Shown here: positions 1 through 44,122 of the stretch, one piece after another
How positions within the stretch are numbered: the stretch's first letter is position 1
Layout: each line of letters begins with the position of its first letter
Source of the DNA: a virus
Length of the DNA: 44,122 nt
Reading direction: 5' to 3' (one strand)
Virus record (IMG/VR): IMGVR_UViG_3300046413_001279
Coordinates: 1-44,122 of that record
Program-made: the position numbers and the translations under genes
Notes under the pieces: generated by a model
What the model saw: the letters and a program-made list of their open reading frames with translations, nothing else
Told to the model about the DNA's origin: nothing
Database searches by the model: none

Positions 1-170
1 GGTAATGTAATTAATTGTTCATTATAAAATTCAGAACCTTCTTTCATTAAAGTATTTGTCCAAAAACCACAAGATAAACTTAAATAGTTAGTTATATCTT
101 TACTTATTTCAACTTTATAACATAAGTCACCTCCTGACTTAGGACAATTTATAATTTCATCGTATTGCAT
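1..170 (-). CDS. Hypothetical phage protein, 3' end outside the window
   Basis: An open frame starts with ATG at 170 (MQYDEIINCPKSGGDLCYKV...) and runs off the left edge without a stop, leaving about 56 residues. It starts 2 nt after the upstream glycosyltransferase gene, so it belongs to the same transcript. The visible part has two cysteines (in NCPKSG and SLSCGFW) and no membrane segment. I do not recognise a family. The coding call rests on tight spacing, a proper ATG and uninterrupted phase; function is unknown. Confidence 0.6.
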   Translation of the reverse strand, partial: MQYDEIINCPKSGGDLCYKVEISKDITNYLSLSCGFWTNTLMKEGSEFYNEQLITL

Positions 171-172
171 AA

Positions 173-1474
173 TTAATTTATTTTAGGTAATTCTACGTTT
201 GTTTTAGGGTTTAAAGTAGGTAATTTTAAATCTACTTGTTTAGGAAATTCAGGTATATTATGTTTTAATATATTACCTACTAATTCCCTCATTTTATCTT
301 TACTAAAATTAGTTCTTATATGATGACCCTGTTGTTTAGCTGATACTATATATTTTTTATAATTACTAAATACATTTTTAAATGCTTTACTAGCATGTCC
401 TTGATCAACACTAAACCATTGGTAATCTTTTAATAGCCATTTATTAGCAGCTGATGGGTGTACATTTTCCATCTTACCTGGTAATAAATAAGCAAATGAA
501 GGGTGTAAAAAATCTAATTGACCTGACCAACCAGAAGCAATTACTGGTTTTTTAGATAAACAAAATTCCATTAAAGGTCTACCATAACCTTCTCCCTTAG
601 TATGAGAAACCATAGCTTTTACTTTTGAATGATTATATAATTCATTCATTTCTTGGTTTGTAAAATCACCTTGTAATAAATAAACATTAGGTAAATCATT
701 TCCGCCTATGGAATCTCTAATTTCTTTAACTCTATCTTGTATAGTATCTTTACTGATATGATTATCTACTCCAGTTGATGCTTTTAAAATTAAAGCAGGT
801 TTAGTACCTTTTTTATTTTTAAATGTTTCATAGAAATTTTTAATCATTAAACCAACATTTTTTCTATCATGTCCTACAGCACCTTCCATCCACATACCAA
901 CAAATAGAAAACAAAATGATTCTTTAATTTCATCTAGTTTTAATTTATTATCTTTAGAAGGTAAATGTTTATAAATATCTAAATCTGCACCCTCAAAAAC
1001 AACATGAATTGGTTTTTGGTTACGAATCATTTGCCCTGTAGACTTTCCAGCCTTATCTAAAGCATCAAATTCAATATTTTCAAATATATGTTTACTGTGT
1101 TTAGATGAAACAAAGTTCATATTCATCCTATTTAAACCTACAATCCAATCACCAGTACAACCTGTACTTTCAATACCTGCTGTACAACCAATATTAAATT
1201 TTCCTATAGGTTGAAATTCATTTGGAATAGTAATTTGCATCCATACATCTGGTTGGATGCCTTGAGGTACTCCTTGAACTGCATGATCCCATAAAAATTT
1301 CCACTCTTCATGTTTAGCACAAAAACCCCATGTTGTATCACCCCATTTTTGAGGTAATAGTTTAACATCATATTGATCTAACTCAATAATAGCTTTAACA
1401 ATATCTCTAGAACGTGCCCCATAACCACTATAGGTATCAAAAGGACAGCTTATATAAAACGTTGGTTTACTCAT
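173..1474 (-). CDS. GT-B glycosyltransferase (GT4-like)
   Basis: 433 aa, predicted to transfer a sugar from a nucleotide-sugar donor; the acceptor is unknown. The N-terminal Rossmann half carries a glycine-rich SGYGARSRDI stretch (about residues 16-25). The C-terminal half has the GT4 E-x7-E signature EGYGRPLME (about 296-304) followed by KPVIAS. Its start overlaps the stop of the upstream glycosyltransferase by one base, so the two are translationally coupled. Possible acceptors are a modified DNA base, a virion protein or host surface glycan; nothing in the sequence decides. Family call firm, acceptor unknown. Confidence 0.8.
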   Translation of the reverse strand: MSKPTFYISCPFDTYSGYGARSRDIVKAIIELDQYDVKLLPQKWGDTTWGFCAKHEEWKFLWDHAVQGVPQGIQPDVWMQITIPNEFQPIGKFNIGCTAGIESTGCTGDWIVGLNRMNMNFVSSKHSKHIFENIEFDALDKAGKSTGQMIRNQKPIHVVFEGADLDIYKHLPSKDNKLKLDEIKESFCFLFVGMWMEGAVGHDRKNVGLMIKNFYETFKNKKGTKPALILKASTGVDNHISKDTIQDRVKEIRDSIGGNDLPNVYLLQGDFTNQEMNELYNHSKVKAMVSHTKGEGYGRPLMEFCLSKKPVIASGWSGQLDFLHPSFAYLLPGKMENVHPSAANKWLLKDYQWFSVDQGHASKAFKNVFSNYKKYIVSAKQQGHHIRTNFSKDKMRELVGNILKHNIPEFPKQVDLKLPTLNPKTNVELPKIN

Positions 1475-2922
1475 TAATATATTAATTTATGATTTAAAAA
1501 TTTACCTTTATACTCATTAAGGTTTGTAATCGACATTTTAGGTCTTGGCTCCCAAATTTGAAATAATTCATCAAATGCCTCCAAAACTCTCTGACCTTGA
1601 TGTTTAGCTGTAAAGCCAGCTTCATCACCAATAGCCCATTCTCTACCTGCCAATCCTCTTTTATTTCTTTCTTCTGGGGATAAATTATATACTTCAGTTA
1701 ATCTATCAACTGCATCTTCCCATTTACATCTATCATCAAAAATATAAGGTGTTGGAGGTGAACCTTGAACTGATCTACTCGATGGATAAACTGGGAATGC
1801 CCATTCACCATGTTCTTTATAAGTACCTCTATGATTAGAAGGTACATCAGGACTTGGAGTAAACCATTTTCCATTTTCATCTACAAATCTCATTTGATCC
1901 TGCATTCCACCTGTTGTGTTAGCTATAATTGGTGTTCCAGCTAAGATAGCTTCAGTTATAGTTAATCCCCAACCTTCATTTGAGGTTAATAACATTTGGA
2001 CATCAGCTAAATTATAAAAATAATTTAACTCTTCCCTGGATAATTTGTTAGTTGAAAATAATACAGCGTTTGGATATTTTTCTCCAAATAAAAATTCGTT
2101 AACTTTAGCTAAATTAGTTCCATGTTGAGATATTACTTCAGTATGTAACACTAATTTACAACTTTCAGCTTCTTCTTTAGGTAATGAATCTAAAAATACT
2201 CTAAAAGCCATCATTGTATCTGGAATTTGTTTTCTTCTAATGTTTCTAGAATTAAAGAAAGCAACAAACTTTGTTTTGTTATCATCTTTACCTAATACTC
2301 GCTTTCTAAAAGCTAAATATTTTTTATCTTTTTTATCTATTGGGTAGTAATGTTCGGAATTTAAACCATGAGGAACATATTTAAATACTCTTTTGCTATT
2401 ATCAACATCATCTAAAACAAGCTTGTTAATATTAACTGTTTGTTTTGAAATACCCATTAACATATCACAAGACTCATAAAATGGTTTATTATACATTGGA
2501 GCTGGATAATCATCCCAAATATTTAGATAAGTAATAGGACATACTTTTCTAATTTCATGTTCCATATTAAATACCCAAGTAAAATATCTTGGATCTGTAA
2601 TAAGTAAAATAGCATCTGGTTTTTCAGTTGCCATTACTTGTCTTAATAGATCTGCTGTTCCATATCCATCTACACACCAAAGAAATACACTAGCATCTTT
2701 AATATTAGCTTGTTTAGAACAATCATTACTAATATCTAATCTTTTGCCTTTATCTGGGTGTTTTAATGCTCCAGCTAACTGCACCCAGTTATAATGGTGA
2801 CAAGTCTCTAATACAATTTCTTTACCTACTGTAGCAACACCAGAATGTACTCTTATATCATCTGTGATTAATAATATTTTCTTCCTTTTATCCTTAGGAA
2901 GATACTTATAACTTTTATTCAT
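1474..2922 (-). CDS. GT-B glycosyltransferase (GT4-like), second copy
   Basis: 482 aa. The N-terminus KILLITDDIRVHSGVATVGK is the typical first strand and glycine loop of GT-B enzymes. The C-terminal half has the E-x7-E signature EGWGLTITE (about residue 316) followed by AGTPIIANTTGG, the nucleotide-sugar binding edge. A central FFNSRNIRRKQ resembles the basic donor-phosphate region of GT4 members. It is only distantly like its downstream neighbour, so this is a pair of related but diverged enzymes rather than a recent duplication. Co-transcribed with that gene; acceptor unknown. Confidence 0.8.
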   Translation of the reverse strand: MNKSYKYLPKDKRKKILLITDDIRVHSGVATVGKEIVLETCHHYNWVQLAGALKHPDKGKRLDISNDCSKQANIKDASVFLWCVDGYGTADLLRQVMATEKPDAILLITDPRYFTWVFNMEHEIRKVCPITYLNIWDDYPAPMYNKPFYESCDMLMGISKQTVNINKLVLDDVDNSKRVFKYVPHGLNSEHYYPIDKKDKKYLAFRKRVLGKDDNKTKFVAFFNSRNIRRKQIPDTMMAFRVFLDSLPKEEAESCKLVLHTEVISQHGTNLAKVNEFLFGEKYPNAVLFSTNKLSREELNYFYNLADVQMLLTSNEGWGLTITEAILAGTPIIANTTGGMQDQMRFVDENGKWFTPSPDVPSNHRGTYKEHGEWAFPVYPSSRSVQGSPPTPYIFDDRCKWEDAVDRLTEVYNLSPEERNKRGLAGREWAIGDEAGFTAKHQGQRVLEAFDELFQIWEPRPKMSITNLNEYKGKFLNHKLIY

Positions 2923-2933
2923 TAATTTTTTGT

Positions 2934-3122
2934 TTAAAGTTCTATATTAGTTTGGTTTGTTATTTGTTTTCTAAAATCTTCATCTGTAAGGTACAAAAAG
3001 ATTGCTCTATCAGCAAGTTTTTGGAATGAGAATTTTCTCTTTACACATTCAATTTTAAAATTTTCGAATAGGCCAGCTTGAACTTTTACACTTGTAAGTG
3101 TCATTGGTTTTTTATTACTCAT
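2934..3122 (-). CDS. Small ribbon-helix-helix-like protein
   Basis: 62 aa, basic N-terminus. The order of elements fits an Arc/ParG-like ribbon-helix-helix: a short strand (TLTSVKVQ, about 8-15), a first helix (LFENFKIECVKRKFS, about 18-32) and a second helix (FQKLADRAIFLYLTDEDF). Such proteins bind DNA as dimers through the strand. A 66-nt AT-only leader lies upstream (3123-3188). It could be a small transcriptional regulator of the glycosyltransferase genes that follow, but that is inference. Confidence 0.5.
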   Translation of the reverse strand: MSNKKPMTLTSVKVQAGLFENFKIECVKRKFSFQKLADRAIFLYLTDEDFRKQITNQTNIEL

Positions 3123-3188
3123 AATCTTAATTATTTAATAACATTTATATTTGATTATACATATATGTAAATATATAAAAATAAATAT

Positions 3189-4094
3189 CTAAGTCCAAAT
3201 AGTTTGGCATTGTCCACACTTACAAGGATATTTCATATCTTTAATTTCACCCTTTGAATTAAATACTTCATTAATAAAATCAGTAATAGCTTTTTTAGCT
3301 TTATTCAATTTTATTTTTCCACTTGCGGGTTTAAATTCTTGTATTCTAGTTTGGGGCCAATCACTTTTTTCCCAGATTTTTCTTTTAACTATAAAATACT
3401 TAATATCAATTTTATCTAAAGGAATACCAAACTGTTCTGAGAAGTATTGCTTATATAATATTAATTGAAATTGTTTATCTTCATCTTTTTTCATTCTATC
3501 ACCCCAACCTTTAGTACTTGTTTTTATATCAATAATATCAAATGTATCACTATTTTCATTATATAAAACAACATCTAAAAATCCACTATAAAATAAATTA
3601 TTTAACATTTTATTAGGACGATTAAGAATAGGTAACTCAATTCCTACTAAATGAGTACCTCGTTTTGAAAAATAACCACCCACTTTTTTCTTAAAGAATT
3701 TAAGTATTTCAACTCCATCTTCGTAAAATTCTCTCATTTGAACAGCTGATGAGAAATGAGTTTCATTATTTTTCTTGTATTGAGTTTGATATTCATCCAT
3801 CAATACTGTTTGGAATTTTTCTTCTAAATCTAATGCTTGTGCCGCAACTTTAGACTTACCATAAAATACAGTTAAATATTCTTGAATTGTTTCATGAATA
3901 GCAATACCAAAAATCATGTAAATATTAGGTTCTCTTTGATTGATTTTATCTTTGTACTGCAACTTCCATTTATGTGGGCATTGCTTGTACATTGTCAATT
4001 GAGAATAAGATACATTCTTTTGAAATGCATAGTTTAACTTCTCAGGAAGATTCTTTTGAATTTCCTTAACTATTTTAGGTATTTTTTTAGCCAA
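3189..4094 (-). CDS. PD-(D/E)XK nuclease of the RecB/Cas4 type with four-cysteine cluster
   Basis: 301 aa. The start YSQLTMYKQCPHKWKLQY (30-47) is the opening helix of RecB/Cas4-like nucleases. The catalytic set is visible as H67 (GIAIHE), E153, D174 (GFLDVV) and D189-I-K191 (IIDIKTS), followed by a QLxLY-type motif (FQLILYKQYF). C39 near the N-terminus plus C291, C293 and C296 at the C-terminus resemble the Fe-S cluster ligands of Cas4 and AddB. Expected role: DNA end processing in recombination or host DNA breakdown. No Cas1, Cas2 or array is nearby, so a CRISPR role is not supported. Confidence 0.82.
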   Translation of the reverse strand: MAKKIPKIVKEIQKNLPEKLNYAFQKNVSYSQLTMYKQCPHKWKLQYKDKINQREPNIYMIFGIAIHETIQEYLTVFYGKSKVAAQALDLEEKFQTVLMDEYQTQYKKNNETHFSSAVQMREFYEDGVEILKFFKKKVGGYFSKRGTHLVGIELPILNRPNKMLNNLFYSGFLDVVLYNENSDTFDIIDIKTSTKGWGDRMKKDEDKQFQLILYKQYFSEQFGIPLDKIDIKYFIVKRKIWEKSDWPQTRIQEFKPASGKIKLNKAKKAITDFINEVFNSKGEIKDMKYPCKCGQCQTIWT

Positions 4095-4097
4095 AAC

Positions 4098-4520
4098 TTA
4101 TTTTTTCCATTTATCACGTCCTACTAATAAACCAATAATTCCATAATTAGCTATATCAATAAACGTGTCTTCCATTCCTTCTCCTTTAACAAAGTTTTTA
4201 CCGTTATTAAGAAGATTTTTTAGTCTTGAAATTTTATCAGTTAATCTGATGCATAAACCAGTAAGTGAAAATTTCTTATCTGCTTCATTTTTTAAATCAC
4301 CACCTAAAGCAATATTATTTAAACCATAATCCATATGCTTACGAGCAAACATCTCATACATTTCATCTTGAATTTTTTTAAATTCACTAGATAACTCTGG
4401 ATATGATGTTTCAAATACTTCAACTACTCCTAAACCTGCAATAGTATTTTCTTTTTCAACTGCTTTATCGAATTCTGCTTCGCTTACTAACTCAAAATGT
4501 TTTTTTACACTATCACCCAT
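4098..4520 (-). CDS. Nmad1 (DUF1599) family protein
   Basis: 140 aa, all-alpha. It shows the Nmad1 pattern: FARKHMDYGLNN (about 59-70), then SLTGLCIRLTDKISRLKNLL and a distal acidic helix EDTFIDIANYGIIG with the spaced D/E and D-x-A-x-Y. Nmad1 means nucleotide-modification-associated domain 1; members occur in phages near DNA-modification genes, but the activity is unproven and the fold resembles all-alpha NTP pyrophosphatases. It overlaps the upstream 75-aa gene by 8 nt. In a phage that also carries FolE/Que/DpdA genes, a link to nucleotide modification or pool control is plausible. Confidence 0.65.
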   Translation of the reverse strand: MGDSVKKHFELVSEAEFDKAVEKENTIAGLGVVEVFETSYPELSSEFKKIQDEMYEMFARKHMDYGLNNIALGGDLKNEADKKFSLTGLCIRLTDKISRLKNLLNNGKNFVKGEGMEDTFIDIANYGIIGLLVGRDKWKK

Positions 4521-4740
4521 TAACTTGTGCTTTAGGTTTAAAATATTTCTCTAAAATCTCTAATCTTTCTTCAGATGAAGCAAGTAATTTAAGTGCTTCA
4601 GTACAGTTGTCCCAATAATCTTTTGTTGAGTGATCACCTATACCTGCAGGATTATTTGTTAATAATTCAACACTAGCTAGAGCTTTATTTTTATCCGCCT
4701 CTGCTTCGGATTTTAAAAATTTGTAAACTTCTAATTTCAT
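4513..4740 (-). CDS. Hypothetical 75-aa helical protein
   Basis: 75 aa, helical and acidic, of no family I recognise. The segment AEADKNKALASVELL and a C-terminal helix EERLEILEKYF suggest a small helical hairpin. It starts with ATGA overlapping the stop of gp62 and ends overlapping the Nmad1 gene by 8 nt. A TCGTATATTG promoter-like box (4782-4791) lies inside the 3' end of gp62, 41 nt before this start, so the gene may be transcribed apart from the clamp-loader genes. Confidence 0.6.
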   Translation of the reverse strand: MKLEVYKFLKSEAEADKNKALASVELLTNNPAGIGDHSTKDYWDNCTEALKLLASSEERLEILEKYFKPKAQVNG

Positions 4741-5150
4741 AATAATTTATTTATTTCTTTTTTTTGTATTCCCATACGCTCCAATATACGAAAAATTTCG
4801 TCATCTCCCAAAAAGTTCAAATATTCTCTTACTTCATTTTGTGAACATTCCCAATATTTAGATAAATATACTAATAACTCTGTTTTTTGTTGTTTGATAT
4901 TAGATTTAATATACTTATTCCATTTATTATTCTTAGGAATATATTCTCTATAAATTGAGTATATTTGTTCCTTATTTTGAGGGTGAATTTTCTGAGCTTC
5001 ATTTACTAACTCCAAAAAGTCACTATTCATAGACATAAATCTATGAATCATATAACTATTCCAAAGTTCCCAATCTTTATCTGAGAATGATGAGGGATCG
5101 GATTTAATTGAATTAATCTGTTTTAACCAATCCCAAACATTTTTAACCAT
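4737..5150 (-). CDS. 62: Clamp loader small subunit, gp62-like
   Basis: 137 aa, helical. The N-terminus (VWDWLKQINSIK, then WNSYMIHRFMSM) resembles the short gp62 homologues of T4-like phages. T4 gp62 is 187 aa, so this is a compact version. Gp62 joins four gp44 subunits to load the gp45 clamp on DNA. Position supports the call: the gp44 gene lies just upstream with one small gene between, and the clamp gene is in the same half of the window. Sequence similarity is weak and the call depends partly on context. Confidence 0.65.
   Translation of the reverse strand: MVKNVWDWLKQINSIKSDPSSFSDKDWELWNSYMIHRFMSMNSDFLELVNEAQKIHPQNKEQIYSIYREYIPKNNKWNKYIKSNIKQQKTELLVYLSKYWECSQNEVREYLNFLGDDEIFRILERMGIQKKEINKLL
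4782..4791 (-). promoter_or_regulatory. TATATTG promoter-like box inside gp62
   Basis: Minus-strand TTTTTCGTATATTGGAGCG, one of eight near-identical boxes in the window. It lies in the coding end of gp62, 41 nt before the next ATG (4740). The sequence also encodes part of gp62, so chance is possible; the full match to boxes in non-coding DNA supports a promoter. Confidence 0.45.
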
Positions 5151-5151
5151 T

Positions 5152-5424
5152 CTACTCAGATAAAATACTTGAATCAGCTAATTCTTCTCTTAACTCCATT
5201 GGTAATCCATCTGCTAATATCTTATCAGTATAAGGATCAACAAAAACTGGAATAGGCATGATAGCATCGCTTTCAGTACCTGCAACGTATTTTGAAATTT
5301 TTCTAAGGATAACTCTTGACTTCCAAATGTCTGTACCTTTAGAATTTTTAACTGGTTTAGTTGATGTTAAATCAACATTTACTTGTGGTTGTTGTGGTGT
5401 AGCACCACCTGCACTTCCTCTCAT
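5152..5424 (-). CDS. Hypothetical 90-aa protein between gp44 and gp62
   Basis: 90 aa. The N-terminal third is low-complexity (GGATPQQPQVNVDLTSTKPV). The rest looks folded: IWKSRVILRKISKYVAGT, then IMPIPVFVDPYTDKILADG and the acidic LPMELREELADSSILSE. I do not recognise the family. It is packed 1 nt from both neighbours inside the clamp-loader operon, so it is expressed with gp44 and gp62 and may assist replication; that is inference. Confidence 0.6.
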   Translation of the reverse strand: MRGSAGGATPQQPQVNVDLTSTKPVKNSKGTDIWKSRVILRKISKYVAGTESDAIMPIPVFVDPYTDKILADGLPMELREELADSSILSE

Positions 5425-5425
5425 A

Positions 5426-6340
5426 TTATTTATTATTTATTAAATTATTAATTAAACTCATTATATTAATTTCCTTATCAATTCGGAAATTAGCTTTGTA
5501 TTGATGGTCATTAACTAAAATAGCTACTGTACCTTCTTTACCAGGCATATAATCACTTGCTTTATCATATAAAGTTCTAAATAGATCTTCATAATCATCT
5601 GTATTAGCGTTAGCAACTATTTGTCTAATATTTTTAAAATTTGGTTTAGATTTCTTTAATTCATCTATAATTCCATCTATATAATTAGATGAAAATAAAA
5701 CTGATTTATCTAATTTAAGTTCACCATTAACTGTATTAGCTTGAATTGTATTAATACATTTTCTTAAATCGGGATAAAATTGTAATACTATGGATCCTAA
5801 ACTGTCCATATCAAATGCAATTTTTTCTAGATCCATAATCCAAGATAAATGGTAAGCAACTTGTTTTTTGCTTGGTGGAACTACTTTTAATACTTGACAT
5901 CTTGATTGTAGTGGATCTATTATTCGTTCCACATAATTACAAGTTAAAATGAATCTAGTAGTTCTGGAGAATGTTTCTATTATATTACGTAATGATGCTT
6001 GGGCTTGTATAGTAAGAAAATCTGCTTCATCTAATATAACTACTTTAAGTGGTTTAAATGATGCTACGGAAGCAAAGCTAGATACTTTATCTCTAATAGT
6101 TTCAATACCTCTTTCATCTGAAGCATTTATATAAACATGGTCACAGTCTAAATTATTAACTATTAATTTAGCTAATGTAGTTTTACCTGTACCAGCAGGT
6201 CCATAAAATATAAAATTTTGGATATCATTATTATATAATTGAGATGCAATGGAAGATTTTAAATTCTCATTACCAACATAATCTTTTAATTTTACTGGTC
6301 TGTATTTTTCTACTAGTAAACTATGATTAGTATTCTCCAT
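5426..6340 (-). CDS. 44: Clamp loader large subunit, gp44-like AAA+ ATPase
   Basis: 304 aa, close to T4 gp44 (319 aa). The RFC-type opening LLVEKYRPVKLKDYVG is followed by Walker A GPAGTGKTT (47-55), Walker B VVILDEADF (about 100-108) and the SRC arginine-finger motif (146-148). The homologous protein forms the ATP-driven part of the loader that opens gp45 around primed DNA. The start overlaps the upstream 88-aa gene by 14 nt, and gp62 follows two genes on. Firm call. Confidence 0.95.
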   Translation of the reverse strand: MENTNHSLLVEKYRPVKLKDYVGNENLKSSIASQLYNNDIQNFIFYGPAGTGKTTLAKLIVNNLDCDHVYINASDERGIETIRDKVSSFASVASFKPLKVVILDEADFLTIQAQASLRNIIETFSRTTRFILTCNYVERIIDPLQSRCQVLKVVPPSKKQVAYHLSWIMDLEKIAFDMDSLGSIVLQFYPDLRKCINTIQANTVNGELKLDKSVLFSSNYIDGIIDELKKSKPNFKNIRQIVANANTDDYEDLFRTLYDKASDYMPGKEGTVAILVNDHQYKANFRIDKEINIMSLINNLINNK

Positions 6341-6593
6341 AAATTGAATATTGTTTAATTGGTTCAGGTTTTACTTCTTCTTCAGTTGTAGAAATAGCAT
6401 ATAACTCACTTTTTAGGGGAGCTAACCTATACTCCCCTTTAAAGCCAGTTTTCACCATATAAGCTTCTAAGGCATCAGTAAGCGTTTTATGGATAGGACC
6501 ATCAGGTTCATTTGCAATAAGTCTCCACTTATCACCTGGTGGTACCCTGCGAGCAATTAAAATATTCTCTTCTATAACCTTCTTTTTTGACAT
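6327..6593 (-). CDS. Hypothetical 88-aa protein, first gene of the clamp-loader operon
   Basis: 88 aa, no family recognised. A short folded core (ILIARRVPPGDKWRLIANE, then DALEAYMVKTGFKGEYRLAPL) is followed by an acidic proline-containing tail. The ATG lies only 5 nt from a TCGTATATTA box, so this gene probably opens the transcript that carries gp44 and gp62, possibly as a leaderless mRNA. It overlaps gp44 by 14 nt. Confidence 0.6.
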   Translation of the reverse strand: MSKKKVIEENILIARRVPPGDKWRLIANEPDGPIHKTLTDALEAYMVKTGFKGEYRLAPLKSELYAISTTEEEVKPEPIKQYSIYGEY

Positions 6594-6598
6594 AACTA

Positions 6599-6608
6599 TA
6601 ATATACGA
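6599..6608 (-). promoter_or_regulatory. TATATTA promoter-like box, 5 nt from ATG
   Basis: Minus strand reads TTTCGTATATTATAGTTATG. The box lies between GroEL (stop at 6618) and the 88-aa gene (ATG at 6593). The same 5-nt spacing occurs at 8931, 10940 and 16530. If it is the -7 element, the transcript starts at or next to the ATG. Confidence 0.55.
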
Positions 6609-6617
6609 AATTATTTA

Positions 6618-8264
6618 TTAAATTCCAAGTCCTGATTGAGGTACTCCATTATTTTCATAACCTCTATCTTTAAACTCATCACTATCTTTATCTTCAATAA
6701 TAGTACATTCTGTTAATAAAACTGTACCTGCTACTGAAGCTGCATTTTGTAATGCTAATCTAGTAACTTTAGTTGGATCAATAATTCCTGCTTCCTTATA
6801 ATCTATTACTTTTCCTTCATCAATGTGAATTCCTGCCCAATGATCATTACCTGAATCTACTAGTTTATATTTACCTAGTAATTGTGCTTCAGTTGAATCA
6901 TAACCAGCATTAAGTAATATTTGTTCAAATGGTTTACCACATGCTTTATATACAATCTCAGCTCCAATACTTTCTTTATTTTTAATAGCTTCTCTAGCAT
7001 AAAGTAAAGCAACACCACCACCTGGGAGTATTCCTTCTTCAATTGCAGCTTTTGTAGCATGTAATGCATCATCAACTCTATCTTTTCTTTCATTCATTTC
7101 AGTTTCTGTAAATCCACCTACATGAATAATAGCGACACCACCTACAAATTTAGCTAATCTATTTTGTAACTGTTCAGTTTCATAAGGTGTTTTTGATTTA
7201 TCAAGTTGAACTTTAATTTCTTCAATTCTTGATTCAATTTTTTCAACTTCACCTTTACCATCAACTATAGTAGTTTGTTCTTTTTCTACAGTTACTATTC
7301 TAGCTTCACCAAACCAATCCCAACTAAATTTGTCTAACTTCATTCCTTTATCTTTACTAAATACAGTACCACCTGTAGTAATAGCTATATCTTCTAAGAT
7401 AAGTTTTCTTCTATCTCCAAAATCGGGAGCTTTAACAGCACAAACACTTAATGTACCTCTCATTTTATTAACTATAAGAGTAGCTAATGCTTCATTATCT
7501 ATATCTTCAGCAATTATTAATAAAGATTTACCTTGAGCACCTACTGCTTCTAAAATTGGAAGTAATTCTTTAACTGAAGATAATCTACCATCAACAATAA
7601 GAATAGCAGGATTTTCAAGTACTGAAGTCATATCATTGTTGTTAGTAACAAAATATGGAGATTTATAACCTCTAGCAAATTGCATTCCTTCCACAGTTTC
7701 AATATAATTATCTGCTGTTCTAGATGATTCAATATGAACTACACCTTGTTGACCAACTTTATCTACTGCAGTAGCAATTAATTTTCCTACTTCATTATCA
7801 TTATTAGCTGAAACTGTAGCAATTTGTTCTAATTGATTTTCTTCACCTATATCCTCAGATAATTTTTTCAATTGTGAAACAACTTCTTTTACTGATTGGT
7901 CAATATCTCTTTTGATTTGAACTGCATTTTCTTTATTATCTAGAGCTGTTAAACCATTTTTAATGATTTCTCTAGCCAATAGTGTTGATGTAGTTGTACC
8001 ATCACCAGCCTTATCTGCTGTTTTAATTGCAGCATACTTAACTAATTGAACTCCAAGTTCTTGATTAGTTTCTTTTAATACAATATTTCTAGCAACTGTA
8101 ACACCATCTTTAGTACTTTGAGGTGGGTCAATAATACCCTTACCTATAACAACATTTCTTCCGTTAGGTCCTAAAGTTGAAACTACAGCATCAGCTAAAA
8201 TATCTATACCTTTAATTAAATTTTTTCTGGCTTGTTTGCCAAATTCTACTTTTTTCATAATCAT
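6618..8264 (-). CDS. groL: Chaperonin GroEL (Hsp60)
   Basis: 548 aa, full GroEL length. ATP-site motifs are intact: TLGPNGRNVV (30-39), TKDGVTVA (51-58) and AGDGTTTSTLL (86-96). The hydrolysis aspartate sits in RVDDALHATKAAIEEG, and LPGGGVALL matches the second nucleotide-binding stretch. The usual GGM-rich C-terminal tail is absent; it ends NNGVPQSGLGI. The second ATG (MKKVEFG, 2 codons in) is an equally possible start. Downstream of GroES by 2 nt, so the pair forms a phage-encoded folding chamber, probably for capsid or other phage proteins. Confidence 0.97.
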   Translation of the reverse strand: MIMKKVEFGKQARKNLIKGIDILADAVVSTLGPNGRNVVIGKGIIDPPQSTKDGVTVARNIVLKETNQELGVQLVKYAAIKTADKAGDGTTTSTLLAREIIKNGLTALDNKENAVQIKRDIDQSVKEVVSQLKKLSEDIGEENQLEQIATVSANNDNEVGKLIATAVDKVGQQGVVHIESSRTADNYIETVEGMQFARGYKSPYFVTNNNDMTSVLENPAILIVDGRLSSVKELLPILEAVGAQGKSLLIIAEDIDNEALATLIVNKMRGTLSVCAVKAPDFGDRRKLILEDIAITTGGTVFSKDKGMKLDKFSWDWFGEARIVTVEKEQTTIVDGKGEVEKIESRIEEIKVQLDKSKTPYETEQLQNRLAKFVGGVAIIHVGGFTETEMNERKDRVDDALHATKAAIEEGILPGGGVALLYAREAIKNKESIGAEIVYKACGKPFEQILLNAGYDSTEAQLLGKYKLVDSGNDHWAGIHIDEGKVIDYKEAGIIDPTKVTRLALQNAASVAGTVLLTECTIIEDKDSDEFKDRGYENNGVPQSGLGI

Positions 8265-8266
8265 TT

Positions 8267-8623
8267 TTATATATCTGTTAAATGTTCTTTATCAATTTCA
8301 CTTACTTCTGTTTCCGCCAGTACATCTTCTACTGGTACAGTTACTTTGGCTAAGATTTGATTCTCAGGACCAACATAATATTCTTCACCATCAAATTGTA
8401 GTTTAGTGAATCCCATAGTTGGTAAGACAATTCTATCTCCCACCTTAATAATTGTTTGTAAAAATTCTCCTGAATGTGTATGCTTTCCAGGACCTACAGC
8501 TATAACTTCACCTACTTCATTTAATTCTTTACCCATGTCTGGTACAATAATACCCCCATAAGTAACTTCCTCATTTTCAATAGGTTTAACAATAACTGCG
8601 TCAAATAGTGCTTCTAAGTTCAT
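8267..8623 (-). CDS. groS: Co-chaperonin GroES
   Basis: 118 aa against about 97 in bacteria. The N-terminus FDAVIVKPIENEE is the GroES beta-barrel start, and YGGIIVPDMGKELNEVGEVIAV holds the mobile loop with the hydrophobic GIIVP that docks to GroEL. It ends with ILAKVTV, then an acidic extension of about 24 residues (EDVLAETEVSEIDK...) not found in bacterial GroES. It is closer to GroES than to T4 gp31. Overlaps the upstream 101-aa gene by 4 nt and lies 2 nt before groEL. Confidence 0.93.
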   Translation of the reverse strand: MNLEALFDAVIVKPIENEEVTYGGIIVPDMGKELNEVGEVIAVGPGKHTHSGEFLQTIIKVGDRIVLPTMGFTKLQFDGEEYYVGPENQILAKVTVPVEDVLAETEVSEIDKEHLTDI

Positions 8624-8925
8624 AATTGTGTAATGTATTGTTTAATATTTGATTCGATTTTTTTATAATTTTCTATAACATCATCAATAGATGTATAATT
8701 TTCTTTCGTATGCAATTGCATTTTTGAAATAGATTCTAATGCACTTCCCAAATTGGGATGGTAAGTTTGGGGTTTACTATATTCCTTTCCTTTACCTTTT
8801 GTTCTAAAATGGTCAGCATTAGGTTTAATACGTTCTTGTACAGTATAACAATGGTCATCCTTTGTTATAAAGTAAGGATCCAATTTAGGATCTTCTATAA
8901 TTGTAAGTTGTTTGCTTTTTTTCAT
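8620..8925 (-). CDS. Hypothetical 101-aa protein leading the groES-groEL operon
   Basis: 101 aa, basic, no family recognised. An N-terminal strand region (LTIIEDPKLDPYFITKDDHCYTV) precedes a conserved-looking TYHPNLGSALESISKM and a helical C-terminus (SIDDVIENYKKIESNIKQYI). Its stop overlaps the GroES start by 4 nt. The ATG is 5 nt from a TCGTATATTG box, so this gene probably begins the chaperonin transcript. Confidence 0.55.
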   Translation of the reverse strand: MKKSKQLTIIEDPKLDPYFITKDDHCYTVQERIKPNADHFRTKGKGKEYSKPQTYHPNLGSALESISKMQLHTKENYTSIDDVIENYKKIESNIKQYITQL

Positions 8926-8930
8926 AACGT

Positions 8931-8940
8931 CAATATACGA
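8931..8940 (-). promoter_or_regulatory. TATATTG promoter-like box, 5 nt from ATG (chaperonin operon)
   Basis: Minus strand TTTTTTCGTATATTGACGTTATG, in the gap between hsp20 and the 101-aa gene. The box matches the other sites in the window and stands 5 nt before the ATG at 8925, pointing to a very short or absent leader. Confidence 0.6.
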
Positions 8941-8978
8941 AAAAACATTTGCTAGGACACGTTTTTTCAGTAAAACTT

Positions 8979-9401
8979 TTATTTAATCTTAATAGATTTT
9001 GGTTTAGCTTCATCAGCTAAAGGTATAAAAATATCTAATAGACCATTTTCTAAAATAGCATCAATACCACTTAAATCAAATTTAGGTGCTATTTTGTATC
9101 TTAAATCAAATGATTTTTTAGATAAACCATTATGAATCATTCCATCATGGAATTTCTCATCTTCTAGTTTAGTATAACTAATTTTTAAAATATCCCCTTC
9201 AATATCTACTACAATGTCTTTTTTAGTAAGACCCGTACAAGCTACTTCAAAATGAAGTCCTGCATCATTGAAAAAAATATTAACGGGATGTGGTTGTTTG
9301 AAATTTCCAACAGGTTGAAATGTGCTGTCAGATTTAAAGTGATTCCTAAAAAGGATGTCGAAAGGACTTATATGCCTTTCAAAGATTTCTAATGTACTCA
9401 T
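8979..9401 (-). CDS. Small heat-shock protein Hsp20
   Basis: 140 aa with an alpha-crystallin domain. After a 40-residue N-terminal arm, VNIFFNDAGLHFEVACTGL begins the beta-sandwich; DIVVDIEGDILKISY, then KKSFDLRYKIAP and LENGLLDIFIPL (the conserved A-x-L-x-N-G-x-L-x-I-x-x-P motif) complete it. The tail PKSIKIK carries the I-x-I/V oligomerisation motif as IKIK. It acts as an ATP-independent holdase. Hsp20 is common in marine T4-like phages. A UUCG hairpin lies 15 nt before the start. Confidence 0.92.
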   Translation of the reverse strand: MSTLEIFERHISPFDILFRNHFKSDSTFQPVGNFKQPHPVNIFFNDAGLHFEVACTGLTKKDIVVDIEGDILKISYTKLEDEKFHDGMIHNGLSKKSFDLRYKIAPKFDLSGIDAILENGLLDIFIPLADEAKPKSIKIK

Positions 9402-9416
9402 ATCATTTTATTTTAT

Positions 9417-9431
9417 GGGGCCGAAGCTCCC
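9417..9431 (-). other. UUCG-tetraloop hairpin in the hsp20 leader
   Basis: Minus strand GGGAGC-TTCG-GCCCC. Closing pair C9426-G9421, then G9427-C9420, a bulged A9428 and three G-C pairs (9429-9431 with 9417-9419). C(UUCG)G loops are unusually stable and frequent in T4 mRNAs. It is the only GC-rich element for hundreds of bases. It lacks a U tract, so termination is less likely than mRNA stabilisation or start-site control. Confidence 0.6.
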
Positions 9432-9433
9432 GG

Positions 9434-9487
9434 TTAATTTAAAAACACAACTTGTGCCCTAGCTACAATGTTTTGTTTATTATACAT
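9434..9487 (-). CDS. Possible 17-aa leader peptide upstream of hsp20
   Basis: ATG at 9487 to TAA at 9434-9436 encodes MYNKQNIVARAQVVFLN. It starts 2 nt after a TATATTG box (9490-9499), and its stop is just before the UUCG hairpin, an arrangement seen in leader-peptide control. There is no other support for coding and chance is quite possible. Confidence 0.25.
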   Translation of the reverse strand: MYNKQNIVARAQVVFLN

Positions 9488-9489
9488 AT

Positions 9490-9499
9490 CAATATAATA
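9490..9499 (-). promoter_or_regulatory. TATATTG promoter-like box upstream of hsp20
   Basis: Minus strand CCTTATTATATTGATATG. It lies in the only gap between the oxygenase gene (stop at 9521) and hsp20 (ATG at 9401), placing an mRNA leader of roughly 80 nt containing the UUCG hairpin before hsp20. It is the TTAT variant of the recurrent box. Confidence 0.5.
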
Positions 9500-9520
9500 A
9501 GGAAAATTCACTTCTCCAAA

Positions 9521-10201
9521 TTATTTTATTTGACCTGGCAATAATTCTGTATCAAAGAAAAACATATGCCATAATCTACCAGACTCAATATCCCACCCAA
9601 AATAATCCTGAGCTGCATGAATACATTTAGCATCAAAAATAACTAATCTATTGTAAACATTTCCTGCAACATCAACATCTTCATAAGGATGAGGATCAAC
9701 AAATGTATGTTGATTAAAAGCATGATCAATATTTTTACCATTTACTGGTTCTTGACTGTGTCTTATTTTAGTTTCTTTATGTTGCATCAATCTTGTACCT
9801 GAAGCAACAGGAGCATTTGGAGTTAAATAAATCATTCCTGCCCACATTTGTTGGTCACAATGGTAAACTAAAGAAGTACCTGAGCTAGCAGATTGGAATC
9901 TTCCATTCATACCATAATCTTCCCACATTTCTCTACCAACAATTTTTGAGCCAATAATCTGTTCAAATCTTTCTTTAACCCCATCAAATAAATATTGTTT
10001 TCTGGTTCTCATACCTAAATAACCTGGGTCATCAAAGTAATATTGTTTTAAGGCAAATTCCCTAATAGCATCTGGATCTTCATAGAAATTGTCTACAATC
10101 CACATTCTAGGTTTTGGTTCAGGATTAGGTTTAAATTCATTAGTATAAATTTGACCCCACTGGCTATCTGGTGCAGAATCTACTCTTTTAATTTTACTCA
10201 T
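9521..10201 (-). CDS. 2OG-Fe(II) oxygenase-like protein (DUF6445-like)
   Basis: 226 aa. The double-stranded beta-helix ligands are visible: H114-C-D116 (YHCDQQMW), distal H195 (KCIHAAQDYFG) and R209 (SGRLWHMFFF) for 2-oxoglutarate. The pattern DQxWAGMIYLTPNAPxxSGTRL is typical of the DUF6445 branch. These enzymes hydroxylate proteins, sugars or bases; the substrate is unknown. It is the first of three oxygenases in the window and lies between the clamp gene and hsp20. Confidence 0.72.
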   Translation of the reverse strand: MSKIKRVDSAPDSQWGQIYTNEFKPNPEPKPRMWIVDNFYEDPDAIREFALKQYYFDDPGYLGMRTRKQYLFDGVKERFEQIIGSKIVGREMWEDYGMNGRFQSASSGTSLVYHCDQQMWAGMIYLTPNAPVASGTRLMQHKETKIRHSQEPVNGKNIDHAFNQHTFVDPHPYEDVDVAGNVYNRLVIFDAKCIHAAQDYFGWDIESGRLWHMFFFDTELLPGQIK

Positions 10202-10211
10202 AGTTTTTAAT

Positions 10212-10934
10212 TTATTCGTTTCGTGCTATATAATAAATACTGTTTATATCTCCTTCAAATGCAATTTTCATCATCCCTTGTTTAGAGATTTTAATAGAAC
10301 AATTATCTATATCTTTATTTGCATTTAAAATATCTTTAAATATATCAGAATTAAATGGTAATTTTACATCACTATCTTTTATAATTCCTTGTAATTGGTA
10401 CTCTATTTTATTTGAAAATCCTGTATTATCACCAAATAAAAATTGGCAAACTAAATTTCCATCTAAATCTTTAGTTGATTGAATTAACATATTGTCTACA
10501 TCATTTAAAGCATTTTTAGCTTTAATTAAATTATCTACTTCTTCTCTTTCTAAGTCTAATTCAATTTCAAAACCTTCATCTGGATCACTATACCAAGGTG
10601 TTTTTCCCATGATAAGTGTATCAGCTAAAGCGTAAGCTAGTTCAAAATTAGTATCTGATATGTTTAATTTGGTATGTAATTCACCTTGTTTTTCAGATGA
10701 TAATAATAAATCACCATTTGTAATAGCTAAAAGTTTTATTAATTTATTTGTATCGAATACTCCTACTTCACAATCCTCAAATTCAAAATTATCTAAAACT
10801 ACTTTACATACCCTACCTGATTCACCAGCATAAACAGTTAATGTATTATCCTTGATTCTCCATTTAACCTGATTATTTAATCCATTAATGTAATATTTTG
10901 CAATAAAAGATTGTAGTGTGTTTTTGTTTATCAT
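10212..10934 (-). CDS. 45: DNA polymerase sliding clamp, gp45-like
   Basis: 240 aa (T4 gp45 is 228). Two-domain clamp pattern: LQSFIAKYYINGLNNQVKWRI at the start, FDTNKLIKLLAIT (about 79-91) before the inter-domain region, then the second-domain equivalents LPFNSDIFKDILNANKD and GMMKIAFEGD. The homologue is a trimeric ring that tethers gp43 and couples late transcription. A TACGTATATTG box sits 5 nt before the ATG. The polymerase C-terminal gene is just upstream. Confident on pattern and context. Confidence 0.85.
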   Translation of the reverse strand: MINKNTLQSFIAKYYINGLNNQVKWRIKDNTLTVYAGESGRVCKVVLDNFEFEDCEVGVFDTNKLIKLLAITNGDLLLSSEKQGELHTKLNISDTNFELAYALADTLIMGKTPWYSDPDEGFEIELDLEREEVDNLIKAKNALNDVDNMLIQSTKDLDGNLVCQFLFGDNTGFSNKIEYQLQGIIKDSDVKLPFNSDIFKDILNANKDIDNCSIKISKQGMMKIAFEGDINSIYYIARNE

Positions 10935-10939
10935 ATCGT

Positions 10940-10949
10940 CAATATACGT
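10940..10949 (-). promoter_or_regulatory. TATATTG promoter-like box, 5 nt from the gp45 ATG
   Basis: Minus strand CTTACGTATATTGACGATATG, between the polymerase C-terminal gene and gp45. The spacing to the ATG equals that at 6599, 8931 and 16530. It probably gives the clamp its own promoter. Confidence 0.6.
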
Positions 10950-10957
10950 AAGTTTCT

Positions 10958-11899
10958 TTATACCTCAAAGGAATCAAATGCATTTATGTAGGGGTTTAAA
11001 TCTAAACTCCATTGTAAATCACTAAAAAATCCTTCTAATTTATTTAATAATATAGATTCAAATACTTTTTGTCTATCAGCATAAGCATTTAAAAATTCCT
11101 TAATCTTATCTGGCATGTCATAATCAAAAAATGCTAGTGCCTCTATTTTATATGGGTTATCTTTTAGATAGATCCATTTAACTTTATCAGCCATAGTAAT
11201 AAGATTATATTTTCTATCTAATTTCCATAATTTAAGTAAATCATTATAACGAATAGCTGCACGAACAGGTGCAGGTGCTCCCTTTAATATTTCAGTAAAT
11301 AATTCTCCAGCTCTAGCTGAATGTCCAGAATATTTTTGTAATTTTTTTACAGCAGTAGGATTACCTAATTTAGTTAATGGTATTTTACCACTAATTATTT
11401 TATGTTTAAAATCCTTAATCTGTTTTATTATATTATCCTTTTTCTCACCCTTTAGAACTTGTTGAAGGATATCGTTGAAAAATTCCCCCAAAATAGGTGG
11501 AAAGTTTGCTTTCATAAACTCTAGACCTTTGATATCCAAGACTTCTTTGTTTATACCTTCTTGCTTTGTAATCCATTGTGCGTATCTTCTTGTTGCCCTG
11601 AAATAAGCTGAACGAATAACACATTCAGTTTTCATTTCAAGTCTGTGATTCGTGACGTTGAAGGTCTCACGAGCTAACCTATTATAATCTTCTGTTATTA
11701 TATCTTGATAAGCTAAAGCTACTTTTTCTAAGTTACCATCTTTTTCTTCATCAGATAAATTTTCAAAATTAGGAAATAAATGTAAAAGTATTGGTTCAGC
11801 ATTAAAGTAATTTGAGTCTGTATCCACATAAGCACAATAATTTGTGTCTTCTTTATCGCAAATAAACCAAGGTGTTTCTTCTAAATGCTTCATTTCCAA
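10958..11899 (-). CDS. 43: DNA polymerase gp43, C-terminal part (split gene)
   Basis: 313 aa containing the second half of a family B polymerase: motif C YVDTDS (24-29) with the catalytic aspartates, then palm and thumb (KTECVIRSAYFRATRRYAQW; APAPVRAAIRYNDLLKLW). The extreme C-terminus INAFDSFEV resembles the hydrophobic clamp-binding tail of RB69 gp43. It lacks the exonuclease domain and motifs A and B, which are encoded by a separate gene at 13132-14835. The two pieces must associate to work. It overlaps the upstream sulfotransferase gene by 10 nt, and the clamp gene follows. Confidence 0.88.
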   Translation of the reverse strand: MEMKHLEETPWFICDKEDTNYCAYVDTDSNYFNAEPILLHLFPNFENLSDEEKDGNLEKVALAYQDIITEDYNRLARETFNVTNHRLEMKTECVIRSAYFRATRRYAQWITKQEGINKEVLDIKGLEFMKANFPPILGEFFNDILQQVLKGEKKDNIIKQIKDFKHKIISGKIPLTKLGNPTAVKKLQKYSGHSARAGELFTEILKGAPAPVRAAIRYNDLLKLWKLDRKYNLITMADKVKWIYLKDNPYKIEALAFFDYDMPDKIKEFLNAYADRQKVFESILLNKLEGFFSDLQWSLDLNPYINAFDSFEV

Positions 11900-12510
11900 C
11901 TATCTTTATTATAGTTACCTAATTTAAAAATTATATTATCTTTTTCATAAATAAAATCAGCTATTTCCTGATCCATAAATCTAGTAACTTTTTGATGTCC
12001 ATTATCATCATATTCATCTAATGGTTTTTCTCCAGCTACTGAATTATGTAATATTTGAGGTTTAATTTTTTCCCAATTTTTAATATTATTAATAAATTGA
12101 GGAATACTTTCCCAATCCTCAGCTATATGTTCCAATCTAATAAAATAATCTGGAACAGCCAAGTCTTTCCATTCATACCAATAAAACATATCTAAATCAT
12201 CAGGATAATTTTTATATCTATGTTCATAACAATATTCTTTAAAATCAAAAGTAGCACCATCTGCCCTTAAATCAATATAAGCTGATACTGCTCTAGTATA
12301 AGGATTTCTAATAGAACAAATGATTTGATAATCTTCACAACCTGGAGGGATGCCTTGATCATGTAAAAATTGTCCAAATTTTTCTTCTTTTTCTTCCCAA
12401 GGATAATAAACGTATCTATCTCCTAAACTATCAAAAGCAGCTAAATTACTTCTACTGGCACAGCCAGCAGTAGCCCAATAAATTAAACCATGTTCTTTAT
12501 TATAGTTCAT
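11890..12510 (-). CDS. Sulfotransferase-like P-loop protein
   Basis: 206 aa. The opening IYWATAGCASRSNL (10-23) fits the 5'-phosphosulfate loop of PAPS-dependent sulfotransferases, and CSIRNPYTRAVSAYIDL (about 65-81) fits the 3'-phosphate motif R-x-P-x-x-R-x-x-S. This is the Sulfotransfer_2-type layout. The expected reaction moves sulfate from PAPS to a hydroxyl or amine, often on carbohydrate. It sits between the two polymerase pieces and overlaps both neighbours by 10-11 nt, so it is part of one transcript. Confidence 0.72.
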   Translation of the reverse strand: MNYNKEHGLIYWATAGCASRSNLAAFDSLGDRYVYYPWEEKEEKFGQFLHDQGIPPGCEDYQIICSIRNPYTRAVSAYIDLRADGATFDFKEYCYEHRYKNYPDDLDMFYWYEWKDLAVPDYFIRLEHIAEDWESIPQFINNIKNWEKIKPQILHNSVAGEKPLDEYDDNGHQKVTRFMDQEIADFIYEKDNIIFKLGNYNKDSWK

Positions 12511-12871
12511 ATTCTTTTACATCAAGATAATCACTTCCAGTTACAAGATTAATATCATTTTTAAGATCATTCCTTTCTTCATTTAATTCAAATATTTTTC
12601 TTGAAGCTTTTATAAATTCCTTATCTTTAATTTTTTTATTTCTTACTATATTTTCTAAATCCCATAACATTCCATTAATACGAGCTAAATTTAAATATAA
12701 CATTTGAAGCGAGCTATCATTTTTAGTAAATAAACTAACACATTTAGGGTTTAGCTCTAAAAATTCTCTTTCTACCGCAGCTAATTTAGCTGAATCTTCT
12801 ACTCTAAGTTTTTTTAACTCTAAAATAGAAATTCTATCTAATAACTCACCATTTGAAATTTTTATCTTCAT
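12500..12871 (-). CDS. DUF6165-like helical protein
   Basis: 123 aa. The N-terminus KISNGELLDRISILELKKLRV matches the DUF6165 opening (I-S-x-G-E-L-x-D-K-I-x-I-L-E-x-K), and the rest is helical (LYLNLARINGMLWDLENIVRN...). In bacteria this family is often found with glycosyltransferase and surface-polysaccharide genes; its biochemical role is unknown. Next to a sulfotransferase it suggests a glycan-related cargo placed inside the polymerase locus. It overlaps the sulfotransferase gene by 11 nt. Confidence 0.6.
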   Translation of the reverse strand: MKIKISNGELLDRISILELKKLRVEDSAKLAAVEREFLELNPKCVSLFTKNDSSLQMLYLNLARINGMLWDLENIVRNKKIKDKEFIKASRKIFELNEERNDLKNDINLVTGSDYLDVKEYEL

Positions 12872-13135
12872 CTAAAATCTTGTATCACCTGGGATTTTAA
12901 TTACAGGTCCAGGTTTTTTACCTTGTGAATCCCTTAAAGGGCTATCTAAATCAATTTGAAATGTTACATTATTTATTTTAAATCTAAATACTCCTTGTTT
13001 TAGAAATTTTTTAAATGCTTTTTCTTGTTTTTCAGACCAAAGTTCACTCATAGTAATTAACTCTTCTTTACTGATAGTTTCCCCATTTGCTATAATATGC
13101 ATATTTTTTCTAATAGATTGTTTTTTTAATGTCAT
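12872..13135 (-). CDS. Hypothetical 87-aa protein next to gp43 N-terminal part
   Basis: 87 aa, basic. Helical centre ITMSELWSEKQEKAFKKFLKQG followed by a strand-rich FRFKINNVTFQIDLD and a proline/glycine tail. No family recognised. Its ATG overlaps the stop of the polymerase N-terminal gene by 4 nt, so translation is coupled to it. There are no LAGLIDADG, GIY-YIG or HNH motifs, so it is not a recognisable homing endonuclease. Confidence 0.5.
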   Translation of the reverse strand: MTLKKQSIRKNMHIIANGETISKEELITMSELWSEKQEKAFKKFLKQGVFRFKINNVTFQIDLDSPLRDSQGKKPGPVIKIPGDTRF

Positions 13136-14835
13136 ATGTTTAATTTAATTTCATTTCTTATTACTTTATTCATATGCTTATTTGCACATAAAGCAGATTC
13201 TTGAATAATTCTGTGACCAGATAAAGTAATTGCTTCACTTAATATAGATTCTGGTAATCCATATCTAAATCCAGGTAATGCTGTAGCACCATATAAACTA
13301 TTAAGCAAAATTTTCATTGTATATTGCATTAAATAATAATAATCCCCCATTACTTTATCTCCTGATTTAAATGCTTTTTTCATTTTGTTTTTGTAATCAA
13401 CTCTTTCATCAAACCATTTATTTAAAACAGTTGATAATGTTGATTCTTTTTCAGTTGAAAAAATAGAACCATTAGCAGATATTGAAAAATTATTTTGTTC
13501 AATCATTGCCACTAATCTACCAACATTAACTCTAGTAGATTTATCTTTAGAATTTCTAATTAATAATTCTTCTTCAGGATCACGTTTTTTTAAATCGTTA
13601 AGACCCAATCTATTATTACGGTCATCTGCATCAATAATACGCCCTACAAAAGTTTCTCTACCTATGTTTAAAGACATAATTATAGATGGATACAGCGATG
13701 TTAAATCCTCATCAAACATATATTTGTACAATCCAGCTTTGGGGCAAAACAAATAACCCCCAGCATATCCTTTTTTAGCTTTAGGGTTAGCATGTCTAGC
13801 AGGTGGAATAATTCCTTGTGATAATAAGTAAGCTGATATAGCTCCATCTTGTGTAACACTATTAGCATATACTTCACTATAATTATGTTTACCCTTATGT
13901 GATAGATTTTTAGTTAAAGCAATATATTGAAGTTTTTCATCTAATAACTTTAATATCTCAACATCACGGAAGTTATATTGGATAAATTTATGTATATCAG
14001 ATTCAAATAATTGATCTAAATTACCTTCATATTCTACTTTACCTATACCAGTATATTTTTCTCCAATAGCATCTAATTTCCAACTAGGCTCATCTTTCCA
14101 ACTGTACTTTTTATGTAAACGAATATAATCTAAAGATTCAACTCCAATTATATCTACAAACTGATTACGTTTAAAGAAATATTCATTATTCTTTTTTGCA
14201 TTAACTTTACCAATTGGTGATAAATGATCAGCCCAATCTTTACCTAATACATTACACATTCTATAATATAAATAAGGTATATCAAAGAAATCACTATTAT
14301 AACCTATTAAAATGTCAGGATCAATTTCTCTAAACTTTTCTAAAAATTTACCTAATAATTCACTTTCTGTTTTACAAGGTATAATTTCTTTATTTTTAGC
14401 TTTAGTATGATTTAATTCTGATTTTTTATCTAAAATTAAAATAGACCACCAATCTTCTTGTTTATCCCACCAAGCTATAGAAGTAATAGGCATTGGAGCA
14501 CTTTCAATATATTCCTCGGTTAAGGCGCCTCCAATTTCACACTCGATATCAAAAAATAATTCTTTATGGCTTGTAGAAGGTTCATCAGCAGTACCATATC
14601 TTTCAACAAGATATTTTTGATGAGGTTTCATATCATGAAAATGTAAATTAGGTGTATTTCTATCCCAATTTGTTGTTTTCTTTAATTTTTCCCCATTAAT
14701 ACCTTTTAAATCACCTTCATTATCTTCTACATAAGAAGCATTATACCAAATAATTTCATCGTACCCAATGTCATCCCAAAGAAATACTTTGTATTTATTA
14801 TCTTTTATTTTTTGGGTATAACACTTTTTATACAT
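13132..14835 (-). CDS. 43: DNA polymerase gp43, N-terminal part: exonuclease plus palm/fingers (split gene)
   Basis: 567 aa. The 3'-5' exonuclease motifs are intact: Exo I FFDIE (94-98), Exo II NSDFFD (180-185) and Exo III YNFRD (287-291). Polymerase motif A is DLTSLYPS (377-384), and motif B is KILLNSLYG (508-516). The frame stops about 50 residues after motif B, before motif C, which lies in the gene at 10958-11899. Full T4 gp43 is 898 aa; the two parts sum to 880, so nothing essential seems missing. Three other genes (1,232 nt) separate the parts. Confidence 0.93.
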   Translation of the reverse strand: MYKKCYTQKIKDNKYKVFLWDDIGYDEIIWYNASYVEDNEGDLKGINGEKLKKTTNWDRNTPNLHFHDMKPHQKYLVERYGTADEPSTSHKELFFDIECEIGGALTEEYIESAPMPITSIAWWDKQEDWWSILILDKKSELNHTKAKNKEIIPCKTESELLGKFLEKFREIDPDILIGYNSDFFDIPYLYYRMCNVLGKDWADHLSPIGKVNAKKNNEYFFKRNQFVDIIGVESLDYIRLHKKYSWKDEPSWKLDAIGEKYTGIGKVEYEGNLDQLFESDIHKFIQYNFRDVEILKLLDEKLQYIALTKNLSHKGKHNYSEVYANSVTQDGAISAYLLSQGIIPPARHANPKAKKGYAGGYLFCPKAGLYKYMFDEDLTSLYPSIIMSLNIGRETFVGRIIDADDRNNRLGLNDLKKRDPEEELLIRNSKDKSTRVNVGRLVAMIEQNNFSISANGSIFSTEKESTLSTVLNKWFDERVDYKNKMKKAFKSGDKVMGDYYYLMQYTMKILLNSLYGATALPGFRYGLPESILSEAITLSGHRIIQESALCANKHMNKVIRNEIKLNI

Positions 14836-15373
14836 TATCTATTTCTTGTTGTGTAAAAAATTTACGTAAATTGGGTTTAAAATAGTTAATTGATTTCATT
14901 ACTTTTTTGTCTCTCGTTCTGTAGACAATATACCTTCCTTCCTCAAGTTTCTCAAAATGGCAGGCCTCACCTTGTTCCTCACTTCGAACCCTGACGGTAT
15001 CCAAGGCTTCTTTTTCAGATTTGCAAGCTTTTGACATATTAGATGCTTGTACTTCTTGATATGCAGGCCATATCTTATCTTTAAGGCCGTGTAACATAGT
15101 ACCGTTCCCAATGGAAACGTAAGCAATATCGCACAAAGCGTCCAAAACCTCCACGATGTCTCCTCTTTCGCAAGCTTCCTTATATTCTTCAAGTTCTTCA
15201 AGGATGAAGTCATAAACGAACTTCCATTCCTTTTTTTCTGGTATTGTTGTTTCATAATTGTTTGGTTTGCCAAATGTGGCATTAAATATTTCTACTTCGT
15301 CTACGAAAGGTACCGACGGAGATGCAGGTACTTCGTAGTTTAATTCATCAAAAATTGTTAATTGTTTAGTCAT
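14828..15373 (-). CDS. MazG-like NTP pyrophosphohydrolase
   Basis: 181 aa. The metal-binding pattern EELEEYKEACERGD-x-x-E-x-x-D-A-L-C-D (about 57-79) has the E-x-x-E and E-x-x-D helices of the MazG/phosphoribosyl-ATP pyrophosphohydrolase superfamily, followed by IAYVSIGNGTMLHGL. It would hydrolyse a nucleoside triphosphate to the monophosphate, to clean pools or lower alarmones. Base composition differs from its neighbours (GC-richer, for example 14940-15200), suggesting recent arrival. It overlaps the polymerase gene by 8 nt. Confidence 0.75.
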   Translation of the reverse strand: MTKQLTIFDELNYEVPASPSVPFVDEVEIFNATFGKPNNYETTIPEKKEWKFVYDFILEELEEYKEACERGDIVEVLDALCDIAYVSIGNGTMLHGLKDKIWPAYQEVQASNMSKACKSEKEALDTVRVRSEEQGEACHFEKLEEGRYIVYRTRDKKVMKSINYFKPNLRKFFTQQEIDNV

Positions 15374-15854
15374 TATTACTTATTTTTTTCCACCAGGATG
15401 TTTTTTCACTACCTCGTGGCATGCTTAATCCTCCAATATAATTAGCATCTCCCAGATGCTCAAATTCTTTTAAATAATCAGGTAATGCTTCTGAATCTTT
15501 TCTTTCCCAAGGATAAACAATCCATTCTGGGCCAACTTCTTTAGCATAAAAAGTGGGTTTAAATTTTGAAGATGATTTATGATGTAACACAGCATGATAT
15601 CTTCCTGGTGCATTACTTAATGTTTCTCCTGTATCATTAATATCATCTACAATTATAGTATTATTTTCAGGTTCAAATACTAAAGGTATACCCAATTCAT
15701 GAGAAATTAATACTGCTGGTATTAATCCTCCTCTTGGTAATCCCATAACTGAATCTATATTAGGATAATCCATGAATATTGTTCTACTTAAAATTTGTAT
15801 ACAATCTATTATCTCATCCCAGTCTAGATATACTTTAGATATTGTGTCCCCCAT
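15366..15854 (-). CDS. Purine-type phosphoribosyltransferase
   Basis: 162 aa, type I PRTase fold. GLPRGGLIPAVLISHELGIP (about 38-57) is the strand and loop after the hood, and NTIIVDDINDTGETL (about 64-78) is the PRPP-binding loop. The later EWIVYPWE resembles bacterial xanthine/guanine PRTases. It would join a purine (or possibly a deazapurine) base to PRPP. It overlaps FolE by 20 nt and MazG by 8 nt, so it is co-expressed with the 7-deazaguanine entry enzyme; a role in guanine salvage for that pathway is inference. Confidence 0.75.
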   Translation of the reverse strand: MGDTISKVYLDWDEIIDCIQILSRTIFMDYPNIDSVMGLPRGGLIPAVLISHELGIPLVFEPENNTIIVDDINDTGETLSNAPGRYHAVLHHKSSSKFKPTFYAKEVGPEWIVYPWERKDSEALPDYLKEFEHLGDANYIGGLSMPRGSEKTSWWKKISNND

Positions 15855-16524
15855 TATTTATTTTTAAACTATCAAAAAATTCTTTTCTAGCTAAATTATC
15901 ATTATCTCTAAATACTCCTGTTGCTTTAGTTGTAACCATGGCTGCTCCTTGATGTTTAACTCCTCTACAACTTACACAATTATGTGTACCTACAATAGTA
16001 ACAATAACACCTTTATTATTTTCACAAATTTTATCCACAGCATTATGAATAGCTGATGTTAGTTGTTCTTGAATTGCTCCCCTCCTTCCAAACAATTCTA
16101 CTATTCTATTTAATTTAGATAATCCAATTACTCTACCATTATCCCCAACAACATATCCAACATGAACTACACCTCCAATTGTTTGGTGGTGATGAGAACA
16201 CATTGAAGTTAACGGTATATTTCGTTCTATAACAATACCATCATAACCATCTGATGGAAATGATGTAATTGGAGACATCTGTGTGTATCTACCAGCCCAT
16301 AAATCATTTACATATGCTTTAGCTACTCTGTGAGGTGTATCAGCTGAATTAGGATCGTTTTGCCAATCACACTTTAATGCTTCTAAAAACCTGGCATAGG
16401 CCTTAGTAGCTTTATTAATCATTTTCTGTTTTTCTTTATCATTTAGAGGAAAACCAGGTGCAACTCCATTTGCAAAACCTTCTTGTACTACTTCTAAATC
16501 TGTATGTTGTTTTTTTCTTGCCAT
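15835..16524 (-). CDS. folE: GTP cyclohydrolase I (FolE)
   Basis: 229 aa. Zinc and catalytic residues are present: CSHHHQTIGG (C109, H111-H113) and HNCVSCRGVKHQGAAMVTT (C183, C186, H191). The family turns GTP into 7,8-dihydroneopterin triphosphate, the first step of both folate and 7-deazaguanine synthesis. With QueD, QueE and QueC in the same region, the latter is the likely purpose. A TATATTA box sits 5 nt before the ATG, so the gene probably starts its own transcript with the PRTase and MazG genes. Confidence 0.95.
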   Translation of the reverse strand: MARKKQHTDLEVVQEGFANGVAPGFPLNDKEKQKMINKATKAYARFLEALKCDWQNDPNSADTPHRVAKAYVNDLWAGRYTQMSPITSFPSDGYDGIVIERNIPLTSMCSHHHQTIGGVVHVGYVVGDNGRVIGLSKLNRIVELFGRRGAIQEQLTSAIHNAVDKICENNKGVIVTIVGTHNCVSCRGVKHQGAAMVTTKATGVFRDNDNLARKEFFDSLKINNGGHNI

Positions 16525-16529
16525 AACTG

Positions 16530-16539
16530 TAATATAATA
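16530..16539 (-). promoter_or_regulatory. TATATTA promoter-like box, 5 nt from the folE ATG
   Basis: Minus strand TTTATTATATTACAGTTATG. It matches the 6599 site in the last bases (TATATT-x-x-x-GTTATG). The gap before folE is 35 nt and entirely AT-rich. Confidence 0.5.
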
Positions 16540-16559
16540 AAATTTTTAATTAACTCCAA

Positions 16560-17171
16560 CTAATTTGCATATTGAAGCCATGTTGTTAAAATGTATTTAT
16601 CATCCGATTCTGGCATATATCCTTTATGAATATAAGGCCAACTAGCTGGGTGGATGATTAATTTACCCAGTGAAGGTTTTACTTTATAAAAATCTTTACC
16701 TTCTTTAAATAAAAATCCAGTTTCACCTCCCTTATCTACATCATTTAAATAAAGAATATAAACAAATTGTCTAATTGATGATTCTAAATTTTCTTTTTCT
16801 ACATGCCAAGCATTATAATGACCTGATCCTTTGTCATATTTTTGGATTTGTAATAAAGGATAATATGTTTTATCTTCTACAATCATATTATGACGATAAA
16901 GATCATGATGAGGAAAATTATTTAAATAAGTATCTGTATACTGATTAAATCTTTCCATAACAAAATTAGATAAATTATCATCACTAGTATTATTTTGATT
17001 TAAAATATTATAATCATTGCTTTTTTTATATTCATTTATACCACCATCACCACTCATACCTTTATATGATAATCCCTCATTATGAACAGTTTCAAACCTG
17101 TCAATTAGTAATTGACATTCAAAGGGTGTAAAAGCTTTTTTGTATACTCCTATTGTATCTTTAAATTTCAT
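16560..17171 (-). CDS. 2OG-Fe(II) oxygenase, prolyl-4-hydroxylase-like
   Basis: 203 aa. Iron ligands H123-x-E125 (AWHVEKEN) and H182 (YIHKGYMP), plus K192 (DDKYILTTW) for 2-oxoglutarate, fit the P4H branch. Glutamate replaces the usual aspartate in H-x-D, which is unusual for an active hydroxylase. GGETGFLF is the typical loop between the ligands. Substrate unknown. It is 35 nt downstream of the folE start region's opposite end and close to queE; overlap with the 66-aa gene is 11 nt. Confidence 0.75.
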   Translation of the reverse strand: MKFKDTIGVYKKAFTPFECQLLIDRFETVHNEGLSYKGMSGDGGINEYKKSNDYNILNQNNTSDDNLSNFVMERFNQYTDTYLNNFPHHDLYRHNMIVEDKTYYPLLQIQKYDKGSGHYNAWHVEKENLESSIRQFVYILYLNDVDKGGETGFLFKEGKDFYKVKPSLGKLIIHPASWPYIHKGYMPESDDKYILTTWLQYAN

Positions 17172-17361
17172 TTAAATATTCTTTTAATTTATCAATTAAT
17201 ACTAATACCTCATCAGGTTCCATTGTGATTGCACAACAAACCCCTACATTTTCTTCAATTTCTTCTAAGATTTCTAATGCTTCTTCTCTAGACACATCTT
17301 TCAGTGTTAAATGCCATGATATGAGAACGGCCTGTAAATCTCCATCCTTTATCTCTAACAA
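17161..17361 (-). CDS. Hypothetical 66-aa protein overlapping queE
   Basis: 66 aa, acidic and helical (REEALEILEEIEENV, then EVLVLIDKLKEYLNEI). It starts inside queE: the overlap is 74 nt in another frame, much longer than any other overlap here. A GTG in the codon run GAT-GTG-TCT near 17295 would give a 44-aa product with almost no overlap. The C-terminal part is thus more certain than the first 22 residues. No family recognised. Confidence 0.45.
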   Translation of the reverse strand: MLEIKDGDLQAVLISWHLTLKDVSREEALEILEEIEENVGVCCAITMEPDEVLVLIDKLKEYLNEI

Positions 17362-18070
17362 AATTCATAACAGGACCATAAGATTCCATTAAGCTTTCCC
17401 TATCATCTCCAGCAGGCATAGCCCAAACTTTATCTTTTGGTATTTTACATTCATTAAGAAATTCTTCTACTTCACTAACCATAGATAATTTATTATCCAA
17501 TACAGGTTTAATGTGGTAATCATCATGATATTCAATAGATTGTTTTATTGCTTCAATATTTAATCTTTTTGAATTATGTTTCTTAACCATCTTTTCATCA
17601 ACTACAGCTCCTTGAGGTGTTACCGCGCCAATAACTGGCACGCTATTACTAAATTTAGGGCTAATAGATAATAAATTAATAGGGTAGTCTGTTGGGAGAA
17701 AGTGACTCCCTTCAGTTTCGATAGTAATAAAAATATCGTTTTCATGTGCAAAATGTGTTAATTCATTAACCAAAGCAGGATGCATTGTAGGCGATCCTCC
17801 TGTTAACATCATCTCTTTTATATGAGGATGTTCATTGTACATATCAATAATGTCTTGAAAACAAAATGTACCCTTTTCTGGGTGTATACTAGTATACCAA
17901 GAATCACACCACCCACCTTCTCCAAAGTAGCATCTATGTGTGCATCCTGATGTTCTAACTACGATTGTTGGGTAACCTTGTCTTGACCCTTCTGATTGTA
18001 CTGCAGTGTATAATTCTAATACACCTAGTGTTTTTTGATAGTCTTCTATCCTTTTTAATTGTTTGTGCAT
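17288..18070 (-). CDS. queE: 7-carboxy-7-deazaguanine synthase QueE
   Basis: 260 aa radical-SAM protein. LELYTAVQSEGSRQGYPTIVVRTSGC is the QueE-type start (substrate loop VQSEG, R39). The Fe-S cysteines are C43, C47 and C55, that is C-x3-C-x7-C rather than the usual C-x3-C-x2-C. LTGGSPTMHP (90-98) is the SAM-contact strand, and the C-terminus GWRFTGRSHIMAFN is QueE-like. It converts 6-carboxy-tetrahydropterin into CDG. It lies 44 nt downstream of queD. Confidence 0.88.
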   Translation of the reverse strand: MHKQLKRIEDYQKTLGVLELYTAVQSEGSRQGYPTIVVRTSGCTHRCYFGEGGWCDSWYTSIHPEKGTFCFQDIIDMYNEHPHIKEMMLTGGSPTMHPALVNELTHFAHENDIFITIETEGSHFLPTDYPINLLSISPKFSNSVPVIGAVTPQGAVVDEKMVKKHNSKRLNIEAIKQSIEYHDDYHIKPVLDNKLSMVSEVEEFLNECKIPKDKVWAMPAGDDRESLMESYGPVMNFVRDKGWRFTGRSHIMAFNTERCV

Positions 18071-18114
18071 ATTGTTAATTTTTTAAAGTGGTTTTTCATT
18101 CACTAATAACCTAT

Positions 18115-18579
18115 TTACTCGCTATAATAAGCGGCATTTTTTCCATGTTCCGCAAACTTAACTTTAGTAACTCTTACTCTTCCATCTGTTTCCGTCGTTA
18201 CGAATTCATTAAGCTTGTTATAAATATATTCAGCAAATTTTTCCGCGCCAGTTGCTTCAATAACTCTAACTTGAGCTACGCCTGCAGTATCCATCATTCT
18301 AAATGCTTGCAATTCAGGATCATCTTCTGCTATAACCATAGTATGATCAAACATATAATCCATCCATTCTTTAGGAGATAAACCATCTATTTTAGTTTTA
18401 GCTCTTTTCATTCCACCAAAATCCCAAACCCAGTTTCTATGATCTAAATCACCTTCAAAGTATACTTTAAATGAAATACCATAACCATGTACAAATCTAC
18501 AATGTGTATCTGTTGCTTTCCATTGACGAAACACTGTACTAAATCCGTCAAAAACTTTACTTGATTGAAATTTACCCAT
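18115..18579 (-). CDS. queD: 6-carboxy-tetrahydropterin synthase QueD (divergent metal site)
   Basis: 154 aa of the 6-pyruvoyl-tetrahydropterin synthase family. C27 and H31 of the catalytic CxxxHGH stretch are present (CRFVHGYG), but H33 is tyrosine and the first zinc histidine (in the FxAAHR motif) appears as phenylalanine at about 17 (STVFRQ). WVWDFGGMKRAK, then FDHTMVI and the distal glutamate in KFAEHGKNAAYY are as in the family. It would turn dihydroneopterin triphosphate into CPH4 for QueE. Overlaps thioredoxin by 8 nt. Confidence 0.82.
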   Translation of the reverse strand: MGKFQSSKVFDGFSTVFRQWKATDTHCRFVHGYGISFKVYFEGDLDHRNWVWDFGGMKRAKTKIDGLSPKEWMDYMFDHTMVIAEDDPELQAFRMMDTAGVAQVRVIEATGAEKFAEYIYNKLNEFVTTETDGRVRVTKVKFAEHGKNAAYYSE

Positions 18580-18823
18580 TATACCATTCTTTAATTTCTT
18601 CTGGTCTAGCTAGACCTACTAATCTTTCTCCTAGTTGATTTCCATTTCCATCAACTTTAATTAGTGTTGGGACACTCCTAACACTATATCTTAATGATAA
18701 CTCACTATCCTCATCAACATTAACTTTTTGATAAGGTAATTGGCTACCTAAACCTTCCATAATAGGACCTAATGCTTTACAAGGTCCACACCAAGGAGCG
18801 GTAAAATAAAGTACTTTACTCAT
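18572..18823 (-). CDS. Thioredoxin
   Basis: 83 aa, short for thioredoxin (about 105) and closer to phage glutaredoxin/thioredoxin size. It has the WCGPCK active site (11-16) and the cis-proline motif SVPTLIKVDGNG, then GLARPEEIKEWY. The product could reduce the phage ribonucleotide reductase encoded at 28154-30854. It sits in the que operon, 8 nt overlapping queD. Confidence 0.93.
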   Translation of the reverse strand: MSKVLYFTAPWCGPCKALGPIMEGLGSQLPYQKVNVDEDSELSLRYSVRSVPTLIKVDGNGNQLGERLVGLARPEEIKEWYNG

Positions 18824-18841
18824 AATATTAATTTTAATTTG

Positions 18842-19048
18842 TTATACTAATTCTTCTACGATACCTATAATCTCCGACAATATAAGAATCCCTACTGCAA
18901 CCTCCAAGTTAAATAGCAGAAGAAAATATCCTCCTAATCTTATACCCGATTTTATAAAACTTACTATTTTATGCCATTTTTGATTTGGCATATGATCTAA
19001 GTTTTCTCTTTCTTTTATAATTCCATCCATATCTTTTATTTTTATCAT
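18842..19048 (-). CDS. Small membrane protein, 68 aa
   Basis: 68 aa with a charged N-terminal half (about 1-30) and one long or two short hydrophobic helices (GIRLGGYFLLLFNLEVAVGI, then LILSEIIGIV). A lysine-rich HKIVSFIKS lies just before the membrane segment. No family recognised. Its ATG overlaps the stop of the upstream 63-aa membrane protein by 4 nt, so the two are translated together and may form a complex. Confidence 0.55.
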   Translation of the reverse strand: MIKIKDMDGIIKERENLDHMPNQKWHKIVSFIKSGIRLGGYFLLLFNLEVAVGILILSEIIGIVEELV

Positions 19049-19236
19049 TTTTTTCCGTTTTTTTTATAATCAATCACAAATCCTACTCCCACTAATATGT
19101 TTAATCCTAAACTAGCTAATATTTCATGTATATCCTGATAAACATTTAAACTTAAATGAATATGTCCAATAATCCAAAAGGGGATAGCCATTTGTTGACT
19201 ATACCATATTAAAGCAAATTCTATAAATTTTTTCAT
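19045..19236 (-). CDS. Small membrane protein, 63 aa
   Basis: 63 aa with two predicted hydrophobic segments: FIEFALIWYSQQMAIPFWII (about 4-23) and ILASLGLNILVGVGFVIDY (about 39-57), ending in a basic KKNGKK. The orientation rule predicts a cytoplasmic C-terminus. No family recognised. Co-translated with the following 68-aa membrane protein. Confidence 0.55.
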   Translation of the reverse strand: MKKFIEFALIWYSQQMAIPFWIIGHIHLSLNVYQDIHEILASLGLNILVGVGFVIDYKKNGKK

Positions 19237-19241
19237 AATTA

Positions 19242-19937
19242 TTAATCAAACCAACCTGTAAACCCAATTCTTTTGTTATTACAACCTTGACTTACTTCAG
19301 TTACCATATGAGGGTTTCCTGGTTTACCATTTAAAACTGTATCAAAAACAACTAAAGAATCAAATGGTGGTACAATAGCTTTTATAAGGTTATGATCCCA
19401 ATCTAATTTACAAAATAACCCTCCATTTTGTACCCCCCAATCTTTAGATAAATGATAAACAAATGCAATTCTCCCATTTGGTCCATCAGTATGAACACCA
19501 TTATAATGTCCACTTGAATATCTAGAAGTAAAACAATTTTCTGGGTTTAAGTTTGTATTCTTATAACCTGTACATTTTGAAATATAATCAAAAAATTTAG
19601 GATTAAAAAATAAATTTTCTATTAAAGGGTGAAAATGATTATCATTTCGTTCATAACAATAAGAAAATCCTTCTTGATTTCTTACATTATAGATATGATT
19701 AATTCTTTTTTGTAAATCAGGAGCATCTTTTTTAATATATGGAATATAATATTCTTTATGCTCTACTAAATCTGGGTAGACTGCTAAATCCCAAGGTACA
19801 TCATCATAAAAATAATACTCCCATATTGTATTAGCACTTTCTCCAAATAAATTAGTTAATTCAAACATACCATGTTTATCCCACTCTTCTTTTACTAAAG
19901 TTGGTTCCGGTAAATTGAATTTTATATTATAATCCAT
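19242..19937 (-). CDS. 2OG-Fe(II) oxygenase (prolyl hydroxylase-like)
   Basis: 231 aa. Ligands H149-T-D151 (YNGVHTDGPNGRIAFVYHL), H210 (NPHMVTEV) and R223 (KRIGFTGWF) with the GGLF loop and PPFDSLVVFDT strand match the double-stranded beta-helix hydroxylases of the Tpa1/EGL-9 type. A 90-residue helical N-terminal domain precedes. It follows the two tRNA-type genes by 15 nt. Substrate unknown. Third oxygenase of the window and the one with the most regular motifs. Confidence 0.78.
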   Translation of the reverse strand: MDYNIKFNLPEPTLVKEEWDKHGMFELTNLFGESANTIWEYYFYDDVPWDLAVYPDLVEHKEYYIPYIKKDAPDLQKRINHIYNVRNQEGFSYCYERNDNHFHPLIENLFFNPKFFDYISKCTGYKNTNLNPENCFTSRYSSGHYNGVHTDGPNGRIAFVYHLSKDWGVQNGGLFCKLDWDHNLIKAIVPPFDSLVVFDTVLNGKPGNPHMVTEVSQGCNNKRIGFTGWFD

Positions 19938-19951
19938 ATTTCTTTTTTAGT

Positions 19952-20094
19952 TACCCAGACAGGACTCGAACCTGTGACCTCCTTGACCTCTTTGCTTTTC
20001 ACGATCGTATCTATTACGAGTTTCACTTTTACGTATAAGTTACTTCTCCGCGCCGAGTTAAGCCAAAGCGAGCTACCTACTGCTCTACTGGGTT
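19952..20094 (-). tRNA. tRNA-like element with expanded anticodon arm
   Basis: The minus strand has a 5' half with acceptor ACCCAG, TA, D-stem GAGC/GCTC with loop AGTAGGTA, and CTTTG as the start of an anticodon stem. The 3' half has CAAAG, AGGTC, and a perfect T-arm ACAGG-TTCGAGT-CCTGT followed by CTGGGT, which pairs with ACCCAG. Instead of a 7-nt loop, about 66 nt separate CTTTG from CAAAG; inside are small hairpins (ACTT/AAGT, TCGTA/TACGA). The variable region is 14 nt with a repeated AGGTC. No anticodon can be assigned. No CCA is encoded. Degenerate tRNA, unusual intron or a tRNA-like RNA are all possible. Confidence 0.55.
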
Positions 20095-20096
20095 TG

Positions 20097-20169
20097 TTGG
20101 CTCGCTAGGGATCGAACCTAGACTCTTCTGGACCAAAACCAGACGTGTTGCCAGTTACACCACGAGCCA
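20097..20169 (-). tRNA. tRNA-Gln (TTG)
   Basis: Full cloverleaf: acceptor TGGCTCG/CGAGCCA, anticodon stem TCTGG/CCAGA with loop TTTTGGT (anticodon TTG at the middle), T-arm CTAGG-TTCGATC-CCTAG. Discriminator A; the CCA end is not encoded. The AA codon CAA fits the AT-rich genome. It lies 6 nt after queC and so is probably cut from a long mRNA that begins near 22480. Confidence 0.95.
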
Positions 20170-20175
20170 AGCCCT

Positions 20176-20970
20176 TTATGCTGAATAATCAGCTAAGACC
20201 TTTGCTACAGAATCTCTAGCTACTTCCCAAGCCACTGGACCAGTTTCGTCTTCATATTGAACGGGATCTGGACGATCCAAAGCAATAAACGCTTCAATTC
20301 TTTCAACAGATGAAGCAGACTTATAATCACTGTTCCCACTAGGATAAGGCTTATAACTAGTATTAGTTCGAGAATAGACTTCATTAAAATCGAGTTCTAA
20401 AATTTCACATAAATACTCCCCATTTTGAAGTATCCCTAACTTGTCTGTATCGAGATAAGGTGTAAAATACCCTACCCTTTCAGCATCCCAATTACCGACT
20501 CTAAATGCATTATCATCTGCATCTCTAAATTCTTGTCTACAATCAGGGTAAATAGCATGATCACCAGCATGTATCCCTAAACAAATATCTACTTTTTCCT
20601 CTGTAGCATTTGCTTTAGATAAAGCAACGGCTTGAGTAATAGAAGCAAACATTTTATTTCTATTGGGTACTACTGTTTCTTTCATATTATCTTGCTCATA
20701 ATGTCCTTCTGGAACATCATCACCACCTTGAACAAGGGCAGAATTTAATAAATCAACTAAACCATCAAGTTTAATTTGTTTATAAGTTACATTGTGACCT
20801 TTACTAGCCAGATAATCTATAAGAGACTGTGCTCTTTCCAATTCAACTCTATGTTTTTGACCATAGTCAAATGATAAAGCTGTAACTGAATCATACTCAG
20901 ATAACGCTCTGAGAAGAAGTGTGGAACTATCCATTCCTCCACTTAACGAAACAACTGCATGTTTATTCAT
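20176..20970 (-). CDS. queC: 7-cyano-7-deazaguanine synthase QueC family, without the zinc cysteines
   Basis: 264 aa. The PP-loop SLSGGMDSS (8-16) binds ATP, and ALSFDYGQKHRVEL plus GIHAGDHAIYPDCRQEF match QueC. The C-terminal region where QueC has four zinc cysteines (SCY...CGxCxxC) reads TNTSYKPYPSGNSDYKSASS, with serine at each likely place, then VERIEAF as in the family. QueC converts CDG via ADG to preQ0. Loss of the zinc site may alter stability or stop at ADG. It follows the DpdA-like gene by 14 nt. Confidence 0.88.
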   Translation of the reverse strand: MNKHAVVSLSGGMDSSTLLLRALSEYDSVTALSFDYGQKHRVELERAQSLIDYLASKGHNVTYKQIKLDGLVDLLNSALVQGGDDVPEGHYEQDNMKETVVPNRNKMFASITQAVALSKANATEEKVDICLGIHAGDHAIYPDCRQEFRDADDNAFRVGNWDAERVGYFTPYLDTDKLGILQNGEYLCEILELDFNEVYSRTNTSYKPYPSGNSDYKSASSVERIEAFIALDRPDPVQYEDETGPVAWEVARDSVAKVLADYSA

Positions 20971-20984
20971 AATAATTAAAAATA

Positions 20985-21821
20985 TTAAAGTGACCCGGTA
21001 TGTTCCGGATAGGGCCTAAATCCGTTTTCTATTTTTTTAAATCCATTAATCTCTCTAAATACTGTTGTATTATGCAATATATCTTCATATTGTATATCTT
21101 CAAATTTAGTATCAAAATGATCATTCATATTTGCCTTAGGTTTTTTATTTAATCCATTATCCCAAAGTAAATTACCTTCTAATGCTGCCATTATTGGGTT
21201 AGAGGTATCAATTGATTCTATTCTTGGGTTATTATCATACCACCCAAATTCTTGTGGTATTGAACATCCTAATAAATGAAAGTTAACATCTTTAAGATGA
21301 TCTAAAGCTAATAATCCTTGTACAAATCTTATTCTACCTAATGCTTTACCCATATCTGGGTTAGTATGTGGGAAGAAATCATTATACCATGTTGCTCCAT
21401 AAGAAACACATAATTTTTTATAACCTAAATTAGATAATAGGTTAGCACATAAATATGCATCATTTTTATCTTTACCTTGAATTACGGCAGTTATTTTTGT
21501 TTTTTTAGGATATTTAAATTGCTTCCAATATTTAGCCTGAGCTGCTGTTTGGTGTCCTTCCATCCAAACATCAGGAACAATAAATTCATTTGGCTTTAAT
21601 TCCCCAACCCAATGTAATAATCTTTTATGGTCATATGCTTCTCCTAATTCATGAAGTGAATTATCCATAATAACATATCTACCTTTATCTCTAGCATCAA
21701 TAAAATATTGTTTATATTCATCATCTTGATCTAACAAATGAGGTAAACAATAGTCATAATCATTAAATTCAGGTGATGCTGTTAAAAGACATCTAGGTAC
21801 TTCATGTGATATTTTAGGCAT
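20985..21821 (-). CDS. dpdA: DpdA/TGT-like DNA base transglycosylase
   Basis: 278 aa, TIM-barrel pattern of tRNA-guanine transglycosylases and phage DpdA. YVIMDNSLHELG (49-60) fits the D-S/N base-recognition strand, FIVPDVW (80-86) the next acidic strand, AVIQG (112-116) the Q-G strand, and HLLGCSIPQEF...ESIDTSNP (182-209) the nucleophile strand with D205. The CxCxxC zinc site of TGT is absent. Expected action: swap guanine in DNA for a 7-deazaguanine. Adjacent queC and nearby folE, queD and queE supply the base. The family assignment is from motifs only. Confidence 0.75.
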   Translation of the reverse strand: MPKISHEVPRCLLTASPEFNDYDYCLPHLLDQDDEYKQYFIDARDKGRYVIMDNSLHELGEAYDHKRLLHWVGELKPNEFIVPDVWMEGHQTAAQAKYWKQFKYPKKTKITAVIQGKDKNDAYLCANLLSNLGYKKLCVSYGATWYNDFFPHTNPDMGKALGRIRFVQGLLALDHLKDVNFHLLGCSIPQEFGWYDNNPRIESIDTSNPIMAALEGNLLWDNGLNKKPKANMNDHFDTKFEDIQYEDILHNTTVFREINGFKKIENGFRPYPEHTGSL

Positions 21822-22317
21822 ATTTTTTAGGACGACCGCGTTTTGATATTATTAATTTTTTTCTATATTTGTCTTCTACAATATAATAAAGATCTATCAA
21901 TTCTCCACGACATTTTAAAGCTTCTTCTTCTACTTGACTTCTATCAATATTAAAATATTTTCTAAAATGAGAATATAAATTATCTAATTTGTTATTTTCA
22001 TCATTTTCATAATCCTCTAGTAATCGTTTTCTTCGAGCTCCTAATAACTTTGATTTCTCTAAATATTTTTGGATGTCTGGGTAGCATTCTTCATGAATTT
22101 CATTCAACATATGTTCACATAACCATGCTTGCCATTGATAACCAGAAGGATCAAAATCACCATTAAAAATTTTATCACGAAAATCTGCTTTATAAGGTAA
22201 TGGTGTATTTTTATCTTGATACCATCTCCACCACCTAAACTTATTATAATTTATCTTTTGATAATTTTTGTTTAGATGTCTTTCTATTTTTTTTCGACTA
22301 AATGGAACATTAAACAT
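21814..22317 (-). CDS. Hypothetical 167-aa protein with C-terminal AT-hook-like motif
   Basis: I use ATG at 22317 (MFNVPFSRKK), 1 nt after the stop of the 44-aa gene, instead of a GTG 9 nt earlier. The protein is basic, aromatic-rich near the start (RWWRWYQDK) and helical, and it ends in SKRGRPKKYA, an AT-hook-like core R-G-R-P that binds the minor groove of AT-rich DNA. No known family. It overlaps the DpdA-like gene by 8 nt, so translation is coupled. A DNA-binding partner of the transglycosylase is the natural guess. Confidence 0.6.
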   Translation of the reverse strand: MFNVPFSRKKIERHLNKNYQKINYNKFRWWRWYQDKNTPLPYKADFRDKIFNGDFDPSGYQWQAWLCEHMLNEIHEECYPDIQKYLEKSKLLGARRKRLLEDYENDENNKLDNLYSHFRKYFNIDRSQVEEEALKCRGELIDLYYIVEDKYRKKLIISKRGRPKKYA

Positions 22318-22318
22318 A

Positions 22319-22453
22319 CTAACCACAAGGGCAAAATACCCATAAACTAAAATATAACAAATAAAATACTAATGCAATAAATAAAAAGCTAACAATAGCG
22401 TCAAATGGTCTTTTTATAAATGCTTGAACTGAATCTTTGATAAAATCTAACAT
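22319..22453 (-). CDS. 44-aa single-span membrane protein
   Basis: ATG at 22453 to TAG at 22319-22321. The peptide starts MLDFIKDSVQAFIKRPFDAI and continues with a hydrophobic span (VSFLFIALVFYLLYFSLWVF) ending CPCG. Positive charges before the span predict the N-terminus in the cytoplasm. The next gene starts 1 nt later. It is the first gene after the promoter-like box at 22479-22488, at the head of the DpdA/queC transcript. No family recognised. Confidence 0.55.
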   Translation of the reverse strand: MLDFIKDSVQAFIKRPFDAIVSFLFIALVFYLLYFSLWVFCPCG

Positions 22454-22478
22454 AACTTTTATTTTTTATTTACCCGGT

Positions 22479-22488
22479 AAATATACGA
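22479..22488 (-). promoter_or_regulatory. TATATTT promoter-like box heading the dpdA-queC transcript
   Basis: Minus strand CTTTTCGTATATTTACC directly after the terminator hairpin at 22489-22516 and 25 nt before the ATG at 22453. It shares TTCGTATATT with the other boxes. Terminator followed at once by a promoter marks a transcript border. Confidence 0.55.
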
Positions 22489-22516
22489 AAAGGGACTTGG
22501 TAATCCAAGCCCCTTT
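22489..22516 (-). terminator. Rho-independent terminator after the outer-membrane protein gene
   Basis: Minus strand AAAGGGGCTTGG-ATTA-CCAAGTCCCTTT: CTTGG/CCAAG, one mismatch, GGG/CCC and AAA/TTT, followed by TTCGTATAT. It lies 31 nt after the stop of the gene at 22548-22958. Confidence 0.75.
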
Positions 22517-22547
22517 ACATATTTCTTAACCTTATCTTATTCTAACT

Positions 22548-22958
22548 TTAGAATTTAAGACCAAATCCTAATGTCAGATTTGTTGTTTTTGCATTAACAT
22601 CGTATACTACTTTAGGATCAATGAAAACATTCTTATGGAATGTAAACATTTTTCCAACACCTACTTTAAGTAAGTCAGTATCGAAATCTTCTACTGCAGC
22701 ATATCCAAAAAATTTCTTTTCACCAAAGAAATATCTTGCATGAATGTCTACTCCTAGATCATCAGATGAATCAACTTGAGATACATTTAAACCTACCATT
22801 AGGTTATCTGTAAATCCATATCCAACTGTGGGAGCTATAGACCATTCTGTCCAAGCTACATTTGCAACGTCACCAGTACCTACGTACCAATCACCTTTTA
22901 CCTGTGCGCTTGCTGAAAGTGTAAACACAAAAGCAAGCAAAATCATCAATTTTCTCAT
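22548..22958 (-). CDS. Predicted outer-membrane beta-barrel protein (136 aa)
   Basis: The signal peptide is clear (MRKLMILLAFVFTLSASAQ, cleavage after A-S-A). The rest alternates polar and hydrophobic residues, with glycines and aromatics at strand ends (VGYGFTDNLMVGLNVS, LDIHARYFFG-type, LTLGFGLKF). The C-terminal phenylalanine is the barrel-assembly signature. It would form about 6-8 strands, OmpW/OprF-like in size. A phage-encoded outer-membrane protein could block a receptor or modify host permeability. It has its own promoter region (23039-23073) and terminator, so it is a single-gene unit. Confidence 0.7.
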   Translation of the reverse strand: MRKLMILLAFVFTLSASAQVKGDWYVGTGDVANVAWTEWSIAPTVGYGFTDNLMVGLNVSQVDSSDDLGVDIHARYFFGEKKFFGYAAVEDFDTDLLKVGVGKMFTFHKNVFIDPKVVYDVNAKTTNLTLGFGLKF

Positions 22959-22996
22959 AATTTTTAAAATTTAGTTAATATTCGGGTTAATTGAAA

Positions 22997-23016
22997 CTTC
23001 AGCCAGGTAAGACTGA
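22997..23016 (-). other. Leader hairpin of the outer-membrane protein mRNA
   Basis: Minus strand TTCAGTC-TTACCT-GGCTGAA pairs seven bases with one T-G wobble. It is inside the roughly 90-nt 5' leader between the promoter box and the ATG at 22958. Possible mRNA stabiliser; function inferred only from position. Confidence 0.4.
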
Positions 23017-23038
23017 ATTTTGTTTTTAATATGTTTAA

Positions 23039-23073
23039 GAACAATGTGATGAACAATATACGAACCATTGTTC
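23039..23073 (-). promoter_or_regulatory. Promoter box inside an 8-bp inverted repeat (operator-like)
   Basis: GAACAATG (23039-23046) and CATTGTTC (23066-23073) are perfect inverted repeats, 19 nt apart. Between them lies the minus-strand TTCGTATATTG box (23054-23063), and a third GAACAAT copy overlaps it. Half-sites around a promoter are a classic repressor-operator layout. The gene served is the beta-barrel protein at 22548-22958. Confidence 0.6.
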
Positions 23074-23089
23074 ACGACTCCACATTATT

Positions 23090-24190
23090 TTAATAAGTTT
23101 TTGTATTTTCGTCGTCTCTTAATTTTCTTAATTTTTTTGATATTTTTTGTCTATCATTTTCATGGGCTGTATAAGATGCCATGTTATCTAATTTTTCTTC
23201 TAATTCTCTAATTTCTAATTCTTTATCATAATGTTCTCCCTCATTTCCATTTTGCCCTATTACATCCATCCTTTTTTCATCTTCATCTGTATATTCCCAA
23301 TTAGTATGTTTAGCTTGTTCTTCTAAAGTTGCTCCTTCTTCTACGGTTTCTCCATATAAATTTTCCTTATATTTTTTTTTAGGATAAGCTTGATTAAAAG
23401 CAAAGTTAGCAGCTATTACTAACGCTACAGCTAAAGGATCAAATACAAAAATTATTACTAAAAGTAACACATTTATAATTTTATCCATAGGATAACCCGT
23501 GAGTCCTGATAAATACTTTAGTGGACCTAATTCACCAGCTACATCGGCGTTATTATCTAACTCCAGCACTTTTTGTTGATAAGTACGTAATGAATCTACT
23601 GCAATATCTCTTTTTATATTGACATTTTCCCGTTTATCTTCTTCAATTCTGAGTCTATCTTGTGCAGCACGTAAGTCAACCGTGGAAATCGTATTTCGAA
23701 CGCCTCCAACCACACTGGTGTCCTTGACTTGGATTGAAACGGATCTCGTTTCATTAAGAGAAGTAATATTGTCCAAAGTTTGTTGAAGTTCTTTTTCATA
23801 TCTGTCTACATCTTGTTGATAAAATTCTATTTTTTGATTTAAAAATGCTTTTTCATTATCAACATAAGTTAATTTATTAAATGTTTCTTGATATGCTGAT
23901 GATAGAAAACCATAAATACCCATACTAGTAATTAATATTAGTATAACTACGGCAACACTTAAATAATATTTTAATACTTTATTAATTGTGCCCCAATACT
24001 GATAAAGTAATGAAGCAGTAACTAATTTAGCTATTTCTAAAGAACCAGCCATTATAATAACTTCAGTACTTGCTCCCGCAAATAATTTACTTAAACCAAA
24101 AACCGAATAAAAAGCTGCAGATGCAGATACTGATAGCGCAGAAAACGCCACCAGGAATGGAAACATCCCTTTTTTAATTGTGCTAAACAT
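23090..24190 (-). CDS. Multi-span membrane protein with periplasmic or cytoplasmic coiled coil
   Basis: 366 aa. Hydrophobic spans at about 10-32 (MFPFLVAFSALSVSASAAFY), 42-64, 74-97 (YYLSVAVVILILITSMGIYG) and 238-262 (INVLLLVIIFVFDPLAVALV). Between spans 3 and 4 is a coiled coil of about 110 residues (NEKAFLNQKIEFYQQDVDRY...). The C-terminal 100 residues are acidic and helical. I do not recognise a named family. A TTCGTATATTG box (24213-24222) 22 nt upstream gives it its own promoter. Codons near 23640-23770 are GC-richer than the rest. Could be a superinfection-immunity or lysis-control membrane protein; no direct evidence. Confidence 0.65.
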   Translation of the reverse strand: MFSTIKKGMFPFLVAFSALSVSASAAFYSVFGLSKLFAGASTEVIIMAGSLEIAKLVTASLLYQYWGTINKVLKYYLSVAVVILILITSMGIYGFLSSAYQETFNKLTYVDNEKAFLNQKIEFYQQDVDRYEKELQQTLDNITSLNETRSVSIQVKDTSVVGGVRNTISTVDLRAAQDRLRIEEDKRENVNIKRDIAVDSLRTYQQKVLELDNNADVAGELGPLKYLSGLTGYPMDKIINVLLLVIIFVFDPLAVALVIAANFAFNQAYPKKKYKENLYGETVEEGATLEEQAKHTNWEYTDEDEKRMDVIGQNGNEGEHYDKELEIRELEEKLDNMASYTAHENDRQKISKKLRKLRDDENTKTY

Positions 24191-24201
24191 ATAATCTTCT
24201 T

Positions 24202-24669
24202 TTAGTCGTAATCAATATACGAAATCTCTACCTCATCTCCACGTAATAATGCAGCAGCAATTGGAGGGTAGATTCTTTTATAGGCATCATTTGAAGCTCC
24301 TATAAAACCATCTTTTGATTTAGAAACGTTTTGTTGTTGTGTATCACCAACTAAAAGACAACCCATTGTATGTTCATCAGTGTTTCCTGTATGAATTAAA
24401 ATATATTCAAAACCTGGAACTTCTCTTACCCATAACATTCCTTTATGAAAGGAACCATATTTTTTTGTATATCTAGCATGGTAACCACCAACTGTTCTTA
24501 AAGTTACCTTATAAGTACCAGCTGGTATTCTGGTTTCACCTTTAATTTTTTCATCTCTAGCTTCATCTTCTAATGTGTAAGCTAAAAATTCTCTTTTATC
24601 TGTTACATCAAAAAGTAATCCATTTGTACTATCTTTTTGAGAACTAAATCTTAATACTTCTAATTTCAT
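24202..24669 (-). CDS. DUF5675 protein with L,D-transpeptidase-like motifs (possible lysin)
   Basis: 155 aa. ETRIPAGTYKVTLR (45-58) resembles the T-P-x-G-x-Y strand of YkuD enzymes. ILIHTGNTDEHTMGCLLVGD (90-109) has H93 and C104 arranged like the H...S-x-G-C catalytic strand-loop of L,D-transpeptidases. The DUF5675 family is common in phages of Bacteroidota and has no proven activity. No signal peptide. Placed among membrane proteins of holin size, it is a candidate peptidoglycan-active enzyme. Its stop codon is 11 nt before the next start. Confidence 0.65.
   Translation of the reverse strand: MKLEVLRFSSQKDSTNGLLFDVTDKREFLAYTLEDEARDEKIKGETRIPAGTYKVTLRTVGGYHARYTKKYGSFHKGMLWVREVPGFEYILIHTGNTDEHTMGCLLVGDTQQQNVSKSKDGFIGASNDAYKRIYPPIAAALLRGDEVEISYIDYD
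24213..24222 (-). promoter_or_regulatory. TATATTG promoter-like box within the 3' end of the DUF5675 gene
   Basis: Minus strand GATTTCGTATATTGATTACG, 22 nt before the ATG at 24190. The same bases encode the C-terminal ISYIDYD of the upstream gene. A flanking TCGTA/TACGA pair makes a small dyad. Confidence 0.5.
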
Positions 24670-24671
24670 AA

Positions 24672-25211
24672 TTAATCTAATAAATACCCATAAGGGGTAG
24701 CGTTAATATCTAACCCAATTGGGTAATTTTCTAATTTTAAATCAACAGTCATATTTCTTTGAATGTAAGGATTAAAAAATTCTCCTACAGCTGTTAAACA
24801 TATTAAACCATTATGTATGTCTAATACATTAACATCATTCCAAACTACATATTCTTGATCTCCTGGTATTTCAACCCCAGCATATTTGTTATCTGGATTT
24901 TCCCAAGTATAATTCCCAACATCTAATAAAGCATCGTTATTATCAGCATCTGAATCTAAACAATACAATGCAAAATGTTGTCTATCTAATCTTGGTTCTC
25001 CATCATCTACTTGGAGATAAAGAATAAATATTTTTTTAACAATTTCTCCCTCATTTTTTCTACCTGCAAAGGTTTTAATTTGAGAGTATCTACTACTAGG
25101 ATCAAATGATTCTCCATCTAAGCTCATTTCAATTACTGGTAGTAATTCTTCGTCTTTTTGACAACTAGTGAAAATAAAGACACTTAATAATATTAATAAT
25201 AATTTTTTCAT
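24672..25211 (-). CDS. Predicted surface lipoprotein with Bacteroidota export signal
   Basis: 179 aa. A lipoprotein signal peptide (MKKLLLILLSVFIFTSC, C17 lipidated) is followed by QKDEEL. Acidic residues after C-Q-K match the lipoprotein export signal known from Capnocytophaga and Flavobacterium, which sends lipoproteins to the cell surface. The mature part is beta-rich and rich in D and N, with no recognised domain. Phage lipoproteins such as T5 Llp mask receptors, so superinfection exclusion is the natural guess. It overlaps the next gene upstream by 4 nt. Confidence 0.75.
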   Translation of the reverse strand: MKKLLLILLSVFIFTSCQKDEELLPVIEMSLDGESFDPSSRYSQIKTFAGRKNEGEIVKKIFILYLQVDDGEPRLDRQHFALYCLDSDADNNDALLDVGNYTWENPDNKYAGVEIPGDQEYVVWNDVNVLDIHNGLICLTAVGEFFNPYIQRNMTVDLKLENYPIGLDINATPYGYLLD

Positions 25212-25534
25212 TTTAATTTTGCGTTTTCAATTTCTAATTTTTTTACTACTGATCTTAATTCTTCTACTTCTTTTTGTAGGTATTCAATTCTAAGATCTTG
25301 TTTTGCATCATCTGGTAATGCACCCATTTCTCCTCTAGGCCATTTTACCCTAAATTCATGGTTTAACTCAACATCATCTTGCATTCTAATAACATCAAGT
25401 TGTAGCTGGGCTATTTCACCTTGTAAAGTGAACCAAACTCCAGCAATCGAAACAATTCCAACAACCATTCCAATTAGAGCTTTTATATCTAATTGTACTT
25501 TTGATTTTTCAGATAAGTTACTTTCTTCTTTCAT
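25208..25534 (-). CDS. Membrane-anchored coiled-coil protein (paralogue A)
   Basis: 108 aa. After a charged start, VQLDIKALIGMVVGIVSIAG holds one membrane span (about 18-38), followed by GVWFTLQGEIAQLQ and a C-terminal coiled coil (LQKEVEELRSVVKKLEIENAKL). It is clearly related to the 94-aa protein at 26568-26852: V-x-L-D-x-K-x-L at the start of the span and W-F-x-L-Q-x-(D/E)-I-A after it are shared. Size and layout would suit a spanin-like or accessory lysis protein, which is only a guess. Confidence 0.6.
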   Translation of the reverse strand: MKEESNLSEKSKVQLDIKALIGMVVGIVSIAGVWFTLQGEIAQLQLDVIRMQDDVELNHEFRVKWPRGEMGALPDDAKQDLRIEYLQKEVEELRSVVKKLEIENAKLK

Positions 25535-25556
25535 TGTTTAATAAAAAATAAATATT

Positions 25557-25571
25557 CCCGCACCTTGCGGG
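25557..25571 (-). terminator. Hairpin terminator between membrane genes, with alternative pairing
   Basis: Minus strand CCCGCA-AGG-TGCGGG followed by AATATTTATTTTTT, a GC stem plus T-rich tail. An exclusive alternative stem pairs ATTCCCG (25573-25579) with CGGGAAT (25554-25560). It ends the transcript of the gene at 25597-25827. Two exclusive forms could allow attenuation, but no trigger is visible. Confidence 0.7.
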
Positions 25572-25596
25572 ACGGGAATAAATATTAGTTACCTCC

Positions 25597-25827
25597 TTAC
25601 TTTTTAAGAATGTGATACAAAACAAAAGCACCTACTAATCCAAGTAGTCCTTCTGCGTTAAGTGATCCTAAAATAGCCATAATATTATCAACTACTGATA
25701 TATTTGGCCAAAAAGGAATACCTGCTCCAGAAAATAGTACTTCTAGTACCACACCTAAAGCTACTAGACTAACTCCTATATGAGTCAGTTTATCAGCCCA
25801 AGAGCCGATCTTGTTTAGAATTTCCAT
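25597..25827 (-). CDS. Holin-sized membrane protein, 76 aa
   Basis: 76 aa with two hydrophobic segments: HIGVSLVALGVVLEVLFSG (about 16-34) and GLLGLVGAFVLYHILKK (about 60-76), with a proline-containing loop (GIPFWPNISVV). Short, two spans and a basic C-terminus match class II holins, but also many phage membrane proteins. It is followed by a terminator. Function not assigned. Confidence 0.5.
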   Translation of the reverse strand: MEILNKIGSWADKLTHIGVSLVALGVVLEVLFSGAGIPFWPNISVVDNIMAILGSLNAEGLLGLVGAFVLYHILKK

Positions 25828-25866
25828 AAAATTGGGGTTTTAGTTAAACAATACGATAACTAGCAA

Positions 25867-26109
25867 CTAGTTAATTTCTTCGTTTTTGTTTTTACCGAAG
25901 ATTTTACCCACTTCAGCTATTCCGAATGAGCCAAGGGTAATTATTACAAATGAATTATAAATGTAATCTTGTATTACGAGTTCTTTCCCGTAAAATCCTG
26001 TAATAATATCTACACCTGCAAATATTACCATAACAGCAAAGGAAGCAAATCCTACTACTGATTTTTCGTTAATGTCGTTATTATCTTTAAACAATTCTTT
26101 AAATGCCAT
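25867..26109 (-). CDS. Holin-like membrane protein, 80 aa
   Basis: 80 aa. A charged N-terminus (MAFKELFKDNNDINEKS) precedes two spans: VVGFASFAVMVIFAGVDIIT (about 18-37) and YIYNSFVIITLGSFGIAEVG (about 49-68), and a charged tail (KIFGKNKNEEIN). Both termini are predicted in the cytoplasm. This is the size and layout of a class II holin. It lies 39 nt before the 76-aa membrane gene. Candidate only. Confidence 0.5.
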   Translation of the reverse strand: MAFKELFKDNNDINEKSVVGFASFAVMVIFAGVDIITGFYGKELVIQDYIYNSFVIITLGSFGIAEVGKIFGKNKNEEIN

Positions 26110-26164
26110 AATAATTCTAAATTTTAGTTTTCAAAACTATTGTGGAACCTTTTTATTATACATA

Positions 26165-26566
26165 TTAGAATGCACTGCTTTCTTGAGCTTCTTGTATCCC
26201 TTCTTGCAGTTCATTCAAATTTACTGGGCATTCTAAATCTAACCCAGCAGCATATTTCTTTTCTACTACACCATCTAAAATAATAAAAATAGTTGGAGCC
26301 ATTCTTACTCGGTGTTCTTTTTTATATTTTGGAGCTTTTGCAACATCTACACGAAAATATTGAACATTCTGCAATTTATCCCAATCTGGAAAAGCGTTAG
26401 CTTCATTAAAGCTCGCCCAATATTCTATAACAACTATTGTACTTTCATCATCCCCGAATGCATTTGATGAATTTAATACTTCATCTAATTTATTATCGTC
26501 TGCCCATTCTTGTGAAAAACCTACCAGGGGTAAGGTAAGCATAAGAGCAAGGATTAGTTTCCTCAT
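26165..26566 (-). CDS. Exported thioredoxin-fold protein without active-site cysteines
   Basis: I use the ATG at 26566 (MRKLILALMLTLPLVGFSQ, a signal peptide), 1 nt after the preceding stop, instead of an upstream in-frame ATG at 26614. The mature 114 residues show a thioredoxin fold: TIVVIEYWASFNEANAF where W-C-x-x-C is expected, VQYFRVDVAKAPKYKKEHRV and the cis-proline strand RMAPTIFIILDG. The WCxxC cysteines are replaced (WASFNEA), so it cannot act as a disulfide reductase. It may bind a periplasmic partner. Cys in LECPVN is the only one left. Confidence 0.65.
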   Translation of the reverse strand: MRKLILALMLTLPLVGFSQEWADDNKLDEVLNSSNAFGDDESTIVVIEYWASFNEANAFPDWDKLQNVQYFRVDVAKAPKYKKEHRVRMAPTIFIILDGVVEKKYAAGLDLECPVNLNELQEGIQEAQESSAF

Positions 26567-26567
26567 G

Positions 26568-26852
26568 TTATCTTTGTTTTTGGATCTCATACAATCTTTC
26601 GTCAATCTTATCAAGTTGCTCTTTCATTGATTCAACATCCTCTTGAGTGTCTAAAATTGTTTGACGAATTAATTCGTCTTTAAGATCATATTCTATTCTA
26701 TCTATTACTGGAGCTGGTAGTTCTTTTGCTTCAGCTATGTCTGCTTGTAATGCAAACCACATACCTACTAAAGCAGCTATTCCTGTACCAATCATCCCTA
26801 ATGTTTTTAAATCTAAAGTTACTTTAGTATCTTCACCTATTTGTTGTGCCAT
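26568..26852 (-). CDS. Membrane-anchored coiled-coil protein (paralogue B)
   Basis: 94 aa. VTLDLKTLGMIGTGIAALVG is a single span (about 11-31), followed by MWFALQADIAEAKEL and a long coiled coil (TQEDVESMKEQLDKIDERLYEIQ). It is the paralogue of the gene at 25208-25534, separated from it by three genes. It overlaps the 415-aa barrel gene by one base and the thioredoxin-fold gene follows 1 nt on, so all three are made together. Confidence 0.6.
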   Translation of the reverse strand: MAQQIGEDTKVTLDLKTLGMIGTGIAALVGMWFALQADIAEAKELPAPVIDRIEYDLKDELIRQTILDTQEDVESMKEQLDKIDERLYEIQKQR

Positions 26853-28099
26853 TATCTAAATGTATAATTTATTCCAAATTGTGTTATAAAAAATTCTGAA
26901 TCCCACATTCTAGTATATTCTGCATCTGCAAATAAACCAATGTTTTTTCCAATTTTCCAGCCAAAATTAGCTCCACCTTGAAAATCCCACCATTGATCAC
27001 CTTTTGCAGCATCAGCTAAACCATATTGATCCCAACTATTTCTAAATAAGTAGGATAATGGAACTCTACCATAATCATCTTTATCTCCCATTACGTATTT
27101 GTGATAAGGTAAATAAGCACTACCATATAAGTGTAACCAAAAGTTACTCTTATAGTGATAGAAGTCAAAACCAACTACTGGGCTTACTAAACCAAACTCA
27201 CTAGTATTACCTAATATTTCATTATTATATAATCCAATTAATCTTTTATAAGGACCATCTCTAAATTCTGGATCAGAAGCTGCTATTCTAATACCTTCTG
27301 GATTATACCAAAAATAACCAGAAACATTTTCTTGTTGGTTACTTACTGGGTTATAAATTGTTGTAGAATAGTATGCATCAGTAAAACCATATTCATATGC
27401 TAATTCATACCAATAATTTTCTTGATTACCATCACCATCTAATGCACTAACCCAAATTTCATATGGGTTAACACCATAAACTCTTTCATGTGTTCTAAAA
27501 GCAGCACCAGCAGAAAGAGAGAATTTTTTACCTATTTTTAATCTACCTCTTACATCAGCAGTATTGTAATTAAAGTCATAAGCACCTTGGTATCTAGTTT
27601 CTAATTTAACTGTATGCCAATCACCTGTGTGTCTAATAAAATATCTTTGATTTTCCCACTCTTCACCTCTTTTTCTTTCTTTTTCAAAATGAAATAGGTA
27701 TTCAAGTCCATCTACTGCAGAGGATGGGGAATTTAGGGCATTTTGTCTTTCTATATCTTGATCTCCAGTCCAAAAATTACCTGGTTTTCTTTCGTAACCA
27801 AATCTACCTAATTTTCTGATACCAAAACCAATTCTATAATCTGATGGAAAGTATTCAGTTACATCGACAACATCTGGAATATCATATAACCCAGCGCCTT
27901 CAGGCTGTCTAATTAAATATTTTTTATCTGACGATTCATATGGTGCTCTGTAGTCACCAGCGAAATAAAAAGTACTGTATTTGAAAACTTCATCATATAC
28001 AGATTTTAAAATATTTTTTTTCTCTTTTTCTTCTTCTTTGCTTTGAGAATAGGCAGGAAATGCCATAAGCAGTGCAACCATTAATACTAATATCCTCAT
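26852..28099 (-). CDS. Predicted outer-membrane beta-barrel protein (415 aa)
   Basis: A signal peptide (MRILVLMVALLMAFPAYSQ) is followed by many amphipathic strands with aromatic girdles (e.g. YRIGFGIRKLGRFGYERK, WHTVKLETRYQGAYDFNY, LFADAEYTRMWDSEFF), and the protein ends in FGINYTFR, close to the barrel-assembly signature (aromatic at the penultimate place). About 16 strands are plausible for the length. A phage-encoded barrel of this size is rare. Possible roles are receptor shielding or uptake of nutrients. No family recognised. Confidence 0.7.
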   Translation of the reverse strand: MRILVLMVALLMAFPAYSQSKEEEKEKKNILKSVYDEVFKYSTFYFAGDYRAPYESSDKKYLIRQPEGAGLYDIPDVVDVTEYFPSDYRIGFGIRKLGRFGYERKPGNFWTGDQDIERQNALNSPSSAVDGLEYLFHFEKERKRGEEWENQRYFIRHTGDWHTVKLETRYQGAYDFNYNTADVRGRLKIGKKFSLSAGAAFRTHERVYGVNPYEIWVSALDGDGNQENYWYELAYEYGFTDAYYSTTIYNPVSNQQENVSGYFWYNPEGIRIAASDPEFRDGPYKRLIGLYNNEILGNTSEFGLVSPVVGFDFYHYKSNFWLHLYGSAYLPYHKYVMGDKDDYGRVPLSYLFRNSWDQYGLADAAKGDQWWDFQGGANFGWKIGKNIGLFADAEYTRMWDSEFFITQFGINYTFR

Positions 28100-28153
28100 G
28101 GGTGTATCTATTTATGTTTGGCGATAAATATGTGAGGATATTTTTAGATTCGT

Positions 28154-29866
28154 CTATCCGTCGCAAGAAAGGCAATCTGCTTGACGACTTCCCAAATCTC
28201 CTTTAATTACTGAATCAGTTCTTAAATAGTAGAACGTTTTGACACCTAACTTCCAACCTTCCATATGCACTTGATTAATCCATTTAGGTGAATCATTTGG
28301 ATCAAATGATAAATTTAATGATTGAGTTTGGTCAATATATTTTTGTCTTTCAGCTGCTTGTTTAACTAATTCTAATTGATTTGTTTCTGAAAATGTTAAG
28401 AATACTTCTTTTTCATCAGTAGATAAAACTGATTCCGGTAAACCTAAAACTGATCCTCCATCTTCAAGCATTTGTTTCCACCATTTTTCTTTATTTTGGC
28501 CTTTAGATTCAAGTAAAGATTCTAATACTTTATTTTTTCTAATAAATGTTCCCTTAGCCCCATTAAATGTATAAACATTAGCAGGTAAAGGTTCAATACC
28601 AGCAGAAATACCACCACAAATAACAGAATTTGAAACAGTAGGAGCAACTGCTAATAAATGGGTGTTTCTCATACCAGTACCTCTACACCATAAAGGTTCT
28701 CCATATTCGGCTGCTAAATCCATAGATGCTGATTCAGCTTCACTTCTAATTTTATTAAATATGTTTCTTGTATGTACTGTTGAAGCTACTGAATTAAATG
28801 GTAAATTTTTCTGTTGTAAAAATGTATGCCAACCCATTACACCTAAACCTAATGCTCTACCTTTAGAAGCATGTTTGTGTGTTCTTTTTAAACTTTCTTT
28901 ACCATTTGATTTATCTATAAATTCTTGCATTACACCATCTAAAAACCAAATAGCCATTTGTATACAATCTGTATCTTTAAATTCTTCCCATTTAGCTAAA
29001 TTAAGAGAAGATAAACAACAAATAAATGAATGTTCTTCATCTGTAAATAATGTTATTTCAGAACAAATATTAGTCATAGTAACATCTAAGTTATTCATTC
29101 TATAAGCTATAGGATTATTTTTATTAACATTATCCTTATACATTATATAAGGTTCTCCTGTTTCCATTCTAGATTTTAAAACTTTAGCCCATCTATTCAT
29201 TGATTCTGGATCTCTAGCTTCTAATTTTCTCATAAACGAATCACCTACAACAACACATTGATGTAAATTTAAACATTGTCTATTAGGATCACCTTTAGGT
29301 CTACGGATTTCTAGAAATTCATCTATATCACCATGTTCAATATCTAAATTAACAGATGCTGCTCCTCTACGAACATTACCCTGATTAGTTGCGATAATAG
29401 ATGAATCATAAATTTTACACCATGGAACTACACCTTCACTTTTACCATTTCCAGTTATTCCTTCTCCACGTTTTCTTATGCGAGATACACTAATACCTAC
29501 ACCACCACCAGAAGCGGTTAATTTCATTAGTTCTGCGTTAGTTAAACCGATTCCACGTATAGAATCGGGTGTATCTACACCAAAACAACTAATAGGTAAG
29601 CCTCTATCAGTACCCATATTAGATATAACAGGTGATGCTAATCCTATCCAACCATTCCAAATATATTTATAAAATTTACTAGCCAGCTCTGGTTTTTTAA
29701 GTCTATTAGCAGCTGAGTTTGCTACTCTTCTATATGCTGCTCTAACTGTTTCTCCAGGGAGTAAATATCCTTTAGAAATTGTTGCTAAAGAAATTTCATC
29801 CATCCATTCTGGGTATTCTTTTCCAGCTGTCCAGTTACTATAATCTGCTATTAAATTATTATCCAT
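28154..29866 (-). CDS. nrdA: Ribonucleotide reductase large subunit NrdA (class I)
   Basis: I use ATG at 29866 (MDNNLIADYSN), 1 nt after the nrdB stop, giving 570 aa; an upstream in-frame ATG (29902) would overlap nrdB by 35 nt. Active-site residues are visible: C94 (GLPISCFGVD), C268 and E270 (NICSEITL), C283 (CCLSSLNL), the YY radical pair (FYYLRTDS) and C-terminal C-x2-C (CLSCDG). No ATP-cone domain, so dATP inhibition is likely absent. It reduces ribonucleotides to deoxyribonucleotides, with thioredoxin as reductant. Confidence 0.95.
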   Translation of the reverse strand: MDNNLIADYSNWTAGKEYPEWMDEISLATISKGYLLPGETVRAAYRRVANSAANRLKKPELASKFYKYIWNGWIGLASPVISNMGTDRGLPISCFGVDTPDSIRGIGLTNAELMKLTASGGGVGISVSRIRKRGEGITGNGKSEGVVPWCKIYDSSIIATNQGNVRRGAASVNLDIEHGDIDEFLEIRRPKGDPNRQCLNLHQCVVVGDSFMRKLEARDPESMNRWAKVLKSRMETGEPYIMYKDNVNKNNPIAYRMNNLDVTMTNICSEITLFTDEEHSFICCLSSLNLAKWEEFKDTDCIQMAIWFLDGVMQEFIDKSNGKESLKRTHKHASKGRALGLGVMGWHTFLQQKNLPFNSVASTVHTRNIFNKIRSEAESASMDLAAEYGEPLWCRGTGMRNTHLLAVAPTVSNSVICGGISAGIEPLPANVYTFNGAKGTFIRKNKVLESLLESKGQNKEKWWKQMLEDGGSVLGLPESVLSTDEKEVFLTFSETNQLELVKQAAERQKYIDQTQSLNLSFDPNDSPKWINQVHMEGWKLGVKTFYYLRTDSVIKGDLGSRQADCLSCDG

Positions 29867-29867
29867 A

Positions 29868-30854
29868 TTAAAATATTGATGCGGCATCCCAATTTTGAAC
29901 ACCTTTGCTATAATTAGTTACTCTATTTGCAAAGAAATCTGTATGTTGTTTTCCACCTGATAGGTTATCAAACCAACTCATTCTTTGTACTGCGTCTTGA
30001 TCTATACCATTTACTATAGGGCCATATCCTAGATCACTCATTTTTGTATTTACTCTATGTTTAATAAAAGATATTAAATCATATTTTGGGCATCCTTTTA
30101 AGTCACCCATCTCATAAACTTTTTCTATAAAATCTAATTCTAATTTTAAAGATAAATGTGCTGCTTCTTCAATATCAGCTTTTAATTCAGGGGTATCAAA
30201 TTCTGGATGTTCTTTTAATAATGTTCTAAATAACCAACATCCAGCATCAGAATGTAATGATTCATCTCTAATACTCCATTCTACTATTTGTCCTACTCCT
30301 TTAAGTTTATTATCTAATTTAAAAGAAAGTAAAACAGCAAAAGAGGAAAATAAATTAACTCCTTCTGTAAATGCAGAAAAAATAGCTAATGATTTTGCTC
30401 TTTCATGCCAATTAGGAGTACCATCATGAGAATCTCTAACTTCTGTTAATGCTTCTATTTTAGCCATTGTAGTTTCATCTTCTAAAAATTCACTAAAGTC
30501 ATCTAATCCTAATTCTTCATTTAACAAAGAATAAGCTTCAGCGTGAATTGTTTCAAAAGCACCAAATGTAACAGCCATTTTAATAACTTCTGGTTTTCTA
30601 AACCATTTTGTAACTAAAGATGACCAATAATCATTTACTACAGTTTCAGTTTGTGCAAATCCTTTTAAAATAGAACCAATTATATTTTTTTCTGTATCAT
30701 TTAAATTTTGTTTCCAATCATTAACATCAGACATCATTGGTACTTCAGTATGTAACCAATGTGCTTGTTGTTGTTTCATCCAATAATCATGAGCCACTGG
30801 ATATTCAAATGGTTTATAAACGACACGTTCCTGCAATAAAGATGTTTTTGCCAT
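29868..30854 (-). CDS. nrdB: Ribonucleotide reductase small subunit NrdB (class I)
   Basis: 328 aa, R2 ferritin-like fold. Metal ligands are visible: E70 (AQTETVV), E101 and H104 (FETIHAEAY) with radical Y108, E164 (TEGVNLF), E198 and H201 (RDESLHSDAG). The first ligand is glutamate, where E. coli NrdB has aspartate. NrdB forms the tyrosyl radical used by NrdA. The stop is 1 nt before the nrdA start. Expected to be made with gp41 and the exonuclease as a nucleotide and replication block. Confidence 0.95.
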   Translation of the reverse strand: MAKTSLLQERVVYKPFEYPVAHDYWMKQQQAHWLHTEVPMMSDVNDWKQNLNDTEKNIIGSILKGFAQTETVVNDYWSSLVTKWFRKPEVIKMAVTFGAFETIHAEAYSLLNEELGLDDFSEFLEDETTMAKIEALTEVRDSHDGTPNWHERAKSLAIFSAFTEGVNLFSSFAVLLSFKLDNKLKGVGQIVEWSIRDESLHSDAGCWLFRTLLKEHPEFDTPELKADIEEAAHLSLKLELDFIEKVYEMGDLKGCPKYDLISFIKHRVNTKMSDLGYGPIVNGIDQDAVQRMSWFDNLSGGKQHTDFFANRVTNYSKGVQNWDAASIF

Positions 30855-30871
30855 AATTAAATTTTAATAAG

Positions 30872-32254
30872 TTATTGTAAGTTTTCTTTAAAACCTTCTA
30901 ATTTTTGTCGAAGTAAAGCCTTATCAAATTTATCTGTATCAGTATCAAATTTGTTAGTTTGAGTAGGTGGGGCAACATATTCATCTTCTTCTAAATCAGT
31001 TGAATAATTATGTACTTCAAAATGGCCCGTAGATGTATCAGCTTTAACTGCAAATGTAAGACCATCCATGCCATATCTGTTTTTCATAATATGAAATCTA
31101 CCTGTACCTTTTACTTTATCTTCTTTTTTACGTGATAAGGACATTGAAAAATCAGTAATCATCAGCTTATCATAAGAACCAGCTGCTTTATCACCTTCAA
31201 TTATCTCATCTTTTGCACCCGCACGATTAACTTGCGAAACAGACCAAATAGGTATATCTAATTCCCTAGCTAATCCTTTTGTGCTTGTATAAATATCATC
31301 GATTTCGTCCTTACGCTCACGATTTTTCTTTCTTGATGAAAGAAGATCTACGTAATCAATAAGTACTAAATCTGCTTTAACTCCCATATTTGCAACTTTT
31401 GCAATATGTGATTCAATAGTTGATATAGTTGCCCTACCTGTTGGGAACTCCTTGATAATAAGTCTACCAGGTAGTTGAGGAACTATTTCTTCTGCCTTTG
31501 GTTTTAACTGATCTGTTTTATTAACTGGTATTTGGGTGAAGAAAGCATCATATCTTTTACCTACATAATCTTCACCCAATTCCAAAGTATAGTGAAGAAC
31601 GTTATATCCCAATCTAACAGCATATCCCCCTAATGCTACAAGAGACCACGATTTACCACCTCCAGGATTACCAAAAATAAGACCAAAATCTCCATTTCCC
31701 AATCCACCTTGTAATAATGTGTTAATCCTTTCCCAAGGAGTAGGTATAGTCGTACGAGAATTTTCTCGATAACGTTCTTCGATATCTTTATTATATTCAT
31801 GTCCTACGTTTTTATCTTGACCAGCTTTAAGAGCACTATCAACGAGATGTCTGATTGCCTCAAAGTCTCCTGCTTTTAATAAGTCAACTGATGACATTAA
31901 TGCTTTTTTTAATTGTTGGTTTCTACAAAAATTAGTGAATTCCTCCTGCACATATTTCAAATCTTCATCAGATGATACATAGGCTAATTTTAGTTGTTCT
32001 TTAATAGATAATTGTAATACATCATTATCTACTTTTTGTAACTCAATTTTTAATGTTTCTAAAGTAGGTGTTGTATGATACTTATCATAATATTTAAGTA
32101 TCTCTTTAATTACCCATTTATGAGCATTATTTTCAAAAAACTCATCAGAAATAATATCATGTATATTTGTTAAAAACTCTTTATGAGTTAACAATGATGA
32201 TATTGCTTTTATCTGAAAATCTGGTCCGTAATTATTTAATGATTTTAATGTCAA
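30872..32254 (-). CDS. 41: Replicative DNA helicase, gp41/DnaB-like
   Basis: 460 aa (T4 gp41 is 475). An N-terminal helical domain (1-160) precedes the RecA-like ATPase with Walker A GNPGGGKS (195-202), Walker B VLIDYVDLL and the DnaB-type SVSQVNRAG arginine-containing motif. The C-terminal 45 residues are acidic and disordered. It unwinds DNA at the fork. Overlaps the exonuclease gene by 4 nt. No gp61 primase or gp59 loader is visible in the window. Confidence 0.93.
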   Translation of the reverse strand: MTLKSLNNYGPDFQIKAISSLLTHKEFLTNIHDIISDEFFENNAHKWVIKEILKYYDKYHTTPTLETLKIELQKVDNDVLQLSIKEQLKLAYVSSDEDLKYVQEEFTNFCRNQQLKKALMSSVDLLKAGDFEAIRHLVDSALKAGQDKNVGHEYNKDIEERYRENSRTTIPTPWERINTLLQGGLGNGDFGLIFGNPGGGKSWSLVALGGYAVRLGYNVLHYTLELGEDYVGKRYDAFFTQIPVNKTDQLKPKAEEIVPQLPGRLIIKEFPTGRATISTIESHIAKVANMGVKADLVLIDYVDLLSSRKKNRERKDEIDDIYTSTKGLARELDIPIWSVSQVNRAGAKDEIIEGDKAAGSYDKLMITDFSMSLSRKKEDKVKGTGRFHIMKNRYGMDGLTFAVKADTSTGHFEVHNYSTDLEEDEYVAPPTQTNKFDTDTDKFDKALLRQKLEGFKENLQ

Positions 32255-33291
32255 TTCTTATAACCTTTAAAGTGTGAAAATTTATCGTTTAACCATATTT
32301 CTAGGTTTCTAATCATTCCCCCTAATTTATCTTCATTATATATTTGAACAAATAATTTAGGTTGTAATTCAGGAAACTCTTGGTCAATAACATAATCTAT
32401 ATATTCTATTTGTTCTGCATCAACCATAGGTTTACTTAAATCCATAATTTTAAAACTATTTTCTAATTTTACTCTATCATGAACTATCCTAGAATATACA
32501 ACATGTTCTTTAAATTTCCTAGTAGATATGTCAAAGATATCTTCTAATGTTAATTCTTCTGTTTGTAATTCAGGGAATTTTTTAAATATACCTTTTTCAC
32601 CTAATCCTTTTACTCCTGGTATTTTATCTGAATTATCTCCTAATAATGTTTTATATAAAATAAAATTTTTAGATAATACACCAAATTTTTCTAATACTGT
32701 TTGTGAATTATAATATTCTTTTTCCATTGGTCTATATAATATAATTTTGTCAGTTACTAACTGTACAAAATCTTTATCACTAGATACAATAAAACATGTA
32801 GAATTATATTTTTTAACTAATTTATTAGATAACACTGCTATAATATCATCAGCTTCTACCTTATCTATTATAGTAGTTTTAACAGGTAATAATTTTAAAT
32901 ACTGGATTAGACGTACTATTTGGTCTACTTTAGCATCATGTTCATCACCTAAATCTTCAAATACCTCCCAATTAGTAATTCTTTGTAAATCTCTACCTGA
33001 TTTGTACTCGGGGAGCAAATTCTTTCTATTAGTAGAAGAACCTGCTCCATCGAATACTACATAAACAGATGTTGGTTGGGTTTGATTTATTAAAGCACCC
33101 AAACTACGAAGAAATCCACCTAACCCACCAATGTGAACTCCATCAGGATTAACCATATTTAACATTGCAAAATTCCTAAAAAATAGATTTAATCCATCTA
33201 TTATAAGAACCTTATCATGTTTTTTTAAAGTTGGTTCCTCCCTTTGCTCTTGGACCTCGTCCAATAGCTTAAATAATTCTTTATGCTTCAT
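32251..33291 (-). CDS. 5'-3' exonuclease / flap endonuclease (T4 RNase H-like)
   Basis: 346 aa. Metal-site motifs of the FEN family: VLIIDGLNLFFR (about 27-38), VEADDIIA and SSDKDF (about 144-175), then the DNA-binding helix-three-turn-helix GDNSDKIPGVKGLGEKG. A C-terminal helical region follows. It removes RNA primers and 5' flaps. It lies between UvsX and gp41, overlapping gp41 by 4 nt. T4 rnh is 305 aa, similar. Confidence 0.9.
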   Translation of the reverse strand: MKHKELFKLLDEVQEQREEPTLKKHDKVLIIDGLNLFFRNFAMLNMVNPDGVHIGGLGGFLRSLGALINQTQPTSVYVVFDGAGSSTNRKNLLPEYKSGRDLQRITNWEVFEDLGDEHDAKVDQIVRLIQYLKLLPVKTTIIDKVEADDIIAVLSNKLVKKYNSTCFIVSSDKDFVQLVTDKIILYRPMEKEYYNSQTVLEKFGVLSKNFILYKTLLGDNSDKIPGVKGLGEKGIFKKFPELQTEELTLEDIFDISTRKFKEHVVYSRIVHDRVKLENSFKIMDLSKPMVDAEQIEYIDYVIDQEFPELQPKLFVQIYNEDKLGGMIRNLEIWLNDKFSHFKGYKN

Positions 33292-33296
33292 AATTA

Positions 33297-34370
33297 CTAT
33301 TCTGGTTCTTTCTCGAAATGAGAAATATCTTGAATTTCTTCTCCTTCTTCAACTATATCAAAATTCATACCTCCTAATATTTCAGCCCATTCCTTAGCAT
33401 TGTCCTCTTTGTATTTTTTAAGTTGATTTGGATCATCCAATATAAACCCATGAGGTGTCATTACTATTCTACCTCTAGTGGTAACACCATTAATGTGATT
33501 TTTATCAATTTGTAAGTTAGCTCGTTTAGCAAATTCTACCTGCTTACCATCTTTAATTGCTTTAATTTTAGATGTACCTGCAGACATAATATTACCAAAT
33601 GTAACTACAAATGTTGAATCAAACCACATTGCATAACCACCCTTATTCATTAATTTAGGTTTACCCATAGGTGATTCTGGTTTTAATGTCCAAACTTTAT
33701 TAACACAAACTAATGTATTAGTATAAGGTGATGACTCTTTTCTTGATAATGTAATTTTTTGGTTTACATTATTTCCAAATTGAGTTGACATAGCACCTGC
33801 ATTCCATTCGTTGTTGTTTTTATTTGATTTAAGTGACATTTCACAAGGTACCGAACCAATACTATCCCATAGGAATAATAAGTCATAAGGTAAATTACCT
33901 CGTTTTTGTTCATCCATTAAATCTAAAATAAATCCAGCTACGTCTTCAATAGAATGAATAGTTTCTCTATCAACATAGATAAAATTACCATCATAATTGG
34001 TAATTTCTCCATTTTCATCTCTTTCTACTTTGATGTCTAATCCCATTTGGATTGCATGTTCCCAATTCCATTTCATCTCTGTGATAATAAAAACAGGCAG
34101 TATCCCGTTATTCTGGGCAGATACTGCTGCTTCTATCATCGCTGTTGTTTTACCAGTGTCCGAATGACCTCTAAGTAAAACAATGTGCCCCATAGGGATA
34201 CCAGGTATTGAGGTAACTTCCCTAAAGGCAGGAGAAAGGGGAATCCATTCTTGATCCTTAAATTTGATATTTTTGTCTAGTCCCTTTTTATTCTTAAAGG
34301 CATTCAGATCAAATTTACTCTGAATTTCTTTAGAGACTGCCGCCGATAATGATTTCTTTTTTCTCGCCAT
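33297..34370 (-). CDS. uvsX: RecA-like recombinase UvsX
   Basis: 357 aa (T4 UvsX is 391). Walker A GHSDTGKTT (68-76), Walker B YDLLFLWDSIGSVP, loop regions GAMSTQFGNNVNQ and the KAIKDGKQVEF strand match UvsX/RecA. It forms filaments on single-stranded DNA and drives recombination-dependent replication. Gp32 lies just upstream (2 nt), a typical T4-superfamily neighbour for the pair in this phage. Firm call. Confidence 0.94.
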   Translation of the reverse strand: MARKKKSLSAAVSKEIQSKFDLNAFKNKKGLDKNIKFKDQEWIPLSPAFREVTSIPGIPMGHIVLLRGHSDTGKTTAMIEAAVSAQNNGILPVFIITEMKWNWEHAIQMGLDIKVERDENGEITNYDGNFIYVDRETIHSIEDVAGFILDLMDEQKRGNLPYDLLFLWDSIGSVPCEMSLKSNKNNNEWNAGAMSTQFGNNVNQKITLSRKESSPYTNTLVCVNKVWTLKPESPMGKPKLMNKGGYAMWFDSTFVVTFGNIMSAGTSKIKAIKDGKQVEFAKRANLQIDKNHINGVTTRGRIVMTPHGFILDDPNQLKKYKEDNAKEWAEILGGMNFDIVEEGEEIQDISHFEKEPE

Positions 34371-34372
34371 AC

Positions 34373-35206
34373 TTAGAAGGGTAAATCATCAGCTTTTTTA
34401 TCATCAAATAGGGAATCAAATTGGTCTGTTTTGTTTTGTTTAGCTTTTGAAGTATCTAAAGAAAACTTAGAACCCTCAGGTTGTGAAGTGTCCTCAAAAT
34501 CATCATTTGGTTCTGAGATAATAGCACCTTCTTCTTCAGTTTCAGGAGCTAACCATTTTTCTAATGCTGATTTCATTTCATCAAAATTGAATTTCTTAAA
34601 TTCAGCATTTGGATCAGGTTGTTCTTTAGTCCATTTTTCTACTAAAGCAGCATCTTCACTTAATGGGGTTTGTTTTAATCTAACCCTAACAGATGATTTG
34701 TTATATTGTGTTCCTGTAGATTCAGGTCCTACTGTTTCAATAGTAAGATCTCTACCGCTTGCAATATCAGTATAATCACCAATTTCCTCATCTACAGCTA
34801 ATGAAAGTAATTCTTCATAAATTAACTTTCCAAATTGCCATAGTCTAACACCTTTATCTTCTTCACCTCTAACAATTACAGGAACGAAAATACGTGTTTT
34901 AGGGTCTAATTTCTTAGCTAGAACATAATTTTCTTTATTATATTCTTCTCTAAGCTTACTAGCGAATAAAGCTATAGGATCTTTTTCACCATAATTTAGG
35001 GGAGAAAGCATAACTTTATTTGTAATACCATAATAGAACTTAAGTTCCGTAAATGGGTTTTTGTTGTTGAACGCGCTAGGCACAATTCTAATCTGTTGTT
35101 TACCTACAGTAGGTCTCCAAAACGTCAAACTATAATCTCGTTTTTGGCCTTGGGGTTGTTTTTGTTGGAGAGTATCCAACTTCTGTTTAAGCATTGATAA
35201 ATCCAT
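34373..35206 (-). CDS. 32: Single-stranded DNA-binding protein gp32-like, without zinc site
   Basis: 277 aa (T4 gp32 is 301). The N-terminal LKQKLDTLQQ replaces the LAST basic cooperative region; the core has YSLTFWRPTVGKQQIRIVPS and an OB-type RLWQFGKLIYEELLSL. The C-terminus DSLFDDKKADDLPF is the acidic tail that recruits partners. Gp32 of T4 binds zinc through three cysteines and a histidine; this protein has no cysteine at all. A TTCGTATATTG box is 28 nt upstream. Confidence 0.9.
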   Translation of the reverse strand: MDLSMLKQKLDTLQQKQPQGQKRDYSLTFWRPTVGKQQIRIVPSAFNNKNPFTELKFYYGITNKVMLSPLNYGEKDPIALFASKLREEYNKENYVLAKKLDPKTRIFVPVIVRGEEDKGVRLWQFGKLIYEELLSLAVDEEIGDYTDIASGRDLTIETVGPESTGTQYNKSSVRVRLKQTPLSEDAALVEKWTKEQPDPNAEFKKFNFDEMKSALEKWLAPETEEEGAIISEPNDDFEDTSQPEGSKFSLDTSKAKQNKTDQFDSLFDDKKADDLPF

Positions 35207-35234
35207 AATTTTATAACTTTTTTTAATGTAACTA

Positions 35235-35244
35235 CAATATACGA
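35235..35244 (-). promoter_or_regulatory. TATATTG promoter-like box before gp32
   Basis: Minus strand CTAGTTCGTATATTGTAGTTAC in the 59-nt gap before gp32. A TTTG about 20 nt upstream could be the -33 element. Two direct TAGTT repeats flank the box. It is the start of the gp32-uvsX-exo-gp41 transcript. Confidence 0.6.
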
Positions 35245-35265
35245 ACTAGAATTTGGGGAGCCAAA

Positions 35266-35733
35266 CTATAGTTCAATTATTTTATGTATCTTTGTATTCA
35301 ATTGATTTAACTCATTATGTTGAGTCAATAGGATACAATTTCTATAGTGTTGCCAATCTACTTGGTAAGTAGAATCAACTACACCCCCATTAAGCTTTTT
35401 AATTAATTCATTTAAAGCATTAATAGTATACAAGGTATTAGATTCCTTCTTTCTATGTACTAAAATTGTATTTTCTGGGATGGTATGAACGTTACCTTGG
35501 TCGACATTATATGTAATAACATATTCATCTTTTCCAACTATTTCTAAAACAAATAGTTTATTGTAAATAATCGTATACTTACTTTTAATTTTTTCTAAAA
35601 GCAAATCTAGATTATCTATATCAGTAAATGTGCAGAATAGTTTATTATTCAAATCTCCAATGGTTTTGATGTCAGTTACAACATCATAATTCGCATTATA
35701 CGTATTTGTTTCCCTATCTAAAGTCGTAATCAT
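35266..35733 (-). CDS. Hypothetical 155-aa protein
   Basis: 155 aa, mixed alpha/beta, no family recognised. Strand-rich core (IIYNKLFVLEIVGKDEYVITY) followed by TIPENTILVHRK and a helical C-terminus (ELNQLNTKIHKIIEL). It overlaps the polymerase-like gene upstream by 20 nt, so the two are co-translated and may be partners. It ends 32 nt before the gp32 promoter box. Confidence 0.55.
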   Translation of the reverse strand: MITTLDRETNTYNANYDVVTDIKTIGDLNNKLFCTFTDIDNLDLLLEKIKSKYTIIYNKLFVLEIVGKDEYVITYNVDQGNVHTIPENTILVHRKKESNTLYTINALNELIKKLNGGVVDSTYQVDWQHYRNCILLTQHNELNQLNTKIHKIIEL

Positions 35734-36982
35734 AACCTTGTTTTATTTTTATGTTTAATTTATATTTATTAAATACACTATGAATTTCATCCATAATTTC
35801 TTTTTCATCTTCGCTATAATCAAATAAAAATGAATCATATGTATATAATATTAATTTTGTTTTTTTACCTCTTAATATACTAAATATATCCCACAGTATA
35901 CGAACATTCATTGACGTCTCCAAGTTTTGTAACAAATAATTAAATAATTTTTGCGGATTCATTTCCTTATAATAATCTCTTTGATAAACGTAATTTGAAA
36001 TCGGACACACAATATCCGCTCCTTGATAAAAATCGAGCCACATATTATGTATATACTCTTTTATTTTTTTAAAGTATTCCAGATGCTCATATTGTTGGAA
36101 TACACCTCCGTATAATTGTTTGAATGTTAGTTCTTTTGATTTAGCATAACTTACCTTGTATAATTTCGCAAGATGATCGTGAATATCCACAGTGGGAAAA
36201 TTATAATCAATGAGACGACAAGACAAACTAGGATGATAAGCAGAAATATCAATTTCATAAAGAATATCATTAGTTGGTATAAAAGATTTCCTACATCCAT
36301 TTTCTTTGTTAAGTGCTGCATAGTTTACTCCTTTAAATTTATTTGATGGTCTTGTTGTTAATGTTTTTAAGTTATACTGACTGTAGACTCGTTCACCATT
36401 AACGGGATGAAAATGTTGTTCGAATCTAGGTACGTGTATTCGTAATCCACTTCGCTCGAGAGCGTTGAATACCACGGATACTCTACTGTTAAAGAATTCA
36501 TCATAATTAGTTTTTTCTTTGTTAATATTGCTTTTTAATTCTAAAAACGTGTTCTCACACATTTCATAGTGTTTAACTACCGGTACCATTACATTAACAT
36601 TAGGTTTATCCTTATGTTTATAGTACAATATTTCATGTGCTTTAGTTAATTCCGGTATATACGTATTAGGTGGTACATTTATGTCATAAAGAGCTTTTAG
36701 AGGAAAATAATGTAATATTTCCTTTTTATCCCTACAATATAATACTTCAAATTTATTTAATAATCGGTCTATACCCGTTTTTAACACACTTGATGTCTCG
36801 CTATGAGACAAGCATAACATATAGCCTTTAGGTGCGTTAATTGGTCTAATATACACCAAACTTACGGTATTTTCAACCGGGTGCACATTATGACTACTTG
36901 GTATAACTTCTATATAAGCTTTTGTATAACCACTATTTAATAAAACCTCGAGTTGGTCTCCCTTCTCTATTAACCAATACAT
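35714..36982 (-). CDS. Divergent family A-like DNA polymerase
   Basis: 422 aa. The C-terminal 220 residues contain ordered polymerase motifs: TTRPSNKFKGVNYAAL (209-224) in the TGRxSS place, motif A LYEIDISAYHPS (241-252, D245), motif B KELTFKQLYG (283-292), which is K-x3-F-x3-Y-G as in Pol I, Q352 (LLQNLETS) and motif C LYTYDSFLFDY (379-389, D383). The Pol I glutamate of motif A and of HDE is missing (H and S). No exonuclease DEDD motifs appear in the N-terminal half. It may fill gaps or bypass modified bases. Family A assignment comes from motifs alone. Confidence 0.6.
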   Translation of the reverse strand: MYWLIEKGDQLEVLLNSGYTKAYIEVIPSSHNVHPVENTVSLVYIRPINAPKGYMLCLSHSETSSVLKTGIDRLLNKFEVLYCRDKKEILHYFPLKALYDINVPPNTYIPELTKAHEILYYKHKDKPNVNVMVPVVKHYEMCENTFLELKSNINKEKTNYDEFFNSRVSVVFNALERSGLRIHVPRFEQHFHPVNGERVYSQYNLKTLTTRPSNKFKGVNYAALNKENGCRKSFIPTNDILYEIDISAYHPSLSCRLIDYNFPTVDIHDHLAKLYKVSYAKSKELTFKQLYGGVFQQYEHLEYFKKIKEYIHNMWLDFYQGADIVCPISNYVYQRDYYKEMNPQKLFNYLLQNLETSMNVRILWDIFSILRGKKTKLILYTYDSFLFDYSEDEKEIMDEIHSVFNKYKLNIKIKQGYDYDFR

Positions 36983-36988
36983 AAAACC

Positions 36989-37015
36989 CTTTTATTTACC
37001 CCAATATAATAAAAG
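36989..37015 (-). promoter_or_regulatory. Promoter box inside an 8-bp inverted repeat before the family A-like polymerase
   Basis: CTTTTATT (36989-36996) and AATAAAAG (37008-37015) are perfect inverted repeats 11 nt apart. The minus-strand TATATTG (37002-37011) overlaps the second arm. The ATG is at 36982. It could be an operator or, as the arms are AT-rich, a hairpin; the layout resembles the site at 23039-23073. Confidence 0.45.
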
Positions 37016-37017
37016 AT

Positions 37018-37671
37018 TTAGTAGCCTCCACTTGATTCTCTATTTTCCTTTACTTCTTTTACTACTTTTGGTTTTAAACAATATTGGGAAAATTGGTTTT
37101 TAAAGTAATTAGTAAACCCATAAGCTCTATTTCTAAATTCTACTAGATCTACTACATTTTGATTTATTGTATAAATATCTTCTTCTTTACCTGTTAAATT
37201 CCAATTTAATTGTAATGCTTGATAATACTGCCATTGAACTTGGTTATTTTTACCATTAAATAAATCAAATTCTTTTTTATCAACTTCTAAAAATATTTTT
37301 TTAGTTATATCATTTAAAAAATACCTTTGATACTCTCCTAATTTATAGTCTGATTCGGTTGGTTTTGGATATGATGATACTGGTGGTCTAGGTGATGGTG
37401 TGTTTATACCTCTTCCAATTGAAGAAAAATAAGCATCATCAATTATATAATAAGATTCAGGTAATGGTTCACTATCTTTTGATTTATCTACTGGAGCGGA
37501 TTGATATAATTGTTTATTTGGTGGGTCTTGTGGGTTTTTACCTGTATAGTATTTACCATCAGATGTTTTAAAATAAGGTCCCTCATATTCTTGACCATTA
37601 TCAGGATTAGTTAACCCATCACCTGGATTGGCTTTTAAATTTTCTATTATTTGTGATTTTGGATAATACAT
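37018..37671 (-). CDS. Probable virion protein, 217 aa
   Basis: 217 aa, no family recognised. The first 100 residues are proline/glycine-rich (EGPYFKTSDGKYYTGKNPQDP, with a Y-x-G repeat) and likely an elongated surface region. The last 90 are helical (YQRYFLNDITKKIFLEVDK) and end in a disordered tail. It shares one base with the start of the 1220-aa hub gene and is last of the virion block. A role in the baseplate is inferred from that. Confidence 0.55.
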   Translation of the reverse strand: MYYPKSQIIENLKANPGDGLTNPDNGQEYEGPYFKTSDGKYYTGKNPQDPPNKQLYQSAPVDKSKDSEPLPESYYIIDDAYFSSIGRGINTPSPRPPVSSYPKPTESDYKLGEYQRYFLNDITKKIFLEVDKKEFDLFNGKNNQVQWQYYQALQLNWNLTGKEEDIYTINQNVVDLVEFRNRAYGFTNYFKNQFSQYCLKPKVVKEVKENRESSGGY

Positions 37672-40600
37672 TAACTTCCTAATATTCTTGTTATTTCTCC
37701 TTTTGCAGATAATGTTGCTTTTCTAATAGCTAAATCAATAAATCTACTTTGATTTCTATCTACTTTTTTAATTAAAGCTGAACCTGTTCCAATTGCTATA
37801 CCGCCCTCCCCATCATCATAATTAATAGTAACTCTTACTGGATCTCCTCCTTTAAGTGTACGTCTTTCTGGAGTGATGGTTTCTTTAGCAAATCGACCTT
37901 GATACGTAAATGTTTTAACTTGGCTATTTTCAAGTTCAGTATTTTGTGTATCCCAATCTTTTTGTGGTTTGCCTGGATTGTCTAATTCAGCATTTGATAG
38001 TGCTACATCTCTATTAAATTGTACATAAAAATGAACTGAATCAATATAACCTGAGAATGAACCACCCCATTTAATTCCAGATTTTTCAGCCATTGCAACA
38101 ATACCTTGTTCAATCCATGGGTTTCTTTCTTTCTTTTTAAATGTTCTACCTTTAGGGTCTGTAACATTAAAATCAACACCTGCTGCATAATTATGTACAG
38201 ATCTACCAGGTGCGGCATTTTTAGGATTTTCTGCTTTTAATTCTACTGATCTTGAGAATGGTCTAAATACTGCATTTATAGTAATAACATAATCATCGTA
38301 TCCTCCATCTCTTAAACTTTCATAGAAATTTCTAAAGGCATATTGAATATTTTCATTCATGTAACTAACGGCTGTTTCTAATGAAATTTCTTTTCCATAT
38401 GTTGCATCATTTACCTTTTTACCACTTACCGTTCTATTATCAATAAATTTTAAAGGTTTATCTCTTTTTAAATTAAATGGATCAATTGGACCTTCATTAG
38501 CTGGAATGTCGTAAGCTCCCCCTTCGGTACCTACATAAGTCATATTAGTAAATGGAGATTTTGGTGTATCCTGAACATTAGGTACAGCTAAAGTACCAAT
38601 ACTAGTTTGCCAATTGTTATCACTAATAGAGTGATCTACTTTATCAATTATAAATTTTACTGCTTTATCATAGGCAGGAGGTAAAAAATCTTGTCTTATT
38701 TGGCAACCATTATAAATTTTAATACCAGATAATCCTTCCATAGTCATACCTAGCTTAATTGGTATAAAACCAGCTTTGTTAGAAGGTATTCCAGTTTCAA
38801 CAAATATTTTTTCATTTTGTAAATTTACATAACCATTAAAACTTTGATGTCCTTCACTTACAAAATCATCAGCCATAGTTGTGTATAAAGTTTCATCATC
38901 ATCAAATGTTATAGTTTTAAAATCACCATTATCCATTGGAACTTTTACTGTACCACCAAAAGCTCTAACTAAATATAATTGATAATTACTATTAAATTGT
39001 TCAGACTCATCATAAAAATAAGCTTGTATAGCAGAAAATGCTTTTCCTAAAGAAGTTGCAGCAAAAGCTTTACTTATAATTTCTTTTACTTGAAGGGCAA
39101 TATCAGTTGTTTTTGCTAGAGTTAAAAATGTGTAATAAGTTACATTTTCAAAAGTTACTCCCTTATAAGGTACATCTTTTCTTATAGTAAGTTCTGAATT
39201 TCTTTGTTCATTGTCTTTTTTATTATCCCCAAAAATACCAAAACTATCTTTTTTAACATTTCTAGTAAAAACTAAGTTTAATACTTCATTTCTTGTTCTT
39301 TCTCTAAAAAGAGAAATTCCCCCAAATAAGGCAGAACCAACAGCTTCTCCAGTTGAAAATTCTGCAGATTCAGGAGCATTATCCCAAGCATTATCCTGTT
39401 CTTCAGTACCTAGGTTAGTAAAATCAGCTCCTGGAGTGTCAACCATTGATGGGTTTGTTCTGTCCATTAAACCAATGTTCCATTTAGAAAATGCAGTTGC
39501 ATCTGTATTTCTTGTTGAACTACCTTGAGCAGTAGCTCCGATTGATATTTGACTAGCTAAATCGGGTGTAATGCTGGTTTCAAAACTAAAATCAGTTATA
39601 AAATTAGATGAACCAGACATATTATAACCAAAAATTTCAAAACTAGGAGGTGAATCTAAACCTAAATTAGGTATTGGATTTTGGTCAATAATAGTAAGTA
39701 CATTATCATCTTTTACTATAACTTCTAAATCTATAACATTACCCAAAGCTTTATTAATCCCAGTAACTATCTTAGTCATAAATTCAAATAAACTTAAATC
39801 ACCCTTTTTATCTGTTTGTTGTAAAACTTCAGCTATAAATTCAAAATTTAAATAAATATTCATTACCCTTCCATAATAACAAGGACCAGAATTAAAAGTA
39901 AATTGTTTTAAATCATCTAAATATTTAGGTATTAAAAGTTCATCAATTTGACTTTCACTACCATAATAAAATTCAGGTTTAATTAAGCAAACTTTTGGAT
40001 CTAATGATATTAAATTAGGATAAGTATTACATATATTAGTTATTTCATCATTTTCTATATTTAATACTAATTCTGGGTTATCTTTAATGATTAAGGGAAT
40101 AATTCTATCTCTTAAAATATCTAATAATTGTCCTAAAGTCATAAAATAGTTATAATTAGGCAAATCAATAGAAGGATAATCACCCGAAAAGAAACCATCA
40201 TAATGCTCTCTAGAATGTTCCCAAGAAAAGAAAGGACCATTAGAACTAACTCCATCTTTTCTATCTTCCCATTTTAGATCTCTTACTAGTTTATACATGT
40301 AATAAGAAATTTGAGAATCACCTGCTGTACCAACAATTGCAGAATCTTTTAAATCACCTAAAGGTGTAGAACTATACCCAAAAAATGTAAATGTATCATC
40401 TTCAATTTGGTTAGCTGAAAGGGCTAAAACTTTATTTTTAGCTGAAATTGATTCTATAACATCTCCTAAAGTAATTAAATCTATAGAAATATCATACGTA
40501 CCATCTGGGTTGAAAGACCAATCAAAATTAGTTACTTTCCCAAAAAAACCATCATAATTGTAACTATATAACTTTCTATAAGTTATTATTTTTTGAAGTA

Positions 40601-41333
40601 TTGAGTTTTGAGTTACTTTAGCTGTTTTAAAAAATTCATCTTCAATTAATGTTGTACCAACATGTTGTAATTGACCATTAGTATCAATGTATTTATCAAA
40701 ACCCCATTCTAACATCATAGTGTAACCTAATCTAAGATAAAGTAATTCAATTAAATCAAACTGGAATTTATTATAGGCTTTTAAAGTAACTTTAGCTTTA
40801 CGAATAGAACCCCTATTAATACATTCTATACTACAATCAATTAAACCAGGAGCAGGTGAAAGACCAAAATTGGTACCACCTAAACCATAAGAACTATTAT
40901 TATATAAGCTATTAGTTTTAGCAACTCCAGATCTTGATTCATATCTATCAAAAGTCCCATCTGGTTTAAATTTAACTTCTGATAAAGTATTAAATAATAC
41001 ACCTTTTTGTGCTAATTGGTTACCTGTAAAATTTTCAACATCTTGAATACCTATAGCTTTTAATCTTTCAATTCCATCCGGAACCCTATCTTCATTAACA
41101 TCTAAAGCTTTAGGTTCAAAACCTTTATCTTTTGTAGCAAAATCAACTCTTGTATCTTCTCCAATTACATAAACTGAAGATGCAAGTTTTAACCAAGCAT
41201 TTCTATTATTTAAATATTGTATTTGAGCAGGAGTTCTTTTTTGATTAAGACCACTACCATGGATAGATTGTCTTCTTTCTATTTCTAATAGAAGTAATTC
41301 ATCAAATTGTTCCCCAATTATATTTCCATTCAT
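37671..41333 (-). CDS. Baseplate hub protein with embedded M15 peptidase
   Basis: 1220 aa. The first 900 residues are beta-rich virion sequence with no named domain (VTLKAYNKFQFDLIELLYLRLGYTMMLEWG at 195-225 suggests a tube/hub domain). At about 985-1105 is a peptidase M15 domain: SVHNYAAGVDFN (zinc ligands H1047, D1054) and DSVHFYV (H1101), the pattern of D,D- or L,D-peptidases. A 115-residue beta tail follows. The virion would cut peptidoglycan peptides during entry, replacing the gp5 lysozyme of T4. Coupled to the next gene by one base. Confidence 0.75.
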   Translation of the reverse strand: MNGNIIGEQFDELLLLEIERRQSIHGSGLNQKRTPAQIQYLNNRNAWLKLASSVYVIGEDTRVDFATKDKGFEPKALDVNEDRVPDGIERLKAIGIQDVENFTGNQLAQKGVLFNTLSEVKFKPDGTFDRYESRSGVAKTNSLYNNSSYGLGGTNFGLSPAPGLIDCSIECINRGSIRKAKVTLKAYNKFQFDLIELLYLRLGYTMMLEWGFDKYIDTNGQLQHVGTTLIEDEFFKTAKVTQNSILQKIITYRKLYSYNYDGFFGKVTNFDWSFNPDGTYDISIDLITLGDVIESISAKNKVLALSANQIEDDTFTFFGYSSTPLGDLKDSAIVGTAGDSQISYYMYKLVRDLKWEDRKDGVSSNGPFFSWEHSREHYDGFFSGDYPSIDLPNYNYFMTLGQLLDILRDRIIPLIIKDNPELVLNIENDEITNICNTYPNLISLDPKVCLIKPEFYYGSESQIDELLIPKYLDDLKQFTFNSGPCYYGRVMNIYLNFEFIAEVLQQTDKKGDLSLFEFMTKIVTGINKALGNVIDLEVIVKDDNVLTIIDQNPIPNLGLDSPPSFEIFGYNMSGSSNFITDFSFETSITPDLASQISIGATAQGSSTRNTDATAFSKWNIGLMDRTNPSMVDTPGADFTNLGTEEQDNAWDNAPESAEFSTGEAVGSALFGGISLFRERTRNEVLNLVFTRNVKKDSFGIFGDNKKDNEQRNSELTIRKDVPYKGVTFENVTYYTFLTLAKTTDIALQVKEIISKAFAATSLGKAFSAIQAYFYDESEQFNSNYQLYLVRAFGGTVKVPMDNGDFKTITFDDDETLYTTMADDFVSEGHQSFNGYVNLQNEKIFVETGIPSNKAGFIPIKLGMTMEGLSGIKIYNGCQIRQDFLPPAYDKAVKFIIDKVDHSISDNNWQTSIGTLAVPNVQDTPKSPFTNMTYVGTEGGAYDIPANEGPIDPFNLKRDKPLKFIDNRTVSGKKVNDATYGKEISLETAVSYMNENIQYAFRNFYESLRDGGYDDYVITINAVFRPFSRSVELKAENPKNAAPGRSVHNYAAGVDFNVTDPKGRTFKKKERNPWIEQGIVAMAEKSGIKWGGSFSGYIDSVHFYVQFNRDVALSNAELDNPGKPQKDWDTQNTELENSQVKTFTYQGRFAKETITPERRTLKGGDPVRVTINYDDGEGGIAIGTGSALIKKVDRNQSRFIDLAIRKATLSAKGEITRILGS

Positions 41334-41338
41334 AACTT

Positions 41339-41659
41339 TTAGTATCCATTTAATTCATTATAACTAGCAATAATTGATCCTATTTGAGAAGGTATCCTTA
41401 ATTGCACCCCAGGAGTAATAAAATAAGATCCCTGGTTGAATGAATTATTAGCAATTGAAATAACCCACCATAAAGATGAATCATTATAATATTGTTGAGC
41501 TAATTGATCAAATCTATCTCCTTCTTCTGCATAAACGTAAGTATCCTCATAACTTAAAGGAATATCAGGATATTTTGCTGTACCATAATATCTTTTACCT
41601 CTAATTGTTTTATACTCATTAGATTTTTTTAAAATTGGTATTTTACTATAACGTGCCAT
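41339..41659 (-). CDS. 53: Baseplate wedge protein, gp53/LysM-like
   Basis: 106 aa. A central LysM-like stretch YVYAEEGDRFDQLAQQYYND-SSLWWVISIANN (about 41-71) leads to a closing strand PGVQLRIPSQ, as in T4 gp53 homologues of marine phages. Gp53 joins the wedge and hub. It overlaps the 685-aa gene by one base and precedes the hub gene by 5 nt. The name is based on motif and neighbours. Confidence 0.7.
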   Translation of the reverse strand: MARYSKIPILKKSNEYKTIRGKRYYGTAKYPDIPLSYEDTYVYAEEGDRFDQLAQQYYNDSSLWWVISIANNSFNQGSYFITPGVQLRIPSQIGSIIASYNELNGY

Positions 41660-43716
41660 TAGGTAGAAGTTGGTTTTTGTGGGATATAATTATAACCTTC
41701 TCCCGAAGAATAGTTATTATTAAATCCATTATTTAAAGCTAAATATCTTTCTTTACCATATGAATTAATATAATTTGCTTCCGCGCCCATAAAGTCTGAA
41801 TTAGCAAATGTGTTTTGTTGAACTCTTGGTACAAAATCATGTATTGGTATAAAGTTAAATCCAGATACTTTAATTATCATAGGCATTTCTTTTACTGTTG
41901 AATCAGAAGCTCCATCAGGTCCTAAAGCTATATCCCAAGGGGAATCATCAGGTACTTCTAAACTCATACCAGTTATTAAACCAGGTTGTTCATAAAACCA
42001 ACCACCCATTGTCAATGTAATAAGATTTCCTTGCATATACCCGACATCTGAATAATCTGGTGCTAATGTTGAAGCTAAATAATTTAACTTTTGATACATT
42101 GGTATTAGTTCTTGTTTTGATTGAGCTGCAACAGTCCAACCTAAAGAAACTTGTCTATCAAATCCTTGGTATTTATAAAAATTTTCTGCTCTACCCATAA
42201 ATTTCTGAGACATCCAGTCAGCAGAATAACTATCACTTAAATTATCAATAAATGCTCTAAAGTGAATATATGTTTTTTCAGATGGGTTATTATTATCCAT
42301 TATACCAATTCTAAACTTTACTAAATCATTTTTGATTTCATTTTGAATTGGTCCTTCAGATTTATATAGAGGCAAACCTGTTATTTTATCTAAAGGTTCT
42401 AATAATTTATCTGTAGCATTTAAAGCATTTTTACCCCAACTATAATTTTTTAATCTACCCCTTTTTCCTGGATTACCTAAATTAACTCTTTTTTCTATAT
42501 TATATTCAATATAATCAGGTGATTTAGGTATTAATTCAGTATCATTTATTAATTTTTCTTCAAAATTAGGCTTTATACCTGTATTTGTTCTAGCAAAATT
42601 ACCTCCTGGTTCATAATAATCTTCTATTTGTTTTTGATTAAAAGCAGCAAATCCAGAAGAAACACCACTAATACTACCTGATAGTATTAAATTAGTAGGT
42701 TTAAAATCAAATTTAACTTGGGTTGGGGAAATTTGATTACTTTCAAAACCTTCTGGTTTAAAAATTGTATTTTGATAAACTGAAGTAAGTGCAGGTTGTA
42801 ATAAACTACCTGAGGATATTATTGAATTGTTATTTAAAAATCTTGTTAAAGCAGTAACCCTTGGATTACTAATAATATTATTAAATGATTGAGCGGCTTT
42901 TGCTAAAGCTGGTAATGGGAAATTAGTTGCGAATGAACCAGAAAATTGACCAGTATTACTCATTTGATTAATACCAGTTCTATATTCACTAACCATATCA
43001 ATGTTAGTTTTACCTACTCCTAAAGTAGCTCCTGGACCACCAACATAGCTATATAAATTATTATCAGTTGTTTTATTATCTATTTTAGGTAAGAATCCTA
43101 CTAATCTACTTTTTACCCCCCTATTATTCTCTGGGCTAGTATCTCCTTTTGTAATTCTTATATAAGTTGGTAGGGTTATTCCTTTTGGATCTGTTTGAAC
43201 ATCACCTGGTGCCATCCCTACCATTGGATTAAATGGATTTAATCCTTGTTTATTTGGATGAATACCGATGCCTGTTCCTGCTACACTAGCTAAAGTTGAT
43301 AAAGGTGTAAATACACCTTGATTCATTGCTAAATTATCTTGTATAAATTGACCAATTGCAGTATTTCGAGTTGGAGCATCATCATCTGATCCAGCCCAAT
43401 TTAAATAACCAGTAGCCGTATTTACATTTGTTAAGGAAAGTACATTTTGTTTTGCTAAATATAAAGGACCATTAGGGGATCTAAAGTCGAATAACATTTG
43501 GGTCATTCTAGAGACATCATTAATAACGGCTCTAGGAAATAGTGTCCCACCCCTTAATAAAAAATCTGGTCCACCAGTTCGTCCTACATCTTGAAAACTG
43601 GATGGTATTTTTTTTATTACATATGGTTGATTACTATTACCACCGCCTAACGTATCTTTACCAAACTTAAGTTTAGTTAAGTCGGTTTGAAGATTGACTA
43701 AACCCCTACTTGCCAT
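41659..43716 (-). CDS. Tail or baseplate structural protein, 685 aa
   Basis: 685 aa, rich in N, G and P, with no named domain in the first 430 residues. The last 200 hold FRAFIDNLSDSYSADW-x10-FYKYQGFDRQVSLGWT-V-AAQSKQELIPMYQKLNYLAS, a pattern like the tail-tube cap proteins (gp48/gp54) in T4-like phages. It is followed by the gp53-like gene, as in many such phages. The tail-tube-cap proposal is weak; a virion role is firm from context. Confidence 0.65.
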   Translation of the reverse strand: MASRGLVNLQTDLTKLKFGKDTLGGGNSNQPYVIKKIPSSFQDVGRTGGPDFLLRGGTLFPRAVINDVSRMTQMLFDFRSPNGPLYLAKQNVLSLTNVNTATGYLNWAGSDDDAPTRNTAIGQFIQDNLAMNQGVFTPLSTLASVAGTGIGIHPNKQGLNPFNPMVGMAPGDVQTDPKGITLPTYIRITKGDTSPENNRGVKSRLVGFLPKIDNKTTDNNLYSYVGGPGATLGVGKTNIDMVSEYRTGINQMSNTGQFSGSFATNFPLPALAKAAQSFNNIISNPRVTALTRFLNNNSIISSGSLLQPALTSVYQNTIFKPEGFESNQISPTQVKFDFKPTNLILSGSISGVSSGFAAFNQKQIEDYYEPGGNFARTNTGIKPNFEEKLINDTELIPKSPDYIEYNIEKRVNLGNPGKRGRLKNYSWGKNALNATDKLLEPLDKITGLPLYKSEGPIQNEIKNDLVKFRIGIMDNNNPSEKTYIHFRAFIDNLSDSYSADWMSQKFMGRAENFYKYQGFDRQVSLGWTVAAQSKQELIPMYQKLNYLASTLAPDYSDVGYMQGNLITLTMGGWFYEQPGLITGMSLEVPDDSPWDIALGPDGASDSTVKEMPMIIKVSGFNFIPIHDFVPRVQQNTFANSDFMGAEANYINSYGKERYLALNNGFNNNYSSGEGYNYIPQKPTST

Positions 43717-43719
43717 TTA

Positions 43720-43929
43720 TTACTCAGGTAAGTTATTAAGATACTTATCATTTTCACTGATAGTAGCTTTTAACTGAGTAGGACTTGGTAAATTATTCAT
43801 ATATGGTTGCCCATCTAATGAATATGTCTTATGAAGGGTAGATAATGCTTGATCAACAATAGCTGGAGAAGCTCCATCCAAACCTGTTAATGCTGATTCA
43901 CCTGCTCTTAATTTGTCTAATAAACTCAT
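43720..43929 (-). CDS. Hypothetical 69-aa protein in the virion block
   Basis: 69 aa, no transmembrane segment, no family recognised. MSLLDKLRAGESALTGLDG is a helix start; the second half is coil (NNLPSPTQLKATISENDKY). Its spacing of 3 nt to the 685-aa gene places it in the virion transcript. It follows a 28-nt gap with an AT-rich TATTTATAATAAAATAA leader. Confidence 0.5.
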   Translation of the reverse strand: MSLLDKLRAGESALTGLDGASPAIVDQALSTLHKTYSLDGQPYMNNLPSPTQLKATISENDKYLNNLPE

Positions 43930-43957
43930 AATTAATTATTTTATTATAAATATTGGG

Positions 43958-44122
43958 TTATTGAACACTATATAAACCTACTGGTGATATTTGAGGTTTT
44001 TTAGCGTTTTGTGTTACTAAAGTAGCTAATAAGGCATTAGTTTTACTATTATCATTCATTGCTACTGTACCTGCTGGTGAGGAAACAACATCATTACCCC
44101 TAGGAAATAAATTAGTTCCGGC
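43958..44122 (-). CDS. Virion-block protein, 5' part outside the window
   Basis: An open frame enters at the right edge (AGTNLFPRGNDVV) and ends with TAA at 43958-43960, giving 54 visible residues, ending in KPQISPVGLYSVQ. Low-complexity coil, no family recognised. It is the first visible gene of the virion block, with a 28-nt gap before the next. Confidence 0.5.
   Translation of the reverse strand, partial: AGTNLFPRGNDVVSSPAGTVAMNDNSKTNALLATLVTQNAKKPQISPVGLYSVQ

Follow-up and report, generated by a model that had tools for sequence, protein, structure and literature searches.

7-Deazaguanine in phage DNA is a known counter to restriction enzymes. In the Campylobacter phages of the Firehammervirus CP220 group, dG is reportedly completely replaced by dADG, as Crippen et al. 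2019 are said to have described. In Escherichia phage CAjan and Mycobacterium phage Rosebush, FolE, QueD, QueE, QueC and DpdA, with no further enzymes, lead to dPreQ0, only about 30% of G being modified (PMC6884629). DpdA of CAjan is essential for modification and gives resistance to restriction (PMC6884629). In Queuovirinae phage Quinobequin-P09 and Sphingomonas phage MMDA13, an amidotransferase-QueC or a QueF-like enzyme is present. Finally, Flavobacterium phage immuto (MW353175) carries the set dpdA, folE, queE, queD and queC, with QueF and a formyltransferase beside dpdA and with QueC about 15 kb off.

The locus and its relatives

The window considered here, the whole 44,122 nt of IMG/VR record IMGVR_UViG_3300046413_001279, is part of a marine virus infecting bacteria. 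It is probably a fragment of a virus, because its replication genes match a 160-kb myophage. It carries a nearly complete kit for exchanging the guanine of its own DNA for a 7-deazaguanine look-alike. A sequence-only reading had described a compact set at 15835-22317; its gene coordinates were borne out, all module genes being found on the minus strand at or near those positions, and curated profiles match the four enzymes that it had named as FolE, QueE, QueD and QueC. However, the module is larger than had been claimed, since a phosphoribosyltransferase, MazG, two oxygenases, a thioredoxin and a tRNA-Gln have to be added to it. The features are as follows.

14828-15373, minus strand: MazG-type nucleotide pyrophosphohydrolase (family profile match)
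15366-15854, minus strand: xanthine/guanine-type phosphoribosyltransferase (profile and PDB matches, motifs)
15835-16524, minus strand: folE, GTP cyclohydrolase I (PF01227, E=1.5e-42)
16560-17171, minus strand: 2OG-Fe(II) oxygenase A, accessory, inside the module in about 10 loci
17161-17361, minus strand: 66-aa ORF between queE and folE, conserved in relatives
17288-18070, minus strand: queE, radical SAM 7-carboxy-7-deazaguanine synthase (phrog_2076 'QueE-like', 3.3e-46)
18115-18579, minus strand: queD, 6-carboxytetrahydropterin synthase (PF01242, 8.7e-14; phrog_2389, 1e-38)
18572-18823, minus strand: thioredoxin, kept beside queD in relatives; a possible reductant
18842-19048, minus strand: 68-aa ORF between queC and the thioredoxin gene, conserved in relatives
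19242-19937, minus strand: 2OG-Fe(II) oxygenase B, accessory, rare
20096-20169, minus strand: tRNA-Gln(ttg), not a queuosine tRNA
20176-20970, minus strand: queC, predicted preQ0 synthase (PF06508, 2.2e-38)
20985-21821, minus strand: dpdA, predicted DNA guanine transglycosylase or base exchanger, 278 aa (fold and active-site residues)
21814-22317, minus strand: 167-aa helical protein with a C-terminal AT-hook (RGRPKK), candidate DNA-binding partner

There is an 8-nt overlap between the MazG and phosphoribosyltransferase genes and one of 20 nt between the latter and folE, and the module adjoins the DNA polymerase. Of the 80 closest IMG/VR loci, most have this gene order, which is also seen in more distant ones; therefore, it is not due to chance. 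The module belongs to a widespread clade of viral contigs, many of them marine, that are kin to phage immuto, a point on which the sequence-only reading was silent.

The comparison with the described systems brings out both likenesses and differences. With immuto, the window shares DpdA (33% identical), QueC (67%), a phosphoribosyltransferase of the same family near folE (54%), MazG, the absence of zinc cysteines in QueC and, at about 70% DNA identity, the replication genes, whereas the 167-aa protein was not found in immuto. With CP220, it shares a 38%-identical DpdA, FolE, QueE, QueC and a phosphoribosyltransferase of the same family; however, the CP220 genes are scattered over the genome, its QueC keeps the zinc cysteines and no 167-aa protein was found there. 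CAjan and Rosebush have the same minimal enzymes, also without amidotransferase or QueF, but CAjan has a DpdA of a different subfamily and no phosphoribosyltransferase of the window's family.

Precursor enzymes and the final base

Considered as a whole, the module very probably serves to synthesise a 7-deazaguanine base, which DpdA then places in the DNA of the phage itself. We infer the reactions, the final base, the extent of the replacement and its benefit as follows. FolE, QueD, QueE and QueC would start from GTP and yield preQ0 as a free base, ADG being an intermediate of the QueC step. Once the DNA has been replicated, DpdA would use an Asp nucleophile to cleave the bond between guanine and its sugar; the 7-deaza base would take guanine's place and free guanine would be released. 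The benefit would likely be resistance to host restriction enzymes and to other guanine-reading nucleases. The closest relatives to have been characterised are of the total-replacement type, so that the exchange may extend to most of the dG or to all of it.

All four enzymes of the preQ0 pathway are present. QueE has the cluster motif Cx3Cx7C. In QueD, the canonical CxxxHGH zinc and active-site motif gives way to an FRQ...THC...HGY variant, in which the Cys and the first His are kept while HGH has become HGY and the upstream GHR has become FRQ; the same holds in immuto, MA9V-3 and one of the related loci (L146). QueC has intact ATP and substrate motifs (SGGxDS, YxQxHxxE, VPxRN, YPDC and the essential Tyr189), and across the loci relaxed patterns recover SGGxDS and YxQxH in 123 of 123, VPxRN in 121 and YPDC in 116. 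All four zinc cysteines are gone, C(x)8CxxCxxC being replaced by TSYK...SDYKSASS, and only 5 of the 123 loci have the zinc motif. To judge from these sequences, the zinc cysteines are lost across this QueC clade. Papers searched for mention of a zinc-free QueC contained none, although this is no proof that none exists, and such an enzyme is apparently undescribed. For studies of mechanism, the clade provides a QueC that is naturally free of zinc. Because QueC is without its zinc site and metal-ligand positions are altered in QueD, the predicted activity is not guaranteed.

As regards the final base, the sequence-only reading had noted that the window contains no QueF. This is weak evidence when taken alone, since the window is probably a fragment, but it gains weight from 16 relatives of 58-164 kb, in which neither QueF (PF14489) nor formyltransferase (PF00551) was found. 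The same Pfam search does find QueF in immuto; searching the relatives with immuto QueF gave no match either, a positive control existing for the Pfam search only. Therefore dPreQ0, which we regard as reasonably probable, is the most likely final base, and dADG, itself rather unlikely, is the second choice. The earlier statement that the base could not be read from sequence is thus strictly true, but the choice can be narrowed. Since the immuto relative carries QueF, the final base would vary within the wider group. Later tailoring genes may lie outside the window.

The main competing view, unlikely but well within reach, is that the DNA ends up with dADG, or with a derivative oxidised by a 2OG oxygenase, the mechanism being otherwise unchanged. 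The CP220 group, with dADG, has a 38%-identical DpdA, and oxygenase A is located inside the module wherever it is present. However, the oxygenases occur in few relatives (A in 10 loci, B in 2), and QueC is 67% identical to that of immuto, which must make preQ0 because preQ0 feeds the immuto QueF. CP220, whose DpdA is related, is reported to have dADG and not dPreQ0, which counts against dPreQ0 here.

The phosphoribosyltransferase and a probable guanine recovery

The PDB matches of the phosphoribosyltransferase are purine phosphoribosyltransferases (4trb, 1vdm, 1a95). The PRPP loop DDxxDT/SG, the RGG motif and an XGPRT-like WIxxPW motif are all found in it, and R-G-G, D-D...D and W...P-W are invariant across 7 divergent members. 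Of the 71 loci having both DpdA and FolE, 65 carry a purine phosphoribosyltransferase and 5 others are truncated by the end of the contig. The slot is filled by two distinct types. With a first, narrow profile, 13 FolE loci were seemingly missed, of which 7 have an HGPRT-type enzyme and 5 are at a contig edge; the sequences that widened the profile (L107 and L142) are themselves HGPRT-like, so that NCBIfam was used to verify the type independently. In Queuovirinae and some other 7-deazaguanine phages, the phosphoribosyltransferase is fused to FolE. Quinobequin-P09 and MMDA13 have a homologous enzyme with conserved PRPP and WxxxPW motifs but, unlike in the window, as the N-terminal domain of FolE.

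The enzyme would salvage the guanine freed by DpdA, which would be converted to GMP and then to GTP for FolE. In such a recycling loop, guanine released from DNA would return, through a phosphoribosyltransferase coupled or fused to FolE, to the synthesis of the next preQ0. We see an even chance that 7-deazaguanine phages with heavy replacement carry this loop as a built-in device, associated in the present clade with a zinc-free QueC. This gives a name to a likely missing component of the pathway, the recovery of excised guanine, and could help explain how very many replacements are made without draining the GTP pool. A literature search for a link between phosphoribosyltransferases and 7-deazaguanine loci found no report, which is no proof of absence; a probable guanine-recycling gene in such loci is apparently undescribed. 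Neither this gene nor the zinc-less QueC had been remarked on in the earlier reading.

The DpdA-like protein and its neighbour

The DpdA-like protein has no significant Pfam or NCBIfam match and matches a PHROG of unknown function, phrog_19058 (1.8e-41); among its homologues, the annotation 'DpdA' was found only in immuto. A TGT-type barrel had been set beforehand as the point on which the assignment would stand or fall, and the predicted 278-aa structure (pLDDT 89.9) is indeed a barrel, whose top match in a fold search against the PDB is the DNA preQ0 insertase DpdA (7ui4, E=1.5e-6), followed by many tRNA-guanine transglycosylases. The series D53, Q-G and D205 claimed earlier is real: D53, D84, Q115-G116, G185 and D205 are invariant in relatives, down to 22% identity. 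Judging in part from motif order, they would correspond to D102, D156, Q203, G230 and D280 of TGT. An HLLG...SIDxxxP motif also aligns with 7ui4, with an E-value that alone is not significant; in a PDB sequence search no significant DpdA match was obtained (7ui4 at E=0.2).

A profile of this family (A2) matches its members immuto, CP220 and MA9V-3 and, independently, Cellulophaga phage phiST (E=2.7e-44). It finds nothing in CAjan, 9g, nt-1, Dp-1, HVTV-1 or Quinobequin, whose DpdA is outside this subfamily, and hhalign gave no meaningful alignment with the MMDA13 and Quinobequin DpdAs. The protein is accordingly assigned by sequence to a subfamily with Flavobacterium phage immuto, Cellulophaga phage phiST and the Campylobacter firehammerviruses, which is presumably the 'DpdA3' of Cui et al. 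2023. It is the structural comparison alone that ties the subfamilies together. Known until now from a handful of isolates, this subfamily thereby extends to a large set of viral sequences.

The conservation of a full TGT-type active site in the protein that anchors the cluster makes it improbable that the base enters as a nucleotide, with the phosphoribosyltransferase product being reduced, phosphorylated and incorporated by the polymerase, and DpdA being secondary. The tight linkage of the phosphoribosyltransferase and MazG to folE would suit this route, and modification in Campylobacter phages was at first held to be DpdA-independent (PMC6884629). However, the Campylobacter DpdA homologue merely went unrecognised in 2019, no dedicated kinase is linked to the module, and the fusions join the phosphoribosyltransferase to FolE, the first step and not the last. 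Still less credible is a supply of queuosine precursors for host tRNA, with the DpdA-like protein as a tRNA transglycosylase: the barrel is common to TGT and DpdA and some phages have Que genes without DpdA (PMC6884629), but the top structural match is a DNA enzyme, homologues occur in phages with modified DNA, the module lies against the DNA polymerase, and the tRNA-Gln(ttg), sole match of an Rfam search, does not have a GUN anticodon.

Insertion by DpdA may involve the 167-aa protein. A fold search with it found nothing, and no relative was seen among 50,697 phage records. Its gene, for which translational coupling to dpdA was proposed earlier, starts at ATG 22317 and shares 8 nt with the beginning of dpdA (ATGCCTAA). 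The AT-hook protein is clade-specific, a feature also passed over in the earlier reading, and is encoded close to dpdA; speculatively, it may help DpdA to load on DNA.

Gene layout and base exchanger

The module is a known kind of 7-deazaguanine DNA modification system, whose gene content is a variant found widely among viral contigs; the sequence-only reading, which had proposed such a system, stands. All its genes lie on the minus strand.

Genes of the module, in order of transcription
22317-21814, -, 167-aa protein
21821-20985, -, DpdA-like protein
20970-20176, -, QueC
20169-20096, -, tRNA-Gln
19937-19242, -, 2OG oxygenase B, then two small ORFs
18823-18572, -, thioredoxin
18579-18115, -, QueD
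18070-17288, -, QueE, then a 66-aa ORF
17171-16560, -, 2OG oxygenase A
16524-15835, -, FolE
15854-15366, -, phosphoribosyltransferase
15373-14828, -, MazG, with DNA polymerase B next

The 167-aa gene and dpdA overlap by 8 nt, folE and the phosphoribosyltransferase gene by 20 nt, and the latter and the MazG gene by 8 nt.

Neither Pfam nor NCBIfam gives a significant match for the 278-aa DpdA-like protein, and the PHROG to which it belongs has no assigned function, so that the protein's initial assignment rested on motifs. An AlphaFold model built from an alignment of 50 viral-contig relatives (mean pLDDT 89.9) bears out the predicted TGT-type barrel: the top solved-structure match is the DNA preQ0 insertase DpdA (7ui4; E=1.5e-6; TM-score, normalised to query length, 0.53), and dozens of tRNA-guanine transglycosylases come next. 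In the Zymomonas TGT, the active-site set is D102, D156, Q203, G230 and D280. The order of D53, D84, Q115-G116, G185 and D205 in the window DpdA agrees with this set, and these residues, including the D53, Q-G and D205 series expected of a base exchanger, are unchanged down to the Chryseobacterium phage MA9V-3 (22% identity).

Relatives of this enzyme are few among phage records. A tblastn search of 50,697 of them gave only 20 matches: Campylobacter phages of the CP220 group (38%), Flavobacterium phage immuto (33%, annotated DpdA), MA9V-3 and Weizmannia phage Youna2. A profile built without Cellulophaga phage phiST detects that phage (E=2.7e-44) and nothing in CAjan, 9g, nt-1, Dp-1, HVTV-1 or Quinobequin. 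The CP220 homologue is CPT_0056; Campylobacter phages had been grouped as lacking DpdA, yet are highly dADG-modified (Hutinet et al., 2019; PMC6884629). The family is also present in contigs that had been binned into MAGs of Legionellales, Pelagibacter, Winogradskyella, Spirochaetia and Rhodobacteraceae (loci L138-L147), most likely phage contigs inside these bins. Enzymes of this type were reportedly named DpdA3 by Cui and colleagues in 2023 and tied to complete guanine replacement; for the window's subfamily this name is a lead.

Synthesis of the modified base

All four preQ0 enzymes named in the sequence-only reading (FolE, QueD, QueE and QueC) were found. The zinc motif of canonical QueC, C(x)8CxxCxxC, is accompanied by several catalytic motifs (PMC13329287). 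In QueC of the window clade and of immuto, SGGMDS, YGQKHxxE, VPNRN, YPDC and the essential tyrosine are retained and the four zinc cysteines are all replaced (TSYK...SDYKSASS). This pattern occurs in 109 of 123 loci, several others being slight variants or truncated. Two close relatives have a zinc-type QueC (30% identity) directly downstream of dpdA, resembling that of L146, a contig from a Rhodobacteraceae MAG; this in-place replacement (L063:7462-8199; L066:5757-6494) suggests that both forms perform the same job. QueD has HGY instead of the textbook HGH, and QueE has Cx3Cx7C, which departs from the textbook motif.

Sixteen relatives on contigs of 58-164 kb gave no hit to QueF (PF14489) or formyltransferase (PF00551); the same QueF search picks up the immuto gene. 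The immuto QueC, 67% identical to that of the window, would have to produce preQ0 to supply its QueF. CAjan and Rosebush make dPreQ0 from this minimal enzyme set (PMC6884629). The final base would thus somewhat probably be dPreQ0; dADG is a rather unlikely candidate. Oxygenase A is present in 10 loci and oxygenase B in 2; since the gene for oxygenase A sits inside the module, a tailoring role is possible.

A probable guanine phosphoribosyltransferase beside folE

The gene after folE encodes a phosphoribosyltransferase of the xanthine/guanine type, whose RGG, DDxxDTG and WIVYPWE motifs are intact; it matches the NCBIfam xanthine phosphoribosyltransferase family (6e-10) and, in structure, purine phosphoribosyltransferases. 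A phosphoribosyltransferase of one type or another occurs in 65 of 71 fetched DpdA+FolE loci, within 100 nt of folE in 58, these loci being partly close relatives and the counts not independent. Five of the others have folE at a contig end, which leaves MA9V-3 as the only locus truly without one. In several loci, the slot is taken by a different enzyme, HGPRT (TIGR01203, E down to ~1e-43).

The enzyme probably belongs to the modification system, and its independent recurrence is better support than the locus counts. The FolE N-terminus is joined to a homologous domain in Queuovirinae and in Sphingomonas phage MMDA13; by our count, 27 of 52 matching phage records have the match within an annotated GTP cyclohydrolase. 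The enzyme is also found in CP220 and phiST. It is absent from CAjan, 9g, nt-1, Dp-1 and HVTV-1; in those of the five analysed by mass spectrometry, 0.02% to ~32% of G is replaced (PMC6884629). In the simplest reading, it would salvage the guanine ejected by DpdA, which with PRPP would give GMP, then GTP, the substrate of FolE. This role is favoured over one at the end of the pathway because the fusion partner, FolE, is the GTP-consuming step. No report of a link between such an enzyme and 7-deazaguanine modification was found in the literature searched.

The AT-hook protein and the surrounding window

In 119 of 120 loci, a homologue of the 167-aa protein is encoded no more than 2.5 kb from dpdA (directly adjacent in 66), and 95 have an AT-hook-like motif (RGRP or KGRP) close to the C-terminus. 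Its model is helical and confident (pLDDT 89.6), without a match in the PDB. No homologue was found in any of the 50,697 phage records; as none was detected in immuto, CP220 or MA9V-3, the protein is not essential to this DpdA type. Our guess is a putative DNA-loading partner. A 366-aa protein with apparent membrane segments and no Pfam family (23090-24190) is near the DpdA module in 118 loci.

The window, a 44-kb IMG/VR virus record (30% GC), is probably a piece of a larger Bacteroidota phage genome, since its replication genes are ~70% identical in DNA to those of the 160-kb immuto. DNA polymerase B (10958-14835) is apparently split into N-terminal (13132-14835) and C-terminal (10958-11899) parts with small ORFs between, and is a single frame of ~895 aa in the related locus L142. 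An intron or mobile element is possibly behind the split; Rfam gave no intron in the window. A Cpn60/GroEL-type chaperonin is encoded at 6618-8264 (PF00118, 2e-61), GroES/GroEL being present in immuto too. The DUF6445 protein at 9521-10201 (PF20043, 5e-8) is possibly a third, putative 2OG-oxygenase-like protein. Two GT4-type glycosyltransferases, one a weak 'GT4-conflict' match, stand in tandem at the window edge (173-2922), and a 27-nt inverted repeat copy (93%) links 19276-19302 in the module with 42778-42804 at the far window end.
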